Positions 1-64,000 of a DNA stretch of 64,000 nt are shown here, piece after piece (positions within the stretch are counted from its first letter, which is position 1; each line of letters begins with the position of its first letter). A program made the translations under genes and the position numbers. Source of the stretch: Celeribacter litoreus (GTDB lineage Bacteria > Pseudomonadota > Alphaproteobacteria > Rhodobacterales > Rhodobacteraceae); contig NZ_JAIUFY010000005.1 of NCBI RefSeq assembly GCF_020165855.1, positions 922,087 through 986,086 of the forward strand, in the 5' to 3' direction. The notes under the pieces were generated by a model, which was given only the letters and a program-made list of their open reading frames with translations, searched no databases and had not been told where the DNA came from.

Positions 1-1617
1 GGCGTCACCGGTCGGATAACCGGTGCCATCCGCACCTTCGTAATTGCCCTCGACGGTGGTGTTGCCATCGAACAGATAAACCGCATCAGGCTCCGTCCCG
101 CCATCCGTGACATCGGCCGTTGGACCGGCATCATCGACAAGCATGTGCTCGCCAATATTTGTTGCAAGCGAGCCACCGAATTCGCCGCCAATAATACCCC
201 AGTCGATGGCGCCAAGATTGGTATGCAGCAGAGCGTGGTCAACGTCATCAACCCATTGCACCTCGATGAGGTCGTAGGCCGCGACGCCATTTAGGGTCAC
301 AAGGGTTGGTTGTCCTTCTGCGTTGAATTCGCTGAAGACGACTGTCACCGTCCGACCGTTGAGATCGAGGTATTCTACGGCATCGCCATCGTAATACACG
401 ATGTCTTCATAGACCGGTTCTCCGACATCTTCCGTCCATGTGATCGAAACAGCCTCAATTCCGACAACGTCGGAGGCATCGCCGAGAGTGCTGTCAGGAT
501 CTGCGTCGGAGGCTCCGTTGTCGACAATGAGATCTGCACCGTCGGAATATTCGCCGTCATATCCAGAAATTTGAACTTCGACGCCTGTGTTGCCCACGGC
601 CTGCACAATGCCGAACGACATTGTGTCCTGTGAAAGGATGGTGTCGAGATCATCGGCATCTGTGCCATTGTAGTAATTGCCGACAGGTTGGTCGGTGTCG
701 ACGAGCATAACAAAGATACCCTGATCCTCGTTCACACTCTGGTTGTTGACGCCGACGGTCGCGACATCCGGAAGGTCGGGGTAGAGCGGGAATTTGCCTG
801 CGCTGCTTGTATTCAGCATGGCGCCAGCGTCACCGCCCTTCTCGTAATCTTCATTCGTATCGACGTTGTAATCCTCGCCCAGAACGAAAATCTTTGTTGT
901 GGACGAGTCGTCCGGCGCGTCCTCTCCGGCAAGGCCGAATAGGAATTTCTTGGGATCAAGGCCGCTAAAGGTCAGGACGCGGGAGGTGTCCGCATAGAGC
1001 CAGACGTTGTCGCCGAGATCGACGGTGTCCCCATCGCTCAGTGTTTCGTCCGGGTTCGTGATGGGGCGGAACGAGGCCCAGTAGACTTCGGCAGTCTTGT
1101 TGTCCTCAGCTGCATCAAGATATCCGACGACGGCGATTGAGGATGTCTCGAAATCATCTAGTGAATCCGGGAGTTCCCCACCCCACGAGACGTCATCAGG
1201 ACTGGTGGTTGATCCAACCAGCACTGTTCCGTCCTCGACTGCATAAAGATAGATAATCTCACCGGTATCTGATGTCCGCACGTAATCCATCGGGTCATCG
1301 CTTGCGGGGTCGGTCCAGATGTCACCATCTAGTGCGGCGCCAGAACTGTCGGCAGCAAATCGTAGTTCATTGACAGGGTCGGATTCGTCTATCGAAACCC
1401 AATCATCTGTGCTGGCGCCGACACCACCCCGATCTCCATAAGTGGAGGTTTCGTCTTCGCCATCTGTAATCAGATTGGCTGCAACGAGCATTTGATAGAA
1501 TGAGTTTGCGCGTGTCTCCAGATCATCCGCAGTGCCATCGTTGTAGGCGATGTCGCTATCTTCGAGACCAACAGAGTGATCATGAACCAAATTCGTGGTG
1601 ATTTCTTCAAATGGCAT
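1..1617 (-). CDS. Large acidic type I-secreted (RTX/adhesin-like) protein, N-terminal part, truncated by window edge
   Basis: The reading frame on the minus strand is open from the ATG at 1617 to the left edge, 539 codons without a stop, so the C-terminus lies outside the window. A purine-rich Shine-Dalgarno (GGGGGGA) sits just upstream of the ATG. The protein is extremely rich in Asp, Glu, Gly and Thr, poor in Cys and Lys, and has no Sec signal peptide. It has loosely repeated blocks such as VNEDQG, SGYDGEYSDG and DNGASDADPDS. This composition is typical of calcium-binding substrates of type I secretion, whose export signal is C-terminal. The adjacent exporter and adaptor genes, transcribed in the opposite direction, support the same role. 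The exact function (adhesin, protease, lipase, hemolysin) cannot be told without the missing end. Confidence 0.8.
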   Translation of the reverse strand, partial: MPFEEITTNLVHDHSVGLEDSDIAYNDGTADDLETRANSFYQMLVAANLITDGEDETSTYGDRGGVGASTDDWVSIDESDPVNELRFAADSSGAALDGDIWTDPASDDPMDYVRTSDTGEIIYLYAVEDGTVLVGSTTSPDDVSWGGELPDSLDDFETSSIAVVGYLDAAEDNKTAEVYWASFRPITNPDETLSDGDTVDLGDNVWLYADTSRVLTFSGLDPKKFLFGLAGEDAPDDSSTTKIFVLGEDYNVDTNEDYEKGGDAGAMLNTSSAGKFPLYPDLPDVATVGVNNQSVNEDQGIFVMLVDTDQPVGNYYNGTDADDLDTILSQDTMSFGIVQAVGNTGVEVQISGYDGEYSDGADLIVDNGASDADPDSTLGDASDVVGIEAVSITWTEDVGEPVYEDIVYYDGDAVEYLDLNGRTVTVVFSEFNAEGQPTLVTLNGVAAYDLIEVQWVDDVDHALLHTNLGAIDWGIIGGEFGGSLATNIGEHMLVDDAGPTADVTDGGTEPDAVYLFDGNTTVEGNYEGADGTGYPTGDA

Positions 1618-2960
1618 TTTCAGTCCCCCCGGAGTGAGCGCAGATTTTTTGCGGGGAAACCTTCGAGACCGTGGAGCTATGACAAATGACTTGGTGAGCG
1701 AGGCACATTTATGCGGCCGTGAACGATCACTCGTGCGGAACGCCGGAAAGCTTCTCTTTACCCCAAAGCAAACATCACCAAATGCCAGAAGACATAGCAC
1801 TTTGCGCTATGCCAAACTGAGACCAGTAGATGCCAAATTGTGTCCAGAAGAAACGGAACCTTCGTTCCATTGTCAGCTTGTCTGAGACGCAACGAAAACC
1901 CGCTCCGCTCTCAACTCTTTTTCCTGAAGTTGGTGGAAACGAACCCCACTCTTTCAGGCTTCCTCCCTGCCTTAAAAAGACCACAATTCCCGAAATTTGT
2001 CAATCTGGGTCCGATTCGGACCTTTCTGGCGGTGATGGTTCACGGGCGTCTATGCGCGAAGAGGGAGCCAATTCGGAAGCGTCAAACCTTCTCCGTTACT
2101 TCGTCCGGACTGACCCGCATGGCGATCAGATTTTTTGTCCATCTTAAAAAAAATTCGATAGATTTCTACGAGGATGAGGGGGGCATGGTTCGTGAGAACA
2201 GTCTTAACCCAGACATCAAGCTCTCTCAGTCTTCGAGGTCGGACAAACCATCTTCGTGATATGAAACGTGGCTTTCGCTGAACGCGCTTTTGGATGCGAG
2301 GTACGCGGCCTGCGGAGCGATCGACACCCCCGATTAATGTGTGTGCTCTAGGGTGAGTCGTATGCCTAGAGGGTCGCGAGGTTTGAAACTGTGGCACAGC
2401 CCCTCCAGTCCAAAAAATTGCGCGAATATCTTTTCTGTGCTACTCATGAATTCTGCGAGCGCTTTTGTCATCGGTGGAAAGCGCCGTCGCTCCTTGGAGC
2501 CAAGACCGATATAAGCGTGCCAAAAAGGCGATTGGGCAAGACGACGAGCAGAAACGGATGAAGCTGGCAGGGCGGATCCGCTTATATTGGCGTTTGACGT
2601 TCACGGGCGACGCAACTCCACACATGTGAATTCGCTACAGTGCCGATCTGTGTGATCGGCTTCTATGAAAATTTCGGGAGGCTGGGGGGCCTCCTGCGCA
2701 TGTATTCGTGTGGGGGAGTGAAGAATGCGTTTCCGGACTGAGTAGGCAGCGTTGATCCTGACAGCCGTTCGGGATCGATCATTTTCAATATGAGCAACAA
2801 ACCAAGAAACGGGCCGTATCATTCGGCGCCGCTCTCTCGGTGCGGCTGTCTCTTTTAGATCCTCGGCCACTGATTGGGTCTATCTGTCCACCATCCAGCC
2901 AGGAAACGCCTCAGTCTTCGCCCTTCGCGCCTCCGAGAGATGAACCAGTGAGGTAAGACT
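1618..2960. other. 1.34 kb intergenic region without a convincing gene
   Basis: This gap separates the acidic secreted protein from the exporter genes and must hold both divergent promoters. Short open frames on both strands are arginine- and proline-rich or overlap one another, lack good ribosome sites and resemble no family I know. The base composition is more AT-rich than the flanks, with A/T runs near 2133-2165. A small dyad, CATAGC at 1793-1798 and GCTATG at 1806-1811, is the clearest internal symmetry. I see no tRNA, no strong terminator and no transposon ends. Confidence 0.55.
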
Positions 2961-4718
2961 ATGCCTGTAGAGACCACCACATACAAAGATGTCTTGGCGT
3001 CTGTTCGTCACAACTATCCTACGCTCGTGGTGATCAGTTGCATCGGGAATATTCTCCTGCTCGTGACCTCGATCTACATGTTGCAGATCTATGATCGGGT
3101 CCTGACGAGCGGATCGCTCGATACGTTGCTTTGGCTGACTGCGTTGGCTCTCTTCGCGATTGCTATCTACGGCGTCTTGGAACAGTCCCGTCGCCTGATC
3201 CTGTCACGAAGTGCCGGATACATCGAAAGCGAGCTCGCCTCGCCCGTCCTCAAACGTCTTTTGAAAACGAAAGTGGCGGGCGGCGAAGCTGAGGCCGGAA
3301 TTCGCGATGTGAGCGATCTTCGTGCGTTCTACCAATCGGACGCGGCTTTGGCATTTCTTGATGCCCCATGGAGTATTGTGTTCCTTCTTTTCATTTGGGC
3401 ACTTCATCCTTTCTTGGGGGTCATCGCCACTCTCGGCGCGGTTGTCTTGCTGATCGCATCCATCGCGAATGACAGAATGACGCGTGCGCGGCAGAAAGAG
3501 GCCGCACTCAAAGTCCGTCAAGCAAACGAGTTGGCGCTGCACTACCTTGATGGGGCCGGAACGATTTCTCCATTGGGCATGACGGATGCGATTTTCGATC
3601 GTTGGCAGGCATTCCAAAACGAAGCGAGGTCTGAACAACAGGCGCTAGGTGAAACGACGACATCCGTTCTGAGCTTCACGCGGTCTTTACGGCTCGCCCT
3701 CCAGATTACGATCCTCGGGACCGGCGCTTATCTTGTTTTGCAGGGGGCAATCACTGCGGGCGCAATGATTGCGTCCTCAATCGTCAGCGGCAGAGCCTTT
3801 GCCCCGCTTGAACGAGTGACCGCTGCTTGGGCCAGATATGTCGCCGCGAAAGCGGCAAACGAACGGCTCCGCAAACTTTTCCAAATGATCGGGGACGATG
3901 CAGAGCCGCTGCGGTTGCCACAGCCGAAAGGTCAATTGGACGTTGAAAGTATAAGCTGTCTGGCGCCGAGAGGCGGCAAACTCATCCTGAGCAGTATTGG
4001 CTTTGCGTTGAACGCCGGAGAAGTCTGCGCCGTGACCGGGCCCTCTGGGGCGGGGAAATCAACATTGTGCAAGATGTTGGTCGGCGCTTGGAAACCCGCA
4101 AAAGGCAACGTCCGTCTCGATGGGGCAGATGTATTTGAATGGGGTGCCGAGCAACTTGGGCCGCACATTGGATATCTGCCTCAAAAGGTAGAACTCTTCC
4201 CAGGCACGATTGCGGAAAATATTGCGCGCTTCGGAGCTTTGAATAGTGAGGCCGTGATCGCGGCAGCCAAAGCTGCTGACGTCCACGACCTCATCCTTCG
4301 CCTCCCGAAAGGCTATGAAACTGCGGTTGGTCAATCCGGGAACATGTTGTCGAGCGGACAGCGACAGAGGATCGCTCTTGCGCGCGCTTTGTTCGGAGAT
4401 CCGTCTTTGATCGTGCTCGATGAGCCCAACTCCAATCTCGATCGCGAAGGTGATCAGGCGCTTGTCGCCGCGTTGATGTCTCTTAAGGCCCGCAAACGTA
4501 CCGTGATTATCGTTTCGCACAGAGCAGAAGTTCTCAAAACTGCGGACAAGATGTTGTTGCTCCAGGATGGTCACGTCGTGAGCTTCGGAGATATGGCAGA
4601 CATGCTTCAGCCCGTGAAGCCGGTGTCGCCACCGAACGCGCCCGCACAGCAGCCGAAGCGCCCAAGTCGTGGCCAGAAAGTCGTCGCCGTGAAGGCTGCG
4701 CAAGTCAAAGGGTCATAA
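2961..4718 (+). CDS. Type I secretion system permease/ATPase (PrtD/HlyB-type ABC exporter)
   Basis: Inner-membrane ABC half-transporter, 585 aa, that energises one-step export of a C-terminally signalled substrate across both membranes. Residues 1-300 form the membrane domain, starting with hydrophobic helices near 22-42 and 55-75. The ATPase domain follows from about 330: Walker A GPSGAGKS at 360-367, signature LSSGQ at 463-467, Walker B LIVLDE at 483-488 and a later switch His in IIVSHR. There is no N-terminal C39 peptidase domain, so the substrate is not a double-glycine leader peptide. Start ATG is preceded by GAGG. It lies 1 bp before the HlyD gene and is divergent from the likely substrate. 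No TolC gene is in the window, so the outer-membrane channel must be encoded elsewhere. Confidence 0.93.
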   Translation: MPVETTTYKDVLASVRHNYPTLVVISCIGNILLLVTSIYMLQIYDRVLTSGSLDTLLWLTALALFAIAIYGVLEQSRRLILSRSAGYIESELASPVLKRLLKTKVAGGEAEAGIRDVSDLRAFYQSDAALAFLDAPWSIVFLLFIWALHPFLGVIATLGAVVLLIASIANDRMTRARQKEAALKVRQANELALHYLDGAGTISPLGMTDAIFDRWQAFQNEARSEQQALGETTTSVLSFTRSLRLALQITILGTGAYLVLQGAITAGAMIASSIVSGRAFAPLERVTAAWARYVAAKAANERLRKLFQMIGDDAEPLRLPQPKGQLDVESISCLAPRGGKLILSSIGFALNAGEVCAVTGPSGAGKSTLCKMLVGAWKPAKGNVRLDGADVFEWGAEQLGPHIGYLPQKVELFPGTIAENIARFGALNSEAVIAAAKAADVHDLILRLPKGYETAVGQSGNMLSSGQRQRIALARALFGDPSLIVLDEPNSNLDREGDQALVAALMSLKARKRTVIIVSHRAEVLKTADKMLLLQDGHVVSFGDMADMLQPVKPVSPPNAPAQQPKRPSRGQKVVAVKAAQVKGS

Positions 4719-4719
4719 A

Positions 4720-6258
4720 ATGTGGACGCAACAAATATCTGACTATTTTGAACGCGCAAAAGAGGTGATGCTGGTGTTGGCATCGGTCGCGAAGGCCTAT
4801 TGGCTCGAAGTCGTCTTACCTGCACTGAAAGAATTCCTCGCTTATGTCGGAGTCACGGACACTGAAGAACAGCGTCTCATCATTATCCTTACAGTGGCGC
4901 TTTGCCTGCTCACCGCCTACATGCTTTTGCTTGTTATTGTGCGTGGCTCGCGCAGGCGGCAGAGGCTTTCTCTTTTGCCTGCTCTGACACGGGGGCCACG
5001 ACGCGTCGCCGCTTTGGCGACCCTCATGCTCGTACTCGTCTTTTCCGGATGGGCTCAAATTGCGCCCTTGTCGAGTGCCGCACTTGCGGTGGGTGTCGTT
5101 AGTCCGGAGGGCAGCAGAAAAGTCGTAAAACATCTCGAGGGGGGCATTGTAAGAGAGATCAATGTCCAAGAGGGAGATTTCGTATTGGAAGGCGCCCCGC
5201 TTGTGATCATGGATAATGTGCAAGCGAAGGCACTTTTCGATGAGCTCTATGGACGCTACCGCTATTTGTTAGCTGTCGAAGCGCGGCTTATGGCGGAACA
5301 AGAGAGCCGGACGACGATCCTTTTCCCGACGGAGCTGTCCAACTCGAGCGATCCGAACGTGGTTACAATCATGACCGCTCAGAAACAGCTCTTGGAAAGT
5401 CGCGTAAATGCGGCTCTCAACAGAGGCGCAATTCTCGAGAAACGCGTTCTTCAACTGCAACGGCAGAATGCAGGGCTTCATGAGGTGATCGCAGCAGAGA
5501 ACCGGCAAGTCGAACTGCTCGAGGAGGAAGTCTCAACCGTCAAAGAGCTCTACGAAACAGGACTTGCGAAGTATCCCCGCCTGCTTGCCCTCATGCGTGA
5601 ACAAGCCGATATCGAGGCGAGCAAGGCCGAGAATGTCGCGCGCATCGCAGCAAACGAGGAGCAGATCGGAGAAACTGAATTGCAGCTTATTGCAATGAAG
5701 GAACAGATCGTCGAAGAGGCCAATAGCTCTTTGGCTGAGGTTCAGCGGAGCCTCTCTGAAATCCGGGCACAGCTTCCCTCACGAAGAGATACGCTCGCAC
5801 GGACAACAGTTCTGGCCCCGATCTCTGGTCGCGTGCTCAATCTTAGCACGAAGACAGTGGGCGGGGTGCTTGGCCCGGGGGAGACTATTCTCGAAATCGT
5901 CCCTGACAACAGTAGTCTTGTCATTGATGCCCGCGTAAAGCCGAATGACATCGACAGGATCTACCCCGGAATGGAAACGCGTGTGATCCTGAGCGCCTAT
6001 AAGCAGCGCAATCTGCCTTTGATGCACGGGGTTTTGGCCTCGGTCTCGGCCGATAGGGTCATCGAGGACAGGACCGGTGCGGCCTACTTCCTTGCGAAAG
6101 TCGAACTCGATCCCGCGATACTTGAAACTGTGGACGACATTAGAATGGTTCCCGGGATGCCTGCCGAAGTCATGATCCTCGACGCAGATAGAACGCTATT
6201 CGAGTATCTCTTCAACCCGATTGTGCAGTCGATGAATCGCAGCTTTCGGGAAGATTAG
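4720..6258 (+). CDS. HlyD-family type I secretion membrane-fusion (adaptor) subunit
   Basis: Periplasmic adaptor, 512 aa, linking the ABC exporter to an outer-membrane channel. The family is usually about 430-480 aa. The difference is an N-terminal extension: a first hydrophobic segment near 52-75 is followed by a basic stretch and a second near 92-112. The typical adaptor core then begins, including VVKHLEGGIV, the N-terminal half of the lipoyl/barrel-sandwich motif, near 134. Residues about 190-360 are a long coiled coil, followed by the second lipoyl half (LAPISGRVLNL) and a beta-barrel C-terminus. The gene directly follows the exporter gene (1 bp gap), so the two are co-transcribed. Two membrane segments instead of one would put the extreme N-terminus in the periplasm if both insert. 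Confidence 0.92.
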   Translation: MWTQQISDYFERAKEVMLVLASVAKAYWLEVVLPALKEFLAYVGVTDTEEQRLIIILTVALCLLTAYMLLLVIVRGSRRRQRLSLLPALTRGPRRVAALATLMLVLVFSGWAQIAPLSSAALAVGVVSPEGSRKVVKHLEGGIVREINVQEGDFVLEGAPLVIMDNVQAKALFDELYGRYRYLLAVEARLMAEQESRTTILFPTELSNSSDPNVVTIMTAQKQLLESRVNAALNRGAILEKRVLQLQRQNAGLHEVIAAENRQVELLEEEVSTVKELYETGLAKYPRLLALMREQADIEASKAENVARIAANEEQIGETELQLIAMKEQIVEEANSSLAEVQRSLSEIRAQLPSRRDTLARTTVLAPISGRVLNLSTKTVGGVLGPGETILEIVPDNSSLVIDARVKPNDIDRIYPGMETRVILSAYKQRNLPLMHGVLASVSADRVIEDRTGAAYFLAKVELDPAILETVDDIRMVPGMPAEVMILDADRTLFEYLFNPIVQSMNRSFRED

Positions 6259-6288
6259 TGTCTCGGGTGCGATTGAGATGATGCCGTC

Positions 6289-7500
6289 TTAACAGCGCTG
6301 GGTTCGGAGCATGAGGCTCGCGGCGAAGGTCAATGCGCCTGCGGCCAAGAGGATGAAGCCGAGGGGTGCAGGCGTGCCGTCGGCAAAGAAACCCGCGAGA
6401 GCGGATCCGAAAATCCCGCCGCCGTACTGAATGGCGCCGCACAGCGCCGCAATTGCCCCCGCATTTCGACCGGCGCCCAACATCGCACCTGACAGGGCAC
6501 TGGGCATGATGAGGCCCGACATGGCGACGAACCCCATCAAAGGAAGGTAGAAGCCCAAAACACCGCCAATGCCGCTCACCGCCGTCACCGCGATGAGCGC
6601 GCCGAAGGCCAGTGTTGCGGTCGCCCCGATGCGCAAGAGGAGCGTCGTGCCCGTGCGCGCGACGATACGTCCATTGATCAGGTTCAGAATGAAAATGCCG
6701 ACAACACCGCTTCCGAAAACCAGCCCGTAGGCTTCGGGTGAGAGACCGTAGAAACCGATAAAGATCGCCGGGGTCCCTGCGATGTAGGCGAACATTCCGA
6801 CATAAAACAGACCAACGACCAGCGCGTGTGCCATCACATGCCGGTTGCACAGGAGCACCGCATAGGCGCGAAAGCTTGCGCCGAGCGCACTGTCGTTGCG
6901 CTCTGGTTTGGCAAGGGTTTCTCCGAGAGACAGCATCCCTAAAAGCGCCATGATCCCGATCCCGCCGAGAACCCAGAAGACCGCGCGCCAGCCAAATGCG
7001 CCCGCAACCTGCGCCCCGATGCTCGGGGCGATTAGGGGCGAGATTGTCATGACCGCGATCAGGAGCGACATCATCTGTGCCCCGCGTGCACCGGGATAGA
7101 GGTCACGGATCATCGCGCGCGACAATACCACGCTCGCGGAGGCGCCAGTGGCCTGTAAGACCCGCCAGACGACCATTTCGGGGACAGAGCTAGAGAGGGC
7201 GCACCCGATGGTGCCGATGATGAACAGGCCCAGTCCGATCACGACAGGCCACATGCGACCGAACTTGTCACTGATGGGCCCCCAGACCAACTGCCCGAGA
7301 GACAAGCCGATCAGAAAGCTCGTGACCGTAAATTCCATTGCGCCATGATCGACGCCAAAACTGTCCGCTATCTCGGGCATGGCGGGGAGGTAGATGTCCG
7401 TCGACAGACCGGCAAAGGCCATTAAGGCCGCGAGCACGATCATGACGTGCCACACAGCGGCGTGCGGGCGGGGGAGGGTGTCTTTGTCCGCGACTGTCAT
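6289..7500 (-). CDS. Bcr/CflA-family multidrug efflux MFS transporter
   Basis: Inner-membrane drug/proton antiporter, 403 aa, with about 12 hydrophobic helices. The DHA1 motif A (GPISDKFGR) lies between helices 2 and 3, and motif C-like glycine- and proline-rich sequence occurs in helix 5 (LIAPSIGAQVAG). The N-terminal ALMAFAGLSTDIYLPAMPEI is characteristic of the Bcr/CflA subfamily, which exports bicyclomycin, chloramphenicol or sulfonamides; the substrate here is unknown. It converges on the HlyD gene with 30 bp between stops. The start ATG overlaps the stop of a 22-codon open frame immediately upstream (ATGA), so translation may be coupled. Confidence 0.9.
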   Translation of the reverse strand: MTVADKDTLPRPHAAVWHVMIVLAALMAFAGLSTDIYLPAMPEIADSFGVDHGAMEFTVTSFLIGLSLGQLVWGPISDKFGRMWPVVIGLGLFIIGTIGCALSSSVPEMVVWRVLQATGASASVVLSRAMIRDLYPGARGAQMMSLLIAVMTISPLIAPSIGAQVAGAFGWRAVFWVLGGIGIMALLGMLSLGETLAKPERNDSALGASFRAYAVLLCNRHVMAHALVVGLFYVGMFAYIAGTPAIFIGFYGLSPEAYGLVFGSGVVGIFILNLINGRIVARTGTTLLLRIGATATLAFGALIAVTAVSGIGGVLGFYLPLMGFVAMSGLIMPSALSGAMLGAGRNAGAIAALCGAIQYGGGIFGSALAGFFADGTPAPLGFILLAAGALTFAASLMLRTQRC

Positions 7501-7565
7501 AGCTCAAACGCCTGCCACTGTGTGCTAGTCCCGATGGCAACCAAAACGGCCTTCATGATGCTCAT
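7497..7565 (-). CDS. Possible 22-aa leader peptide upstream of the efflux gene
   Basis: ATG at 7565 is preceded by a purine-rich AGGAAAGAGAAAG and opens a frame of 22 codons (begins MSIMKAVLVAIG) that ends in TGA overlapping the ATG of the Bcr/CflA gene. Such an arrangement suits a translated leader that couples or attenuates expression of a drug-efflux gene. The first residues also resemble the N-terminus of medium-chain dehydrogenases (MKAVLVA), so it could be the stub of a deleted gene. No experimental support; a chance frame is possible. Confidence 0.3.
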   Translation of the reverse strand: MSIMKAVLVAIGTSTQWQAFEL

Positions 7566-7746
7566 GCTTTCTCTTTCCTGTTGCCGACGTATTTAGCGGG
7601 CTGCAGCGTGATGATTAGACGGTGAATGACGAATGCGTTTATGCGCGGACTGCATAAATGGTGGACTGGCTGTGACACATATCGACGCAAATTCCGCGCC
7701 ACGACATCGGGTGTTCCCAGGTCGGTAGTCGTCAGAAATGGAAAGA

Positions 7747-7770
7747 CCAGCAGGATTTTCACCCTGCTGG
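7747..7770 (-). terminator. Rho-independent terminator of the aldo/keto reductase gene
   Basis: CCAGCAGG at 7747-7754 and CCTGCTGG at 7763-7770 form a perfect 8-bp stem with an 8-nt loop. Read on the minus strand it lies 30 nt after the aldo/keto reductase stop and is followed by a T-rich TCTTTCC tail. Confidence 0.6.
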
Positions 7771-7799
7771 CCGTTTGCGTCACATCGTGATGCGTATGC

Positions 7800-8663
7800 T
7801 TACATGCTTCCGCCGTAGACCGGGAAGAAGCTGTGCTCGCCGTAGTCCTTGATTTTTTCCATGGACTTGAGCGTTTCCATGTCGTCTGCGGAAATCTCGA
7901 AGTCGAGCGCTGCGTTGCTTTCCATGTGGGCCGGAGTGGCCGTTTTCGGGAGCGGCAGCAGGTCGAGCTGCAGGCAGTAACGGATCGCGAGTTGCGGCAG
8001 GCTGACATTGTATTTGTCGGCCATCGCTTGCACGTCGGTGTTCTTCATTAGCTCACCGTGGCCCATCGGAGAGTAAGCCTCTACGAGGATGTTCTTGCTC
8101 TTGCAGTAGTCGATGAGTTCGAACGGGGTGTTGGTGATGTGTGCCAACACCTGGTTGACCATCGGAGCGACGGTGCCGTTCTCGATCAGGTTGTCGAGGT
8201 CGGCTTTCTCGTGGTTGGACACGCCGATCGCACGGATTTTGCCCTCTTTGTAGAACTCTTCGAGCGCTTTCCATGCTGCGAGGTTGCCCTCGAAGAAGCG
8301 GTCGTCGCCACCGAAGTTTTCCCACGGGGTCGGGCTGTGGATGATCATCAGGTCGATGTAATCAACGCCGAGCAGGTCGAGCGAGCCTTGGATAGCGGCT
8401 TTTGCGCCCTCGTAGTCCTTAATGCCTGCGTCGAGTTTGGTTTGGAGGAACAGCTCTTCACGTGCAACGCCGCTGTCACGGAGGCCTTCGCCAACGCCGC
8501 GCTCGTTGCCGTAGGCTTGGGCGGTGTCGATGTGGCGGTAGCCAAGCTCGATAGCGGCTTTGACAGCGTCTGCTACTTTGTCGTCGTCAATCATCCATGT
8601 GCCTAGGCCGAGTTTCGGAACTTCGACGCCATTGGCGAGGGTGTATGTTTCTTGAAGGATCAT
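7800..8663 (-). CDS. Aldo/keto reductase (2,5-diketo-gluconate reductase-like)
   Basis: Cytoplasmic NADPH-dependent reductase of aldehydes and ketones, 287 aa, a (beta/alpha)8 barrel. The catalytic tetrad is complete: Asp46, Tyr51, Lys76 and His109 (HIDTAQAYGNE, LQTKLD and IIHSP contexts). The NADP-site region near the C-terminus reads LPLPKTATPAHM. The start was set at 8663 because AAGGAG precedes this ATG; a longer in-frame start would add 56 residues not typical of the family. A LysR-type box lies at 8830-8852 upstream. The substrate is unknown; the neighbours suggest reactive carbonyl or aldehyde handling. Confidence 0.92.
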   Translation of the reverse strand: MILQETYTLANGVEVPKLGLGTWMIDDDKVADAVKAAIELGYRHIDTAQAYGNERGVGEGLRDSGVAREELFLQTKLDAGIKDYEGAKAAIQGSLDLLGVDYIDLMIIHSPTPWENFGGDDRFFEGNLAAWKALEEFYKEGKIRAIGVSNHEKADLDNLIENGTVAPMVNQVLAHITNTPFELIDYCKSKNILVEAYSPMGHGELMKNTDVQAMADKYNVSLPQLAIRYCLQLDLLPLPKTATPAHMESNAALDFEISADDMETLKSMEKIKDYGEHSFFPVYGGSM

Positions 8664-8829
8664 GATGTACTCCTTTCCAGTGTTCGTTTTTTCGCCCCGC
8701 GTTCGGGAGCGATCGTTCCCGCGCGAGCTTTTGAAAAGCTCTCCGTTCGAAGACGCGGGAGATTTCTCTCTCATGTCTCGATACCTAAGCGCGCAACGTT
8801 GGTATGATAATCGGGGCAAAATAGATGGC

Positions 8830-8852
8830 ACTCATGAGGCGGTGTCATAAAT
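8830..8852. promoter_or_regulatory. LysR-type box, copy 1 (upstream of aldo/keto reductase)
   Basis: ACTCATGA (8830-8837), 7-nt spacer, TCATAAAT (8845-8852). It matches the perfect dyad ATTCATGA-N7-TCATGAAT at 13456-13478 in 14 of 16 half-site positions and contains the LysR signature T-N11-A exactly at its centre. It is enclosed by a 9-bp inverted repeat, AATCGGGGC at 8809-8817 and GCCCCGATT at 8854-8862. Confidence 0.6.
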
Positions 8853-8865
8853 AGCCCCGATTGGA

Positions 8866-8892
8866 AAGCGCCGGTGTTTTGTGCCGGCGTTT
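8866..8892 (-). terminator. Hairpin after the cytoplasmic cupin gene
   Basis: CGCCGG at 8869-8874 pairs with CCGGCG at 8884-8889, extended by A-T pairs. On the minus strand it lies 19 nt after the cupin stop and runs into CTTTCC, as expected of a terminator closing the decarboxylase-fold/F420-like/cupin operon. Confidence 0.5.
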
Positions 8893-8910
8893 CTCGCAAT
8901 TGATCGGAGA

Positions 8911-9306
8911 TCAGCCGTTGTAATCTTCGTCTGCGACTTTCTCCATCCAGGTCACGGCTTCGCCGTTGATCGCTTCCTGAATAGCGTAGTGGCTCATGGC
9001 ATTTTCCGGAGCCGCGCCGTGCCAATGTTTTTCACCTGCCGGGAACCATACGACATCGCCTTGCGATACTTCTTCGACCGGGCCACCTTCACGCTGCACG
9101 CGGCCGCGACCGAAGGTGATGATGATGGTCTGACCTGCAGGGTGGGTGTGCCACGCGGTGCGGGCACCGGGCTCAAACGTCACGTGCGAGCCGCTGACGC
9201 GGCCGGGTTCTTCTGCCTGGAACATCGGGTCAACACGGACAGTGCCGGTGAACCAGTCCTCAGGGCCTTTCATCGACGGGATGGTGCCGGAGCGGATAAT
9301 TTTCAT
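8911..9306 (-). CDS. Cupin-domain protein (hydroxynitrile-lyase-like cupin family)
   Basis: Small single-domain cupin, 131 aa, no signal peptide, so cytoplasmic. The metal-binding motif WHTHPAGQ supplies His53, His55 and Gln59, and HWHG supplies His94. This is the ligand set known for the manganese-dependent bacterial cupin (R)-hydroxynitrile lyases, which share the [11 protein letters not shown]-terminal motif seen here. Most relatives have no proven natural substrate, so the activity is not settled. It is the last gene of an operon with the F420-like gene (20 bp) and the double decarboxylase-fold gene. A secreted paralogue lies at 12893-13351. Confidence 0.9.
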
Positions 9307-9326
9307 GATGGTCTCCTTTCACGCGT

Positions 9327-9965
9327 TTAGTCGCGTATTTTATTGAAGTTATATGTGAGCGCGGCGCCGCCGGGCTGGACATAGGCCAATTCCACGGTTG
9401 CCATCGCGAAAGGTTCGATGAAACGGGCGTTGTTCATGCCGCCGCATTCGAGCGGTTCAAAGCCGACATCCCGTATCAAGTCGCCCGCGATCTTCTTTGC
9501 GCCTTTGTCATCGCCGTAGGTCATGACCTGCGGGGCAGGAGATTTACCCTTGCGCGCATAGACCGGGTAGAAGCTCTCCGACGGGTTTGTGTTGAAACAG
9601 GACACCCAGCGTGCTTTGGGGCGCATCTTGGCGATCTCTTCAGCGCCGGAGGAAGTGGTTCCGACCACCAACTGCGAGTTGCTCGCATTGAGCGGTAGAG
9701 AACAGTTTAGCACAACCTTGCCATCCAGATCACCGGCTTGCTCCAGAACATCCGGAACGCGGGACCAGTGAACGGCCAAAAGCAGCGCATCGGCGTCCTT
9801 GACGGCCTCCGCGACGGAGCCACTGGTCGCACCCGCATCTCTTGCGAGGCGCTCAAGCTTGGAGGCGCTCCGCGCGTAGGAGAAACACACATCGTGTCCG
9901 GCGCTTGCCCAAATAGAGCCGAGTTTCGCCCCCATCAGACCAGACCCCAAGATACCGATTTTCAT
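9327..9965 (-). CDS. NADPH-dependent F420 reductase-like NAD(P)-binding protein
   Basis: Cytoplasmic Rossmann protein, 212 aa. The dinucleotide motif GILGSGLMG spans residues 4-12, followed by the alternating beta/alpha pattern and a conserved LNCSLPLN segment. It resembles F420H2:NADP+ oxidoreductases and their bacterial relatives, but no F420 biosynthesis gene is in the window and Rhodobacterales are not known as F420 users. A role as an NAD(P)H-linked reductase with another partner is therefore more likely. Good Shine-Dalgarno (AAGGAGAA). It lies between the decarboxylase-fold gene (42 bp) and the cupin gene (20 bp). Confidence 0.87.
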   Translation of the reverse strand: MKIGILGSGLMGAKLGSIWASAGHDVCFSYARSASKLERLARDAGATSGSVAEAVKDADALLLAVHWSRVPDVLEQAGDLDGKVVLNCSLPLNASNSQLVVGTTSSGAEEIAKMRPKARWVSCFNTNPSESFYPVYARKGKSPAPQVMTYGDDKGAKKIAGDLIRDVGFEPLECGGMNNARFIEPFAMATVELAYVQPGGAALTYNFNKIRD

Positions 9966-10007
9966 GTGTTTCTCCTTATCTCTTGTGATTTGAAAACTTG
10001 CGCGGGT

Positions 10008-10769
10008 TTATTCGGCGCGGCTTTCAAATACCTCTTTTGCAACCGGCATCGCCGAGAAAACTTTGGGCCAGCCCGCGTAGAAAGCGAGGTGCGACAGCAT
10101 GGCGCCAGCTTCTTCTTGGGTCAAACCATTGTCCATTGCTCGGTTGAGGTGGAAGGTCATCTGCTCAGGCTGACCGGCTGCAATCAGAGCGGCCACGGTT
10201 ACGAGGCTGCGGTCACGCGGCTCTAGGTCTGGACGGAGCCACAGGTCGCGGAACAGGATCTCACGGGTGTTGTCCACGACGCCGATGCTCACGTCGCTAT
10301 ACAGCCCGCTGACGAGTTCTTCGCGCGCGTCCTCGGCCTCTTGGTTCAGCGGCAGAAATTCGACTTCTGCACCTGGCAAGCTGTCCGGTGTAACGCCGCG
10401 GGCATCAAAAACTGGCGCTGCTGCCTGAGCGGCGGCAGTTGCGTTGCCGAGACCGGTATAGAACGCGAGATGCGTGATCGTCTCGGACAGTTCTGCCGGC
10501 GTGACACCAGCGTCTAACGCGAGCGTCACATAGCTATCGAGGTTCTCGGTCTCGTGACGTGTCATCAGCGCGGCAAAGGTCACGAGCGCACGGTCACGCG
10601 GGGACATCGCCTCGTTGGTCCATTCGTTGCCGATGATGGTGTCGGTGGTATAGGCGGAAAGCGCTGGGGAGACCTTGGATACTGCGTCGGGAATTGTCTC
10701 GCTGACATCTTGAGCGAAGGCTGCGCTCGTCAGAACTGCAAAAGCGGAAGCGGCGATATGAGTCTTCAT
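10008..10769 (-). CDS. Exported double carboxymuconolactone-decarboxylase-fold protein
   Basis: 253 aa with a cleavable signal peptide (about residues 1-19, ending AAFA-Q), so periplasmic. Two tandem CMD domains are visible, each with the PRDR-(A/S)LVT motif (near 55 and 174) followed by a THLAFYTG or SHLAFYAG helix. Neither repeat has the CxxC of AhpD peroxidases, so peroxidase chemistry of that kind is unlikely. True PcaC is a single-domain cytoplasmic enzyme, present separately at 34775-35161. First gene of a likely three-gene operon, with a LysR-type box 79 bp upstream of its start. Confidence 0.9.
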   Translation of the reverse strand: MKTHIAASAFAVLTSAAFAQDVSETIPDAVSKVSPALSAYTTDTIIGNEWTNEAMSPRDRALVTFAALMTRHETENLDSYVTLALDAGVTPAELSETITHLAFYTGLGNATAAAQAAAPVFDARGVTPDSLPGAEVEFLPLNQEAEDAREELVSGLYSDVSIGVVDNTREILFRDLWLRPDLEPRDRSLVTVAALIAAGQPEQMTFHLNRAMDNGLTQEEAGAMLSHLAFYAGWPKVFSAMPVAKEVFESRAE

Positions 10770-10847
10770 GGGAAGTTCCTTTGTTCGGTGTTCTTCCCTT
10801 CATGTGGTGCAATGCGGCAGATGGTTAATGCCTACTTACATCACCCC

Positions 10848-10870
10848 ACTTATGACCCGATTTCATGAAT
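10848..10870. promoter_or_regulatory. LysR-type box, copy 2 (upstream of exported CMD gene)
   Basis: ACTTATGA (10848-10855), 7-nt spacer, TCATGAAT (10863-10870). It differs from the perfect dyad at 13456-13478 by two half-site bases and has T-N11-A at its centre. It lies between the LysR stop and the CMD-fold gene start. Confidence 0.6.
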
Positions 10871-10875
10871 AGTCT

Positions 10876-11772
10876 TCAGCCCCGTTCGCGCAGGGCCTCA
10901 AGCACGACCGTAAAGGCGGAAGAGGGGCGTTGGCGGCTTGGATAATAGAGATGAAAGCCCGGAAAATACGGGCAATAATCATCGAGACACATGCGGAGCG
11001 CCCCACGGTCGAGATGCGGTTGTGCCAATCGCTCCGGAATGAGCGCAAGCCCATGCCCGTCAATCGCCGCCTGCATCACCGGATTGACGGTGTTGAAGCA
11101 GGCTTGGCCCTTGACCTTGACGTTGATCTCTTGCCCGTCCTTGTCCTCGAATTCCCATGCATAGAGCGCGCCGTGGGTTGAGAGGCGCAGGTTGATACAG
11201 CGGTGATCCACCAGATCCTGAGGCACATCCGGCGTGCCATGTGCCTCGAAATACTCCGGTGCGCCGACACAGATCATCCGTTCGTCGGGGCCGATGCGCA
11301 TTGCGATCATGCCATCGCTCACCTGATCCCCATAGCGCACACCCGCATCGCATTGAGAGGCGGCGAGGTCGGTGTAGCCGTAATCCATGACGAACTCGAC
11401 GTTCACGGACGGGTATTGCTTGAGAATTGGCGAGAGCTTCGGCCAGAGAATGGTCTCGATTGCATATTCGACGGCGACGATCCGCACGGTGCCCGTGGGC
11501 TTGTCCTGCGCGTCGTTAAGGGCCTGCAACCTGTTTTCGATCTTCTCGAAACAGGGGTTCAGGGTCGCGAGCAAATCTTCCCCCTCAAGGGTCGGAGCCA
11601 CGTTCCGCGTCGTGCGCGTCAGAAGGCGCAGGCCAAGACGCTTCTCAAGGCCTTTGATCGTATGGCTCAAGGCCGATTGCGACACGTTGAGACGTGCCGC
11701 AGCCTTGGTGAAGCTGCGTTCTTCTGCGACAGCCGCAAAGGCGATCAAATCGTTGATATTTTCGCGTATCAT
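10876..11772 (-). CDS. LysR-family transcriptional regulator of the redox cluster
   Basis: DNA-binding regulator, 298 aa. The N-terminal winged helix-turn-helix is clear (FTKAAARLNVSQSALSHTI) and the remainder is the substrate-binding-like effector domain. The start at 11772 was chosen because family members begin just before the NDLIAFAAVAEERSF segment; a GTG at 11835 would add 21 residues and also lacks a good ribosome site. Genes of the cluster lie on both sides, and three T-N11-A boxes in the neighbouring promoters are the best candidates for its targets. The effector is unknown, possibly an aldehyde or oxidant. Confidence 0.9.
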   Translation of the reverse strand: MIRENINDLIAFAAVAEERSFTKAAARLNVSQSALSHTIKGLEKRLGLRLLTRTTRNVAPTLEGEDLLATLNPCFEKIENRLQALNDAQDKPTGTVRIVAVEYAIETILWPKLSPILKQYPSVNVEFVMDYGYTDLAASQCDAGVRYGDQVSDGMIAMRIGPDERMICVGAPEYFEAHGTPDVPQDLVDHRCINLRLSTHGALYAWEFEDKDGQEINVKVKGQACFNTVNPVMQAAIDGHGLALIPERLAQPHLDRGALRMCLDDYCPYFPGFHLYYPSRQRPSSAFTVVLEALRERG

Positions 11773-11877
11773 GAGGGAAGCCGGGGATTGGGAGTGGATG
11801 ATCAAACGGGTTCCCTCACGATATATGTTCCACACTCATAAAGTCGATGGATTGTGCGGAGTTAACTGTTGAAAATT

Positions 11878-12912
11878 TCAGTCTGTGAGTCTCACAAGGC
11901 TGTCATCAGAGGCCCCATCGCGCCGTGGTGAACGATTTGTGGTGATGGCGTAGACCTCATCTCCGACGACCAGCACATCACGGATGCGCCCGTCTCCGGG
12001 ATAGGCTTCGGTCACGTCGCCCTCGGTCGAGACCCCGAGCACCGCACCCGCCCGCAATCCGGCGAGCAAAAGACGGCCCTCATGCCACGTCAGACCGGAG
12101 GGCGCCCATGTGCTGCGGCCCGACTGGGCGAGGGGCGTTTGCATCCCTTCGCGGCGCTCGTTGCCTTGGATGACAGGCCAGCCGTAATTCCCGCCAGCCA
12201 CGATGCGATTGACCTCGTCATTGCCGGATTGCCCATGTTCTGCGGCATACATCTGGCCGGTTTCGTCCCAAGTGATCCCCTGCGGGTTGCGGTGTCCGTA
12301 GGAAAAGATGGGAGAGCCAGCAAAGGGATTGTCCTCTGGCACATCGCCATCCGGCGTCAGGCGCAGGATTTTCCCTGCAAGGCTCTCGAGGTCCTGCGGC
12401 AGGGCTGGGTTTTCGGTCCAGCCGGTCGTGACATAGAGCATGCCGTCGGGGCCAAAGGCGACACGTCCACCGTTGTAGAGCGGGTGGCCGGGGATGCCGT
12501 CGAAGAGCACGCGGGTTTCACGCCATGTCTCCCCATCGCGCTCTACCTCGATGACGCGATTGGTGCGTGCGTCGGGCGTTCCCGTGTGATGATAGAGGAC
12601 CGCACGACCCGTCTCGGCAAAGTCCGGACGCAGCGCGAGCCCCAAGAGCCCGCCGCCACGGTCATTGAGGATTGGCGCGCTCGCCAGGACCGGCAGTCGG
12701 GTAAAGCTCTCTCCGTCAAACAGGCCAAGTGTGCCTGCTTTTTCAGTGACATAGATGGTGCCCTCGTGGGCTTCGATGTCCCACGGGTAGTCGAGACCGT
12801 CGAGCACGGTCTCTCCATTGGCCATAGCTGCACCAGCCAGAGAGGCAGACAGCCCCACTCCGAGAGTGAGGCGCTGCAGGTTTCGAGTGAGCTTACTCGC
12901 CATATTCGGCAT
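11878..12912 (-). CDS. PQQ-dependent sugar (aldose) dehydrogenase, exported
   Basis: Soluble beta-propeller quinoprotein, about 344 aa, of the aldose sugar dehydrogenase (Yli/Asd) family. An N-terminal hydrophobic signal ending in AGAAMA predicts a periplasmic location. Conserved propeller and cofactor-region motifs are LDYPWDIEA, GGGLLGLALRPDF, SYGHRNPQGI, EHGQSGNDEVN and GGNYGWP. It would oxidise aldoses or aldehydes and pass electrons to the respiratory chain. The start lies inside the 3' end of the upstream cupin gene (ATG at 12912 or 12903), so translation is coupled. No PQQ biosynthesis gene is present in this window. Confidence 0.88.
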   Translation of the reverse strand: MPNMASKLTRNLQRLTLGVGLSASLAGAAMANGETVLDGLDYPWDIEAHEGTIYVTEKAGTLGLFDGESFTRLPVLASAPILNDRGGGLLGLALRPDFAETGRAVLYHHTGTPDARTNRVIEVERDGETWRETRVLFDGIPGHPLYNGGRVAFGPDGMLYVTTGWTENPALPQDLESLAGKILRLTPDGDVPEDNPFAGSPIFSYGHRNPQGITWDETGQMYAAEHGQSGNDEVNRIVAGGNYGWPVIQGNERREGMQTPLAQSGRSTWAPSGLTWHEGRLLLAGLRAGAVLGVSTEGDVTEAYPGDGRIRDVLVVGDEVYAITTNRSPRRDGASDDSLVRLTD

Positions 12913-13351
12913 CCGTGACTTTCTCACCCCATTCGACGGCGACGCCATCGACACCGGCCTGAATCGCATAGTGCGTCACAGAGGTGCTGTCGGTCGCGCC
13001 ATGCCAATGCTCGACGCCCGGCGGGCACCAGACCACGTCGCCAGCTTCGATGATGTGTTTTTCTTGACCGCGTTCCTGCGTCCAGCCAGTCCCGTGGGTG
13101 ATCACGAGCATCTGACCGGCAGGGTGGGTGTGCCATGCAGAGCGCGCGCCCGGGAGGAAGGTCACTTCGCCCGCGCTCACATCATTCATTTTTGGTGCAA
13201 AGACCGGAGACACGTAGGCTGTGCCAGTGAAAAACTCGTCGCTGCCGATTGAACCGGCGCGGTCGGCGTGGTGCGTGATTTCAACGGATTGCGCCGTCGC
13301 CATGAGGGGAGCGGCAGCTAGTGCCAGTCCGAGCAAGAGAGTGCGTTTCAT
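12893..13351 (-). CDS. Exported cupin-domain protein (paralogue of 8911-9306)
   Basis: 152 aa with an N-terminal signal peptide (residues 1-20, MKRTLLLGLALAAAPLMATA), so periplasmic. The cupin core matches the cytoplasmic paralogue. Ligands are His74, His76, Gln80 (WHTHPAGQ) and His115 (HWHG), and FFTGTAYVSPVF corresponds to [12 protein letters not shown]. It overlaps the PQQ dehydrogenase gene and shares an intergenic region, with a perfect LysR-type box, with the divergent alcohol dehydrogenase gene. Activity unproven; a manganese-type lyase or isomerase role is inferred from family ligands only. Confidence 0.9.
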   Translation of the reverse strand: MKRTLLLGLALAAAPLMATAQSVEITHHADRAGSIGSDEFFTGTAYVSPVFAPKMNDVSAGEVTFLPGARSAWHTHPAGQMLVITHGTGWTQERGQEKHIIEAGDVVWCPPGVEHWHGATDSTSVTHYAIQAGVDGVAVEWGEKVTDAEYGE

Positions 13352-13455
13352 CGTGTCTTTCCTTTGTCGAGGGTCAAAGTGTTTGCGACATCGCGTGTCG
13401 TTGCATTCAACCTAGGAAGCGGGGCGGGCATGATCATGGCCCGATCCTTCAGAGC

Positions 13456-13478
13456 ATTCATGATCGCGTCTCATGAAT
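13456..13478. promoter_or_regulatory. LysR-type box, copy 3 (perfect dyad between exported cupin and alcohol dehydrogenase)
   Basis: ATTCATGA (13456-13463), 7-nt spacer TCGCGTC, TCATGAAT (13471-13478): a perfect 8-bp dyad with T-N11-A at its centre. It is placed to act on both divergent genes, about 105 bp from the cupin start and about 90 bp from the alcohol dehydrogenase start. Confidence 0.65.
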
Positions 13479-13566
13479 GGCTTGAGGGGAAGGGAGATTA
13501 TCCCCGACGGGATTTGCGCCATTTTACAGTGCGTACTTCAATCCCCTTCCCAACAGAGAGGACGCT

Positions 13567-14769
13567 ATGTGCGAAGCCTGTAATAACTCACCTGAATTTC
13601 TCACTCGCGACGGCGAGAGTCGCCGCGGTTTCCTGACATCTGCGGGTGCTGCCGCCGTTGCAGCGCCGCTGGCAGCCACGAGCTTTGCTGGGGCCGCCCA
13701 TGCGCAGAGCGCCGATGCAATGGCTGAGAGCCAAGTTCAATCCTGGGCCGCATTTGATACCGACGGCTCTTTTGCGCCGCACACCATCACCCGCCGCGCC
13801 GCAGGGCCGAAAGATGTGGTCATCGAGATCATGTATAGCTCGATCTGCCACTCCGACATCCACACCTACAAAGGCGACTGGGGTCCTGCCGTGTACCCGC
13901 TGGTTCCGGGCCACGAGATGGTGGGCCGCGTTGTGGCCGTGGGCGCGGACGTGATCAAGTTCCGCGAAGGCGATTATGCCGGTGTTGGCACCATGGTCGA
14001 TAGCTGTGGCGAATGCGCCAACTGCCTCGCCGACCGCGAACAGAACTGCCTTAACGGCACGACCTTCACCTATGGGTCCGAGGACAAAATCTCCGGCGGT
14101 ATCACCTATGGCGGATATTCCAAGAAGATCGTCGTCAAGGAAGAGTTCGCCCTGCGCATCCCGCCGGGAGTTGATCTCGCTGGTTTTGCCCCGCTGCTTT
14201 GCGCCGGCATCACCACCTTCTCCCCGATCAATCACTGGGACCTGAAACCGGGTCAGCGCTATGGCGTCATCGGCATGGGCGGTCTCGGCCACCTCGCCGT
14301 GAAACTTGCCGTCGCGAAAGGTGCCGAGGTTGTGGTCTTCACCACCTCCGAGGACAAAATCGCAGACGCCAAAGAGTTCGGTGCTGTCGAGGCCTATCTC
14401 TGGTCCGATGAAGAAGCGCTGGCCAAACAGGCGATGAGCTTTGATCTGATGATCTCCACCGTGCCCGTGGCTTACGACATGCAGCCGTTCCTCAACATGC
14501 TCAAACTCGACAAGACGCTGGTAAACGTCGGCGCTCTCTTCGAAGTTGAAGGCGCGCAAGGCATGATGATGGCGTTCAACCGTCAGAGCCTCGCTGGCTC
14601 CATGACCGGCGGCATTGCGGAAACGCAGGCTGTGATCGACTTTGCCGCCGACCACGGCGTGGCTGCAAGCTATGAGATGATCACGCCGGATCAGATTGGC
14701 GAAGCCTGTGAAAAGGTCGTCAACAAAGAGGCCCGCTACCGGTATGTCATCGACATGACTGCGGCCTGA
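13567..14769 (+). CDS. Tat-exported zinc-dependent alcohol dehydrogenase (YahK/CAD-like)
   Basis: Medium-chain zinc alcohol dehydrogenase, 400 aa. The catalytic zinc ligands are Cys94 and His116/Glu117, plus the later Cys in PLLCAGIT. The structural zinc Cys are 147, 150, 153 and 161. The NADP-binding motif is GMGGLGHLA. An N-terminal extension carries a twin-arginine signal (SRRGFLTS, Arg19-Arg20, then an Ala-rich stretch ending AGAAHAQS). A folded, cofactor-loaded enzyme would therefore be exported by Tat. Normal family members are cytoplasmic, about 350 aa, and lack this extension. An odd CEAC motif precedes the twin arginines. Divergent from the exported cupin. Confidence 0.9.
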   Translation: MCEACNNSPEFLTRDGESRRGFLTSAGAAAVAAPLAATSFAGAAHAQSADAMAESQVQSWAAFDTDGSFAPHTITRRAAGPKDVVIEIMYSSICHSDIHTYKGDWGPAVYPLVPGHEMVGRVVAVGADVIKFREGDYAGVGTMVDSCGECANCLADREQNCLNGTTFTYGSEDKISGGITYGGYSKKIVVKEEFALRIPPGVDLAGFAPLLCAGITTFSPINHWDLKPGQRYGVIGMGGLGHLAVKLAVAKGAEVVVFTTSEDKIADAKEFGAVEAYLWSDEEALAKQAMSFDLMISTVPVAYDMQPFLNMLKLDKTLVNVGALFEVEGAQGMMMAFNRQSLAGSMTGGIAETQAVIDFAADHGVAASYEMITPDQIGEACEKVVNKEARYRYVIDMTAA

Positions 14770-14779
14770 TGCCATCCTG

Positions 14780-14807
14780 TCAGGACGGGCGACTGCGTCC
14801 GTCCTGA
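14780..14807 (+). other. Intercistronic hairpin after the alcohol dehydrogenase gene
   Basis: TCAGGACGG (14780-14788) and CCGTCCTGA (14799-14807) form a perfect 9-bp stem with a 10-nt loop, 11 nt after the dehydrogenase stop and before the cyclophilin-like gene. No U-tract follows, so it more likely stabilises or modulates a dicistronic mRNA than ends it. Confidence 0.4.
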
Positions 14808-14833
14808 TGTACTTACTATGTGGAGCCAGGCAG

Positions 14834-15298
14834 ATGTTCAGATTTCTTGCGCGCTGTTTTCGCTCGGTCTTGCTCGGCCTCTTTGCTCTGACACTTCCGG
14901 CTTGGGCGGACGCATCCGATACGACACTTCAGAAAGACCCTCACATGACCAAAATCCAATTCACTTTCGGCTCCGAGGTTCTCACGGCCACGCTCGACGA
15001 CACCGCTGCGGGGCGTGATTTCGCTGCGATGCTCCCGCTTGACCTGATGCTGTCGGATTACCACGGTATCGAGAAAGTTTCCGACCTCCCGCGCAAACTC
15101 GACACCAGCGGCGCGCCGGATGCCTACAAACCCGAGACCGGCGACATCACGCTGTACGCGCCGTGGGGCAATCTCGCGATCTTTTACAAACCGTTCCAGA
15201 AATCCCGCGGATTGGTCCGGTTGGGTGCTTTCGACGGATCGCTTTCTGCGCTTGTCGCCGCCGGTGATACGTCTGTGCGGATCGAGCTCGCCGAGTGA
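14834..15298 (+). CDS. Exported cyclophilin-like-fold protein
   Basis: 154 aa. Residues 1-30 are a signal sequence (arginine-rich start, then LLGLFALTLPAWA), so the protein should be periplasmic or lipid-proximal. The rest matches the small cyclophilin-like family (DUF-type beta-barrel proteins), with FTFGSEVLTATLDDTAAGRDF, DITLYAPWGNLAIFYKPF and a glycine-rich end. These proteins often lie beside aldo/keto reductases, cupins and LysR regulators; their biochemical role is unknown. ATG at 14834 was chosen over 14807 because GGAG and AGG elements precede it. Downstream of the Tat-exported dehydrogenase. Confidence 0.85.
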   Translation: MFRFLARCFRSVLLGLFALTLPAWADASDTTLQKDPHMTKIQFTFGSEVLTATLDDTAAGRDFAAMLPLDLMLSDYHGIEKVSDLPRKLDTSGAPDAYKPETGDITLYAPWGNLAIFYKPFQKSRGLVRLGAFDGSLSALVAAGDTSVRIELAE

Positions 15299-15314
15299 GC
15301 GGCGTTCTCTGAGT

Positions 15315-15953
15315 TCACTCGCCTTCTTTCAATTCCGCATATTCCCCACGGACCAGTAGGGTGACGGTCACAGGCTCTTTGTCGCGGTTGCGCCAGAACC
15401 AGCCGTGTTGACCGTCGAAAAGCGCGATCAGTCCGCCCTCCGATCCAGCGGAGCCGCGCGCCTTTTCATAGGTAACGGACTGGTCCGCGCCATGCCCGTG
15501 CATGTCGAAATTGACGCGCCCACCCTCGACGGTCATGCGGTAGAGCGCGGTTTGGCCCTCAGTCATCACAAGTTTCCACTCCGCTGACTCCCCCGGTTCG
15601 AGTGTCAGACGAAGCTCATCACGCCAGTCCTCCGCGTCGAACTCCTCTGCAAAGGCTGGCGTGATAAAGAGACCGAAGAAGTGGTCGAGAAGGCTCGACT
15701 GGTCTCCATTTTCCGAGAGTTCTTTGGACATTTGCCTATCCATCTCAGCCTCTTCCGCGAGCTGGCTCTTGATCTCTCCCATTTCTGTCAGGCCCAGAAC
15801 ACGGCCCGCGCCGGTCGGGTCGATCCCGTATTCGGCAGGCAGGACGACCGTAAACAAGATGACGATCGCTGCACCAAGCGCGATCAACGTCGACTTCAAA
15901 AGCTGAGCGCTGCTCGGCAGGTCCTCGGTGGTGGGTTTGTCTGCGTTATACAT
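15315..15953 (-). CDS. Membrane-anchored periplasmic protein of unknown function (partner of HupE)
   Basis: 212 aa. One membrane segment (about 22-42, LIALGAAIVILFTVVLPAEYG) anchors a soluble domain that would face the periplasm. A second hydrophobic patch, FFGLFITPAFA (about 92-102), may be an additional anchor. The C-terminal part reads like a beta-rich sensor or binding domain (WKLVMTEGQTALYRMTV, FDMHGHG, GQHGWFWRN), with several His that could bind metal. Such anchors are commonly found directly after a HupE/UreJ gene in Rhodobacterales, as here (13 bp). The specific role is unknown. Confidence 0.8.
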   Translation of the reverse strand: MYNADKPTTEDLPSSAQLLKSTLIALGAAIVILFTVVLPAEYGIDPTGAGRVLGLTEMGEIKSQLAEEAEMDRQMSKELSENGDQSSLLDHFFGLFITPAFAEEFDAEDWRDELRLTLEPGESAEWKLVMTEGQTALYRMTVEGGRVNFDMHGHGADQSVTYEKARGSAGSEGGLIALFDGQHGWFWRNRDKEPVTVTLLVRGEYAELKEGE

Positions 15954-15966
15954 GGGACGCGTCCTT

Positions 15967-16677
15967 TCACGTTGAGCTGGCCACGAGGAAACCGGTGATC
16001 TGGTATCCCATGAGAATGAAGCCCATGGACATCATGAAGACGTTGGCGGTGTAGGCATGGCGCCAGAAGCTGTCTTGGCGCCGCCACCACCCCATCGCGA
16101 TCAGGATGACGGACAGCGCCATGATCTGCCCGAGTTCGACACCGACGTTGAACGCGAGAAGATTGGGCAAGAGCCCCTCGGCGGCGATGTCGTAGTCGAG
16201 GATTTTGGTGGCGAGCCCCAAACCGTGGACGAAGCCGAAGATCAGCGTGGCGAGTTTGGTGTCCGGCTGAATTCCGAACCACCGCTGATAGGCCCCGAGG
16301 TTGTCGAGGGCTTTATAGACCACTGAAAGGCCGATGATGGCGTCGATCAGATAGGCATTCACGTCCCAGCCGAAATAGACACCGGCGAGCATGGTGGTCG
16401 AATGGCCGAGAGCGAAGAGGCTCACATAAATCGCGACGTGCTGCATCCGGTAGAGGAAGAAGACGACACCCAAGAGAAACAGGATGTGATCGTAACCTGT
16501 AACCATGTGCTTCGCGCCGAGATAGGCGAAGGGTATGAGATTGGCGCCCCAGATCTCCTGAATATAGCCCGCGTCGCCCTCAGTTACGTTGTGTGCAGAG
16601 GCTTGCGTCGCAAATGAGGCGAGGACGAGCAGCAGGACAACAGCCAAAAGGGCGCCGAAGCCACGGGCGTACCGCAT
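15967..16677 (-). CDS. HupE/UreJ-family metal-transport membrane protein
   Basis: About 236 aa with a signal-like first segment (ending ATQASA-H) and about six more helices. Conserved HupE/UreJ elements are GYDHILFLLG, FALGHSTTM, FGFVHGLGLA and FNVGVELGQ. The His and Asp in these helices are family features linked to nickel or cobalt transport. No hydrogenase or urease gene is present here, so the metal and client enzyme are unknown. ATG 16677 has AGGAACGGA before it. A GTG at 16707, with its own GGAGAG, would add 10 residues. Operon with the membrane-anchor gene. Confidence 0.85.
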   Translation of the reverse strand: MRYARGFGALLAVVLLLVLASFATQASAHNVTEGDAGYIQEIWGANLIPFAYLGAKHMVTGYDHILFLLGVVFFLYRMQHVAIYVSLFALGHSTTMLAGVYFGWDVNAYLIDAIIGLSVVYKALDNLGAYQRWFGIQPDTKLATLIFGFVHGLGLATKILDYDIAAEGLLPNLLAFNVGVELGQIMALSVILIAMGWWRRQDSFWRHAYTANVFMMSMGFILMGYQITGFLVASST

Positions 16678-16825
16678 TCCGTTCCTGACCGCCTGTTCGG
16701 CTTTCACGTGCGCTCTCCCAAAATTGCGACGTCTCCGCGAAGGGACACACCTCTTTGGTAGGGGAGCCGAGCCTATCGTATCAAGTTGTCCGTAGGTCGC
16801 AAATTTGAGTGTGGTGCGGAGAGGC

Positions 16826-17818
16826 TCACTTCACCACATCGGCGAATTCGAGAAGGTCGACGGGGGGCCAGACACCGATCTCGCCCGCAAAGCTCAAATT
16901 CACGGTGAGGGCAAATTCTTCCATCTTCGCAACGGGGAGGGAACCGGGGTCTTGGCCGTCAATAAGGATTGCGGCCACTTGTTGCCCAGCCAACTGCCCG
17001 ACGTCGTAGTAACGTGCCGCCACAGAGATAAGTGCATTGCCGTCGCGCACCATTTCTTCGTAGGAGCTGATCACCGGGAGTTCGGCCGATTTCGCGGCGG
17101 ATCCGAGGATTGCTGCATTCGAGCGCAGGAAGGACGAACTGCCGACATAGAGCGCATCAGCACCGTTATGTTTCAGCCGCCGCACAAGTTCACCGATGTC
17201 TTCGACCTTTGGTAACCCCGCCTCTGTGAGTTCAAAGCCGATATCAACGAAATCGATGCCCATCTCGGGAAGAAGAGCGGCCAATTCGTCACGCTTCACA
17301 ACAGAATTCGTCTCATTCGGGTTGTAGAGCAGGCCGAGTGTTCCGAAATCGGGAACAATCCGACGCAGGGTGTTGACGGTGACTGTTTCCGGCACGCGAT
17401 TGTAGGTGCCCGTCAAATTCGGCCGCCCCGTGGCTTCAAGGCTCTCGACGATGCCAGAGCCGACAGGGTCTGCAACGATCATGAAGACTTGGGGAATGTC
17501 GGTATTTTTTGCCGCATCGTTGCGTTGCGCCAGTGTCCCTGCGGTGGCGAGAGTGACTGACGTGCCCCACGAAATGATGGCATCGACACTTGAGGCGCGC
17601 GCCTCGGGAACGATCCCTTCGAGCTGCTCCTTGTCTCTCGCCGCATCACGCACGGTGACTTGGATGTTAGGGTCAACCTCATTGAGATAGTCGAGTACCC
17701 CCTGACAAGCCTCCTCACAGCCTCGCCATGTGGCGAAGAGCACATGCTTTTCCTCTGCGGCGGCTTGCGTCGCAAATAACGCGAGGGCCATTGCTGCTAG
17801 CGTCTTACGTCTCGTCAT
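16826..17818 (-). CDS. Periplasmic binding protein, ABC_sub_bind (TrpX-type) family
   Basis: 330 aa. Residues 1-20 are a signal peptide (ALALFATQAAA). The mature part is a two-lobed type I binding fold with family motifs VLFATWRGCEEAC, SWGTSVTLATAGTLAQ, VGSGIVESL and LGLLYNPNETNSVVKRDEL. In other bacteria such proteins bind tryptophan or other small ligands for ABC importers, but no ABC permease or ATPase gene is nearby. It overlaps the preceding sensor-MFS gene by 4 bp (ATGA), so it is co-expressed with it. The likely job is to present a ligand to the Cache-like domains of the two upstream proteins. Confidence 0.88.
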   Translation of the reverse strand: MTRRKTLAAMALALFATQAAAEEKHVLFATWRGCEEACQGVLDYLNEVDPNIQVTVRDAARDKEQLEGIVPEARASSVDAIISWGTSVTLATAGTLAQRNDAAKNTDIPQVFMIVADPVGSGIVESLEATGRPNLTGTYNRVPETVTVNTLRRIVPDFGTLGLLYNPNETNSVVKRDELAALLPEMGIDFVDIGFELTEAGLPKVEDIGELVRRLKHNGADALYVGSSSFLRSNAAILGSAAKSAELPVISSYEEMVRDGNALISVAARYYDVGQLAGQQVAAILIDGQDPGSLPVAKMEEFALTVNLSFAGEIGVWPPVDLLEFADVVK

Positions 17819-19707
17819 GGTGCTCGAACCTCTCCCTTTCGATCCCAATTCTGGGTCATGATGAGGAAACCCGCAGCACCACACAAGGAGAGCAGGCCAA
17901 GAATTGAAAAGATCACCGCCGGATCGCTGTCGGTTTCAAAAAAGAAAACAGTGACAAAGGCGACGATGGCACCAACGCGCTCCGAGAGGCGATATCGGGC
18001 GATCCAGATCGGGTTTCTACCGGAGCGGGACACGACCAGCGCATAGAGCGGCGCTCTCAGGACGGCATGTCCAATCCCGAGGAGTGCGACCACGAATACG
18101 GGAGGCGTTCCATAAAATCCTGCGCTAAAAAGCGCTGTCGCAGCCATGAGCGCACCAATGCCGGCCACGAAGCTGTCTTTGAGTCCGAGTGAGACGGAGA
18201 CATTGCTTGCGATTGGCGACACCAGAATGGCTGCGAGGTAGTAGAGCATGACAATGCGGGCGATCATCGTGGTCTCAAAGCCTGCTTGGGACAGGTTCAA
18301 AGGTATCAAATACCAGACCACGATGGCGGTGCTCGCACTCATCGGGACGGCGAGGAAGGCCACAATGGTGGCGAACGGGATAACGCGGCGTGCCTCGGTT
18401 TGCGCGGCTGTGGTCGTCTTTGCGACTTGGCCTGCAGGTCCCGAAAGGCCCCAGTAGGCAGCCATCGATGCGATCATCGTTGTTACTACGCCGAGGAGAA
18501 TAGCCGCCGGATATCCCACTTCAAATGCTGTAATCCCGCCGATAACCGATCCCGATAGCACGCCGCCATAAAGTGCCGTGTTGAGTGAGGCCTGTGTCTG
18601 GGCGGCAGCCTCCGTTCCGCCCGCGCGCAGCATGAAGGCGGAGCAGGCGACAGCCGCAAGCGTATAGCCCGCACCGACACACATGCGCCCGAAAGCGATC
18701 AGGGCAAGATTTTGGGTGCTCGCCATTGCGATCAGGCCGATCAGGATTGGGAGAGTTGCCCAGAAGAATGCTTTCTGTGGGCCGATGCGCTGGTTCGCGC
18801 GTGCCGCGACAGGCGCAAAAACGGCGGCTGCAAACAGATAGAGCACCAGTGGCAGAGCAGCAGCAATCGGGGCGGGGAGTGCCTCCATCCTGTCGGCATT
18901 ACGCGCCATGATCGGGAGGAAGGAGGCCGTCGTCTCGGTCCCTAGCGCGAGCAGGAACATCGGCAAGCGACCGGTCAACGGGAGAGAGACGTCCAGCCGT
19001 TTCGGGCGCTCACCGTTGGCAAGATGCAGCGCGCGGTCGTTCAGTCGCGTGACAAGTCTCCGGAGCGGGGCGTCCGGGGGCACAGAAATCGTTCTCGTGA
19101 AATCTCCGCGACTTTGGGCCTCGAGGAGGCGCATGACGGCGGCACGCGGCTGCCAGATCGTTCGCGCGGCAAGCGCGAGCATGATCTCGACACCCAAAAA
19201 GATGATCGCAAGCGCAACAACACCGATTTCGATCAAGACACCGAACAGGCGCGTCTCGATTTGGCGTGGATCGCCAACAAGCTGGATTTCGGCTGTGATC
19301 TTGCTTCCGGAAATAACAGAGTAGGTGCTCGTCCATGCAACGTCACCTTCAGCAGTTCGCTCTGCGTCGGCGATGTTCCCGTTCTGGATTTGAACCAGCA
19401 CCTCACGGCTGTTTGCAACAATGCGGACTTCGCGGACCTCCGGAAATGCCTTGACCGTCGATGCGATCCGCTGATCGAGCCCCGCAACCGCGTCGATCGG
19501 AATGCCGAGATCGAGGGTTCGCTGGATGTCATCGCGGAGCATCGTGCCAAGAAGATCCATCCTCTGACGCAGCTCCGGTGCAATCGCATTGTTGTAGGCG
19601 CGATAGGTCGCAGCGGAGAACGTCGCAATTGTCATTGCGATGATCAATGCGAGCGCGAGGGTGACGCGCAGGCGCAAATCCTTTTTGGAAATGACGGCGC
19701 GGCGCAT
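17815..19707 (-). CDS. Sensor/HAMP-like domain fused to an MFS transporter
   Basis: 630 aa. Order of parts: membrane helix at about 13-35, periplasmic domain of about 120 residues (36-154) resembling small Cache sensors, second helix at about 155-180, then a HAMP-like cytoplasmic linker (about 181-232, with QPRAAVMRLLEAQSRGDF and a second amphipathic helix). A complete MFS domain follows (about 245-625, roughly 12 helices; loop with ARANQRIGPQKAFFW). The sensor front end is what one expects on a histidine kinase or diguanylate cyclase, here joined to a transporter. It starts at TGATG with the upstream sensor gene and ends at ATGA with the binding-protein gene. Substrate unknown. Confidence 0.85.
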   Translation of the reverse strand: MRRAVISKKDLRLRVTLALALIIAMTIATFSAATYRAYNNAIAPELRQRMDLLGTMLRDDIQRTLDLGIPIDAVAGLDQRIASTVKAFPEVREVRIVANSREVLVQIQNGNIADAERTAEGDVAWTSTYSVISGSKITAEIQLVGDPRQIETRLFGVLIEIGVVALAIIFLGVEIMLALAARTIWQPRAAVMRLLEAQSRGDFTRTISVPPDAPLRRLVTRLNDRALHLANGERPKRLDVSLPLTGRLPMFLLALGTETTASFLPIMARNADRMEALPAPIAAALPLVLYLFAAAVFAPVAARANQRIGPQKAFFWATLPILIGLIAMASTQNLALIAFGRMCVGAGYTLAAVACSAFMLRAGGTEAAAQTQASLNTALYGGVLSGSVIGGITAFEVGYPAAILLGVVTTMIASMAAYWGLSGPAGQVAKTTTAAQTEARRVIPFATIVAFLAVPMSASTAIVVWYLIPLNLSQAGFETTMIARIVMLYYLAAILVSPIASNVSVSLGLKDSFVAGIGALMAATALFSAGFYGTPPVFVVALLGIGHAVLRAPLYALVVSRSGRNPIWIARYRLSERVGAIVAFVTVFFFETDSDPAVIFSILGLLSLCGAAGFLIMTQNWDRKGEVRAP

Positions 19708-20456
19708 CACAGGCGCGCCTCCCGCAAACGGTGGTATTCTGCTTCCGCTGCGCTCATGAGCGCCTCAACGTCTCCTGTTGGGCGGTCCTCGTGGGTGGTC
19801 TCATCGCGCCACATCTGCTGCATAGAGGCTGCGTCGGCAGAGAGAAACACGTCGTCGATCCGCTTTTCACGGTCAAAGACAAACCGCACAGCGAGCATTG
19901 AGAAAATGCTACTGAGCACACAGAACCCGAGCGCGGCCGTGGCGAGCCGTCCGGCCATCGCCCAAACGGCCGTGCGCGCCGTTTCGCCGGAATACTCCAT
20001 CAACAGGGCCCCGACGATATCGCCGGAGGGTCGCGTAAAAGTTCTGAGGTAGCGAAAGGTGCCGCTCTCCTGAAAACTGGTCCCGGAGGCAGCGTCCTCA
20101 AAATAGCGTTGTATCTCCGGCGTTTCGAGGCTGATCGTGCTCCGTGCGGTGCTCTTCACAATCGCACCGTTTCTATCGAGAACATGGAGCGCCATGATTG
20201 CCTCATCCGATTGGCGTGCACGTTCGAGGATAGAGTCGAGATTGCGCACCGAGGCGAGATCCAGGCCGATCATCGCGGCGGAGGCCAGGGGCTCTGAGGC
20301 GCGATCCGCGACCGCCGTCAGGCGTTCTTTTTCCAGTCCTGTCCGGACCTGATCGAACTGCAAAACCGCGAGAACAACGAAAACGACGAGCACTGCGATA
20401 TTGATCGCGACCGCTGAGAGGATCGGTCCCCGGTATGAAAATGAATTTGTTTGCAT
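19707..20456 (-). CDS. Cache-like membrane sensor protein without an output domain
   Basis: 249 aa. One helix at 12-34, a periplasmic region 35-160 with a PAS/Cache-like pattern (IMALHVLDRNGAIVKS, then FRYLRTFTRPSGDIVGALLMEYS), a second helix at 163-193 and only about 55 cytoplasmic residues. No kinase, cyclase, effector or helix-turn-helix domain follows. It is the first gene of the operon and overlaps the sensor-MFS fusion by one base (TGATG). It is paralogous in layout to the front part of that fusion, suggesting that the two form a hetero-complex. No clear Shine-Dalgarno precedes its ATG. Confidence 0.75.
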   Translation of the reverse strand: MQTNSFSYRGPILSAVAINIAVLVVFVVLAVLQFDQVRTGLEKERLTAVADRASEPLASAAMIGLDLASVRNLDSILERARQSDEAIMALHVLDRNGAIVKSTARSTISLETPEIQRYFEDAASGTSFQESGTFRYLRTFTRPSGDIVGALLMEYSGETARTAVWAMAGRLATAALGFCVLSSIFSMLAVRFVFDREKRIDDVFLSADAASMQQMWRDETTHEDRPTGDVEALMSAAEAEYHRLREARL

Positions 20457-20836
20457 TTAGAGAATTGTTACGGGGCGGTTCGGATCGCTGTCAACTGAGG
20501 CGCGATAATCGCGCAAATCTGCTCTCTGTTTTTCGCGATGTGCCCCCGAAACCATCACAGACTAGCCAGCTGGGTGGAATCAATCGGTCGGCCAAGGTGT
20601 CTAAGCGAGCGGGGCGGAGACCGTCGTGGCGACGTTGGTTTGAGGTGGTTTTGGGGAGAATTTCGCATGAATGCAGCGGTTTGAGTGCCGGTCGGAGGCT
20701 GATCCAAAGTAAATGTTTGCGCTAATTTTCTGAGGCAAATCCGTGCTTTAGTCGGCATTTTATGTTTTGCGGAATAATTGTTAATTGACAGAACAATTAT
20801 GCTTCTGCATCTTTCTTTCAAACGGGAGGAAAATTC
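20457..20836. other. Divergent promoter region between the sensor-MFS operon and the hydroxycinnamate operon
   Basis: 380 bp without a believable gene; short frames on each strand overlap each other and lack ribosome sites. The right half is AT-rich and holds the inverted repeat described at 20774-20800 with a -35-like TTGACA. Nothing recognisable was seen in the left half apart from the presumed promoter of the minus-strand operon. Confidence 0.6.
20774..20800. promoter_or_regulatory. Inverted-repeat operator, probably for the MarR-type regulator
   Basis: ATAATTGTT (20774-20782), 9-nt spacer, AACAATTAT (20792-20800): a perfect 9-bp dyad. A consensus -35 hexamer TTGACA (20785-20790) lies in the spacer, so a bound dimer would block RNA polymerase. 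It is 37 bp from the first gene of the hydroxycinnamate operon, which also encodes a MarR-family regulator. The link to that regulator is inferred. Confidence 0.6.
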
Positions 20837-21601
20837 ATGGAAATCGAAGGGCGTGTCGCCGTTGTGACCGGCGCCGGCAGTGGGCTTGGGTTCGCGACTG
20901 CTAAAAGGCTAGCAGAGCAGGGCGCACGTGTCGCCATTCTTGATCTGTCCAATGACGCAGCGGAAAATGCGGCTGCCGAGATTGGTGGAACTGGCTATGC
21001 AGTGGACGTAAGCGATCCGGCGGCTGTTGAAGCGACCTTCGCGAAAATCGAGAGCGATCTGGGCACACCGCGCATCGTTGTATCCTGTGCGGGCATCGGA
21101 ACGGCTGCGCGCATCCTGCCGCGCGACGGCTCCCTAACGATCGACACCTTTGCAAAGGCCCTGAACGTCAACTTGCTGGGCACTTACGCGGTGATGAACA
21201 TCGCAGCCCGCGCCATGGCGGCGGCGGATGCGATTGACGACGATGGCGCCCGCGGCGTGATCATCAACACCTCTTCTGTCGCTTTCGAAGACGGTCAGGT
21301 CGGCCAAGCTGCCTACTCTGCATCCAAGGGCGGCGTTGCCTCCATGACCTTGCCTGCCGCGCGCGAACTGTCGCGCTTTGGCATCCGTGTGATGGCAATT
21401 GCGCCGGGCCTATTCGAGACGGCCATGAGTGCCGGACTTCCGGACGACATCAAGGCCGATATCCTCAAGAACGTTCCCTATCCGTCGCGCATGGGCGATC
21501 CGGATGAATATGCGCGCCTCGCGCAGGCGATTGTCGAGAACCCGATGCTGAACGGGACGACCATCCGCCTCGACGCCGCTGCGCGTATGCCAATCAAATA
21601 A
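20837..21601 (+). CDS. SDR-family 3-hydroxyacyl-CoA dehydrogenase
   Basis: Cytoplasmic NAD-dependent short-chain dehydrogenase, 254 aa, close to the type 2 3-hydroxyacyl-CoA dehydrogenase (HSD10-like) group. Cofactor motif TGAGSGLG is near residues 11-18; the NNAG position reads SCAG. Catalytic Ser lies in INTSSVA, Tyr and Lys in YSASKGG. The C-terminal VPYPSRMGDPDEYA is typical of this group. In context it should oxidise the beta-hydroxyacyl-CoA made from a hydroxycinnamoyl-CoA to the beta-keto form. Strong Shine-Dalgarno (GGGAGGA). First gene of the operon. Confidence 0.9.
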   Translation: MEIEGRVAVVTGAGSGLGFATAKRLAEQGARVAILDLSNDAAENAAAEIGGTGYAVDVSDPAAVEATFAKIESDLGTPRIVVSCAGIGTAARILPRDGSLTIDTFAKALNVNLLGTYAVMNIAARAMAAADAIDDDGARGVIINTSSVAFEDGQVGQAAYSASKGGVASMTLPAARELSRFGIRVMAIAPGLFETAMSAGLPDDIKADILKNVPYPSRMGDPDEYARLAQAIVENPMLNGTTIRLDAAARMPIK

Positions 21602-21632
21602 GACAAACAAAAAGACGAAAAGAAGAGCCGCT

Positions 21633-22406
21633 ATGACAACTGATGCCGATATCTTGAAGGTTGAAATCGAAGGGGCGATCGCGACCCTGACGATGAACCG
21701 TCCGCACAAACGCAATGCAATGTGCGACGAACTGTTGGACGCGCTCGACGGGTTTTTCTCTGCGCCGCCGGAAGGTGTGCGCGTGGTGATCCTCACTGGC
21801 ACCGCAGGGCATTACTGTTCCGGGCTCGACCTGTCCGAGCACGTCGCCCGCGACGCGGAGGGCACCATGCGCCACTCCCGCAACTGGCACGGCGTGATGG
21901 ACAAAATCCAATTCGGCGGCCTGCCGGTCATCTCCGCGATGTTCGGTGCTGTCATCGGGGGCGGTCTGGAACTCGCCGCGTCCACGCATGTCCGTATCTC
22001 TGAGCCCTCCACGATTTTCCAGCTGCCCGAGGGGATGCGCGGGATTTTCGTCGGTGGTGGCGCGTCCGTCCGTATTGGCCGCATCCTCGGTGCAGATCGC
22101 ATGTGTGAGATGATGCTCACCGGTCGCAAATACAACTCTGACGAGGGCCTCGCACTTGGCCTGACGCATTACGCCGTGGACGAAGGGGAGGCGCTCGCGC
22201 TCGCGCAGAAGCTCGCAGCGAAGATCGCAAAGAACGCGACCCTGTCCAACTACATGATGATCCAGGCCATCAGCCGGATCGAAGACATGGCGAAATCTGA
22301 CGGTCTGTTCATGGAAAGCATGTGTGCTGCCGTGTCCCAGACCAGCAAGGACGCCGAAGAAGGCCTCAAGGCCTTCCTCGAGAAACGTGTACCTGTGTTC
22401 CGTTAA
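21633..22406 (+). CDS. Enoyl-CoA hydratase (crotonase family), hydroxycinnamoyl-CoA hydratase candidate
   Basis: 257 aa crotonase fold. The oxyanion-hole segments are HYCSGLDLSEH and GAVIGGGLELA, and an acidic residue lies in the LPEGMRGIFVGGGAS segment. It should hydrate the side-chain double bond of feruloyl-, coumaroyl- or caffeoyl-CoA. Two outcomes are possible in this family: simple hydration (beta-oxidation route) or hydration with retro-aldol cleavage to vanillin (hydratase-lyase). A hydroxyacyl-CoA dehydrogenase beside it and no vanillin dehydrogenase in the cluster favour the first. The stop codon lies inside a hairpin loop (22391-22415). Confidence 0.88.
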   Translation: MTTDADILKVEIEGAIATLTMNRPHKRNAMCDELLDALDGFFSAPPEGVRVVILTGTAGHYCSGLDLSEHVARDAEGTMRHSRNWHGVMDKIQFGGLPVISAMFGAVIGGGLELAASTHVRISEPSTIFQLPEGMRGIFVGGGASVRIGRILGADRMCEMMLTGRKYNSDEGLALGLTHYAVDEGEALALAQKLAAKIAKNATLSNYMMIQAISRIEDMAKSDGLFMESMCAAVSQTSKDAEEGLKAFLEKRVPVFR

Positions 22407-22415
22407 AACACAGGT
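22391..22415 (+). promoter_or_regulatory. Hairpin enclosing the stop codon of the hydratase gene
   Basis: ACCTGTGTT (22391-22399) and AACACAGGT (22407-22415) form a 9-bp stem; the 7-nt loop contains the TAA stop. A second stem, CGGGCG at 22431-22436 with CGCCCG at 22448-22453, follows. The position, between enzyme genes and the binding-protein gene, suggests RNA processing or segmental stability control. Confidence 0.4.
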
Positions 22416-22513
22416 CCGAGGAGATCGACACGGGCGGCACGGGAGGTCGCCCGCGTTGGACACATCGTAGTCCGGCAATGACCGGACACTGTCATGACAT
22501 GGGAGGAATTTAC

Positions 22514-23554
22514 ATGACACAGATGACCCGCCGTATGGCGATGGCGACGATGGGCGCCGCACTTGCTACCCCTGCATTCCTGAAAAAAGCACACGCTGCC
22601 GAAGTGACCCTCCGCGTTGGTCACTTCCTGCCGGGTGTCGCGCCGATGCAGACCCGTTTCTTTGACGTCTGGGCCAAAGAGATCGCAGACGCCACTGACG
22701 GTGCGATCGAAATGCAGATGTTCCCGTCCATGCAACTCGGTGGCAAGCCGCCTCAGCTCGCCGATCAGGCACGTCAGGGTATCGCAGACATCACATGGAC
22801 ACTGCCGGTCTACACGCCGGACCGTTTCCCGGTAGCTGAAACGATGGCAATGCCGTTTATGGTGACCAACGCGGAGAAAACCTCTGTCGCGATGCACACC
22901 CTGATGGATGAATTCGGTCAGAACGAATACAAGGGCCTGAAACCGCTCGCGTTCCACACTCACGACGGTGGCAAGTTCCACACCCGTGGTCAGCGCGTGT
23001 CCACGGCTGAAGACCTCAAGGGCCTCAAACTGCGCGCGCCGAACCAGGCGACGGGCAAGATGCTCGAACTAATGGGCGCAGAGACCGTGTTCTTCCCGGT
23101 GACCGAGATGGTTGTTGGTCTGTCCAACGGCGTGATCGACGGCTGCTGTCTTCCGTATGAGGTTGTTCCAGCCTTCAAGCTTCAGGAACTGACCTCGATC
23201 TCCAACGAGCCGGAAGCCGGTTCTCGCGGTCTGTACGCCAACACATTTGCTCTCGTCATGAACGAGCGCAAATACGAAGGTCTCTCCGACGATCTGCGCA
23301 AAGTCATCGACGATCACTCCGGCATCGACCTGTCCCGTCGCCTCGGCGCGCAGTTCGACGAGTTTGAGGCCTTCGGTCGCGGTGTTGTCGAAAAGCAGGG
23401 CAACGAGATCCACACCATTCCGGGCGCAGAAATCGCTAAATGGCGTGAGATGGCTACTCCGGTCTACGAAGAGTGGATCGGCAAGCTCAACGACGCTGGC
23501 CTCGACGGTGCTGCGATCGTTGGCCGCGCGAACGAACTTCTGGACGCGGGCTAA
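22514..23554 (+). CDS. TRAP transporter periplasmic binding protein (DctP type)
   Basis: 346 aa. The signal region has a twin-arginine-like TRRMAM followed by an Ala-rich segment ending KKAHA-A, so the protein is periplasmic, perhaps via Tat. The mature part shows DctP-family motifs (RVGHFLPG, FPSMQLGGKP, LKLRAPNQATGKMLELMGA, NGVIDGCCLP). The ORF could extend upstream, but ATG 22514 has a strong GGGAGGA. It works with the DctQ and DctM genes that follow. Given the operon, the ligand is probably a hydroxycinnamate such as p-coumarate or ferulate, as known for related TRAP proteins in aromatic-degrading alphaproteobacteria. Confidence 0.92.
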   Translation: MTQMTRRMAMATMGAALATPAFLKKAHAAEVTLRVGHFLPGVAPMQTRFFDVWAKEIADATDGAIEMQMFPSMQLGGKPPQLADQARQGIADITWTLPVYTPDRFPVAETMAMPFMVTNAEKTSVAMHTLMDEFGQNEYKGLKPLAFHTHDGGKFHTRGQRVSTAEDLKGLKLRAPNQATGKMLELMGAETVFFPVTEMVVGLSNGVIDGCCLPYEVVPAFKLQELTSISNEPEAGSRGLYANTFALVMNERKYEGLSDDLRKVIDDHSGIDLSRRLGAQFDEFEAFGRGVVEKQGNEIHTIPGAEIAKWREMATPVYEEWIGKLNDAGLDGAAIVGRANELLDAG

Positions 23555-23559
23555 TCGAG

Positions 23560-24099
23560 ATGGCCGAACGGCTTAATATCGAGACGGATCAGGGGGAGCA
23601 TACCCCCCTGTTCCGGACCCTCCGGGTCATCTGCCTCGCCGCTGCGGGCCTCGGCGGCGCCGTCATCTTTGCGGCGTCTCTGGCTGTTACTTTGTCTGTC
23701 GTGATGCGCAACATCGGCATCGGCGGCATTCGCGGTGACTTTGAATTGGTGGAACTGGCCTGTGCGGCCTGTGCCTCACTGTTTCTACCTCTGTGCCAGT
23801 TCAACAAAGGCCACGTTATGGTCGATCTTTTTACTCTTTGGCTCAAACCCGTCACCCAACGTCGGTTCGATGGTGTTTGGACACTCATTTTCGCGGTGTG
23901 CTGGGCGTTTCTGACATGGCGCCTCGTGATGGGGCTTCTCGAAATGCATGACTACGGAGACAAGACAATGCTGCTGCGCGCGCCCGTCTGGTGGGCTTAT
24001 GTGCCGGCTGTCTTTGGCACCGGACTGTCAGCCATCGTTGCGCTCATTCAGAGCCTTCCGATGATGAGCAATGCCTTCCGCGCTCTGGAGGTCCGCTGA
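23560..24099 (+). CDS. TRAP transporter small permease (DctQ type)
   Basis: 179 aa integral membrane protein with four helices, typical of DctQ. Recognisable features are VVMRNIGIGGIRGDFELVEL after helix 1 and the FNKGHVMVDLFT segment in the middle. The start at 23560 (ATGGCCGAA) follows the binding-protein stop by 5 bp. Its TGA overlaps the DctM start (TGATG), so the three genes are translationally linked. Confidence 0.9.
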   Translation: MAERLNIETDQGEHTPLFRTLRVICLAAAGLGGAVIFAASLAVTLSVVMRNIGIGGIRGDFELVELACAACASLFLPLCQFNKGHVMVDLFTLWLKPVTQRRFDGVWTLIFAVCWAFLTWRLVMGLLEMHDYGDKTMLLRAPVWWAYVPAVFGTGLSAIVALIQSLPMMSNAFRALEVR

Positions 24100-25421
24100 T
24101 GGAACCGCTCACGATTGCAATCATTATGGTCGTGGTGCTGTTGCTCCTGATCTTCGCGCGGATGCCGATTGCCCTTGGTATGGGCTTGGTCGGTGCCGCG
24201 GGCTACATCGCGCTCGCCTCTCCCTATGCGCTCATGGCCTATTTCAATACGGCGTGGGTCGACAAATTCATGTCCTATGAACTGGCCATCGTGCCGCTGT
24301 TCATCCTGATGGGGCATCTTGCGACGCGCTCCGGCATCTCCGCCGCCATCTTCGCCGCGTCAAATGCGTGGATCGGTCACTTGCGTGGCGGTCTAGCAAT
24401 GGCCTCTGTCGCGGGTTGTGCGATGTTCGGCTCCATCTCCGGTTCGTCGCTTGCGACTGCCTCCACGATGGCGCGTGTGGCATTGCCCGAAATGCGCAAG
24501 CACGGGTATTCCGGTGCTCTGGCGTCAGGGTCTCTCGCGGCTGGTGGCACGCTCGGCATCCTGATCCCGCCGTCCGTGGTGCTGATCATCTACGCGCTGC
24601 TCACAGAGCAGAACATCGTGAAGCTGTTCCTCGCGGCGACAATTCCTGGCATTCTGGCTGTGATCGGCTTCTGTATCGCCATCGCTGTCTATGTGCGCCT
24701 TTACCCGAATGAGGGTCCGACCCACGAACCGGCGAGCTTTGGTCAGCGTTTGAAAGCGCTCAAGGATATCTGGCACGTTGTTTTGATCTTCGTGATCGTT
24801 CTCGGTGGTATCTACGGTGGTTTCTTCACACCCGCCGAAGGCGCCTCTGTCGGCGTGATCCTGATGTTGGTTGCGGGTCTTTTGACCAAAGGTCTCAATG
24901 GTCGCGCGATCCTCGATTGCCTGATTGATACCGCCGGGTCGACTGCAATGATCTTTGCCATCGTGTTCGGTGCGGACATCTTCAACGTCGCGCTGGCCCT
25001 GAGCCGTATGCCGACCGAGGTCGCAGACTATTTCTCGGCTGCGCACGTCTCGCCGATGCTGGTGCTGATGGGGATCATTGTCTTCTATCTGGTGATGGGC
25101 TGCCTCATGGACAGTCTCTCCATGATCCTGCTCACGGTTCCGGTCTTCTTTCCGACGATCATGGCGCTCGATTTCGGCCTAATGCCGGAACAGCAAGCGA
25201 TGTGGTTCGGGATCATCTCTCTCGTCGTCGTGGAGATGGGACTGATCACGCCACCGGTGGGGATGAATCTCTTCGTCATCTCGTCTATGGCGAAGGACAT
25301 CCCGACCAGCCAGATCTTCCGGGGCACGACACCATTCATCATCGCGGAGTTCTTCCGGATCGCCATTCTCGTGAGCTTTCCGGTCCTGAGCTTCTGGTTG
25401 GTTGATCTGGTCGCGAACTGA
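24099..25421 (+). CDS. TRAP transporter large permease (DctM type)
   Basis: 440 aa, about 12 hydrophobic helices, the sodium-coupled transport subunit. Family motifs include GSISGSSLATASTMA, ASGSLAAGGTLGILIPPSV, FFTPAEGASVGV and GLITPPVGMNLFVI. The start overlaps the DctQ stop. With the two preceding genes it forms a complete high-affinity uptake system placed inside the hydroxycinnamate operon. Confidence 0.93.
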   Translation: MEPLTIAIIMVVVLLLLIFARMPIALGMGLVGAAGYIALASPYALMAYFNTAWVDKFMSYELAIVPLFILMGHLATRSGISAAIFAASNAWIGHLRGGLAMASVAGCAMFGSISGSSLATASTMARVALPEMRKHGYSGALASGSLAAGGTLGILIPPSVVLIIYALLTEQNIVKLFLAATIPGILAVIGFCIAIAVYVRLYPNEGPTHEPASFGQRLKALKDIWHVVLIFVIVLGGIYGGFFTPAEGASVGVILMLVAGLLTKGLNGRAILDCLIDTAGSTAMIFAIVFGADIFNVALALSRMPTEVADYFSAAHVSPMLVLMGIIVFYLVMGCLMDSLSMILLTVPVFFPTIMALDFGLMPEQQAMWFGIISLVVVEMGLITPPVGMNLFVISSMAKDIPTSQIFRGTTPFIIAEFFRIAILVSFPVLSFWLVDLVAN

Positions 25422-25437
25422 GGAAAGAGGACCAGAT

Positions 25438-25887
25438 ATGAAAAAATCATGCGAACCCAAGGTGACAACCGACTGCAACCTGCGTCAGTTCGTTGGCTAC
25501 AATATGAAGCGCGCTTTCCTGACAGTGCGTGAAGACCTCGCCAGCGTTCTTGAGCCGATCGGGCTTCGCATGACCTCGTTCTCCGCTTTGGCGGTGATCG
25601 TTGAAAATCCTGACATCTCCCAGAGCCGCCTCGCCGAGGCGTTGCATATCGAACGCTCCGGCGTGGTGGTGCTGGTGGATGAACTGGAACGCGCAGAATT
25701 TATCGAGCGCGGACGCGTTGAGGGGGACCGGCGGCAGTATGCCCTGCGTGCCACCCCGATCGGCGAGGCCAAATGGGCCGAGGCGGAAAAAGCCGTCCAT
25801 GCTCACGAAGACGGTCTGTTCGCAGACCTGACTGATGAGGAACGCGCCAGCCTGAAGTCCCTTCTGGGCCGGGTTGGACGGAAATAA
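25438..25887 (+). CDS. MarR-family transcriptional regulator of the hydroxycinnamate operon
   Basis: 149 aa winged-helix repressor. Recognition region: SQSRLAEALHIERSGVVVLVDELERA, then the wing (RGRVEGDRRQYALRATPIG). Related regulators in hydroxycinnamate clusters (CouR/FerC type) bind the CoA thioester of the substrate and release DNA; that effector is inferred here. It lies between the transporter and the CoA ligase genes, 16 bp after DctM, with a GGAAAGAGG ribosome site, so it is probably autoregulated as part of the operon. The dyad at 20774-20800 is its best candidate operator. Confidence 0.88.
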   Translation: MKKSCEPKVTTDCNLRQFVGYNMKRAFLTVREDLASVLEPIGLRMTSFSALAVIVENPDISQSRLAEALHIERSGVVVLVDELERAEFIERGRVEGDRRQYALRATPIGEAKWAEAEKAVHAHEDGLFADLTDEERASLKSLLGRVGRK

Positions 25888-25931
25888 TCCGAGAGGAACA
25901 ACAGCGCAGATCGCTGTCTTGGGAGGAAGTA

Positions 25932-27749
25932 ATGAAAGATCAAACGACGGGGCTCACAATCGCACCGCATTCTGTCCAGATGGAACGCAAGGGCGCGGGA
26001 GAGATCATCCTCACCTCGAAACTGCCGCTTGATCCGGTCGTGGATCATACAGGCGTCTGGCTCGAAAAATGGGCGGCAGAGCGTCCCGAGACCATCTATC
26101 TCGCCGAGCGCTCCGGCGCCGGTTGGCGGGAGTTGGGGTATGGCGAAGTGCTCGAGCGCGTAAAAGCGATTGCCGCCTCTCTCGCAGCCCGCGGTCTCAA
26201 CGAAAGCACCCCGATCCTGATCATGTCCGGCAACTCCGTCGATCACGCGCTTCTGTCCTTTGGGGCGCAGTGGGCCGGTGTGCCGACCGTGCCGCTCGCG
26301 GAGCAATACTCCCTGATCGAGGAAGCCCACTTCCGCCTTCAATACGCGATCAAGAAGACCCAGCCGAAAATGGCATTCGTCGATGATGCTTCGCGCTATG
26401 CGAAGGCACTCGAACTCTCTGATCTTGATGGCATCGAGATCGTGGCCTCTCTCCCGGAGGGCGCGCCACGCCCCGTGACCCCTTTTGCCGAGCTTCTCAA
26501 AGGGGACGCGGGCGTGGATCTCGATGCGGTGCACGCAAATGTCGGACCGGATACGCTCGCCAAAATCCTGTTCACTTCTGGCTCTAGTTCCGACCCCAAA
26601 GGCGTTCTGACGACGCAGCGGATGATGTGTGCCAACCAGGCGCAGATGGTGTCCGTGCTGCCTTTCATGAAAGAGCGCACTCCGCGCATCGTTGACTGGC
26701 TCCCTTGGAACCACGTGTTCGGCGGCTCCCATAACGTCAACATGATGCTGATGCATGGCGGTTCGTTCTACATCGACAACGGCAAGCCGACGAAGGCGCT
26801 GTTCCAGCACACGGTCGAGAACATTATCGATAAGGCAGGGACGTCCGCGTTCAACGTGCCGGTCGGGTTCTCCATGCTCGTGCATGAGATGGAGCACAAC
26901 ATGAAGCTCCGCGAGGCCTATTTCAAAGACCTCGACATGCTGTTCTACGCGGGCGCGTCCCTGCCGCAGGACATCTGGACCCGTCTCGAAGAGATGTCTC
27001 GCGAAGTGAGTGGCAAGCTACCCCTGATGATTTCAAGCTGGGGTCTGACGGAAACCGCCCCTGCAAACGTCATGGTCCACGAACCGATTGGCCGCTCCGG
27101 CGTGATCGGGTGCCCGTTGCCGGGCGCAGAGGTCAAACTTCTGCCGGATGATGACATGCGCTGTGAAATCCGCGTGCGTGGTCCGAACGTCATGCCGGGC
27201 TATCTCAACGATCCGGAAAAGTCGGCGGAGGCCTTTGACGAAGACGGGTTTTTCATCACCGGCGATGCGGTCAAATTCCTCGACCCTGAAGACCCTGATC
27301 GCGGGTTGGTCTTTGATGGCCGCGTTTCCGAGGACTTCAAACTTCTGACCGGCACATGGGTGCAGGCCGGCAAGCTGCGCCTTGACGCGCTCGACGCGCT
27401 CCGTGGTCTGGTGCTTGATGTGGTGATCTGCGGTCATGATCGCGGCGAAATCGGCCTGTTCGTCTTCCCGCGTCCCGATCATGTGCACGGTGACAACTGT
27501 TCTGAGGGGGCTGTCATTGATGAGCATCTTCAGGCCGAAATCCATCACGTCCTGCGCAAGATGGCCCGCGCTGCCTCCGGCTCCGCAAAACGCATTGCCC
27601 GCGCCATCATTCTGGCCGAACCGCCCTCTGTAAAAGATGGCGAGATTACCGACAAAGGGTCTCTGAACACCCGCAAAATCATCACCCGACGTGCTGATCT
27701 TCTTGAACGTCTTTACGACAACGAAGATCCGGCCCTGATCCGAGTGTAA
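25932..27749 (+). CDS. Feruloyl-CoA (hydroxycinnamoyl-CoA) synthase
   Basis: 605 aa acyl-adenylate-forming ligase that activates ferulate, p-coumarate or caffeate with ATP and CoA. The phosphate loop reads FTSGSSSDPKG; other adenylation motifs are SWGLTETAP, ITGDAVKF and FDGRVSEDFKLLTGTWV. The C-terminal lysine-containing segment GEITDKGSLNTRKI is the feruloyl-CoA synthase form of the A10 motif. The N-terminal half (LDPVVDHTGVWLEKWAAERPE) also fits that group and not acetyl-CoA synthetases. Strong GGGAGGA before ATG. First step of the pathway encoded around it. Confidence 0.92.
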   Translation: MKDQTTGLTIAPHSVQMERKGAGEIILTSKLPLDPVVDHTGVWLEKWAAERPETIYLAERSGAGWRELGYGEVLERVKAIAASLAARGLNESTPILIMSGNSVDHALLSFGAQWAGVPTVPLAEQYSLIEEAHFRLQYAIKKTQPKMAFVDDASRYAKALELSDLDGIEIVASLPEGAPRPVTPFAELLKGDAGVDLDAVHANVGPDTLAKILFTSGSSSDPKGVLTTQRMMCANQAQMVSVLPFMKERTPRIVDWLPWNHVFGGSHNVNMMLMHGGSFYIDNGKPTKALFQHTVENIIDKAGTSAFNVPVGFSMLVHEMEHNMKLREAYFKDLDMLFYAGASLPQDIWTRLEEMSREVSGKLPLMISSWGLTETAPANVMVHEPIGRSGVIGCPLPGAEVKLLPDDDMRCEIRVRGPNVMPGYLNDPEKSAEAFDEDGFFITGDAVKFLDPEDPDRGLVFDGRVSEDFKLLTGTWVQAGKLRLDALDALRGLVLDVVICGHDRGEIGLFVFPRPDHVHGDNCSEGAVIDEHLQAEIHHVLRKMARAASGSAKRIARAIILAEPPSVKDGEITDKGSLNTRKIITRRADLLERLYDNEDPALIRV

Positions 27750-27761
27750 GGAATTGAAGCT

Positions 27762-28637
27762 ATGGTAGATTTCACAAAAGTCCGCGCGATTGATTTTCAC
27801 ACGCATGCCGAGGAGGCCTGTGGCTGTCACGACGATGACGGCTATGATGATCTTCAGGCGTCCATGGCCAAATACTTCGGCGCGCCGTGGAGCCATCCGC
27901 CGACCATCGACCAGACGGCGGAGCATTACCGCAATATGAACATCGCGGCGGTGATTTTTCCCGTCGATGCGGAGCGCGAGACAGGCTATCGCCGCTACGA
28001 TAACTACGAGGTCGCGGACGCCGCCGCCAAGCATGACGACATCCTGATCCCGTTTGCGTCCATCGACCCCGCCAAGGGCAAGATCGGTGCGCGGGAGGCT
28101 CGTGATCTTGTGGAAAACCACGGGGTGCAGGGCTTCAAATTCCACCCGACGATGCAGGGGTTCTACCCGAACGACCGCAACGCCTACGTGCTTTATGAGG
28201 CCATCGCCGAGAGCGGCAAACCGGCGCTGTTTCACACCGGTCAGACGGGCGTCGGCTCCGGCATGCCGGGCGGCAACGGGATGCGGCTCAAGTATTCGAA
28301 CCCGATGTACATGGACGACATCGCGGTCGATTTTCCGGACATGCCGATCATCCTCGCGCACCCGTCGTTCCCGTGGCAGGAAGAGGCGCTGAGCGTGGCG
28401 ACCCATAAGCCGAACGTCTACATCGATCTCTCCGGATGGTCGCCGAAATACTTCCCGCCCATTCTGGTCCGCTACGCCAATACGATGCTGAAGAAAAAGA
28501 TGCTCTTCGGCTCTGACTGGCCGATGATCGCGCCGGAGAAATGGCTCGACGCGTTCGACAAAGCCGACTTCCGCGACGAGGTCCGCCCGCTGATCCTCAA
28601 GGAAAACGCCATGCGCCTGTTGGGGCTGAGCGAATGA
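27762..28637 (+). CDS. Amidohydrolase-family metal-dependent hydrolase of the hydroxycinnamate pathway
   Basis: 291 aa TIM-barrel metal enzyme of the ACMSD/LigJ-like amidohydrolase 2 family. The first metal motif is DFHTHAEE (His at about 13 and 15); further ligand candidates are FKFHPTMQGF, LAHPSFPWQ and the C-terminal GSDWPM Asp. Amidohydrolases of this type lie in beta-oxidative hydroxycinnamate clusters (cou genes of Rhodococcus, phd genes of Corynebacterium). There they are proposed to cleave the beta-keto intermediate hydrolytically instead of thiolytically. That role is the inference here. ATG follows the CoA ligase by 12 bp; its stop overlaps the next gene (ATGA). Confidence 0.85.
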   Translation: MVDFTKVRAIDFHTHAEEACGCHDDDGYDDLQASMAKYFGAPWSHPPTIDQTAEHYRNMNIAAVIFPVDAERETGYRRYDNYEVADAAAKHDDILIPFASIDPAKGKIGAREARDLVENHGVQGFKFHPTMQGFYPNDRNAYVLYEAIAESGKPALFHTGQTGVGSGMPGGNGMRLKYSNPMYMDDIAVDFPDMPIILAHPSFPWQEEALSVATHKPNVYIDLSGWSPKYFPPILVRYANTMLKKKMLFGSDWPMIAPEKWLDAFDKADFRDEVRPLILKENAMRLLGLSE

Positions 28638-30190
28638 CCCCGTTCAAGGCTCCTGTCGAAGATATCCTGTTCTGTCTGCGAGAGGTTGCAGGCGCAGATC
28701 GTCTGCCCGATTGGGATGACGAACTGGCCGAAGGCATTCTCGAACATTTCGCCTCCTTTGCGGAGGGCGTCATTGCCCCGCTCGATGAAGGCGGCGATGC
28801 GCAGGGTTGCACTCTGACCGACGGGCGTGTGACCATGCCCGACGGGTTTAAGGACGCGTTCGAACAACTCGCAGAAGGGGGCTGGCAAGGTCTTACCGCG
28901 CCCGAAGATTTTGGTGGCATGGGGCAGAATGCAGTTTTGGCCGCGGGTGTTTCCGAGATTTTCTCCGGCGCGAACCATGCCATGCAGATGGTGTGTAACC
29001 TCGTCCCGGGTGCCGTTTCGACGCTTATGAAATTCGGGTCCGAGACCCAGAAACAGAATTGGATCCCGCGTCTGGCCGCAGGTGAATTGCTCTCCACCAT
29101 GTGCCTGACGGAACCCGGCGCGGGATCTGATCTCTCTCGTATCCGCACCAAGGCCACCCGCGAGGGCGACGCTTGGCGGATCGAGGGAGAGAAAATTTTC
29201 ATCTCCGGCGGGGATCAGGATCTTTCTGAGGGCACGCTTCACCTCGTCCTTGCACGAACGGGCGCGCCGGAAGACGGGATTAAGGGTCTGTCACTCTTCC
29301 TGTGTTCCTCGGACACAGAGGAAGGGCGCAATGCTGTTACGGTCACTCGGATCGAAGAGAAGCTTGGGCTTCATGCTTCTCCGACCTGTCAGCTTGCCTT
29401 CGATGGCGCTGAGGCAGAGTTGATCGGGCAAGAGGGCGCGGGTCTCATGGCCATGTTCACGATGATGAACCACGCACGTCTCGACGTGGCGCTGCAGGGC
29501 GTGGCCCACGCCGCCCGCGCGCATGACATCGCCTCGCAATACGCGGCAGAGCGCAAACAGGGACGGCAGGCGGATGGGTCCGAGGCGGTTTTGTCTGACC
29601 ATCCCGACGTTCAGCGCATGTTGGACACGCAAAAATCTCTCGCTCTTGGCGCACGCGCGATGACCTATCTTACGATGGTCGAGCTGACGCTCGGCGAGAA
29701 CCGCCCTCTCGTCGACTTCCTTACCCCGATCTGCAAGGTGTTCTGCACCGACGCAGGCATCGCCTCTGCTGATCTCGGGATTCAGGTGCTCGGCGGCTAC
29801 GGCTATCTCACCGAATACCGTGTGAGCCAGACATGGCGCGATGCGCGGATCACCTCAATCTATGAGGGCGCGAACGGTATCCATGCGATTGCGACCGCGA
29901 CCCGTGGTCTGCGTGCGGCAGAGGGGCCGGACGCGTTTGCGGCGCTTGTCGAGAGCCTCGCGAACGGAGATGCAGCGTGCCTCGCGCTTTTGGCTGATTG
30001 GCAGGACGCACGGCGGGGTATGGCGGAGGATGCGCTGGAAAAAGCGCATGACTTCATGGCGCTGACAGCGGAACTTCTGTTTCAGGCGGTGTGGTGCAAA
30101 CTCGCGGCGACCGGCGATGAGGAGTTGGTGCGCCTTGCCAAGCGCGTCGCGCGTCGTCCGCTGCCGGTCAGATTGCCGCTGGCGGCCTAA
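28634..30190 (+). CDS. Acyl-CoA dehydrogenase
   Basis: 518 aa FAD-dependent dehydrogenase. Motifs: MCLTEPGAGSDLS (FAD/substrate loop), GEKIFISGGD, HARLDVALQGVAHAARA, and QVLGGYGYLTEYRVSQTWRDARITSIYEGANGI in short form, which contains the catalytic Glu region of the long (AcdA-like) subclass. In context it would introduce the double bond into dihydro-hydroxycinnamoyl-CoA (phenylpropanoid side chains), widening the substrate range of the operon. It overlaps the amidohydrolase by 4 bp. Its TAA shares bases with the TAG of the convergent regulator gene. Confidence 0.9.
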   Translation: MTPFKAPVEDILFCLREVAGADRLPDWDDELAEGILEHFASFAEGVIAPLDEGGDAQGCTLTDGRVTMPDGFKDAFEQLAEGGWQGLTAPEDFGGMGQNAVLAAGVSEIFSGANHAMQMVCNLVPGAVSTLMKFGSETQKQNWIPRLAAGELLSTMCLTEPGAGSDLSRIRTKATREGDAWRIEGEKIFISGGDQDLSEGTLHLVLARTGAPEDGIKGLSLFLCSSDTEEGRNAVTVTRIEEKLGLHASPTCQLAFDGAEAELIGQEGAGLMAMFTMMNHARLDVALQGVAHAARAHDIASQYAAERKQGRQADGSEAVLSDHPDVQRMLDTQKSLALGARAMTYLTMVELTLGENRPLVDFLTPICKVFCTDAGIASADLGIQVLGGYGYLTEYRVSQTWRDARITSIYEGANGIHAIATATRGLRAAEGPDAFAALVESLANGDAACLALLADWQDARRGMAEDALEKAHDFMALTAELLFQAVWCKLAATGDEELVRLAKRVARRPLPVRLPLAA

Positions 30191-31038
30191 TCGGCCCCTT
30201 TTTCTCCCGAGACCCTGTCGCGATATCGCGTCGGGGTCTCTCCCATTCTGAGGCGGAAGCGGCGGGAAAAGTAGGGCGGGTCTGTATAACCCAGCCGAAA
30301 GCCGACCTCAGCCACCGACAACCGTGTGAAGGCCAAGAGGCGACAGGCCTCCGTCATCACAGCGGTTTCCAGATAGGTGGTAAGCGTCATACCCGTCTGC
30401 GCCCGCACAATCCTGTTTAAATGCCCTGCAGTCATGTGTAGCGCACCCGCGTAATCTGCGGCCCCCCAACCCTTCGCGAGATTTTCCGCAATCAAGTCAT
30501 TCAATTGCTGGATCTGGTGGTTCGGATCGTGCTCGGATGACACGTCCTCAGCGAGCGTCATGAGAAGCGCGTGGGAGAGCGCGACGAGCTGTTGTGCGCG
30601 AAATGTGCCAGATTTGTCATGGAATAGTGCAATTTGGTTGAGAAGGTGCGCCGCCAATCCCGTGAGCGCTCCGTGATGCAGTGACGCCAACCACGCACTG
30701 AGTGTCGCCGTGCGTGGACCGAGCCTGTTGAGAACGGGCGCGGGAAGGGAGAGCACGAAACCTTCGGTGCCCTTCGAAAACTCAAATCCGTGAACGACCT
30801 GTGGCGGAATGTAGAGAAATTCCCCTGATTTCAGGTCTCTATCTTTCCCGTCTAACGTGACGCGTGCATCGCCCTGTTCGATATGAAAGAGCTGGGCCAT
30901 GTGATGGTGGCGGTGCGGTGCGATTTTCCAGCCGTGCAGTCGCGCACGATCAAAGACGCGCTCGCAATGCACCACGTCGGGAAAGACGCTGGTTTCACCA
31001 AAGAGGTTGAAGACCGGAATTTGGTTAGTATCACTCAT
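30187..31038 (-). CDS. pobR: AraC-family regulator, probably of pobA
   Basis: 283 aa. The N-terminal part is a cupin-like effector domain (APHRHHHMAQLFHIEQGDARVTL, GEFLYIPPQVVHGF). The C-terminal 100 residues hold two helix-turn-helix motifs (GAADYAGALHMTAGHLNRIVRAQTG and SVAEVGFRLGYTDPPYFSRRF). The gene is divergent from pobA with 88 bp between starts, the classic place for the AraC-type PobR of alphaproteobacteria that responds to 4-hydroxybenzoate. Start 31038 was chosen because the conserved protein begins there; no strong Shine-Dalgarno is visible. Confidence 0.88.
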   Translation of the reverse strand: MSDTNQIPVFNLFGETSVFPDVVHCERVFDRARLHGWKIAPHRHHHMAQLFHIEQGDARVTLDGKDRDLKSGEFLYIPPQVVHGFEFSKGTEGFVLSLPAPVLNRLGPRTATLSAWLASLHHGALTGLAAHLLNQIALFHDKSGTFRAQQLVALSHALLMTLAEDVSSEHDPNHQIQQLNDLIAENLAKGWGAADYAGALHMTAGHLNRIVRAQTGMTLTTYLETAVMTEACRLLAFTRLSVAEVGFRLGYTDPPYFSRRFRLRMGETPTRYRDRVSGEKGAD

Positions 31039-31126
31039 GCCGGAAAAATACCATTTAATGCCGAGCGGGTCCATTCTCGTGTTTCGGCGTAGGAGATAGT
31101 GTTTTCTCAAATTGGAGGAAATGCAC

Positions 31127-32305
31127 ATGACTACCCTGAAAACCGAAGTTGCCATCATTGGTGGCGGGCCGTCCGGCCTGCTTTTGTCCCAGCTTTTGAA
31201 CAAAGCGGGCGTTGAAACCGTCATTCTGGAGCGTTCGTCGCGTGAGCACGTTCTGTCCCGCATCCGCGCCGGTATCCTTGAGTGGGGCACCGTTGAGCTG
31301 CTGCGTGAGGCCGGTGTGGGGGGGCGTATGGACAAAGAGGGCATTCCGCACGACGGCTGCTATCTGACCGACGAAGAGCTGATGGTTCACATCGACTTCA
31401 AAGACCTGACTGGCAAGCAGGTGATGGTCTACGGCCAGACTGAGGTGACGTCTGATCTTTATGGCGCTCAGGACACCATGGGCACGACCGTGATTCACGG
31501 CGTTGAGGATGTGTCGATCCACGATCTCGATCAGGCGACGTCCTATGTCGAATTCACCCACGACGGCACGCGCAAGCGTCTTGAGTGCCTCTATGTGGCT
31601 GGCTGCGACGGCTTCCACGGCGTGTCCCGCAAGACGATCCCCGAAGAAAAACGCAGCGAGTTCGAGCGCGTCTATCCTTTCGGCTGGCTCGGCATCCTGT
31701 CCGAAACGCCGCCTGTCCACGATGAGTTGATCTACTCGAACTCCCGCCACGGCTTCGCGCTCGCATCCATGCGCAACGAAAACCTCGTGCGCTATTACGT
31801 GCAGGTCCCGCTGTCCGATAAGGTCGAAGACTGGTCGGATCAGCGGTTCTGGGACGAATTCTCCCGCCGTATTCCGTCCGAGGCCGCAAACCGCCTCGTG
31901 ACCGGCCCGTCGATCGAGAAATCCATCGCGCCGCTCCGTAGCTTCGTGTCGGAGCCGCTCCGTTGGGGCAACATGTTCCTCGTGGGCGACAGCGCGCACA
32001 TCGTGCCGCCGACGGGTGCGAAGGGCCTCAACCTCGCGGCGTCTGATGTCTACTACCTCTACACCGCACTGATCGACGCGGTGAAAGGCGGAACGAAAAC
32101 TGGCGTGGAAGAATATTCCGCCCGTGCGCTCGAACGGATTTGGAAAGCGATGCGCTTTAGCTGGCAGATGACCACCATGCTGCACCGTTTTGACGGTGAA
32201 GATGCCTTTGCAGAACAGATGCGCAAGGCGACGCTCAATCACCTCGCGACCTCCGAGACCGCGCGCCGCGATCTCGCCGAGAACTACATCGGATTGCCCT
32301 TCTAA
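31127..32305 (+). CDS. pobA: 4-hydroxybenzoate 3-monooxygenase
   Basis: 392 aa FAD monooxygenase converting 4-hydroxybenzoate to protocatechuate with NAD(P)H and O2; the family norm is about 390-395 aa. Motifs: GGGPSGLL (FAD ADP-binding), AGCDGFHG (DG motif) and FLVGDSAHIVPPTGAKGLNLA (FAD ribityl, with the proline loop). RIRAGILEWGTVELLREAG is typical of PobA. ATG 31127 has GGAGGA 7 nt upstream; a TTG at 31112 and ATG at 31121 are less suitable. It feeds the pca genes that follow. The stop overlaps the stop of convergent pcaB. Confidence 0.96.
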   Translation: MTTLKTEVAIIGGGPSGLLLSQLLNKAGVETVILERSSREHVLSRIRAGILEWGTVELLREAGVGGRMDKEGIPHDGCYLTDEELMVHIDFKDLTGKQVMVYGQTEVTSDLYGAQDTMGTTVIHGVEDVSIHDLDQATSYVEFTHDGTRKRLECLYVAGCDGFHGVSRKTIPEEKRSEFERVYPFGWLGILSETPPVHDELIYSNSRHGFALASMRNENLVRYYVQVPLSDKVEDWSDQRFWDEFSRRIPSEAANRLVTGPSIEKSIAPLRSFVSEPLRWGNMFLVGDSAHIVPPTGAKGLNLAASDVYYLYTALIDAVKGGTKTGVEEYSARALERIWKAMRFSWQMTTMLHRFDGEDAFAEQMRKATLNHLATSETARRDLAENYIGLPF

Positions 32306-33363
32306 GCGGAGGGCGCTTGCCCGATCCGGGTGATTTTCTGAGACATGTCGATGGCCACTGCGAGGGACCGCGCGGTGGCCATCAGCATTTGTGGCAGGAC
32401 CATCCACTCGAGCGTCCAAGCCGTGCCGGATCGTTCCTGCTCATGGATCAGGGCGTGATGCATTGCGGAGACTTGCGTGGCGTTGAAACGGGCGAGGGTG
32501 ACGAGCAATTCGGCGGACACGGGGTTCTGTTTGTGCGGCATGGCCGAGGAACCGCCGCCACCAGACATGGCAATGTCGCCGATGCCTTGCTGGCTCATGA
32601 GCACCACGTCCTGCCCGAATTTCCCGAGGGTGCCGGTGATCAGAGACAGGAAGGACGCATAGCCCGCGATCCCGTGGCGCATCGCGTGCCATGCTTTGTC
32701 CGTCGGGGCGAGGCCGAGAGTGTTGGCCACATCTGCGACCACCACATCGGCTTTGTCCTTGAGCGCTTTGCGGTCGCCGGATGCGCCGCCGATCTGGACT
32801 TTTTCGACGTCTGCACGTTTCTGGTCGAGGGTCTTGAGATGATCCAAGAGCGGGAGGCGCCAAGACAGAACGCGGTCGCGGACGGTGATTTCGGTGGCGG
32901 CCTGCATCCGCGTGCGGCCCATGAGGGGCGTGTCGCCGAATTCGGTTTCGAGCGTCGCGAGATGTTTTTCCAACTCGGTCAAGCGGGTCTCAATCAGGTT
33001 AGATGCCTCGCGAAGCGCAAGGACAAGTGCGGTGTCGACAACATCTTGCGACGTTGCGCCTTTGTGAAGCGCCTCTGCCGGGGCCAACGCTTTCAACTGT
33101 TTGACCAGACGCGGAATCGGCACGCCGTCCTCGCCCATGCCGGCCGCAATGTCGGCCAGATCGATCTGCGCGCTCTCGATGGCGCGGGCGGCGTCCTCGG
33201 CTTTGACGGCATCAAACAGACCGGCCTTGCCACAGGCCCGCGACCACGCGGCCTCAAAGGCGAGCATATGGGCCATCTGGCGATCCGGGGACAGGATGTC
33301 CGCCATCTCGGCATCATTGAACAAGCCGGAAAGCCACGGGTGGTCGAACACGCAGGTCGTCAT
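32302..33363 (-). CDS. pcaB: 3-carboxy-cis,cis-muconate cycloisomerase
   Basis: 353 aa, fumarase/aspartase superfamily, shorter than the roughly 450-aa Pseudomonas enzyme but usual for alphaproteobacteria. The superfamily signature GGGSSAMPHKQNP is present, as are ATSQDVVDTALVL and TRMQAATEITV. It converts 3-carboxymuconate to 4-carboxymuconolactone. It lies after pcaG in the same direction, but a strong terminator hairpin (33389-33412) separates them. Convergent with pobA with shared stop bases. Confidence 0.94.
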   Translation of the reverse strand: MTTCVFDHPWLSGLFNDAEMADILSPDRQMAHMLAFEAAWSRACGKAGLFDAVKAEDAARAIESAQIDLADIAAGMGEDGVPIPRLVKQLKALAPAEALHKGATSQDVVDTALVLALREASNLIETRLTELEKHLATLETEFGDTPLMGRTRMQAATEITVRDRVLSWRLPLLDHLKTLDQKRADVEKVQIGGASGDRKALKDKADVVVADVANTLGLAPTDKAWHAMRHGIAGYASFLSLITGTLGKFGQDVVLMSQQGIGDIAMSGGGGSSAMPHKQNPVSAELLVTLARFNATQVSAMHHALIHEQERSGTAWTLEWMVLPQMLMATARSLAVAIDMSQKITRIGQAPSA

Positions 33364-33388
33364 AAAATTTGTCCTCGTTCAAAGGCAA

Positions 33389-33412
33389 AAGGGGCGGTCA
33401 GTGCCGCCCCTT
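33389..33412 (-). terminator. Terminator or attenuator between pcaG and pcaB
   Basis: AAGGGGCGG (33389-33397) and CCGCCCCTT (33404-33412) form a 9-bp stem with a 6-nt loop. On the minus strand it lies 21 nt after the pcaG stop and is followed by TTTTGCC. It should end most pcaDCHG transcripts before pcaB. Confidence 0.7.
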
Positions 33413-33433
33413 ATACGTTGTTTTTCTATCGCG

Positions 33434-34039
33434 TTACAGGTCGAGAAAGACCGTCTCGCCGTCACCGCTGAGGCGGATGTCGAAGCGGTATTTGCCGTCT
33501 TCGATCTTCTTCGCGATCAGGGTGTCGACGCGCGGGCGCTGTTCGATGCGGTTTAGCAGCGGGTCGTTCGCGTTGTCTTCATCATCGAAGTAGATGCGCG
33601 TGTTGAGACCGATGTTGATGCCACGCGCCACAACCCACAGGGAGATGTGCGGAGCGCTTTCGACGCCGCCGCGGCCTTTGTAGGAGCCGGGTTTCAGCGT
33701 GCGCAGCGTGAATTCACCGGTCTCCGCGTCAGCAGCAAAGCGGCAATGGCCGGTGAAGGCCGGGTCCGCGCCTTCTGCGCCCGGGAACACGCCGGAGGCA
33801 TCGCACTGCCAGGACTCAATCAGTGCATCGCGCATCGCCCAGCCAGTGCCTTCAAATACGGAGCCAACGATTTCGATGATCTCGCCTTTGGCGCTCGCTT
33901 CATCGTGGAACGGCGTGGTGGCAATCTCTTCTTCATAGTAGCCGCCGTTGCCTGCGTAGGTCGGCATCAGGCCGATGTGGACGTAGGGACCCGCAGTTTG
34001 GGATGCGGATTCGATCAGAGTGTCGAGTTTCTGGACCAT
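33434..34039 (-). CDS. pcaG: Protocatechuate 3,4-dioxygenase, alpha subunit
   Basis: 201 aa, structural partner of PcaH in the intradiol ring-cleaving dioxygenase. Recognisable family segments are TAGPYVHIG near the N-terminus, LIESWQCDASG, RTLKPGSY and APHISLWVVARGINIGLNTRIYF. It lacks the full iron-ligand set, as expected of the alpha subunit. Its start follows pcaH by 2 bp. Confidence 0.95.
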   Translation of the reverse strand: MVQKLDTLIESASQTAGPYVHIGLMPTYAGNGGYYEEEIATTPFHDEASAKGEIIEIVGSVFEGTGWAMRDALIESWQCDASGVFPGAEGADPAFTGHCRFAADAETGEFTLRTLKPGSYKGRGGVESAPHISLWVVARGINIGLNTRIYFDDEDNANDPLLNRIEQRPRVDTLIAKKIEDGKYRFDIRLSGDGETVFLDL

Positions 34040-34041
34040 GA

Positions 34042-34782
34042 TTACATCCCTTCCAGTTTGTTCTCGAACATAGTCTGGCGGCGACCGCGCAGGACGATGT
34101 CAAATTTGTAAGCAAGGAAATCGAGCGGACGCGATTTCGAGAAGTCGAGGGGTGCGACCAGACGGTCGAGCTGGCTGCGGTCGCGGATCGTCGCTGCAAT
34201 CGGGCAGTGATTGATGAGCGGATCGCCTTCGAAATACATCTGGGTGATGAGGCGCTGGCCAAAGCTGTGACCGTAGACCGAGATGTGGATGTGCATCGGA
34301 CGCCAGTCGTTTGCACGGTTCGGCCACGGATAGGCACCCGGACGGATGGTCAGGAATTCGTAGTAGCCGTTCTCATCCGTGATTGTGCGACCGCAGCCGC
34401 CGAAGTTCGGGTCGAGCGGGGCAAAGTAGGTGTCTTTCTTGTGGCGATACCGGCCACCGGCGTTCGCCTGCCAGATCTCGATCAGGGCGTTCGGGATCGG
34501 ACGGTTGTTTTCGTCGAGGAGACGACCGTGCATCAGGATGCGCTCGCCCACAGCCGGAGCTGCGCCTTTGGTCCAGTTGAGGATCAGGTTGTTGTCGAGC
34601 GCGCCGATCTTGTTATGACCGAAGGTCGGGCCGGTTTCCTCGGACAAGCTGCTTTCCATGGACAGGAGCGGCAGGTTCGGGGAACGGGCCACGGAGGTCT
34701 TGTAATCGGGATAATAGGGCACCGGGTGGATCTCGCGGTTGCGCGGGATCAGCGGGCCCTGATCGGTGATCAGGTTAGTCAT
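34042..34782 (-). CDS. pcaH: Protocatechuate 3,4-dioxygenase, beta subunit
   Basis: 246 aa, carries the non-haem Fe(III) site that cleaves protocatechuate to 3-carboxymuconate. Iron ligands: Tyr in GGRYRHKKD, Tyr in AYPWPN, and the two His in RPMHIHISVYG. LIEIWQANAGGRYRHK is the family signature. The start at 34782 gives the usual length; a longer frame to 34806 adds 8 residues without a better ribosome site. The start lies within the 3' end of pcaC (8 bp overlap). Confidence 0.96.
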   Translation of the reverse strand: MTNLITDQGPLIPRNREIHPVPYYPDYKTSVARSPNLPLLSMESSLSEETGPTFGHNKIGALDNNLILNWTKGAAPAVGERILMHGRLLDENNRPIPNALIEIWQANAGGRYRHKKDTYFAPLDPNFGGCGRTITDENGYYEFLTIRPGAYPWPNRANDWRPMHIHISVYGHSFGQRLITQMYFEGDPLINHCPIAATIRDRSQLDRLVAPLDFSKSRPLDFLAYKFDIVLRGRRQTMFENKLEGM

Positions 34783-35161
34783 GGGTGGTCTCCTCCATTT
34801 CCGCATAAGTCTGTTTTGCGAGCTTCAGGGCGTGGTTTGCTTTCGGCACGCCTGCATAGATCGCAACGTGTTGAATTGCTTCTGCAATGTCGTCTTTCGA
34901 CGCACCCGTGCGCGCGGTGGCGCGGATGTGCATCGGGATTTCTTCGAAGTTTCCTGTGGCAGCCAAGAGCGCGATGGTGATCATCGAGCGCTCGCGGCGG
35001 CTGATTTTGTCGGAGGACCACACCGTGCCCCAAGCGCTCTCTGTGATGAGCGACTGGAACGGCAGGTCGAATTCGGTCTTTGCGGCTTCCGCGCGGTCCA
35101 CATGGGCGTCGCCCAGAACCTCGCGGCGGGTTTTCATCCCCTGATCGAATTTCTCACTCAC
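34775..35161 (-). CDS. pcaC: 4-carboxymuconolactone decarboxylase
   Basis: 128 aa single-domain enzyme, normal size, giving 3-oxoadipate enol-lactone. Family motifs: FDQGMKTRREVLGDAHVDRAEA in part, ITESAWGTVWS, and SRRERSMITIALLAATGN, followed by an EAIQHVAIYAGVPKA helix. It is a standalone gene, not fused to PcaD as in actinobacteria. Overlaps pcaD by 4 bp and pcaH by 8 bp. Confidence 0.95.
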   Translation of the reverse strand: MSEKFDQGMKTRREVLGDAHVDRAEAAKTEFDLPFQSLITESAWGTVWSSDKISRRERSMITIALLAATGNFEEIPMHIRATARTGASKDDIAEAIQHVAIYAGVPKANHALKLAKQTYAEMEETTHD

Positions 35162-35940
35162 TGTGCGTTCCTTTCCACAAACTTTACCAAGGCGTCTGCA
35201 AACGCGACCGGAGCTTCGATCGCGGGCAGGTGGCCTGTGTCTTCAAACATCACGAGATCGGCGCGGGGCAGGGCGCGGGCGAGCGCTTCCACCACTTCCG
35301 GCGGGGTCGCGAGGTCGTGCTTGCCGCCAAAAACGAGCGCCGGTTGGGCAATCTCTCCGAGGCGGTCCGTGATGTCGGTGCCCGCGATGGCGGCGCAGGT
35401 GGCGATGTAGCCCTCGGCGTCCGTGCGGGCCAAAAGCGTCCTCCAGAGCGGGGCATCCGCGTTTTCGAGCATCTTCGGCCCGAACCAGCGCGGCAGAATG
35501 CCGTCGGCCATCGCGGCCATGCCGTTCTCACGCACGCCATCAATCCGCGCGTGCCAGCCTTCTGCTGCGCCGAGCATGGAGGCGGTGTTCGACAGGACGA
35601 GGCCTGTGACACGCTCCGGGATCATCAGGGCGATGTGTTGGGCAATGAGGCCGCCGATGGAGCAACCGACGAGGATGACGTTTTCGAACCCTGCGTCGTC
35701 AATGGCGGCGATCACGTCGCCAGCCAGATCAGGAATGCCATAGCCGGACGGGGCGGTCTCGGACAACCCATGCCCGCGCTTGTCCATGCGAAGCGTGGCC
35801 CAATCCGAGGGCAGGAGGGCGCAAACCGCATCCCACATGCGCAAATCGGTGCCGAGTGAGTTGATAAAGACCAAAGCAGGGCCATCGCCGTCTTTGCGGC
35901 TGACATGCATCGTGCCCCAGTCTTGTTTCAGTGCGTACAT
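35158..35940 (-). CDS. pcaD: 3-oxoadipate enol-lactonase
   Basis: 260 aa alpha/beta hydrolase that opens the enol-lactone to 3-oxoadipate. The nucleophile elbow reads VGCSIGG (Ser). The oxyanion region is FINSLGTDLRMWD, the acid Asp is likely in FGGKHDLATP, and the catalytic His lies in FEDTGHLPAIEAP. The start at 35940 follows a GAAGAGG stretch; a longer frame adds 31 unrelated residues. First gene of pcaDCHG, divergent from pcaQ. Confidence 0.94.
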   Translation of the reverse strand: MYALKQDWGTMHVSRKDGDGPALVFINSLGTDLRMWDAVCALLPSDWATLRMDKRGHGLSETAPSGYGIPDLAGDVIAAIDDAGFENVILVGCSIGGLIAQHIALMIPERVTGLVLSNTASMLGAAEGWHARIDGVRENGMAAMADGILPRWFGPKMLENADAPLWRTLLARTDAEGYIATCAAIAGTDITDRLGEIAQPALVFGGKHDLATPPEVVEALARALPRADLVMFEDTGHLPAIEAPVAFADALVKFVERNAQ

Positions 35941-36020
35941 GGAAACCTCTTCCCTTTTACACAGATTGGCATAATTATTTCCGGCGTAAAAATACAATCT
36001 TGAGCGAAAAGCATAACCAA

Positions 36021-36938
36021 ATGAATATACCAAGCGGGATGAAGCTGCGCCACCTTGAGGCGTTTCTGTCGGTGGCAGAGGCGGGGACCATCACGGGTGC
36101 CGCGAAAGCGCGAAATGTCTCGCAGCCTGCGTTGTCCAAGACGATCTCGGAATTGGAGGCCCAGCTTGGGACCGCACTTTTCGAGCGGACTGGTCGCCGC
36201 GCGGTTCTGACGCCAGCGGGAGAAGCCTTTCGCCGTCATACCCTTTCGTCGCTGCAAAGTCTGGAGGCGGGGGTGCGGGCGATCACGGGGGTCGGTCAGA
36301 CGGATGTTGTGCGGGTCGGCGTGCTCCCGACGGTCGCCAGCGGGCTTTTCCCGAGTGTTGCGCTCGAATTCTCCGAACTGCGCCCCGACGCGCGGATTGC
36401 CGTCATCACCGGTCCGAACCGCTATCTGATTGACCGGATGCGGAGCGGGGGGCTTGATCTCGTGGTCGGGCGTATGGCCCCCGCGCGGGAAATGGCGGGG
36501 CTGTCTTTTGAATACCTTTACGATGAAACGGTCATCCTGATCGGGCGCGCGGGGCATCCGGGTCTGTCGATGACGCCGGTCGAGGCGCTGCGCCGCTACC
36601 CTCTGATCCTGCCCAACCCCGGTTCCATCATTCGCCAACAAGTGATGCAGTATCTCATCGCCTCGGGGATTGAGGAGAGTGTCTCCGTCCGTTTCGAAAC
36701 CGTCGCGCGTCCCGTCGGCCTCCCGCTGATCGAGCGGTCCGATATGCTCTGGTTCATCTCACGCGGTGTGGTTGCCCGTGAACTCGACGAAGGGCGGCTC
36801 GCACAGTTCGACCTTGGCGTCGACTACATGACAGGGGCTGTGGGTCTGACGCGGAAGTTCGATTTCACGCGGGACAGTCCGGCGGATTTTCTCGCGGGAC
36901 TGTTGCATCAGCGGGCGAAGGATATGTCCGCCCGCTGA
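36021..36938 (+). CDS. pcaQ: LysR-type activator of the protocatechuate genes
   Basis: 305 aa LysR regulator. The N-terminal helix-turn-helix is TGAAKARNVSQPALSKTISELE, followed by FERTGRRAVLTPAG. The effector domain includes RVGVLPTVASGLFP and GGLDLVVGRM, as in PcaQ of rhizobia and roseobacters. It lies divergently from pcaDCHG with 80 bp between starts, the standard arrangement; PcaQ activates in response to carboxymuconolactone or protocatechuate-derived metabolites. Convergent with pcaF, 7 bp apart. Confidence 0.92.
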   Translation: MNIPSGMKLRHLEAFLSVAEAGTITGAAKARNVSQPALSKTISELEAQLGTALFERTGRRAVLTPAGEAFRRHTLSSLQSLEAGVRAITGVGQTDVVRVGVLPTVASGLFPSVALEFSELRPDARIAVITGPNRYLIDRMRSGGLDLVVGRMAPAREMAGLSFEYLYDETVILIGRAGHPGLSMTPVEALRRYPLILPNPGSIIRQQVMQYLIASGIEESVSVRFETVARPVGLPLIERSDMLWFISRGVVARELDEGRLAQFDLGVDYMTGAVGLTRKFDFTRDSPADFLAGLLHQRAKDMSAR

Positions 36939-36945
36939 GAAGTGT

Positions 36946-38145
36946 TTAGACGGCTTCGAGCGCAATCGCGATGCCTTGGCCGACGCCAATGCACATCGTG
37001 GAGAGCGATTTCTCACCCGGTTTCAGCTCAAGCATCGCGGTTCCGGTAATCCGTGCGCCGGACATGCCGAGCGGGTGACCGATGGCGATCGCGCCGCCGT
37101 TCGGGTTCACGCGCGGATCGTCGTCGGCAATGCCGAGATCGCGCAGCGTGGCGAGACCCTGAGACGCGAAGGCCTCATTGAGTTCGATGACGGCAAAGTC
37201 TTCTTGTTTGAGACCCAGACGGGCCATCAGCTTTTTCGACGCAGGCGCCGGACCAAAGCCCATGATGCGCGGAGCCACACCGGCGGTCGCACCACCGAGA
37301 ACCTTGGCAATCGGCGTGAGGCCGTGCCTTTCAGCCGCTTCCTTCGTCGCGAGGATGAGAGCTGCCGCACCATCGTTCACGCCGGAGGCATTGCCCGCAG
37401 TCACGGTGCCGTCGGCTTTCACGAAGGTTTTGAGCTTTTGCAGGGCCTCAAGCGTCGTGGACGGGCGCGGGTGCTCGTCTTCGGACACAACAATCGGATC
37501 GCCTTTGCGCTGCGGGATCGACACGGGGACGATCTCTTTCGCGAGACGACCGTTCGCCATGGCTTCGCCAGCTTTCTGCTGGGACCGCAGGGCGAAGAGG
37601 TCCTGATCTTCACGGTTGATGTTGAAGTCTTCTGCGACGTTTTCGGCGGTTTCCGGCATGGAATCCACGCCGTATTGCGATTTCATCAGCTTGTTCACAA
37701 ACCGCCAGCCAATCGTCGTGTCATGCACTTCATTGGCGCGGGAGAAGGCGGTCGTGGCCTTCGGCATAACGAAGGGCGCGCGGGACATGGACTCGACACC
37801 ACCCGCGATCACGAGGTCGGCTTCGCCGGATTTGATCGCGCGGGCAGCCGTGATGATTGCGTCCATGCCGGAGCCGCAGAGACGGTTCATTGTGGTGCCC
37901 GGAACGCAGTCCGGATAGCCCGCGAGCAACAGAGACATACGTGCGACGTTGCGGTTGTCTTCGCCCGCCTGGTTAGCACAACCAAAGATCACTTCGTCAA
38001 TGGCCGAGAGATCCATGTCGGGGTTGCGTTCTGCAAGGGCTTTGAGCGGGATCGCCCCTAGGTCATCAGCCCGCACAGAGGAGAGGCCACCGCCGTAACG
38101 GCCCACAGGGGTGCGGATGTAGTCGCAAATATAAACTTCGGTCAT
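36946..38145 (-). CDS. pcaF: 3-oxoadipyl-CoA thiolase
   Basis: 399 aa thiolase that splits 3-oxoadipyl-CoA to succinyl-CoA and acetyl-CoA. The acyl-accepting Cys is in NRLCGSGMDAI, the His in IGHPLGMSGAR, and the C-terminal Cys in STMCIGVGQG. The N-terminus (YICDYIRTPVGRYGGGLSSVRADDLGA, in part) is the PcaF form. Overlaps pcaJ by 4 bp. Confidence 0.95.
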   Translation of the reverse strand: MTEVYICDYIRTPVGRYGGGLSSVRADDLGAIPLKALAERNPDMDLSAIDEVIFGCANQAGEDNRNVARMSLLLAGYPDCVPGTTMNRLCGSGMDAIITAARAIKSGEADLVIAGGVESMSRAPFVMPKATTAFSRANEVHDTTIGWRFVNKLMKSQYGVDSMPETAENVAEDFNINREDQDLFALRSQQKAGEAMANGRLAKEIVPVSIPQRKGDPIVVSEDEHPRPSTTLEALQKLKTFVKADGTVTAGNASGVNDGAAALILATKEAAERHGLTPIAKVLGGATAGVAPRIMGFGPAPASKKLMARLGLKQEDFAVIELNEAFASQGLATLRDLGIADDDPRVNPNGGAIAIGHPLGMSGARITGTAMLELKPGEKSLSTMCIGVGQGIAIALEAV

Positions 38146-38837
38146 GACAGGTCCTCCGGAACGATCAGGTCAGCCACGTCGCCATCAATGTGAAGCGTCG
38201 CGCCAGTGACGGCTTGCAACTCTTCCATCGACAGGCCCGGCAGTTTTTCACGCAGAATGAATTTGCCGTCTTCGATGTCGATAACAGCGAGCGAGGTGTA
38301 GACGCGGGTCACACACCCCACACCGGTGAGCGGGAAGGTGCAGGTCTCGACGAGCTTCGGCTTGCCGTCCTTGGTCACGTGGTCGGTGACAACGGCCACA
38401 CGTTTCGCCCCGTGAACGAGGTCCATTGCGCCGCCAACAGCCGGAACGCCTTTGGAACCCACGCGCCAGTTGGCGAGGTCGCCGTTCTGCGCGATCTGGT
38501 AGGCACCGAGTACGGCGAGGTCGAGATGACCACCGCGAACCATCGAGAAGCTGTCCGCATGGTGAAAGAACGACGCGCCCGGGTTGAGTGTGATCGCTTT
38601 TTTTCCTGCGTTGATCAGGTCCCAGTCTTCTTCGCCTTCAGCCGGTGCCTTGCCGAAGCCCAGAACGCCGTTCTCGGTGTGGTAGGTGACATCGCGGCCT
38701 TCCGGCTGGAACTTCGCGATCATCTCCGGAAAGCCGATGCCGAGGTTCACATAGGAGCCGTCTTCGATGTCTTGGGCGGCGCGCCATGCGATTTGGGCGT
38801 TGGAGAGTTTGTCTTCCATAATGTTGAAACCAGCCAT
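38142..38837 (-). CDS. pcaJ: 3-oxoacid (3-oxoadipate) CoA-transferase, subunit B
   Basis: 231 aa. Type I CoA-transferase beta subunit with NLGIGFPEMIAKF and the catalytic Glu in ENGVLGFG. VGGAMDLVHGAKRV is also typical. With PcaI it moves CoA from succinyl-CoA to 3-oxoadipate. The start overlaps the pcaI stop (TAATG). The operon with pcaF makes the 3-oxoadipate role more likely than acetoacetate use. Confidence 0.93.
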   Translation of the reverse strand: MAGFNIMEDKLSNAQIAWRAAQDIEDGSYVNLGIGFPEMIAKFQPEGRDVTYHTENGVLGFGKAPAEGEEDWDLINAGKKAITLNPGASFFHHADSFSMVRGGHLDLAVLGAYQIAQNGDLANWRVGSKGVPAVGGAMDLVHGAKRVAVVTDHVTKDGKPKLVETCTFPLTGVGCVTRVYTSLAVIDIEDGKFILREKLPGLSMEELQAVTGATLHIDGDVADLIVPEDLS

Positions 38838-39556
38838 TAGTGGACCACTCCCGTGCGCACGAGCACTTCTTCTTGTTGCGGATTGGCGACTTCGACGACG
38901 CCGTCGACGAAGATGCCGGGGGTGATGACCTGTTCCGGATCAATGGTGCCCGGTGCGCCAAGCTCGGAGACCTGTGCGATCGTCTTGTCGGCAGCCATCG
39001 CCATCAGCGGGTTAAAGTTGCGGCCTGCGAGGCGGTAGGTGAGGTTGCCGACGGTGTCGCCTTGCTGACCTTTGATCAGGGCGAAGTCTGCCTTGAGCCA
39101 CTGCTCACGCACATACATCTTGCCGTCGAACTCTTCGGTCGGCTTGCCTTCGGCCAGTTCGGTGCCGAAGGAGGTCGGTGTGTAGAAAGCCGGAATGCCA
39201 GCGCCGCGCGCACGGATACGTTCGGCGAGCGTGCCTTGGGGCACCAGCTCAAGCTCGATTTCGCCAGCGAGGAATTTCTCGTTGAACGCTTCGGCGTTCG
39301 AGGAGCGCGGGAAGGAGCAGATCATCTTTTTGACCATGCCGGCCTTGATCATCGCGGCGATGCCGATGTGGCCGTTGCCCGCGTTGTTGTTGATCACAGT
39401 GAGCGCCTTCGGGCTACCGGTCTCACGGAAGCGGTCGATCAGAGCGTGGATGAGTTCAATCGGTGCGCCGGAGCCACCGAAACCGCCAATCATGACCTTC
39501 GCGCCATCAGGAATGGCGGATACGGCTTCTGCGGGAGAAGAAAGTGTTTTGTCCAT
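38837..39556 (-). CDS. pcaI: 3-oxoacid (3-oxoadipate) CoA-transferase, subunit A
   Basis: 239 aa. Type I CoA-transferase alpha subunit: MIGGFGGSGAPIELIHAL (glycine-rich CoA site) and NNAGNGHIGIAAMI. The start 39556 follows GGAGG by 6 nt; a longer frame adds 8 residues upstream of the ribosome site. First gene of pcaIJF. The promoter region carries three ATTTGTTC elements. Confidence 0.93.
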   Translation of the reverse strand: MDKTLSSPAEAVSAIPDGAKVMIGGFGGSGAPIELIHALIDRFRETGSPKALTVINNNAGNGHIGIAAMIKAGMVKKMICSFPRSSNAEAFNEKFLAGEIELELVPQGTLAERIRARGAGIPAFYTPTSFGTELAEGKPTEEFDGKMYVREQWLKADFALIKGQQGDTVGNLTYRLAGRNFNPLMAMAADKTIAQVSELGAPGTIDPEQVITPGIFVDGVVEVANPQQEEVLVRTGVVH

Positions 39557-39608
39557 GTGGAACCTCCTGCGATGGTGCATAGGCGCGTGTCGCTAGAGGC
39601 TCCAGTCA

Positions 39609-39670
39609 ATTTGTTCGTATTTTGATATTTGTTCTTAATGGGATTTTTTGTGTGCGATATGTGAACAAAT
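39609..39670. promoter_or_regulatory. Triple ATTTGTTC element upstream of pcaIJF
   Basis: ATTTGTTC occurs at 39609-39616 and 39627-39634 as direct repeats 18 bp apart, and as its complement GAACAAAT at 39663-39670. Two direct copies and one inverted copy resemble the three-repeat operators known for IclR-type PcaU/PobR proteins. No IclR gene is in the window, so the binding protein is unknown. Confidence 0.5.
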
Positions 39671-39720
39671 TTGGAGGAGCTGGCCGGATGTGACCAGCTT
39701 CTCAGCAGCGCGCGCCGTCC

Positions 39721-40119
39721 TTAGGTGAAGGCGCGGGTGATGCTCACACCTGCCCAAGCGGCAAATCCCGTCAACGCACCGCCCCAGAGCGTATCCGTGA
39801 TCACCTGTTCCGCGCTCCAGTCGCTAAGTGTCGCGTAGTTGGTGAACTCATAGGTCCCGTAGGCCAATAGCCCGAGGAGCACCCCGCCAACGAGGGCCGT
39901 CAGCGCGTGATCATCACGTAGCGCAGGCCAAGACACAAACCAGATCACCCCGCCCACATAGCCGAGATAAAACAGCGCAGCCGGCACGAGGCGGAACGGG
40001 TCCGCCAGCAGGTGCCCGACATGGCGCTCGAAGATCGGCTTGATCAGGAGTTTCAGGCCGACGGCATCGACAGCCAGAAAAATGAACGCGGTGGAGAAGT
40101 AGAGCAGTGTAAGTTTCAT
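39721..40119 (-). CDS. DUF2177 family membrane protein
   Basis: 132 aa with four predicted helices. Family landmarks are FIFLAVDAVGL in helix 1, YLGYVGGVIWFV, GLLAYGTYEFTNYATL and DTLWGGALTGFAAW. No known activity. It is the last gene of the RpoE-driven lipid operon, 35 bp after the short-chain dehydrogenase gene, so a role in membrane adaptation to photooxidative stress is likely but unproven. Confidence 0.88.
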   Translation of the reverse strand: MKLTLLYFSTAFIFLAVDAVGLKLLIKPIFERHVGHLLADPFRLVPAALFYLGYVGGVIWFVSWPALRDDHALTALVGGVLLGLLAYGTYEFTNYATLSDWSAEQVITDTLWGGALTGFAAWAGVSITRAFT

Positions 40120-40154
40120 GGTCAGTCCTCAGGCGAGAAGGCGCATGGCAGGGA

Positions 40155-40901
40155 TTATTGAACGAGACGGCGGGTGAGCGGCATAGAGGCCCAGTAGGGC
40201 AAGAGCCGCAGAAGTTTCATGGTCAGGGTCAATCTGCGCGGAAAGTGGATTTCGAACCGCTTTCTATCGAGCCCACTGATGATACGGCGCGCGGCCTCAT
40301 CCGGTTCAATCACGGCAGGCATTTCGAAGTTGTTTTGTTGAGTGAGGCGGGTGTCGACAAAACCGGGGCTGATCAGGCGCACGTCAACTTGTCCGGACAG
40401 TTCCGCACGTAGGCTTTCGACAAGATTGATCACCCCGGCCTTGGTCGCGGAGTAGATCTGTCCTTGCGGCAGGCCGATGTAGCCCGCCACTGATCCTGTG
40501 ATTGCGAGCTGCCCCATCGGTTTGAGCGCTTTCGGAGCGATCTGTGCGAGGTTAAAACAGCCCGTCAGATTAACGGAGATGATCTTTGCCGCCATGTCCG
40601 GATCGAGGTCGAGAACCTTGCCCGGATCGTAGAGCGCAGCCAGATGCACAATCCGGTCCACAAGGCCGCTCTCCGCAACTTTGTCAGTCGCTGCCTTCAG
40701 GCTTTCGCGGTTACTCACGTCGAGCGTCACGACCTGATGTTTCGAGTCAAGGTTGTCGTTCAACTCATTGAGTTTGTTTTCAGAACGGGCGGACAGGGTG
40801 AGCGACGCGCCACGGGCATGATAGCCACGGGCGAGCGCCGCGCCTATCCCGTCCGAGGCGCCGATGATCCATATTCGCTCTGTCCTACTGGCGTCAGGCA
40901 T
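40155..40901 (-). CDS. Short-chain dehydrogenase/reductase of the RpoE lipid operon
   Basis: 248 aa. Cofactor motif GASDGIGAALARG, catalytic Ser in ITGSVAGYIG, Tyr and Lys in YSATKAG. The ATG at 40901 lies within the 3' end of the cyclopropane-synthase-like gene (8 bp overlap), so the two are co-translated. The C-terminal segment (RLTLTMKLLRLLPYWASM) is amphipathic and could associate with membrane. It probably reduces or oxidises a modified fatty-acyl group or related lipid. Confidence 0.9.
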   Translation of the reverse strand: MPDASRTERIWIIGASDGIGAALARGYHARGASLTLSARSENKLNELNDNLDSKHQVVTLDVSNRESLKAATDKVAESGLVDRIVHLAALYDPGKVLDLDPDMAAKIISVNLTGCFNLAQIAPKALKPMGQLAITGSVAGYIGLPQGQIYSATKAGVINLVESLRAELSGQVDVRLISPGFVDTRLTQQNNFEMPAVIEPDEAARRIISGLDRKRFEIHFPRRLTLTMKLLRLLPYWASMPLTRRLVQ

Positions 40902-42051
40902 GGGACAGTTCCACCTGAACGACATCCGTCTGACCGACTTCGAAAGATGCCGCACAGATGCCGAGATAGAAGCGCCAGTTGCGCAGGAAGCCTGCGTCAT
41001 ATCCGAGCTTCGAAATGCGCGGGGCGGCGGCCTCCATCGACCGGTCCCATGCGCGGCAGGTCTGTGCGTAGTCGCGGCCGAAGGCGAAATTGTCGGTCAC
41101 TTGCAGGCCAGCCTTGGTCGCCTGCTGCGCAATTACCTCATTTGATAGGAGCATACCTCCCGGGAAGGTGTGATGTCTAATAAAATCAGAGCCTTTCCGG
41201 TAGGTCTTGAAGTAGTCATCCTGCACCGTGATTGCCTGAACCATGGCGCGACCGCCGGTTTTGAGGCGGCGCTTGAGGGTGGAGAAATAGGTCGGCCAGT
41301 AGCGTTCGCCCACGGCTTCGATCATCTCGATAGACACGATCCCGTCGTATTGCCCGTGGGTAGTCCGATAGTCCTGAAGCTTGATCTCCGCGCGCCCGTC
41401 GAGGCGGGCATCGGCGTAGCCTTTTTGGGACGGTGAGATCGTGAGACCCGTAAGTTGGTGGCCACGGTCCGAAGCGCGCTCTGCAAAGCCGCCCCATCCG
41501 CATCCGATTTCGAGAAGCGACTCTGCGTCTTTCATCCGATCCAGAATCCGGTCGTATTTTCGGTTCTGCCCGCGTGAAAGATCGATGTCTCCTTCGGAGA
41601 ACAGGGCCGAAGAATAGGTCATGCCTTTGTCGAGCCAGAGTTGATAGAACTCGTTGCCGACGTCGTAATGCGCGCGGATATTCTTTGCCGCGCCGCGTTG
41701 GGAATTGGCGCGCATGAGGCGGTTTACCACGCGAAATTTCAGCGTGTTCCAGAACCCCGCGTAGGCATAGCCGGAAAAGTGATCGAGGTTCAAAAGAGCG
41801 ACCTGCGTCAGCGCCTCGACCGACGGCGTATCCCACAAACCCGTAACATAGGTTTCCCCGAGGCCGATATCACCACGGGCGGCAATCGCGGTCACGGTGG
41901 ACCAATCGTTGATCCGCATCTCGGCCTCTGGTGCCCCGCGTCCGAAATCAAAAATCTCGCCCTCAGGCGTATAGAGTCGCAGGCTGCCGTGGCTGATCTG
42001 TTCGCAGGTGTCCAGAAAGTCGTGCTTCACGCGTTTGGTCAGGAAATTCAT
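40894..42051 (-). CDS. Cyclopropane-fatty-acid-synthase-like lipid methyltransferase
   Basis: 385 aa S-adenosylmethionine-dependent enzyme acting on unsaturated phospholipid chains. Motif I is LLEIGCGWGGFAE, followed by GLTISPSQ and VSIEMIEAVGE; the N-terminal domain DVGNEFYQLWLDKGMTYSSALF is typical. The C-terminal FIRHHTFPGG is also conserved. In Rhodobacter relatives, RpoE-controlled genes of this sort modify membrane fatty acids and are linked to methylated and furan fatty acids, so cyclopropanation is not the only possible product. Confidence 0.9.
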   Translation of the reverse strand: MNFLTKRVKHDFLDTCEQISHGSLRLYTPEGEIFDFGRGAPEAEMRINDWSTVTAIAARGDIGLGETYVTGLWDTPSVEALTQVALLNLDHFSGYAYAGFWNTLKFRVVNRLMRANSQRGAAKNIRAHYDVGNEFYQLWLDKGMTYSSALFSEGDIDLSRGQNRKYDRILDRMKDAESLLEIGCGWGGFAERASDRGHQLTGLTISPSQKGYADARLDGRAEIKLQDYRTTHGQYDGIVSIEMIEAVGERYWPTYFSTLKRRLKTGGRAMVQAITVQDDYFKTYRKGSDFIRHHTFPGGMLLSNEVIAQQATKAGLQVTDNFAFGRDYAQTCRAWDRSMEAAAPRISKLGYDAGFLRNWRFYLGICAASFEVGQTDVVQVELSHA

Positions 42052-42806
42052 CAGCTCACCTCTTTCTGTGGCGGGGTCGGGCGGGTGCGGTAAGTTGCAC
42101 CTTTGAGTTTGAGGCGCAGGGCCTGCCAGTGGATCAGGAACATGGTGCGCAAGGCTCCCAGCGGGCGACGCAGCGCGGCTTTGATCAGGCCGCCGTTGGT
42201 CATCGGCGCACGTGGGCCTGCGAGCGTCGCGATAACGCCCTCGGCTCCGTTCGTGTGGCGGATACGTATCGCGATCTGGTCGGGAAGAATGCCGAAATGG
42301 AAGGCATAGCCGCCCTTGATCTCTTGGAACGGTGAGACGTGAAGCTGCTTGGCCTTTTCGATCTGCATGCGCTGGGTGATCGGTGCGAAGTCGTCAGCGT
42401 GGCAGAAATAGGAGTGCCGGTCGCCGAACGGGGTGGAGACCTCTGCGATGACGGCAATGAGGTCTGTTTCCCGCCAGACGAGCCAGAAACTCACCGGATT
42501 GAAGCTATACCAAAGGCACCGAGGTTGAGTCAGCAGATGCAGCGTCAGTGATGGATCATCCAGACCGTTTTCTGCCAAGACCTCCCGCGCCCACGGTGCC
42601 CCGCGTCCCTTTTTCATCGGTCCGCCGTGGTCTTGGTCGTGGACAGAGAACAGATTGAAGCGGTTGCGCGAGAACAGCGCCGGAGTGGGCGTCTCATGCT
42701 CCGGATCAATCAGCACATAATCCACGCCGTATCGGAAAAGATGTCCGATCGCGCCGAGGCGTTTGTGCATAGTCACGCCCACGATATGTTCGGGCACGAG
42801 GGTCAT
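42051..42806 (-). CDS. DUF1365 family protein
   Basis: 251 aa. Recognised by the family pattern HKRLGAIGHLFRYGVDYVLID in part, NRFNLFSVHDQDHGG, LLTQPRCLWYSFNPVSFW and FCHADDF. The chemistry is unknown, but DUF1365 genes almost always lie between a flavin amine-oxidase-like gene and a cyclopropane-synthase-like gene, as here, and belong to the RpoE (singlet oxygen) response in Rhodobacter. It overlaps both neighbours by 1-4 bp. Confidence 0.9.
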   Translation of the reverse strand: MTLVPEHIVGVTMHKRLGAIGHLFRYGVDYVLIDPEHETPTPALFSRNRFNLFSVHDQDHGGPMKKGRGAPWAREVLAENGLDDPSLTLHLLTQPRCLWYSFNPVSFWLVWRETDLIAVIAEVSTPFGDRHSYFCHADDFAPITQRMQIEKAKQLHVSPFQEIKGGYAFHFGILPDQIAIRIRHTNGAEGVIATLAGPRAPMTNGGLIKAALRRPLGALRTMFLIHWQALRLKLKGATYRTRPTPPQKEVS

Positions 42807-44083
42807 ACGGTCTGGCGCTCCATCATCCGCGCAATGCGGGCGGCGCTGGCAAAGCCGTCCTCGTGGAAGCCATGGCGCGTGTAGGCGCCAGCAAACCAGG
42901 TGTTATTCTGCCCCTGAATGCTGGCCAGTTGCTTCTGCGCACGCAGGGCGGGAGCGTCAAAGACCGGATGGCGGAACGTGACCTGATCATAGATCATCTC
43001 CTCGCGCACCGGTTCTGACGGGTTCAGGGAGACGAAGAGGGGGTCGTTCTCCGGAATATTTTGAAGACGGTTCATCCAATAGGTGACGCCAATCGCGGTT
43101 TCCTCGCGGGAGGTGTCCGCCTTGTAGACCCAGCTCGACCAAACCTTTTTGCGTTTCGGCATCTGGCTCGGGTCGCAGTGGAGAATGACTTCGTTGTCTT
43201 GGAAGCGCATGGCGGAGAGGGCTTGCTGCTCTTCCTTCGTGGGGCTGGCGAGGAGTTTGAGCGCCTGATCAGAGTGACAGGCGAAGATGACTTGATCGAA
43301 AGGTTCGAGCGGGCCAGCCGAGCTGTGCACAAGACTTTGGGAGCCGAGGCGTGTCACGCTCTCGACCGGCGTTCCCGGACGCAGCGCGACGCCACGGCCA
43401 CGCAGATGCGCCTCGAGGCGGCGGACATATTCGACGCTGCCACCATCGACAGTCCACCACTGATGCTGTCCGCTCGTAGAGAGAAGGGCATGGTTGCGGA
43501 AGAACTGCACGAGGGCGCGGGCCGGAAAGCCACGGATCTGCTCCGGCGGCGTGGACCAGATCGCGCCCGAGAGGGGCGTGAGGTAAAACCGCTGGAACCA
43601 ATCGCCGAGATGAAGCTCATCCATCAGTTGGCCGATGGTCATGTCCTCATCCTTGGCCATCTCTTCGGCGCGGGAGTTAAACCGCAGCACATCGCGCACC
43701 ATCCGGTGAAAGCCGGGGCGGAGCAGGTTGCGGCGCTGCGCGGTCAGGGCGATGAGGTCGTTCAACCCATATTCAATCGTCCCGCCGTTGATCGTGGCGC
43801 CAAAGCTCATGTCGCTCTTGGTCACCGGCACGTCGAGATCATGGAACATACGCGTCAGGTGCGGGTAGTTCACGTAATTGAACACGATGAACCCCGTATC
43901 TACCGCCTGTTCTCCCGTTTTCCCCGCCATGACCGTGCGGGCATGGCCGCCGAGACGTGGTGCGGCTTCGAACAAGGTGACCGCGTGGTGGGGGGCCAAA
44001 AGGTAGGCAGCCGCCAGTCCCGAAATGCCGCCGCCGATGATGGCGACGCGCTGTGGTGCAATATGTGGGGCGTCGAGAGACAT
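42803..44083 (-). CDS. FAD-dependent amine-oxidase-like oxidoreductase, first gene of the RpoE lipid operon
   Basis: 426 aa flavoprotein. FAD motif IGGGISGLAAAYLL near the N-terminus, then GGHARTV and DTGFIVFNYVNYPHLTRMF, typical of the family found with DUF1365 and cyclopropane-synthase-like genes. The C-terminus ends with WFAGAYTRHGFHEDGFASA, the second FAD segment. A homologue in Rhodobacter is reported as a fatty-acid desaturase in furan fatty-acid synthesis; equivalence here is inferred. Start 44083 has CCGGAG upstream and lies 24 bp downstream of an RpoE-type -10 element. Confidence 0.9.
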   Translation of the reverse strand: MSLDAPHIAPQRVAIIGGGISGLAAAYLLAPHHAVTLFEAAPRLGGHARTVMAGKTGEQAVDTGFIVFNYVNYPHLTRMFHDLDVPVTKSDMSFGATINGGTIEYGLNDLIALTAQRRNLLRPGFHRMVRDVLRFNSRAEEMAKDEDMTIGQLMDELHLGDWFQRFYLTPLSGAIWSTPPEQIRGFPARALVQFFRNHALLSTSGQHQWWTVDGGSVEYVRRLEAHLRGRGVALRPGTPVESVTRLGSQSLVHSSAGPLEPFDQVIFACHSDQALKLLASPTKEEQQALSAMRFQDNEVILHCDPSQMPKRKKVWSSWVYKADTSREETAIGVTYWMNRLQNIPENDPLFVSLNPSEPVREEMIYDQVTFRHPVFDAPALRAQKQLASIQGQNNTWFAGAYTRHGFHEDGFASAARIARMMERQTV

Positions 44084-44106
44084 GTATAACTCCGGTTTTT
44101 CAAAAG

Positions 44107-44136
44107 AGTTTACGGTAGGCAAACATTTCTGGATCA
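44107..44136 (-). promoter_or_regulatory. RpoE-type promoter of the lipid operon
   Basis: On the minus strand: -35 TGATCC (44136-44131), 18-nt spacer, -10 TAAACT (44112-44107). It matches the Rhodobacter RpoE form (TGATCC, 18 nt, TAAGNN) and points at the FAD oxidoreductase gene. Its -35 is the mirror image of that of the rpoE promoter. Confidence 0.75.
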
Positions 44137-44141
44137 AATTG

Positions 44142-44171
44142 TGATCCATTATTTTTTCTGTCCCGTAAGCA
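44142..44171 (+). promoter_or_regulatory. RpoE-type autoregulated promoter of rpoE-chrR
   Basis: -35 TGATCC (44142-44147), 18-nt spacer, -10 TAAGCA (44166-44171). It fits the RpoE consensus of Rhodobacter. Together with the minus-strand -35 it forms the dyad TGGATCA-N5-TGATCCA at 44130-44148. The -10 lies just before the ATG at 44176, so translation of rpoE must start further downstream. Confidence 0.75.
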
Positions 44172-44241
44172 GGGTATGCTGATCACGAGACCTATACCTG
44201 AAACGAACCAACAGGTCCCCTTTATGGGGGCGGGAGAGCGC

Positions 44242-44832
44242 GTGACCACAGTGAAATCGACGTCGAATCCGGCGCCGGAAAAGCGGATTTCTGAAGAAAC
44301 CGTTTGGATGTTGGCGGTCCGGGACACGCGGTGCAAAGTCTCGTTCGCGAAGCTTTTCGACCACTTCGCGCCGCGCCTTAAGGGTTTTTTGATGAGATCA
44401 GGCATGGCGGCAGGGCAAGCCGAGGAGGTCGTACAAGACGTCATGCTCGCTGTTTGGCACAAGGCACACATGTACGACCCCGGACGTGCCCCTGTGTCCG
44501 GCTGGATTTACCAGATCGCCCGAAATCGGCAGATCGACGTGATCCGGAAAGAAAATCGCCCGTTGCCCGAAGCTCTGAAAGAAGAGCCGGGAACGGAACC
44601 TGACGCCAGCCAGATCCTGGCTGTCGAGCAGGAAGCGGACGTGTTGAGAAAAGCGTTGGCGAAGCTCGGAGCGTCGCAGCGCGAGATGATTGAAAAGGCG
44701 TATTTCGGAGACCTGACCCATCAGGAGATCGAAAACGAGACGGGCGTGCCGCTTGGCACGATCAAATCGAGGATCCGTTTGGGGCTGGAGAAATTGCGCC
44801 ATGAACTGAAGGAGATGCGTCGCGATGACTGA
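44242..44832 (+). CDS. rpoE: RNA polymerase sigma factor RpoE (singlet-oxygen response, ECF11 type)
   Basis: About 196 aa ECF sigma factor. Region 2: FAKLFDHFAPRLKGFLMRSG, then EEVVQDVMLAVWHKA and GWIYQIARNRQID. Region 4: LGASQREMIEKAYFGDLTHQEIENETGVPLGTIKSR in part. The GTG at 44242 is chosen because GGGAG precedes it. The open frame reaches an ATG at 44176, but the promoter -10 ends at 44171, so that codon would be at or before the transcript start. It is released from ChrR by singlet oxygen or organic hydroperoxides and activates both divergent promoters here. Overlaps chrR by 8 bp. Confidence 0.92.
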   Translation: MTTVKSTSNPAPEKRISEETVWMLAVRDTRCKVSFAKLFDHFAPRLKGFLMRSGMAAGQAEEVVQDVMLAVWHKAHMYDPGRAPVSGWIYQIARNRQIDVIRKENRPLPEALKEEPGTEPDASQILAVEQEADVLRKALAKLGASQREMIEKAYFGDLTHQEIENETGVPLGTIKSRIRLGLEKLRHELKEMRRDD

Positions 44833-45460
44833 CATTTCGCATCATATCCCCGACTCGCTTCTGGCCGCGTATGCGGTCGGATCTTTGCCCGAGCACTATG
44901 CGCTCGTGGTGGCGACGCATGTCTCGATGTGTCTGGAATGCCGTGCGGGCTATGAGGCCCATCAGGCGATGGGTGGTATGGTTCTTGAAGGCTGCGCCGA
45001 GGAATCCGTGTCGTCGGATACAAAGTCCGCACTGCTGGACCTTTTGGATGTGCCCTATGAGCCGGAGCCGATTTATCGCAAGTCCGGTGTCTATCCGGGG
45101 CCGATCATGGAGGCCCTCAAAGGCCGTCCGCCAAAGTGGAAGTCTCTCGGTCTCGGCGTGCGCCAGAGTGTTCTGGCAGGAGACTCCGAGGGGTCTGTGC
45201 GGCTGCTGTATATCCCGCCGGGGCAGGCGGTGCCTGATCATGGTCATAACGGGATCGAACTGACCCTCGTTCTGCAAGGCAGCTTCAGCGACGAGACCGG
45301 CTGGTTCGGTGTGGGTGACATGGAAGTGGCTGGGCCTGAGCTGGAGCACACGCCGATTGCGGATGCGGGGCCGCCCTGTATCTGTCTCGCGGCGACGGAC
45401 GCGCCGCTTCGGTTCAAGAGCTTTATGCCACGCTTGCTCCAACCGATCTTCAAAATCTGA
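44825..45460 (+). CDS. chrR: Zinc anti-sigma factor ChrR with cupin domain
   Basis: 211 aa. The N-terminal anti-sigma domain binds zinc through His6, His32, Cys36 and Cys39 (HVSMCLEC), in line with His6/His31/Cys35/Cys38 of the Rhodobacter protein. The C-terminal cupin domain (about 105-200) has the second-site residues His139, His141, Glu145 and His175, also conserved in spacing. It holds RpoE inactive until singlet oxygen triggers release. Directly follows rpoE with overlap and ends at a strong bidirectional terminator. Confidence 0.94.
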   Translation: MTDISHHIPDSLLAAYAVGSLPEHYALVVATHVSMCLECRAGYEAHQAMGGMVLEGCAEESVSSDTKSALLDLLDVPYEPEPIYRKSGVYPGPIMEALKGRPPKWKSLGLGVRQSVLAGDSEGSVRLLYIPPGQAVPDHGHNGIELTLVLQGSFSDETGWFGVGDMEVAGPELEHTPIADAGPPCICLAATDAPLRFKSFMPRLLQPIFKI

Positions 45461-45466
45461 AATGAG

Positions 45467-45495
45467 AAACGGCGGCTGATTTCCAGCCGCCGTTT
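45467..45495. terminator. Bidirectional terminator between chrR and putA
   Basis: AAACGGCGGCTG (45467-45478) and CAGCCGCCGTTT (45484-45495) form a perfect 12-bp stem with a 5-nt loop. A and T runs at the two ends allow it to act for both convergent genes. Confidence 0.8.
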
Positions 45496-45500
45496 TCGTT

Positions 45501-48500
45501 TCAGCCTGCGAGCAGCGCCGCGTTGCCGCCTGCGGCCGTGGTGTCCACGCACATGTGGCGTTCGTGGAGCACATGCGCTGCGTCAGGGAGAGATGTCAGC
45601 AGCGGCAGAATGGCGCCGTCGCGGGAGGCAAGTGCTTTGGACATCTTCCGCCCGATTTCCTCATCCCCCCACCAGAGCGCACCGGAGAACCCGTCGAGTT
45701 CCGCGAGATGCTTCGCGAAAACTTTTCCGTCCGGAACCACGGCATGCCCGCCAAGCGCTTCGACAGCCTGCCGTTGCGCCTCGGCGGTCGCGGCCCCCGG
45801 CCCGAGGCAGAGCACGGGCGGACGGGTGTGGAACGTCAGGCGGTTCAATTCACCGGTCGGGCCAGGCATCAGGCGTTCTCCGATACGCTCTGGCGTGTCC
45901 GCCGCAAGGGCTGCCAGAAGTGACGCCTCATTTGCGTCGCGATCAAAGTGCGCACCTTCTGCCACACCGTTCTCAGGGGCATAGAACCGTGACAGGTAGA
46001 GCGGGCCGCCCGCTTTCGGACCCGTGCCGGAGAGACCTTCGCCGCCAAACGGCTGAGAGCCCACAATCGCGCCGATCTGGTTGCGGTTCACGTAGATGTT
46101 GCCGACGTGAATAGCATCGCTCACGCTTTGCACACGGTCGTCAATGCGGGTGTGCAGGCCGAAGGTGAGGCCAAAGCCACGGGCGTTGATTTCGTTCACC
46201 ACCTTCAGGAGGTTCTTGGATTTGAAGGTCGCCACATGAAGGACAGGCCCGAAGATCTCACGCTCCAGATCATTGATACCGTTCACTTTGATCATGGTCG
46301 GCGGGATGAACGTCCCAGTCTCAGGCGCGCTCACTTGGTGCAGGACAGAATTCGCGTGTTTCGCAATGTATTGCGCGATGCCGTGCTGCGCGTTCTCGTC
46401 AATCACCGGCCCCACGTCGGTCGTTAGAGCGTCCGGATTGCCGAGGTTCAATTCATCCATCGCGCCCTTGATCATGTTGATCACATGCTCTGCACTGTCT
46501 TCCTGAACGTAGAGGCAGCGAAGCGCCGAACAGCGTTGACCAGCGGATTGGAAGGCCGAGGCCACGATGTCGCGCACCGCTTGTTCCGCGAGCGCAGTGC
46601 TGTCCACGATCATCGCATTGAGGCCACCCGTTTCGGCGATGAGCGGCGTGCCGGGGGTCAGATGTTCGGCCATCGTCCGGTTGATGCGCTGGGCGGTGTC
46701 GGTCGAGCCGGTAAAGACGACACCTTTGATCCGCGGATCAGAGGTGAGCGCCGCGCCGACGGTAGAGCCGCGACCCGTCAGCAGTTGCAACACATTGCGC
46801 GGCACACCAGCCTCGTGGAGCAGAGTGACGGCGCGGTGGGCGATGAGCGGGGTGGTTTCCGCCGGTTTCGCGAGAACGGCGTTGCCTGCGATCAGAGCTG
46901 CGGAAATCTGGCCGGTGAAAATTGCGAGCGGAAAGTTCCACGGGCTGATTGCGGTGATGACGCCACGGGGGTCACGCGGGTCAACCTCTCCTTCGCCAGC
47001 GTAGTAACGGAGGAAGTCCACAGCTTCACGCACTTCGCCGATGGCGTCGGGCCAGTTTTTTCCGGCCTCGCGTGCGAGAAGGCTAAAGATTTCAGGGGCA
47101 TTCGCCTCATAGAGATCGGCTGCACGGCGTAGCACGGCCGCACGCTCCGCCGGAGACGCGGACCAGATCGCGGCATCATCGAGCGCGTTTTCAACGGTCG
47201 CCGTGTCGGCCTCAATGACAGCGCCGATTTCGTCTCCGGTCGCAGGGTTGATCACTGGAACACGTGTGCCGGTCGGGGCCGTGACTGTAATCGGCGCGGC
47301 TTCAAGGAAGTCGATGTCGCGGCGGGACGCGAGGTCCGCCAGAACGCCCTCATCCGTGAGGTCCCAGCCGCGCGCGTTTACACGCTCTTCTCCGAAAATC
47401 TTCGACGGAGCGACAAGGGTTCTCGGGGCTTTCGCGGTTTCGAGCGCCTCGAACGGATCGAGGGCGATCATTTCGGGAGAGACGTTTTCGTCCACGATCT
47501 GGTGCACGAAAGACGAGTTCGCACCGTTTTCGAGAAGGCGACGCACGAGATAGGCGAGAAGATCTTGGTGGGCGCCCACGGGTGCGTAGATGCGGCAGTG
47601 GCCTTCGGTCTCTTTCAGCACGATGTCATGCAGACGCTCACCCATGCCGTGCAGGCGCTGGAATTCGAACGGGCGACCCTCGGCCAGTTCCTGAACAGCG
47701 GCGACGGTATGCGCGTTGTGCGTCGCGAATTGCGGGAAGAGGCGATCGGTCATGCCAAACAGTTTCTTGGCGAGGCAGATATATGACACATCGGTCGCTG
47801 CCTTCGTCGTGAAAAGCGGGAAGCCGGGCATGCCTGCGACTTGGGAGAGTTTCATCTCTGTGTCCCAATACGCGCCTTTGACGAGACGGATGTTCATCTT
47901 GCGGTCATAGCGGTTGGCCATGGCGTATAGCTCGTCAATCGCCGCGCCCGCGCGTTTGCCGTAGGCTTGAACGACGACGCCGAAGCCGTCCCAGCCTGCG
48001 AGCACCTCATCGGAGAGCACTGTGTCGATGACTTTGAAGGACAGCGCCAGACGGTCCTGTTCCTCTGCGTCGATGTGGAAAGCGATGCCAGCCTCTTTCG
48101 CCTGACGCGCGAGGTTTGAGACGACGGGCACGAGTTCGCGCATCACGCGCTCTTCGTGGGCAACCTCATAGCGCGGGTGAAGCGCGGAGAGTTTGACGGA
48201 AATGCCGGGGTTCTCGACGATGGTGTCGAACCGCGCAGCGGCGCCGATGGCTTTGATTGCATTCGCATAGTCGCGGGCGTAGCGCGCTGCGTCTGCCTGC
48301 GTGCGGGCGGCTTCGCCGAGCATGTCGAAGGAGTAGGTGTAGCCCTTGTCCTCCATCCCGCGGCCCCGCTTGAGCGCGCCTTCGATGGTTTCGCCGAGGA
48401 CGAACTGACGCCCCATTTCCTTCATGGCACGACCGACAGCGGCACGGATGACGGGTTCACCCAGACGCTTGACCGCACCACGCATGACGCCAGCCACACC

Positions 48501-48908
48501 GGGCTGTTCGTCTTTGAGAACCTTACCCGTGAGCATGAGCGCCCATGTTGAGGCGTTTACGAGAGAGGAGGCTGCCGTGCCGAGGTGCTTGTTCCACTCG
48601 GAGGGCGCAATCTTGTCCTCGATTAGGGCGTCGATGGTGAAGGTGTCCGGCACGCGCAGCATGGCCTCGGCGAGACACATCAGGGCGACACCTTCGCGTG
48701 TCGAGAGACCATATTCCGCAAGGAAGTGTTCCATGAGCGTCGGCTTGGCCTCGGTGCGGATGCGTTCAACGAGCACAGCAGCGCGTTTGCTGATGGCCTG
48801 ACGTGTGTCGGCGCTCAGGGCCGCGGTCGAGATCAGGGTGTCGAGCAGTTCTGACTCAGAGGCGTATTTCGCCGAGAAACCCAACGAGGGGTAGGTCACA
48901 TTGTGCAT
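45501..48908 (-). CDS. putA: Bifunctional proline dehydrogenase / L-glutamate gamma-semialdehyde dehydrogenase
   Basis: 1135 aa, oxidises proline to glutamate in two steps on one protein. The proline dehydrogenase barrel lies at about 150-450 (NIRLVKGAYWDTE, LLAYLVRRLLENGANSSFVHQ in part). The aldehyde dehydrogenase domain runs about 520-990, with ISPWNFPLAI, the Glu in IAETGGLNAMIV and the catalytic Cys in QSAGQRCSALRC. A C-terminal domain of about 130 residues follows. The N-terminus has no ribbon-helix-helix DNA-binding domain, so this PutA cannot repress its own gene; the divergent Lrp-type regulator does that job. ATG 48908 has GGAG upstream. Confidence 0.96.
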   Translation of the reverse strand: MHNVTYPSLGFSAKYASESELLDTLISTAALSADTRQAISKRAAVLVERIRTEAKPTLMEHFLAEYGLSTREGVALMCLAEAMLRVPDTFTIDALIEDKIAPSEWNKHLGTAASSLVNASTWALMLTGKVLKDEQPGVAGVMRGAVKRLGEPVIRAAVGRAMKEMGRQFVLGETIEGALKRGRGMEDKGYTYSFDMLGEAARTQADAARYARDYANAIKAIGAAARFDTIVENPGISVKLSALHPRYEVAHEERVMRELVPVVSNLARQAKEAGIAFHIDAEEQDRLALSFKVIDTVLSDEVLAGWDGFGVVVQAYGKRAGAAIDELYAMANRYDRKMNIRLVKGAYWDTEMKLSQVAGMPGFPLFTTKAATDVSYICLAKKLFGMTDRLFPQFATHNAHTVAAVQELAEGRPFEFQRLHGMGERLHDIVLKETEGHCRIYAPVGAHQDLLAYLVRRLLENGANSSFVHQIVDENVSPEMIALDPFEALETAKAPRTLVAPSKIFGEERVNARGWDLTDEGVLADLASRRDIDFLEAAPITVTAPTGTRVPVINPATGDEIGAVIEADTATVENALDDAAIWSASPAERAAVLRRAADLYEANAPEIFSLLAREAGKNWPDAIGEVREAVDFLRYYAGEGEVDPRDPRGVITAISPWNFPLAIFTGQISAALIAGNAVLAKPAETTPLIAHRAVTLLHEAGVPRNVLQLLTGRGSTVGAALTSDPRIKGVVFTGSTDTAQRINRTMAEHLTPGTPLIAETGGLNAMIVDSTALAEQAVRDIVASAFQSAGQRCSALRCLYVQEDSAEHVINMIKGAMDELNLGNPDALTTDVGPVIDENAQHGIAQYIAKHANSVLHQVSAPETGTFIPPTMIKVNGINDLEREIFGPVLHVATFKSKNLLKVVNEINARGFGLTFGLHTRIDDRVQSVSDAIHVGNIYVNRNQIGAIVGSQPFGGEGLSGTGPKAGGPLYLSRFYAPENGVAEGAHFDRDANEASLLAALAADTPERIGERLMPGPTGELNRLTFHTRPPVLCLGPGAATAEAQRQAVEALGGHAVVPDGKVFAKHLAELDGFSGALWWGDEEIGRKMSKALASRDGAILPLLTSLPDAAHVLHERHMCVDTTAAGGNAALLAG

Positions 48909-49021
48909 GAGGTTCTCCGGGAGCAAACATTTCCTCGAGTATATCGCGGATAAAATAGACAGAGTGACCAAACTATGGTTGTTGGCTAGTGTATCAGACC
49001 TAATTTCGGGGAATATTTAGG

Positions 49022-49486
49022 ATGAGCTTTGAGTTGGACGCGACAAACCGGAAGATTCTCGACGCGCTCGTGCGTAACGCGCGGATTCCTGTGACGGAAC
49101 TTTCAAAAGAGGTCGGGCTGTCGAAAACGCCGGTCGCCTACCGGATCAAGCAGATGGAAGATGCAGGGCTGATCACCGGCTATCGTGCAATCCTGTCGCC
49201 GTTGAAACTCGGCCTCACCAACGTCACCTATGTCGAGATTACGGTGTCTGATACACGCCAAAAGGCGCTCGAGGAGTTCAATGCCGCGATCCGGAAAGTT
49301 CCCGAAGTTGAAGAGTGTTACATGATTGCGGGCGGGTTTGATTATCAAGTCAAGCTCCGGTCACGGAGCATGGCGCATTATCGGCAGATTATGGCAGAGA
49401 AAATCTCGACCTTGCCCTACGTTACGTCTACGACAAGCTACGTCGCCATGGAGGCCATTATCGAGCAGAGCTGGGTCAATCTCTGA
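49022..49486 (+). CDS. putR: Lrp/AsnC-family regulator, probably PutR
   Basis: 154 aa. Helix-turn-helix: ILDALVRNARIPVTELSKEVGLSKTPVAYRI in part, followed by the RAM ligand-binding domain (VTYVEITVSD, EVEECYMIAGGFDYQVKLR). It is divergent from putA with 113 bp between the starts, the layout of PutR, the proline-responsive activator of putA in alphaproteobacteria. An AGG just before the ATG serves as a short ribosome site. Confidence 0.88.
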   Translation: MSFELDATNRKILDALVRNARIPVTELSKEVGLSKTPVAYRIKQMEDAGLITGYRAILSPLKLGLTNVTYVEITVSDTRQKALEEFNAAIRKVPEVEECYMIAGGFDYQVKLRSRSMAHYRQIMAEKISTLPYVTSTTSYVAMEAIIEQSWVNL

Positions 49487-49545
49487 CCCAACCTGTGCGG
49501 CAATGTCCTGCCATATCTGGGGGTTTGCGCGAAGAATATTGATTT

Positions 49546-49559
49546 TTTGCGCGCGAAAA
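49546..49559. promoter_or_regulatory. LacI-type operator upstream of the regulator gene
   Basis: TTTGCGCGCGAAAA, 12 of 14 bases identical with the perfect palindrome at 50728-50741 (TTTACGCGCGTAAA). It lies 83 bp before the LacI-family gene, suggesting autoregulation. A shorter related sequence (TTTGCGCGAA) occurs at 49524-49533. Confidence 0.5.
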
Positions 49560-49641
49560 GAAAATAATGGCCTCAAGTGAAGGTTGGGCTTGGGGTGGCT
49601 CGGCTCCGTCCGCGCGGGTGAGTTTCAATGAGGGAGCGGGT

Positions 49642-50673
49642 ATGTCTGACATCAAAATTAGAAATATGGATGAATTCGCTGCTGTCAGCGGTTTGTCCCG
49701 TCCGACGGTGTCGAAATACTTCAACGACCCAGAAAGCGTCCGTCCCCGCACGCGCGAACGGATTGAGGCGGCGCTGGAGCGCTATGACTACACGCCCAAC
49801 TTTTTCGCGGTAAATCAGAACCGCAACGTGACAAAAAATATCGGCATCGTCGTGCCGAACCTGTCCGACCCGTTCTTCGCAGAGGTGTCGCGCGGTATCG
49901 GGGATCTTGTCGCCGAGGCCGGGTATCGTCCTGTTTTGCTCGGGTCACGTGGTGATCCGGAGCAGGAAATCGACAACCTTGAAAACCTGCGTCTGATCAA
50001 GCCTGCGGGCGTTTTGATGGCCCCTCTTGGACGTGTTTCGGATGTCGAGAAGCTCAAGAAGTTCTGTGAAGATGTGCCGACCGTCCTGTTTGATAGCAAT
50101 ATAGATGGGGTCGGGGAGGCTTTCGTTGGATCGAATAACCATACATCTATCGCATTGATTGTAGAGTATTTGTGCCGGACTGGTGAACCTCCGTGTTTCT
50201 TTGAAATGCGCACGCCCGCCAACCCGAACGCGCATAAGCGTCGCGCGGCCTATATCGAGACGATGGAGCGGCTTGGCCATAAGCCTCATGTTCTACAGGC
50301 TGAAGGCGAGGGCTGGGATTTCGAGGCGATTGGCTTTGAGGCGGCGAGTGAATTGTTTGCGGGGCGCAAGCTTCCGACGAATACGATCTTGTGTAGCAAC
50401 GACCGTCTCGCGATCGGTGTTTTGTCTGCGGCCTATCAGGCGGGCCTGCGTGTCGGGCACGGGGCCGGGTGCGCTTTGCGGATTGCTGGTCATGATGATC
50501 ATCCGTTCTCGCGTTATACCTGTCCGACGCTCACGACGGTGTCCCAGGATTACGCCGCGATTTCGGAGAATAGCGTGCAGCGTCTCCTTGCGATGATCGA
50601 ATCGGGAATCCGTCCTACTGCCCGAGAGGTGATGTATCTGGATGGTCGCCTCGAAATGCGTGGCTCAGCGTGA
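49642..50673 (+). CDS. LacI-family regulator of the polyol operon
   Basis: 343 aa. N-terminal helix-turn-helix (EFAAVSGLSRPTVSKYFNDPESVRPRTRERI, in part) and a periplasmic-binding-like effector domain (NIGIVVPNLSDPFFAEVSRGI). ATG 49642 has GGGAG upstream; an in-frame extension to 49567 would include the autoregulatory region and is unlikely. The following gene is smoE, and matching operator-like palindromes precede both, so it most likely controls sorbitol/mannitol uptake in response to a polyol or its product. Confidence 0.9.
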   Translation: MSDIKIRNMDEFAAVSGLSRPTVSKYFNDPESVRPRTRERIEAALERYDYTPNFFAVNQNRNVTKNIGIVVPNLSDPFFAEVSRGIGDLVAEAGYRPVLLGSRGDPEQEIDNLENLRLIKPAGVLMAPLGRVSDVEKLKKFCEDVPTVLFDSNIDGVGEAFVGSNNHTSIALIVEYLCRTGEPPCFFEMRTPANPNAHKRRAAYIETMERLGHKPHVLQAEGEGWDFEAIGFEAASELFAGRKLPTNTILCSNDRLAIGVLSAAYQAGLRVGHGAGCALRIAGHDDHPFSRYTCPTLTTVSQDYAAISENSVQRLLAMIESGIRPTAREVMYLDGRLEMRGSA

Positions 50674-50727
50674 GCGCTAACTTATCTCTTTGAGTTGTCT
50701 TAAATTTTTCGCCCGACCCCTTGAAAG

Positions 50728-50741
50728 TTTACGCGCGTAAA
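50728..50741. promoter_or_regulatory. Perfect LacI-type operator upstream of smoE
   Basis: TTTACGCGCGTAAA is a perfect 14-bp palindrome with the central CG typical of LacI-family operators. It lies just upstream of a -35/-10 pair at 50750-50779 and 85 bp before smoE. Confidence 0.65.
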
Positions 50742-50749
50742 AAGTAATA

Positions 50750-50779
50750 TTGACGCGAACCATTATTTGTCGCTAGGCT
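50750..50779 (+). promoter_or_regulatory. Probable smo operon promoter
   Basis: TTGACG (50750-50755) and TAGGCT (50774-50779) with an 18-nt spacer, about 46 bp before the smoE start. The LacI-type palindrome adjoins the -35 on its upstream side. Confidence 0.4.
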
Positions 50780-50825
50780 GTTCTCACCAATTACACATCC
50801 AAAAACCAGGGAGGAGAGGATGTCT

Positions 50826-52121
50826 ATGAAGAACGCACTTCGTGCGGCGACTGCGCTTGCGCTCGTTACGGGGGCAGCTCAGGCTGATACCATCACCATC
50901 GCAACAGTGAACAACGGGGACATGATCCGCATGCAGGGTCTGACCGAGGACTTCACTGCAAAAACCGGCCATGAGGTCGAGTGGGTGACTCTCGAAGAAA
51001 ACGTCCTGCGTCAGCGCGTGACGACCGACATCACCACCAAAGGTGGCCAGTTCGACATTATGACCATCGGCATGTACGAAACCCCGATTTGGGGTGCGAA
51101 CGGCTGGCTCGTGCCGCTCGATGATCTGTCCGCCGAATACGACGTCGACGACATTCTGCCCGCCATGCGCGGCGGTCTGTCCCACGACGGCACGCTCTAT
51201 GCGGCACCGTTCTACGGCGAAAGCTCCATGATCATGTATCGCACCGACCTGTTCGAAGCTGCTGGGGTCGAAATGCCGGATAGCCCGACGTGGGAATTCA
51301 TTCGCGATGCCGCTGCAAAGATCACGGATCGTGACAACGAAATCTACGGCATCTGTTTGCGCGGCAAGGCCGGTTGGGGTGAGGGTGGTGCATTCATCAC
51401 CGCGATGTCCAACTCCTTCGGCGCACGCTGGTTCGACGAAGACTGGAACGCCCAGTTTGATACGGCAGCTTGGAATGACACGCTGACGTTCTTTAATGAC
51501 ATGATGCAGGAATCCGGCCCCGCTGGTTTCTCCACCAACGGTTTCAACGAAAACCTGTCGCTCTTCCAGCAAGGCAAGTGTGGCATGTGGATCGACGCGA
51601 CCGTGGCTGCGTCCTTCGTGACCAACCCGAACGACTCCGAAGTCGCTGACAAAGTCGGCTTTGCCCTCGCGCCGCACAAAGACGGCATCGAGAAAAACGG
51701 CAACTGGCTCTGGGCGTGGGCGCTCGGTATTCCGGCAGGTACGCAGAACGTCGATGCTGCCAAGCAGTTCATCGAATGGGCGACCTCGAAAGACTACATC
51801 GAGCTCGTTGCCTCCAAAGAAGGTTGGGCAAACGTGCCTCCGGGAGCGCGCACCTCGCTCTACGAGAACCCGAACTATATGGAAGTTCCGTTTGCCAAGA
51901 TGACTCTGGACTCGATCCTGTCGGCTGACCCGAACAACCCGACCGTTGATCCGGTTCCGTATGTCGGTGTTCAGTTTGCCGCAATCCCGGAGTTTGCAGG
52001 CATCGCGACCGAAGTCAGCCAAGAGTTCTCCGCTGTCTACGCCGGTCAGCAGTCCGTTGAGGAAGCTCTGGAAAAAGCCCAGGCGATCACAACCGACGCT
52101 ATGGAAGCCGCTGGCTACTAA
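50826..52121 (+). CDS. smoE: Sorbitol/mannitol ABC transporter binding protein
   Basis: 431 aa. Signal peptide at residues 1-19 (ending GAAQA-D), type II binding fold with family motifs YETPIWGANGWLVPLDDL, YAAPFYGESSMIMYR and QQGKCGMWIDATV. It belongs to the polyol (SmoE/MtlE) group. ATG 50826 is preferred over 50820 because of AGGAG spacing. A strong hairpin follows the stop, which usually raises the binding-protein mRNA relative to the permease genes. Confidence 0.92.
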   Translation: MKNALRAATALALVTGAAQADTITIATVNNGDMIRMQGLTEDFTAKTGHEVEWVTLEENVLRQRVTTDITTKGGQFDIMTIGMYETPIWGANGWLVPLDDLSAEYDVDDILPAMRGGLSHDGTLYAAPFYGESSMIMYRTDLFEAAGVEMPDSPTWEFIRDAAAKITDRDNEIYGICLRGKAGWGEGGAFITAMSNSFGARWFDEDWNAQFDTAAWNDTLTFFNDMMQESGPAGFSTNGFNENLSLFQQGKCGMWIDATVAASFVTNPNDSEVADKVGFALAPHKDGIEKNGNWLWAWALGIPAGTQNVDAAKQFIEWATSKDYIELVASKEGWANVPPGARTSLYENPNYMEVPFAKMTLDSILSADPNNPTVDPVPYVGVQFAAIPEFAGIATEVSQEFSAVYAGQQSVEEALEKAQAITTDAMEAAGY

Positions 52122-52135
52122 GCAACCTCCCAACG

Positions 52136-52163
52136 CGAAGGGCGGTTATCCGACCGCCCTTCG
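52136..52163 (+). promoter_or_regulatory. Intercistronic hairpin between smoE and smoF
   Basis: CGAAGGGCGGT (52136-52146) and ACCGCCCTTCG (52153-52163): an 11-bp perfect stem with a 6-nt loop, 14 nt after the smoE stop. A short T-rich tail (TTGTT) follows, so partial termination or 3' mRNA protection is likely. Confidence 0.6.
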
Positions 52164-52238
52164 TTGTTCAGGGGCACCCTATCGACTGTTTCATCCGACC
52201 AGAGGCGGCCCGACCGTCCGTAGGAAAAGGTGTTTCCA

Positions 52239-53105
52239 ATGGCTACCCAACATTCCCGATCCGCCGCGCGTCTCATGATGGCGCCCGCAGTTATCCTCCT
52301 CCTTGGATGGATGCTCGTCCCGCTCACCATGACGCTGATCTTCTCGTTCAAGAAATACCTGCCGCTGCGTGGCGGGGATCTTGGATGGGTCGGTTTCGAA
52401 AACTACGCCCGATTTGTGTCCTCTAGCGCCTTCTGGCCCGCGGTTTCCGCGACGCTGATTATCGTCGGTGGCGTGCTCGTGATCACCCTCGTGTTCGGTG
52501 TTCTGCTTGCGATCCTTCTGGATCAGCCGATGTGGGGGCAGGGGATTGTCCGTATCCTCGTCATCGCGCCGTTCTTCGTCATGCCGACGGTGTCCGCGCT
52601 CGTGTGGAAGAACATCTTCATGGATCCTGTGAACGGTCTGTTTGCACACCTCTGGAAATTCTTTGGCGCAGAGCCGCTCGAATGGCTCAGTCAGGCGTCG
52701 CTTCAGTCGATCATCTTGATCGTGAGCTGGCAGTGGCTCCCCTTTGCAACCCTTATTCTTCTGACCGCGATCCAGTCGCTCGACAGTGAGCAACTCGAGG
52801 CGGCGGAGATGGACGGTGCCCCTGTGCTCAAGCGCTTCTGGTTCATCGTTCTGCCGCACCTGAGCCGCGCAATGACTGTGGTTCTGCTCATCCAAACGAT
52901 CTTCCTCTTGGGGATTTTCGCAGAGATTTTCGTGACCACCCAAGGCGCCTTCGGCACCCGCACGCTGACTTATCTCATCTATCAGCGCGTGCTCGAAAGC
53001 CAGAACGTCGGTCTCGGCTCCGCCGGTGGTGTCTACGCCATCATCCTCGCCAATATCGTTGCCATCTTCCTGATGCGCATTGTCGGCAAAAACCTGGACG
53101 CTTGA
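52239..53105 (+). CDS. smoF: Polyol ABC transporter permease, MalF-like
   Basis: 288 aa, six helices. The EAA loop that contacts the ATPase reads EAAEMDGAPVLKRFWFIVLPHL in part. ATG 52239 lies about 8 nt after AGGAAAAGG; a GTG at 52230 overlaps that site and is less likely. Pairs with SmoG. The gene is followed after 12 bp by smoG. Confidence 0.92.
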   Translation: MATQHSRSAARLMMAPAVILLLGWMLVPLTMTLIFSFKKYLPLRGGDLGWVGFENYARFVSSSAFWPAVSATLIIVGGVLVITLVFGVLLAILLDQPMWGQGIVRILVIAPFFVMPTVSALVWKNIFMDPVNGLFAHLWKFFGAEPLEWLSQASLQSIILIVSWQWLPFATLILLTAIQSLDSEQLEAAEMDGAPVLKRFWFIVLPHLSRAMTVVLLIQTIFLLGIFAEIFVTTQGAFGTRTLTYLIYQRVLESQNVGLGSAGGVYAIILANIVAIFLMRIVGKNLDA

Positions 53106-53117
53106 GGGGAAAGACAC

Positions 53118-53948
53118 ATGGCACGATCTGTTACAAACCAACGCAAAGCGCTCAATACAGCCCTCGCATGGGCTGTGGGCCTCCTGATCTTCTTTCCGAT
53201 CCTCTGGACGATCCTCACGAGCTTCAAGACCGAGGCGCAGGCCATCGCGAGCCCGCCGATCTTTCTGAACTTCGACTGGACGCTCGAAAACTACGCCGTC
53301 GTGCAGGAGCGCTCCAACTACATGCGCTTCCTCTGGAACTCGGTCATCATTGCGGGCGGCTCCACGCTCCTCGGTGTGATCATCGCGGTGCCCGCCGCAT
53401 GGTCGATGGCCTTCGTGCCCTCGCGGCGGACCAAAGACATCCTGATGTGGATGCTCTCGACCAAGATGCTTCCTGCCGTGGGCGTGCTCTACCCGATCTA
53501 CCTGATCTTCATCCGCCTCGGCATCCTCGATACCCGTATCGGTCTGGTCGTCGTGATCATGCTGATCAACCTGCCGATCATCGTCTGGATGCTCTACACC
53601 TACTTCAAGGAAATCCCCGGTGAAATCCTCGAAGCGGCGCGGATGGACGGTGCTACGCTCAAGGAAGAGATCATTTATGTGCTCACGCCGATGGCTGTGC
53701 CCGGGATCGCATCCACCATCCTGCTCAACATCATTCTTGCGTGGAACGAAGCCTTCTGGACCCTCAACCTGACGGCGGCAAAAGCAGCCCCTCTGACGGC
53801 CTTCATCGCCAGCTATTCGAGCCCCGAAGGCCTCTTCTACGCGAAACTCTCGGCGGCCTCCACGATGGCCATCGCTCCAATCCTCATCCTCGGCTGGTTC
53901 AGCCAGAAACAACTCGTGCGCGGACTGACGTTCGGCGCAGTGAAGTAA
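53118..53948 (+). CDS. smoG: Polyol ABC transporter permease, MalG-like
   Basis: 276 aa, six helices. The EAA motif is EAARMDGATLKEEIIYVLTP, and the N-terminal FFPILWTILTSFKTEAQA is typical of MalG-type subunits. AGGGGAAAGAC precedes the ATG. Long antisense frames over this gene are composition artefacts of its hydrophobic codons. Confidence 0.92.
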   Translation: MARSVTNQRKALNTALAWAVGLLIFFPILWTILTSFKTEAQAIASPPIFLNFDWTLENYAVVQERSNYMRFLWNSVIIAGGSTLLGVIIAVPAAWSMAFVPSRRTKDILMWMLSTKMLPAVGVLYPIYLIFIRLGILDTRIGLVVVIMLINLPIIVWMLYTYFKEIPGEILEAARMDGATLKEEIIYVLTPMAVPGIASTILLNIILAWNEAFWTLNLTAAKAAPLTAFIASYSSPEGLFYAKLSAASTMAIAPILILGWFSQKQLVRGLTFGAVK

Positions 53949-53972
53949 ACCAGCGAATTAAGGACAAGACAC

Positions 53973-54977
53973 ATGGGACGTATCACCCTCGACAAAGTCA
54001 CCAAGCGCTTCGGCGACGTAGAAGTCATCCCGCCGCTGGATCTCACCATTGATGATGGCGAATTCACGGTCTTCGTTGGCCCTTCCGGCTGCGGTAAATC
54101 CACGCTTCTGCGCCTGATTGCGGGTCTCGAAGATGTCAGTTCCGGCCAGATCCGGATCGACCGTGAGGACGCCACGAATGTGCCACCCGCAAAACGCGGT
54201 TTGGCGATGGTGTTCCAGAGCTACGCGCTCTACCCCCACATGTCCGTGCGCAAAAACATCGCGTTCCCGCTGCGGATGGCGAAAATGGATCAGGCCGAGA
54301 TCAACAAGCGTGTTGAAGGCGCGGCTGCGGTTTTGAACCTCACGGACTACCTCGACCGGCGCCCCGGTCAGCTCTCCGGTGGTCAGCGTCAGCGTGTCGC
54401 AATCGGCCGTGCGATCGTCCGTGAACCTGCGGCGTTCCTCTTTGATGAGCCGCTGTCGAACCTCGACGCGGCGCTGCGTGTGGGGATGCGTCTCGAAATC
54501 TCCGAGCTGCACAAACGCCTTGAGACCACGATGATCTACGTGACGCACGATCAGGTCGAAGCCATGACCATGGCGGACAAGATCGTTGTGCTCCGCAAAG
54601 GCAATATCGAACAGGTCGGCTCTCCGCTCGAACTCTACCAAACGCCGCGCAACACCTTTGTGGCGGGTTTCATCGGTAGTCCGAAAATGAACCTGATCGA
54701 GGGCCCCGAGGCTGCGAAGTATGACGCGCATACGATTGGCATCCGTCCGGAGCATATCAAAGCGTCTGCCGAGGCCGGTGCATGGGAAGGACGCGTGGGT
54801 GTGTCCGAGCACCTCGGCTCCGACACTTTCCTACATATCCATGACACGGGATTGGGTGAGGCCATCACCGTCCGGATGAACGGCGAAGTGGATTTCAAAT
54901 ACGGCGATCGCATCTTCCTCACTCCGCGTGCCGACGTCATCCACCGGTTCGACGACCAAGGTCTCCGGATCGCCTGA
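53973..54977 (+). CDS. smoK: Polyol ABC transporter ATPase (UgpC/MalK type)
   Basis: 334 aa. Walker A GPSGCGKS, signature LSGGQRQR, Walker [14 protein letters not shown], switch His in [13 protein letters not shown]-terminal OB-fold regulatory domain occupies about 235-334. Completes the SmoEFGK importer; 24 bp after smoG. Confidence 0.93.
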
Positions 54978-54984
54978 TCTTTTC

Positions 54985-55009
54985 CCGCGCGACGCTTCGG
55001 TGCGCGCGG
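54985..55009 (+). promoter_or_regulatory. UUCG-capped hairpin between smoK and mtlK
   Basis: CCGCGCG (54985-54991) pairs with CGCGCGG (55003-55009). Inside, CGC and GTG close a C-TTCG-G tetraloop with one bulged A. This very stable structure lies 8 nt after the smoK stop and may tune mtlK expression. Confidence 0.5.
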
Positions 55010-55094
55010 ATTTCGAACTGTTCGCCGCCCGTCACCCAACGAACGGGCGCGGCACCAGAGCATCGAACATGCTGCATCTCAAAGGACGACCGCG

Positions 55095-56561
55095 ATGAAA
55101 CTGTGCAACGCGACATTGGATCAATTGCCCGAGGGCGTAGAGCGCCCGCGTTACGACCGGAGCCATCTCACGCCCGGGATCGTTCACATCGGATTGGGCA
55201 ATTTTCACCGAGCGCACCAGAGCTGGTATCTCCATCGTTTGATGCAGCAGGGGCTTGCCCATGATTGGGCCATCATCGGCGCTGGCGTGCGCCCCTATGA
55301 TGCGGCCATGCGTGAAAAACTCATCGCTCAGGACTGCATGACCACCCTTATTGAGCTGGACCCGAGCGGTTCGTCGGTGGAGGTCGTTGGTTCCATGATC
55401 GACTATTTGCCGATCGAGGAGGGCAATGGCGCTCTGATCGAACGTATGGCGCAGCCGGACATCCGCATCGTCGCGCTGACCGTGACCGAGGGCGGGTATT
55501 TCATTGATCCCGCGACCAAAGGGTTCGACGCCAGCCATCCTGATATTGTGCATGATGCGGAGAACATGTTCACGCCGCGCACTGCGTTCGGGGCCATTGT
55601 TGCGGCTCTTAAACTGCGCCGTGATCGTGGCGTGGGTCCGTTCACCGGTCAGTGTTGTGACAACCTCCAAAACAATGGCGCAATTTTGCGTCAGACCGTC
55701 GTGTCGCTCGCGCGACTGTCCGATCCGGAGCTTGCCGACTGGATCGAAGAGAACTGCAGCTTCCCGAACGCGATGGTCGACTGCATCGTGCCCGCGACGG
55801 GGGAGAAGGAACTCAAGCTTGCCGCCGAGACAGGCATCGAAGACCTCGTGCCCGTCACACACGAGAACTTCCGCCAGTGGGTCATCGAAGATGATTTCTG
55901 CGCGGGACGTCCGGACTGGGACAAAGCGGGCGCGACGTTCTCCGACGATGTGCACAGCTACGAGACGATGAAAATTCGCATTCTCAACGGCGGGCATCAA
56001 GTGATCTCCGACCCGGGTGAAATCCTGTCCGTGGCGCATATTTCCGAGTGCATGGCGCATGAGAAAATCGCGGCGTTGTTCCGGAAGGTCGAGACCGAAG
56101 AGATTGTGCCGCATGTCCACGCCGTGCCTGGTATGACGCCCGAGGACTATGTGGCCTTGATCGAGCGCCGGTTCTCCAACCCGATGATCGTCGACACGAC
56201 CCGCCGCGTGGCGTTTGATGGGTCGTCCCGTCACTCCGGCTTTCTCATCCCGTCGATCCGCGAGGGCCTTGCCAAAGGCACGCCGATTGAAGGACTCGCC
56301 CTCGTGGAAGCGTCTTGGGCGCGAATGTGTGAGGGCGCGCGGGAGGACGGTACCGAGATTTTGCCGAATGATCCGTTCTGGGATCTGCTCACCGAGACCG
56401 CGAAACGCGCCAAAGACGATCCGTCTGCATGGCTCGGCATGACGCAGTTCTATGGCGATCTCGGGCAGGAGCCACGCTTTGCAGAAGCGTTCGACAAGTA
56501 TCTGCGCCTGATTTGGGCCGAGGGCATGGCGGCGGCTATCGACGCATACGTCGCCAGTTAA
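55095..56561 (+). CDS. mtlK: Mannitol 2-dehydrogenase (polyol dehydrogenase)
   Basis: 488 aa, long-chain polyol dehydrogenase family, NAD-dependent, oxidising mannitol to fructose (also arabitol or sorbitol in Rhodobacter MtlK). Motifs: IVHIGLGNFHRAHQ (cofactor-binding start), TVTEGGYFID, KIRILNGGHQ with the catalytic Lys/Asn region, and DTTRRVAFDGSSRHSGF in part. A separate sorbitol dehydrogenase gene (smoS), which accompanies this operon in Rhodobacter, is absent here. ATG follows AAAGGACG. Ends before a strong terminator. Confidence 0.93.
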   Translation: MKLCNATLDQLPEGVERPRYDRSHLTPGIVHIGLGNFHRAHQSWYLHRLMQQGLAHDWAIIGAGVRPYDAAMREKLIAQDCMTTLIELDPSGSSVEVVGSMIDYLPIEEGNGALIERMAQPDIRIVALTVTEGGYFIDPATKGFDASHPDIVHDAENMFTPRTAFGAIVAALKLRRDRGVGPFTGQCCDNLQNNGAILRQTVVSLARLSDPELADWIEENCSFPNAMVDCIVPATGEKELKLAAETGIEDLVPVTHENFRQWVIEDDFCAGRPDWDKAGATFSDDVHSYETMKIRILNGGHQVISDPGEILSVAHISECMAHEKIAALFRKVETEEIVPHVHAVPGMTPEDYVALIERRFSNPMIVDTTRRVAFDGSSRHSGFLIPSIREGLAKGTPIEGLALVEASWARMCEGAREDGTEILPNDPFWDLLTETAKRAKDDPSAWLGMTQFYGDLGQEPRFAEAFDKYLRLIWAEGMAAAIDAYVAS

Positions 56562-56609
56562 CCAACAAAACCTCCAGTCGGCGGTGGTCGTTCCTTCATC
56601 GCCAACAAG

Positions 56610-56639
56610 AAACGGGCCTCTCGATTGAGAGGCCCGTTT
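56610..56639. terminator. Bidirectional terminator between mtlK and the Gts-type ATPase gene
   Basis: AAACGGGCCTCTC (56610-56622) and GAGAGGCCCGTTT (56627-56639): a perfect 13-bp stem with the 4-nt loop GATT and T/A runs on both sides. It lies between two convergent operons. Confidence 0.88.
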
Positions 56640-56661
56640 TATGTGTCGCAATAGTAGCGGC

Positions 56662-57759
56662 TCAGTTGAGCCGCTCACCTGTGTCAGGTGCAAAGTAGGA
56701 GACTTTCGAGAGATCGAACGCCAGCTTGAGCGCCTCGCCCGGATGCGCGGAGGTCTCCGCGTGTAGACGCGCCGTGACGTTTCTCCCGCCGAGGTGCGAG
56801 ACGACATAGGTGTCTGCGCCTGCGTGCTCGACCATATCGACTAGGCATTCTGCCTCTTGCACATCCTCACCCGCGCGGAAGCCTGCCTCAGCGATGTCCT
56901 CGGGACGCACGCCAATAATCACATTTTCCGGCAGGCTCTCGGTGTGGTGGTCGTGCAGGGTGATAATCTCGCCACCGGCGCGCTCGATCTCGATGAGCAT
57001 GCCTGTCCCGTTCCGCTTGGTTTTCGCGGGGATGAGGTTCATCGCAGGGCTGCCCATGAAGTCGGCCACAAACAGGTTGGCCGGACGGTTGTAGATCTCC
57101 GACGGGCTCCCGATCTGTTGCACGATGCCGCCTTTGAGCACGACGATCTTGGTTGCGAGAGTCATCGCCTCGATCTGGTCGTGGGTCACATAGACCATGG
57201 TGGCGCCGAGGTTGTGGTGCAGCTTCTTGATCTCTGCCCGCATCTCCACGCGCAGTTTCGCATCGAGGTTCGAGAGCGGCTCGTCGAAGAGGAACAGTTT
57301 CGGATCACGGACGAGCGCACGTCCCATCGCCACGCGCTGCCGCTGACCACCGGAGAGCTGACCGGGACGGCGGTTCAGGTAGTCGGTGATCTGGAGCTGA
57401 TGGGCGACCTCCTTGAGTTTGCGGTCCTGTGTCTCCTGATCGACCCCGCGCACTTTCATGCCGAAGGTGATGTTCTTCGCCACCGACATGGTCGGGTAAA
57501 GGGCGTAGGACTGGAAGACCATCGCGATGTCGCGGTCTTTGGGGCTGACATGCGTCATGTCCTTGCCGCCGATTGCGATGGAACCGGAGGTGATCGGCTC
57601 CAAACCCGCAATGCAGTTCAGCAGCGTGGATTTACCGCAGCCCGAAGGACCGACGAGGACGAGAAAATCACCCGGCTCGATGGCGACGTTGATGTCTTTG
57701 AGGATCTCAACGGTGCCGTAGCTTTTATAGAGGTTTTTGATATCGAGGATCGGTGCCAT
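56662..57759 (-). CDS. Sugar ABC transporter ATPase (UgpC/MsmK type)
   Basis: 365 aa. Walker A GPSGCGKS, signature LSGGQRQR, Walker [14 protein letters not shown], switch His in YVTHDQIEAMT, and a C-terminal OB domain. The open frame extends far upstream only because of composition; ATG 57759 starts the conserved protein (MAPILDIKNLYKSYG). Last gene of the minus-strand Gts-type operon, 5 bp after the second permease gene. Confidence 0.93.
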   Translation of the reverse strand: MAPILDIKNLYKSYGTVEILKDINVAIEPGDFLVLVGPSGCGKSTLLNCIAGLEPITSGSIAIGGKDMTHVSPKDRDIAMVFQSYALYPTMSVAKNITFGMKVRGVDQETQDRKLKEVAHQLQITDYLNRRPGQLSGGQRQRVAMGRALVRDPKLFLFDEPLSNLDAKLRVEMRAEIKKLHHNLGATMVYVTHDQIEAMTLATKIVVLKGGIVQQIGSPSEIYNRPANLFVADFMGSPAMNLIPAKTKRNGTGMLIEIERAGGEIITLHDHHTESLPENVIIGVRPEDIAEAGFRAGEDVQEAECLVDMVEHAGADTYVVSHLGGRNVTARLHAETSAHPGEALKLAFDLSKVSYFAPDTGERLN

Positions 57760-57764
57760 GAGAC

Positions 57765-58652
57765 TTATCCTTTGACAGACCCGGCGGTGAGACCGCGGAT
57801 GAAGTATTTGCCAGCGACGACATAAACGAGGAGGGTCGGGAGCGCGGCGATGATCGCTGCGGCCATGTCCACGTTGTATTCTTTGACGCCGGTGGTGGAG
57901 TTGACGATGTTGTTGAGCGCAACCGTGACTGGTTGTGTGCCCGCCTGACTGAACGAAACGCCGAAGAGGAAGTCGTTCCAGATCTGCGTGAACTGCCAGA
58001 TGATGGTCACAACGATGATCGGCAGGGAAAGCGGCAGGAAGATCGACCAGAAGATCCGGAAGAAGCCCGCGCCATCCACTTTCGCCGCTTTCACCAGTTC
58101 TGCGGGGATCGTGACGTAGTAGTTGCGGAAGAACAGTGTCGTGAAGCCGAGGCCGTAGATCACGTGCACGAAGATCAGTCCGGGAATGGTGCCAGCGATC
58201 CCGAGGAGGCCGAGCATGCGTGCCATCGGTAGCAGGACGACCTGGAACGGGATGAAGCATCCAAAGAGCAAAAGCGAGAAGACGAAGTTCGCGCCTTTGA
58301 ATTTCCACTGGGCAATCACGTAGCCGTTCATCGCGCCGAGGATCGTGGAGATCGCGACGGCGGGGATGGCGAGGATCACGGAGTTCCAGAAGTATGGGCG
58401 CAGGCCCTCACATTGGATGCCGGTGCAGGCGCCGGACCACGCGGTGCGCCACGCTTCGAACGTAACCTCGCGGGGCAGGGCAACGAGCGATCCTGTGCGG
58501 ATTTCTTCAAGGCTTTTCAAAGATGTGGTCAACATCACGAAGAGCGGCATGAGATAAAAGAGCGCAAAGAGCCCGAGGATGAGAAAGAGCCCCCAACGCA
58601 GGACGATGACGCCCGGGCTGCGGCTGTTTGTGTGAAGGGCCGTATCAGTCAT
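57765..58652 (-). CDS. Sugar ABC transporter permease, MalG-like
   Basis: 295 aa, six helices. EAA-loop region AELVKAAKVDGAGFFRIFWSIFLP in part, N-terminal FYLMPLFVMLTTSLKSLEEI. The large loop with GACTGIQCEGLRPYFWNS is typical of glucose-type (GtsC) subunits. It overlaps the first permease gene by 8 bp. Confidence 0.92.
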   Translation of the reverse strand: MTDTALHTNSRSPGVIVLRWGLFLILGLFALFYLMPLFVMLTTSLKSLEEIRTGSLVALPREVTFEAWRTAWSGACTGIQCEGLRPYFWNSVILAIPAVAISTILGAMNGYVIAQWKFKGANFVFSLLLFGCFIPFQVVLLPMARMLGLLGIAGTIPGLIFVHVIYGLGFTTLFFRNYYVTIPAELVKAAKVDGAGFFRIFWSIFLPLSLPIIVVTIIWQFTQIWNDFLFGVSFSQAGTQPVTVALNNIVNSTTGVKEYNVDMAAAIIAALPTLLVYVVAGKYFIRGLTAGSVKG

Positions 58653-59517
58653 GTTTCGCCCTCAATTCGGAGTAAAGGTAAGGCACGATGATCGCAAAGA
58701 CGACGGCCATCATGACCATGGCGGAAGAGGCCGCCTGTCCGATGTCGCCACGCGAGAAGGCCATCGCGTACATGTAGGTTGCGGGTAGATCGGTCGCATA
58801 GCCCGGTCCGCCACCAGTGAGTGCGATGACGAGGTCGAAGCTTTTGATGGCGAGGTGGGCGAGCACGATGAACGCCGACAGGAACACGGGGGCCATCGAC
58901 GGAATGATGATCGCCGTATAGATGCGCCAGTTCGGGATGCCATCGACTTGTGCGGCTTTGATGATCTCGCCATCGACGGAGCGCAGACCCGCGAGGAAGA
59001 GTGCCATCACAAAGCCGGAGCTTTGCCAGACGCCTGCGATAACGACAGCGTAGATGGCGCGATCAGGGTTGATCACCCAATCAAAGGTGAAGTTCTCAAA
59101 GCCCCAGTCCTGAACCATTTTTTGCAGGCCGAGACCCGGGTTCATGATCCATTTCCACGCGGTGCCCGTCACGATCATCGAGAGGGCCATCGGGTAGAGG
59201 TAGATCGTGCGCAGAGCGCCTTCGACCCGGATTTTCTGATCGAGCAGGATGGCGAGCATAAGCCCGAGAACCATCGCGGTGGTGATGAAGAGACCGCCGA
59301 AAATCCACAGGTTTGTCAGCGCGGTGTCCCAACGGGGCGAGTCAAACAGTCGCTCGTATTGGATCAGGCCGACGATGTCGTATTTCGGCAGGAGTTTGGA
59401 TCTTGTGAGCGAGACCCAGCCTGTCCAGGCAATGAAGCCGTAGACGAAGACGAGGATCGCAATGAAAGAGGGCGCGAGGACCATCTTTGGTATGTGACGT
59501 TCAAGCCATTCGGTCAT
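58645..59517 (-). CDS. Sugar ABC transporter permease, MalF-like
   Basis: 290 aa, six helices. EAA-loop region GEIIKAAQVDGIPNWRIYTAIIIPS in part, and LYPMALSMIVTGTAWKWIMNPGLGLQ is characteristic of GtsB-like glucose permeases. ATG 59517 follows AGGGATAAGAAC. A start at 59544 would add 9 residues and is less well supported. Confidence 0.9.
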   Translation of the reverse strand: MTEWLERHIPKMVLAPSFIAILVFVYGFIAWTGWVSLTRSKLLPKYDIVGLIQYERLFDSPRWDTALTNLWIFGGLFITTAMVLGLMLAILLDQKIRVEGALRTIYLYPMALSMIVTGTAWKWIMNPGLGLQKMVQDWGFENFTFDWVINPDRAIYAVVIAGVWQSSGFVMALFLAGLRSVDGEIIKAAQVDGIPNWRIYTAIIIPSMAPVFLSAFIVLAHLAIKSFDLVIALTGGGPGYATDLPATYMYAMAFSRGDIGQAASSAMVMMAVVFAIIVPYLYSELRAKHD

Positions 59518-59582
59518 TGTTCTTATCCCTGAATGGGGTGACATGATGACTGCCGCGTCCGATGGGGCGGCGCATAAGTAAA

Positions 59583-59616
59583 CGAACCCCGCAACCTGAA
59601 AAGGCCGCGGGGTTCG
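59583..59616 (-). promoter_or_regulatory. Intercistronic hairpin after the sugar-binding protein gene
   Basis: CGAACCCCGC (59583-59592) and GCGGGGTTCG (59607-59616): a 10-bp perfect stem with a 14-nt loop, 9 nt after the binding-protein stop on the minus strand. It has the same position and likely role as the hairpin after smoE. Confidence 0.55.
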
Positions 59617-59625
59617 CTGGGGGGA

Positions 59626-60870
59626 TTACATGGAGTTCGCGACAGCGTCGGCCAACATCTGAACAGCGTCTGCAGAGGACATGTCAGAGTTGAAATGCGC
59701 CGTGACAACGTCAGTGATCGCGCCCGCTTGTGCACCACGAAGGGCCATGCCATGTGCATAGGACGGCAGCAGAGAGCCATTGTCCGCACTTGCGCTCATA
59801 TCATCGGAAGACAAATGCGCGCAGCTATCGAAGTCCGCGAGGTCAACGTCGGTGCGGGCCGGAATGGAGCCCTTGTTGAGGTTGAACACTTTCTGGAAGT
59901 TCTTGCCGACCGTCAGTTTTGCGAGCAGTTCCTGACCAGCCTTCTTGTCGGCGCCATCCACGTCGAACATGGCAAAGCTGTCCACGTTGTAGAGGAAGCC
60001 GTCACCCGGTGTGGAGAGGCAGAGGAAATCGTCACCCGGCACTTTGCCTGCGGCGATGAACTCACCTTTTGCCCAGTCGCCCATGATCTGGAAACCGGCT
60101 TCGCCATTGATCACCATGGCGGTGGCGAGGTTCCAGTCACGGCCGGAGAAGTTGTCGTCAACGTAGCCGCGCAGGGTGCGCATCTGGTCGAATACAGCGA
60201 CCATTCCATCGGATTTCAGTGTGTCCATGTCAAGATCGACAAAGGCTTTGCGGAACCCGTCCGGACCGAGAATGCCGAGGGCGACAGCTTCAAACACCGT
60301 TGCGTCCTGCCAGGCCTGACCACCATGCGCGAGCGGGGTGATGCCTGCGGCTTGGAGCTTTTCAGCGGCGGCGTTGAACTCGTCCCATGTGGTCGGCATG
60401 GTGATGCCGTTGGCTTCGAGCACGTCGGCGTTGGCCCAGATCCAGTCCACGCGGTGCACGTTCACAGGTGCGGCGCACCAGATGTCGTCGCATTTCATGT
60501 GACCTGCGATCGAGGCCGGCAGGACATCTGCCCAGCCTTCGGCTTCGGCCACGGCGGAGATGTCGGCGAGCACGCCTTCTTCATACCATTCCTGAATGGC
60601 CGGGCCTTTGAGCTGAACAGCGGTCGGCGCGTTGCCGGAGAGCACGCGGGCACGCAGTGCGGTCATGGCTGCATCGCCGCCACCGCCAGCCACCGGCATG
60701 TCGATCCAGGTGCCGCCGTTGTCCGCAAATTCTTGCTGCAGAACAGCCACGGACTTCGCTTCGCCGCCGGATGTCCAGTAATGAAGGACCTCGGCTTGTG
60801 GCTCTGCAAATGCTGCAGTTGCACAGGTCAAAGCGATGGCCGACGCGGCCATTTTTACGTAATGTTTCAT
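59626..60870 (-). CDS. Sugar (glucose/mannose-type) ABC transporter binding protein
   Basis: 414 aa. Signal peptide ends ATAAFA. Type II binding fold with the glucose-group pattern EVLHYWTSGGEAKSV, QLKGPAIQEWYEEGVL, VNVHRVDWIWANADVL, NGEAGFQIMGDWAKGE and the C-terminal NKGSIPARTDV. This group (GtsA/Gts) binds glucose or mannose in Pseudomonas and Thermus. Four Cys in the mature protein could form disulfides. First gene of the operon; divergent from a response regulator gene. Confidence 0.9.
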   Translation of the reverse strand: MKHYVKMAASAIALTCATAAFAEPQAEVLHYWTSGGEAKSVAVLQQEFADNGGTWIDMPVAGGGGDAAMTALRARVLSGNAPTAVQLKGPAIQEWYEEGVLADISAVAEAEGWADVLPASIAGHMKCDDIWCAAPVNVHRVDWIWANADVLEANGITMPTTWDEFNAAAEKLQAAGITPLAHGGQAWQDATVFEAVALGILGPDGFRKAFVDLDMDTLKSDGMVAVFDQMRTLRGYVDDNFSGRDWNLATAMVINGEAGFQIMGDWAKGEFIAAGKVPGDDFLCLSTPGDGFLYNVDSFAMFDVDGADKKAGQELLAKLTVGKNFQKVFNLNKGSIPARTDVDLADFDSCAHLSSDDMSASADNGSLLPSYAHGMALRGAQAGAITDVVTAHFNSDMSSADAVQMLADAVANSM

Positions 60871-60917
60871 AGATTTCCTCCCAAAAATCGCAGCCGCCTA
60901 TGTGGGCGGTACGATCA

Positions 60918-60954
60918 CAAGTGTTGCGCTCGCAGACGGTTGACGCAACACTTG
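60918..60954. promoter_or_regulatory. Long inverted repeat in the gts/two-component intergenic region
   Basis: CAAGTGTTGCG (60918-60928), 15-nt spacer, CGCAACACTTG (60944-60954): a perfect 11-bp dyad. It lies 48 bp upstream of the binding-protein gene start, where a repressor could act. Confidence 0.55.
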
Positions 60955-60997
60955 GATGCGGTTGGAAAGGCGCAAATGGTGACAAATTTTGCCGTTT

Positions 60998-61013
60998 TGT
61001 TACCAACTGTTAC
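60998..61013. promoter_or_regulatory. Tandem TGTTAC repeats, probable response-regulator site
   Basis: TGTTAC at 60998-61003 and 61008-61013 are direct repeats spaced exactly 10 bp, the usual layout for OmpR/PhoB-type dimers. An inverted partner, GTGACAAA, lies at 60979-60986. They precede the response-regulator gene by about 55 bp. Confidence 0.45.
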
Positions 61014-61066
61014 GAAGGGGCAGAATCCGGAGCAGGAAAGGCATCCGGAAGAGGGGGAGAAGACGT

Positions 61067-61804
61067 ATGGCGATACCACGTTTGCTCGTGGTCGATGATG
61101 ATCGTGAGGTCCGTGAGATGATGGTGCAGTTTCTGCAGCAGCACGGTTTCATCGCGTTGCCCTGTGACAGTGAGGCGGCCATCCGCGAGCATCTCGCGGC
61201 GGGTCGTGTCGATCTGATCTTGCTTGATGTCATGCTGGGTGACGAGAACGGGGTGGAGATTTGCTCCCATCTGCGTTCGGAACAAGATGTGCCGATCATT
61301 TTCGTCTCGGCTCTCTCGGCAGATCACCAGCGGATGGCGGGATATGAGGTCGGTGCGGACGACTATATCGCAAAGCCGTTCAATCTCGATTTGCTACTCG
61401 CGCGGGTGCGCGCGGTGCTGCATCGGGCGCGGCGCTCGTCCTCGCTCGTCTATCGCCGGTCGGTCTCGACCTATCGCTTTGACGGCTGGACCTATGACGC
61501 CAAGCGCGATGATCTCGCCTCGCCCAAGGGATTTCAGGTCGCCCTTTCGCGCAAAGAGACGGCGCTGTTGAAAGTGTTCCTTGCCAATCCACGTATTCCC
61601 CTCACCCGCGAGGAAATCGCGGCGGCGCTGGATGTGACAGGAGGAGGGCAAACGGACGAAGGATCGGGTCGCGCGATTGACGTGCTGGTCGGACGACTGC
61701 GTGGCAAAATCGAGAATAACCCCAAATCCCCTGATCTGCTGAAAACAGAGCGCGGGGTGGGCTATGTGCTCGCCTGTGATGTCGCTCTTGATGAGGCCGG
61801 ATAA
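61067..61804 (+). CDS. OmpR-family response regulator (GltR-like)
   Basis: 245 aa. Receiver domain with acidic residues Asp10-12 and phosphoacceptor Asp54 (LILLDVMLG), conserved Lys in YIAKPF. The C-terminal winged helix includes LSRKETALLKVFLANPRIPLTREEI in part and RAIDVLVGRLRGKIE. In pseudomonads GltR, with the kinase GtrS, controls the glucose importer; the matching importer is divergent here. ATG 61067 has GGGGGAG upstream. Overlaps the kinase gene. Confidence 0.92.
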   Translation: MAIPRLLVVDDDREVREMMVQFLQQHGFIALPCDSEAAIREHLAAGRVDLILLDVMLGDENGVEICSHLRSEQDVPIIFVSALSADHQRMAGYEVGADDYIAKPFNLDLLLARVRAVLHRARRSSSLVYRRSVSTYRFDGWTYDAKRDDLASPKGFQVALSRKETALLKVFLANPRIPLTREEIAAALDVTGGGQTDEGSGRAIDVLVGRLRGKIENNPKSPDLLKTERGVGYVLACDVALDEAG

Positions 61805-63275
61805 GGTGGCGGAGTCTGCCGGACCTCTGCTGCACAGAGTGCGGTTGAGCACCTTGGGGCTCGTATTGATCTGTGCGAGTTTCCTGTCGGCGTTTCTGGC
61901 CGGATGGCTCTGGTTTTCTTCGGCGCTCAACTGGCAAGCGCATCTGTCAAAGAACTACCTCGCGGGTGTCGCGCTCTATGAGACGATGCGGGTCGGGACC
62001 GCAATGCCAGAGGGCATCGTCTTGTCCCCGCTCCCGCCGCGCGATGCGAGCCTCGCGGACGGTGGGGATTTCGGGCAGATCGAGAGCGCCCCAAAACCCG
62101 CATTTGTCACAACCGTGTCCTTTCTGGGCAATAGTCCGGACCGTCTCTCGGGGCAGGAACTCAAACTCGGGATCGTATCTCCGGCCCTGCGCTATGCGGT
62201 CTCGGATTTGCCATCCACCGAGGGGCAGCCTGTCGCGCTCGCCTTCGGTGCGCTCACACGGTCACTCGCGACTTTCTGTTCCGAGCCTCTGCTCTACGCG
62301 CAACTCGGGGATCAACCATGGCTCGAAATTGACGGAACTGCCCTCTGGGGCTGTGAAGCCGCGCCAAGGGATTACAGGCTCTTTGCCATTCTCCTCACTG
62401 TCGTCGCGCTCGCCGCGCTTTCGACTTGGGCGCTTGATACTTCCGCACGATTTGAACAGTTCGCGGCAGCCCTTCGCAATCGGCGACGTCTTGGTGGACC
62501 GGAGAGCTATAGCGTCGACGGCCCTGCGGAGCTTCAGGAGATCGTTGCGGCGGTCAATATGACCCTTGAGGCGGAGCGCGAGCAGTTGCGTAAACGCGTG
62601 ATCGTGCTCTCGGGGGTCAGTCATGATCTCGGCACACCGGCAACGCGTCTGAAACTCCGTGCCAATTTGATCTCTGATCCAGACCTTCGTGACAAATTCG
62701 TCGGCGATATCGAACAGATGACCGACATGATCGAAAGCGTGCTCACCTATACGCGCGCCGAACTCGCGGCGGAGACGCCGCGCGAGTTGTCGCTCGACAG
62801 CCTGCTCGCGGCTATGGTCGATGACTATGAGGACATGGATCACCCCGTGAGTCTCATTCCGATGAAGCCGCGCATGATCGAGGGGAGCGGGTCGCTCTTT
62901 TCCTCCAAACGCGGGCAAATGTGGGTGCCGGGGCCGGAGCATGTTGTCGTGACAGCCCGGCCTGTGTCACTCAAGCGTGCAATTGCAAACCTCATCGACA
63001 ACGCGCTCAAATACGGGCGGCGTGCGTCGGTCGGGTTGGAAACCACCTATGACCGCGTTGTGATCATTGTGGAGGACGAAGGCTCCGACATGTCACCAGA
63101 GGACATCGATGCCGTTTTTGCCCCGTTCGAACGTGGGGAAAACGTGGGCACAGTGTCGGGCTTCGGGCTCGGCCTCACCATCGTTGCAACCGTTGCGGAA
63201 CAGCATGGCGGGCGTCTCTGGTTCGAACAAGGCGCGCATGGTCTTCGCGCCTGCCTCGACATTCCGCGCGGCTGA
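61791..63275 (+). CDS. Sensor histidine kinase (GtrS/EnvZ-like)
   Basis: 494 aa. Helix at about 20-42, a periplasmic sensor region to about 195, second helix about 198-217, HAMP linker to about 265. The phospho-acceptor His is in VLSGVSHDLGTPATRL, the N box is NLIDNALKYG, and the G boxes include GFGLGLTIV. The periplasmic part has two or more Cys that could form a disulfide. It is the partner of the preceding response regulator. The start is uncertain: ATG 61791 (14 bp overlap) or GTG 61806. Confidence 0.9.
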   Translation: MRPDKVAESAGPLLHRVRLSTLGLVLICASFLSAFLAGWLWFSSALNWQAHLSKNYLAGVALYETMRVGTAMPEGIVLSPLPPRDASLADGGDFGQIESAPKPAFVTTVSFLGNSPDRLSGQELKLGIVSPALRYAVSDLPSTEGQPVALAFGALTRSLATFCSEPLLYAQLGDQPWLEIDGTALWGCEAAPRDYRLFAILLTVVALAALSTWALDTSARFEQFAAALRNRRRLGGPESYSVDGPAELQEIVAAVNMTLEAEREQLRKRVIVLSGVSHDLGTPATRLKLRANLISDPDLRDKFVGDIEQMTDMIESVLTYTRAELAAETPRELSLDSLLAAMVDDYEDMDHPVSLIPMKPRMIEGSGSLFSSKRGQMWVPGPEHVVVTARPVSLKRAIANLIDNALKYGRRASVGLETTYDRVVIIVEDEGSDMSPEDIDAVFAPFERGENVGTVSGFGLGLTIVATVAEQHGGRLWFEQGAHGLRACLDIPRG

Positions 63276-63383
63276 AAGGTCGAATGCGGCGCGGGGCTGA
63301 TATGCGGTCGGCTCTTCTCAAAGCTGGCGGCTTGCTCTAGCCTTGGGGCAAAGCATTGATCGCAAAAGGGTCCCGACCGGACG

Positions 63384-64000
63384 ATGGAAAAGATTTCCAC
63401 GAAATTGGGTGACGGATTGAAACCGGGTCTGGACGACGCGGTCTGGGTTGATGTGCTCGATGCGGTGGACAAGACCTATGCCGAGCTCGTCGACTATCAG
63501 GAGCAGCTAGAAACGCGCAATACCGAGCTCACAGCGCTCCGTGCGTTCCTCGGCTCTATTATGAACTCGATTTCCGACTATCTGATCGTGACGGACAAGG
63601 ACGGCCAAATCGCGGATGTGTCGCGCTCTTTTTGTGATGCCATCGGGCGAGGAAAAGACGGGCTCGTTGGGCAGGCGCTCTCCGAATTCTTCGAGGGTGA
63701 GATGCAGCAGCGCCTCACGAATGCGATTGCGGAAGTGACGCGCACGCGGATGGAGACCACGTTCGAGGCCGATATCGAGGCTGCAGGTGGCGCAAGTCCC
63801 GTGGACTTCCGTGTCGCGCCGCGTCTCGACCGTCGGCATCGCGTGAACGGGATTATCGTCACGGGCCGCCCGTTGGGTGAATTGCGCAAGGCCTATCACG
63901 ATCTAGAACAGAGCCACGAAGACCTCAAGCAAGCGCAAATCCAACTGGTGCGCACGGAAAAGCTCGCCTCCCTCGGTCGCCTGCTCGCTGGTGTGGCGCA
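63384..64000 (+). CDS. PAS-domain sensor histidine kinase, truncated by window edge
   Basis: The frame is open from ATG 63384 to the right edge, 205 codons. Residues about 25-55 form a coiled coil (YQEQLETRNTELTALRAFLG), about 56-160 a PAS domain (IMNSISDYLIVTDKDGQI, FCDAIGRG), then a second coiled coil (LEQSHEDLKQAQIQLV). The start of a HisKA domain, EKLASLGRLLAGVA, follows; the phospho-acceptor His should be next, beyond the edge. No membrane segment is seen, so a cytoplasmic kinase is likely. It lies 108 bp after the previous kinase and is not obviously part of that system. Confidence 0.85.
   Translation, partial: MEKISTKLGDGLKPGLDDAVWVDVLDAVDKTYAELVDYQEQLETRNTELTALRAFLGSIMNSISDYLIVTDKDGQIADVSRSFCDAIGRGKDGLVGQALSEFFEGEMQQRLTNAIAEVTRTRMETTFEADIEAAGGASPVDFRVAPRLDRRHRVNGIIVTGRPLGELRKAYHDLEQSHEDLKQAQIQLVRTEKLASLGRLLAGVA

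Follow-up and report, generated by a model that had tools for sequence, protein, structure and literature searches.

Three adjacent minus-strand genes of Celeribacter litoreus form a conserved unit that we read, tentatively, as a binding-protein-dependent receptor whose output, an MFS transporter, would be controlled directly. Within the window (the whole 64,000-nucleotide stretch of DNA that was analyzed), the first gene encodes a membrane sensor (19707..20456, 249 aa), the second joins sensor, HAMP and MFS parts (17815..19707 from its ATG, 630 aa), and the third encodes an exported solute-binding protein of the ABC_sub_bind family (16826..17818 from its ATG, 330 aa). As claimed by the sequence-only reading, an earlier interpretation made from the DNA letters, the genes overlap by 1-4 bp: sensor and fusion share 1 bp, or 4 bp if the fusion starts at an alternative GTG at 19710, and the fusion's stop overlaps the binding protein's start by 4 bp (17815..17818). 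A longer frame for the binding protein is possible from a GTG at 17884; the gene in the nearest relative, G016, starts at the overlap too. A Pfam scan of ten neighbor proteins (window 11881-25884) found no ABC permease or ATPase, in agreement with the same reading, and no receptor-type SpoIIE or STAS. The trio itself contains no DctP/TctC-type binding protein and no DctQM/TctAB part above the Pfam cut-off. The window holds the core only, without the partner genes of many relatives. A link to the divergent acyl-CoA/TRAP cluster at 20837-27749 was considered and rejected, as the association is not conserved. When 46 window ORFs were compared with the 19-kb G016 locus, only the sensor and the fusion were matched, the ORF list having omitted the binding-protein gene.

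To ask how widely this arrangement occurs, we confirmed 182 relatives and considered the best 80 of them; as rank was set by similarity to the entire fusion, full-length fusions are favored. A search for loci with one window protein as query had returned none. Because the search used the fusion protein only (an MFS pattern, then whole-fusion ranking), the fusion itself was selected for, while the flanking sensor and binding-protein genes were not. Among these best 80 of 182, the order sensor, fusion, binding protein is that of the window at 73 loci, spanning 29 named genera together with MAGs. Of the remaining seven, four run into a contig end, two place the binding protein ahead of the other genes, and one has no binding protein next to the fusion. 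The count of 73 can be reached from an automated 67, lowered by long spurious ORFs in high-GC DNA, plus four single-chain loci, L136 and L151, or from a position-based 69 plus L120, L123, L137 and L164. Seven pairs of loci that share a contig, to judge by its length, are each one instance (L051/L110, L052/L147, L057/L152, L059/L166, L062/L137, L066/L090 and L067/L132). The three genes are neighbors at 75/80 loci (best 80 of 182), four of the other five being contig-end cuts, contrary to what would be expected if they were rarely found together. The distance matrix of each of the three families closely follows those of the other two (r 0.895-0.909 over 65 sets including the window, against a permuted maximum of 0.177), an agreement that in part reflects species descent. 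These observations support the view that the three genes are one conserved unit and not a local accident.

The same data dispose of the suggestion that a frameshift or assembly join made the fusion and that its neighborhood is random. One copy in another species, in the Vibrio maritimus assembly (L123), does have its frame broken inside the MFS part, and was included in the order count nonetheless, but nothing further points this way. The other fusions read are one frame, so that the fusion does not split in relatives; in-frame fusions occur in many assemblies (20 and 73 aligned, both sets chosen as long frames), and the gene order is shared. We regard this explanation as refuted.

The in-frame joining of sensor, HAMP and MFS claimed from the sequence alone was borne out by the single 630-aa frame, by a structural model (pLDDT 88.7, pTM 0.88) and by the relatives. 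In the model, residues 8-66 form TM1 and a periplasmic stalk helix (19510..19686, minus strand, as are all features given here), and residues 77-145 form a Cache-like periplasmic domain (19273..19479). Residues 147-199 run from TM2 into the first HAMP helix, with its proline P187 (19111..19269), and are followed by G201-D202-F203, as placed by alignment and model; residues 216-229 form the second HAMP helix (19021..19062). For the window fusion itself, the Pfam HAMP and Cache scores are both below the cut-off. In an alignment of 20 members including the window (A4), HAMP was matched in 8, the best at 1.4e-10, and in a larger alignment (A5, 72 of the 80 fusions plus the window) P187 is invariant in 73/73 rows and the distance from E174 to the GDF glycine is 26-27 residues in 72/72 relatives. 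Identification as a probable HAMP is supported by family matches, invariant proline, fixed spacing and model helices together. The Cache assignment is supported by weak sCache_3_2 matches in 3 of the 20 A4 members and by the predicted order of helices and strands. What follows the HAMP is an MFS domain only; no cytoplasmic kinase, cyclase, phosphatase or MCP output was found in the fusion by Pfam or in the model. Two genomes (L060 and L061) have a related Cache-HAMP front end joined instead to a dCache-HAMP-SpoIIE protein, and thus the MFS domain occupies the position usually held by an output domain, as had been proposed.

The MFS domain (residues 243-623, 17839..18981) is complete, with 12 helices, by Pfam and model. 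MFS_1 matches residues 251-565 at 1.2e-13 (51.2 bits against a gathering score of 33.4) and was matched in 20/20 A4 members, the window among them. The mean majority fraction is 0.55 for the MFS part, 0.43 for Cache and 0.41 for HAMP, making the MFS part the best conserved. The window protein retains R247, E258, R341, R484, R573, E576 and R577, of which R341, R484, R573, E576 and R577 are near-invariant (69-71 of 72 relatives). It does not have K457, R368 or D505, which 68-70 of 73 rows have, and so is a divergent copy. In five copies from second sensor pairs, which adjoin SpoIIE or a cyclase, most of the five near-invariant residues are missing or fail to align. The pattern suggests a transporter-like constraint, with charged membrane residues mostly kept in the window. 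A fold comparison of the MFS part with the PDB ranks YajR, VMAT2, NorA and LmrP within its top six, and we take the best-ranked matches to be drug/proton or amine/proton antiporters; importers are also found among the top 50.

The first gene, as claimed, encodes a membrane sensor without an output domain. It has TM1 (approximately residues 6-41), a Cache-like periplasmic part, TM2 (approximately residues 163-195) and a short cytoplasmic tail, and no Pfam family scores above cut-off; beyond the MFS, Pfam found no cytoplasmic domain in either sensor. Its alignment (A7) comprises the sensors of 72 relatives and that of the window, 73 members in all. The view that the two sensors belong together is supported by four of the best 80 of 182 relatives (L092, L156, L160 and L165), which have both in one chain. 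In a model of the single chain of L156 (pLDDT 82.1, pTM 0.79), built on alignment A6 with four sequences for sensor 1, two TM-Cache-TM units are followed by HAMP and then by MFS.

The third gene's product matches ABC_sub_bind (PF04392) at 1.4e-34 (120.1 bits against a gathering cut-off of 25.9) and, by eye, has a likely Sec signal peptide with an AxA-type end at approximately residues 1-21 (17756..17818). The earlier description was of an "exported TrpX-type" protein; likeness to TrpX goes only as deep as the superfamily, at 111.6 bits against an equivalog cut-off of 390 for profile NF041285. A role as tryptophan receptor was rejected on that score and because a conserved WGT is unlike the matching stretch of PDB 3lft (TrpX). 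The alignment of binding proteins (A8) comprised 73 relatives and the window. We also rejected a remnant of an ABC importer, as no permease or ATPase was found in the ten window neighbors or in the annotated clusters of recurrent neighbors; several smaller clusters lie outside that check.

Taken together, gene order, the fusion, the predicted fold, joint inheritance and conservation of MFS charges are the basis for our preferred reading, to which we give slightly less than even weight. The exported protein would capture a small solute and then either dock on the paired Cache domains or pass the solute to them, the two sensors acting as a hetero-pair. The signal would travel through TM2 into HAMP, the route used by chemoreceptors and sensor kinases, and the HAMP, with no kinase or cyclase to address, would change the conformation of the MFS domain joined to it, or its activity. 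Given that the best-ranked fold matches are antiporters, regulated export would be somewhat more likely than import. The earlier interpretation is, overall, partly supported; contact between binding protein and sensors, transport and its gating are putative. Several points count against the preferred reading. The stretch from the HAMP end to the MFS (residue 225 to R247) is 22 residues in the window and 38-68 in relatives, and such variability argues against a rigid lever. Importers are in the fold list, the window copy is divergent, and agreement among the matrices is partly descent. The SpoIIE, STAS and VgrG neighbors of relatives fit signaling as well as transport, and plain MFS relatives beside hybrid histidine kinases resemble transporter-like sensors.

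These last points lead to the main rival, which we consider rather unlikely: the MFS domain might be a membrane receptor or scaffold and not a pump, the trio signaling to separate partners such as a Cache-HAMP-SpoIIE phosphatase with STAS, a cyclase, or T6SS regulation. Among the best 80 of 182 loci, profile counts place a SpoIIE phosphatase domain within approximately 7 kb at 34 and T6SS VgrG at 23, and STAS is present at 19; an adenylate cyclase is near the trio in one relative (L052, on the same contig as L147). A Cache-HAMP-SpoIIE protein neighbors the trio in Magnetospirillum. In relatives, SpoIIE or cyclase is adjoined by second sensor pairs whose MFS-like domains have decayed, SpoIIE is joined to the related front end in L060 and L061, and the non-fused MFS relatives L085 and L087 adjoin hybrid histidine kinases, for which UhpC offers a model of an MFS-like sensor. 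On the other hand, the MFS part of the trio is the best conserved and keeps its transporter-like charges, unlike the decayed second copies, and six further non-fused MFS loci gave no kinase motif and no sensor or binding-protein match by motif and profile. Furthermore, 17 of the 80 loci (best 80 of 182), some of them short contigs, have no SpoIIE, VgrG, formyltransferase or GNAT. TssK/VasE (PF05936), the single T6SS core family tried, has no match in the window genome, and a T6SS role in this organism was rejected on that basis; the genome's single clear SpoIIE is a REC-SpoIIE protein on another contig. The trio can thus exist without nearby partners. The earlier proposal of gating "without phosphorylation" fits the window, where Pfam found no kinase or phosphatase in the trio or its ten scanned neighbors, but is doubtful more generally, given the frequency of SpoIIE and the cyclase of L052.

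Alternatively, ligand might be delivered straight to the MFS domain as importer, in the manner of TRAP and TTT transporters, with the sensors as a docking platform. A dedicated binding protein in the fusion's gene run at 77/80 loci (best 80 of 182, two of the other three being contig-end cuts) and the lack of an ABC partner among the ten scanned neighbors are in its favor. However, a simple platform would not readily account for a HAMP of fixed spacing, the best-ranked fold matches are antiporters even if importers are also listed, and the acyl-transfer-type enzymes near some relatives suggest a compound that is made or modified. We consider this alternative improbable. The preferred reading could be extended to a closed make-export-sense loop, with the receptor acting directly on an exporter of its own. 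A formyltransferase, GNAT or ATP-grasp ligase would synthesize a small amino compound or tag it, and the HAMP-MFS protein would export the product; the binding protein would sense how much of it is outside, and the paired sensors would gate export along with SpoIIE, cyclase or T6SS where present. On a plasmid of Azospirillum brasilense Sp7 (L017), an ATP-grasp gene accompanies a sensor, the fusion region and a binding protein. Formyltransferase-like proteins lie within approximately 7 kb at 17/80 loci and GNAT-like proteins at 10/80 (best 80 of 182), with none shared, which is not significant (P 0.078); no acyl-transfer-type enzyme was seen beside the window trio. As a whole, the loop is unlikely.

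If the preferred reading is correct, receptors may control membrane flux without a second messenger, HAMP leading straight into a transporter, and a binding-protein-linked MFS would join TRAP and TTT, two binding-protein-dependent types of secondary transporter. The loop, if true, would constitute a new class of signaling device and also a HAMP-controlled secondary transporter. The trio is also a candidate upstream signal for the SpoIIE and T6SS clusters of many bacteria from marine, soil and plant-associated habitats, and it would refine annotations in which an ABC substrate-binding protein and an MFS transporter are all that is seen.

A literature search of titles and abstract starts, with most subscription journals outside its coverage, found no description of a HAMP-MFS fusion or of this three-gene operon, in keeping with the earlier claim that no such system is described. 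Work on HAMP domains has dealt with signal relay to enzymes and to the tips of chemoreceptors, and Cache-HAMP receptors include chemoreceptors, sensor kinases and SpoIIE phosphatases; the fusion appears to share their TM-Cache-TM-HAMP front end and HAMP-like spacing but continues into a 12-helix MFS transporter. In LuxP-LuxQ, TorT-TorS and ChvE-VirA, a periplasmic binding protein feeds a membrane receptor, as the trio's may, but the output of those systems is a histidine kinase. TRAP and TTT are secondary transporters, each served by a periplasmic binding protein of its own, and the trio's binding protein likewise appears dedicated to a candidate secondary transporter; the transporter and binding-protein families are different, however, and TRAP and TTT have no receptor or HAMP parts. 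YajR of E. coli (PDB 3wdo), the best-ranked fold match, is an MFS protein with an extra domain, YAM, which is C-terminal and cytoplasmic and has a regulatory role, but YajR lacks HAMP, a sensor in the periplasm and a binding protein. UhpC, a separate MFS protein that serves as sensor for the kinase UhpB, ties MFS to signaling as the trio may, without a HAMP fusion. No kinase domain was found by Pfam in the trio, in contrast to the histidine kinase of UhpB/UhpC or of CbrA. CbrA of Pseudomonas putida is reported to have an SLC5 domain and a sensor kinase in one chain, with an active transporter domain (PMC7096432). CbrA thus resembles the fusion in having secondary transporter and signaling parts in a single chain, but in the fusion the receptor parts, with HAMP, come before the transporter, there is no kinase, and the transporter is MFS and not SLC5; the CbrA abstract mentions no binding protein (PMC7096432), whereas the window trio has one of its own.

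Three genes on the minus strand of the window form one overlapping run. The first (19707-20456) encodes a membrane sensor of 249 aa with no Pfam family above cut-off, the second (17815-19707) a 630-aa protein that matches Pfam MFS_1 at 51 bits (cut-off 33.4), and the third (16826-17818) an exported binding protein of 330 aa that matches ABC_sub_bind at 120 bits (cut-off 25.9). The sensor gene overlaps the second gene by 1 bp from the ATG of the latter, or by 4 bp if an alternative GTG is used, and the second and third genes overlap by 4 bp. On the same strand, 15315-16707 carries a HupE/UreJ-type membrane protein and then a protein of 212 aa that matches nothing in Pfam or NCBIfam at the thresholds used. 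Divergent from the trio, a plus-strand cluster (20837-27749) encodes an SDR dehydrogenase, a crotonase-family protein (PRK08150, above cut-off), a TRAP binding protein of the DctP type with two likely membrane genes after it, a MarR regulator with weak likeness to Saro_0803, and a large acyl-CoA synthetase that scores 655 bits with its best model, PRK12582 (cut-off 777). From its gene content, this cluster looks like one for uptake and CoA-dependent degradation of an organic acid, perhaps an aromatic one.

The sequence-only reading had described the second gene as a sensor fused in frame, through a HAMP-like linker, to a complete MFS transporter, and structure prediction bears this out, with sensor, HAMP helices and MFS domain appearing in one model. 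The AlphaFold2 model (input alignment of 73 sequences; mean pLDDT 88.7, pTM 0.88) places TM1 and a stalk at aa 8-66, a Cache-like domain at 77-145, TM2 continuing into the first HAMP helix at 147-199, the second HAMP helix at 216-229, and a 12-helix MFS bundle at 243-623. The top-ranked PDB fold matches of the MFS part are YajR, VMAT2, NorA and LmrP, with sugar importers and others also present in the top 50. Pfam finds no HAMP match in the window copy, which alone is insufficient, and it is the family that supports a HAMP here: Pfam HAMP matches occur in eight of 20 aligned members (best 1.4e-10; three of the 20 also match sCache_3_2 weakly), the HAMP proline is invariant in all 73 rows of a larger alignment, and in 72 of 72 relatives 26 or 27 residues separate the TM2 glutamate from the GDF glycine.

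A search of 101 genomes with the fusion (E <= 0.001, weak and plain-MFS matches counted) found it in 11, and the full trio is present in the window genome and in G016, its nearest relative, G067, G058, G034 and G099. Only two of 20 same-genus genomes, the window genome and G016, have a fusion match, and sensor and fusion are the only window ORFs to recur at the G016 locus, on a list that omits the binding-protein gene; thus the trio behaves as a self-contained unit with patchy inheritance. Of 398 genomes sampled evenly from the phylum, 10 contain a match to the fusion at E <= 1e-60. We also scanned 84,980 species, one genome each, using a single degenerate pattern derived from the MFS part, and analyzed the best 80 of 182 confirmed relatives by likeness to the whole fusion, a selection that acts on the fusion and not on the two flanking genes. 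That the three genes belong together, as first proposed, holds up well: the order sensor, fusion, binding protein is kept in 73 of these 80 loci (67 and 69 by automatic counts, the remainder from reading individual loci), including four in which a single chain contains both sensors (L092, L156, L160 and L165). The binding protein comes first in L145 and L166, contig ends interrupt L101, L143, L150 and L155, and L161 has no adjacent binding protein. Distances among the three protein families correlate at 0.895-0.909 (65 sets; permuted maximum 0.177). The 80 loci span 29 genus names plus MAGs, the named genera being mostly Alpha-, Beta- and Gammaproteobacteria, with class taken in part from MAG titles. 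One MAG labelled Stygiobacter has a gene order of the Magnetospirillum type, and its label is probably wrong. In L123 (Vibrio maritimus JCM 19240) the fusion frame is broken within the MFS part and the binding-protein match is shortened; a second V. maritimus strain (L097) retains long reading frames for the two genes.

The 80 loci reach up to 7 kb to either side, and in profile scans 34 of them have a SpoIIE phosphatase domain near the trio, 23 VgrG, 19 STAS, 17 a formyltransferase-like and 10 a GNAT-like protein, with SpoIIE, VgrG, formyltransferase and GNAT all absent from 17. As immediate neighbours (same strand, starting from 200 bp before to 60 bp after the trio end), VgrG occurs at 13 loci, SpoIIE at nine, formyltransferase at eight and GNAT at seven. 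Pfam-confirmed examples include SpoIIE with HAMP or dCache, some also with HATPase_c_2, as well as STAS, PAAR, Hcp, ImpA_N, VgrG-type proteins and DUF6931. Formyl_trans_N was confirmed in all four proteins scanned; GNAT support is weaker, with acetyltransferase matches in two of four, one above cut-off. In L052 an adenylate cyclase stands where SpoIIE would be. Five Rhizobium-group loci (L105, L111, L113, L148 and L159, about 10100-12300), with VgrG also upstream, have a protein of about 700 aa between the trio and a SpoIIE phosphatase, with two Cache-like parts (by eye), many membrane helices and no Pfam match in the two of five scanned. In L163, a minus-strand gene (10803-13508) adjoining the trio and a GNAT-like gene encodes, as read by eye, a protein whose N-terminus resembles a Ser/Thr kinase and whose C-terminus is Cache/HAMP-like.

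Some loci have a further sensor pair, and comparison with it makes the trio MFS look like the output part. The Cache-HAMP front end of this second pair resembles that of the fusion in L060 (64 bits) and L061 (98 bits), where it is joined to a dCache-HAMP-SpoIIE protein. In L052, L057, L088, L103 and L139 the second front end is instead attached to a membrane domain that is either shorter or MFS-like but decayed; Pfam does not recognise this domain, and most of its charged residues are gone, to the extent that domains this divergent can be aligned. In the trio MFS these charges are near-invariant among 72 relatives (R341, R573, E576 and R577 in 71, R484 in 69) and all are present in the window copy; the MFS part is also the best conserved of the chain (mean majority fraction 0.55; Cache 0.43, HAMP 0.41). 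Judged from these alignments, the trio MFS is therefore under a transporter-like constraint from which the copies adjoining SpoIIE or a cyclase are free. A related family of about 800 aa, with two Cache-like parts ahead of the MFS (L073, L077 and L081), neighbours an ATP-grasp ligase and a protein of the ABC_sub_bind type, the latter a Pfam match in L077 and L081 and a profile match only in L073. Non-fused relatives of the MFS part adjoin hybrid histidine kinases with GAF, PAS, receiver and Hpt domains in L085 (7116-13206) and L087 (3428-9964); six other non-fused loci show no kinase motif. L087 also has an ABC_sub_bind-like protein.

Anatomy, gene unit, joint inheritance and residue conservation form the established part of any mechanism. 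Beyond these, we consider it close to an even chance that the trio is a binding-protein-dependent receptor directly controlling an MFS transporter: the binding protein would capture a ligand and dock, loaded, on the Cache pair, and the signal would be relayed through the HAMP, which would control transport by the MFS. We count against this reading the variable HAMP-to-MFS stretch (22 residues in the window, 38-68 elsewhere), the absence of K457, R368 and D505 from the window copy, and the two kinase-adjoining non-fused relatives. The main rival, a transceptor whose MFS would act as the sensor and whose neighbours would supply the output, seems to us less likely. In the window organism there is no TssK match, and the one clear SpoIIE, a REC-SpoIIE protein, is encoded on a different contig, so the trio there works alone or with other partners.

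The component families are already known, and we found no description of the arrangement in the literature searched. Were the transceptor explanation true, the trio would more fairly be seen as a variation on an existing kind of system. We regard it as a new type of system on two grounds: its HAMP runs into a transporter, and its binding protein would serve an MFS protein.
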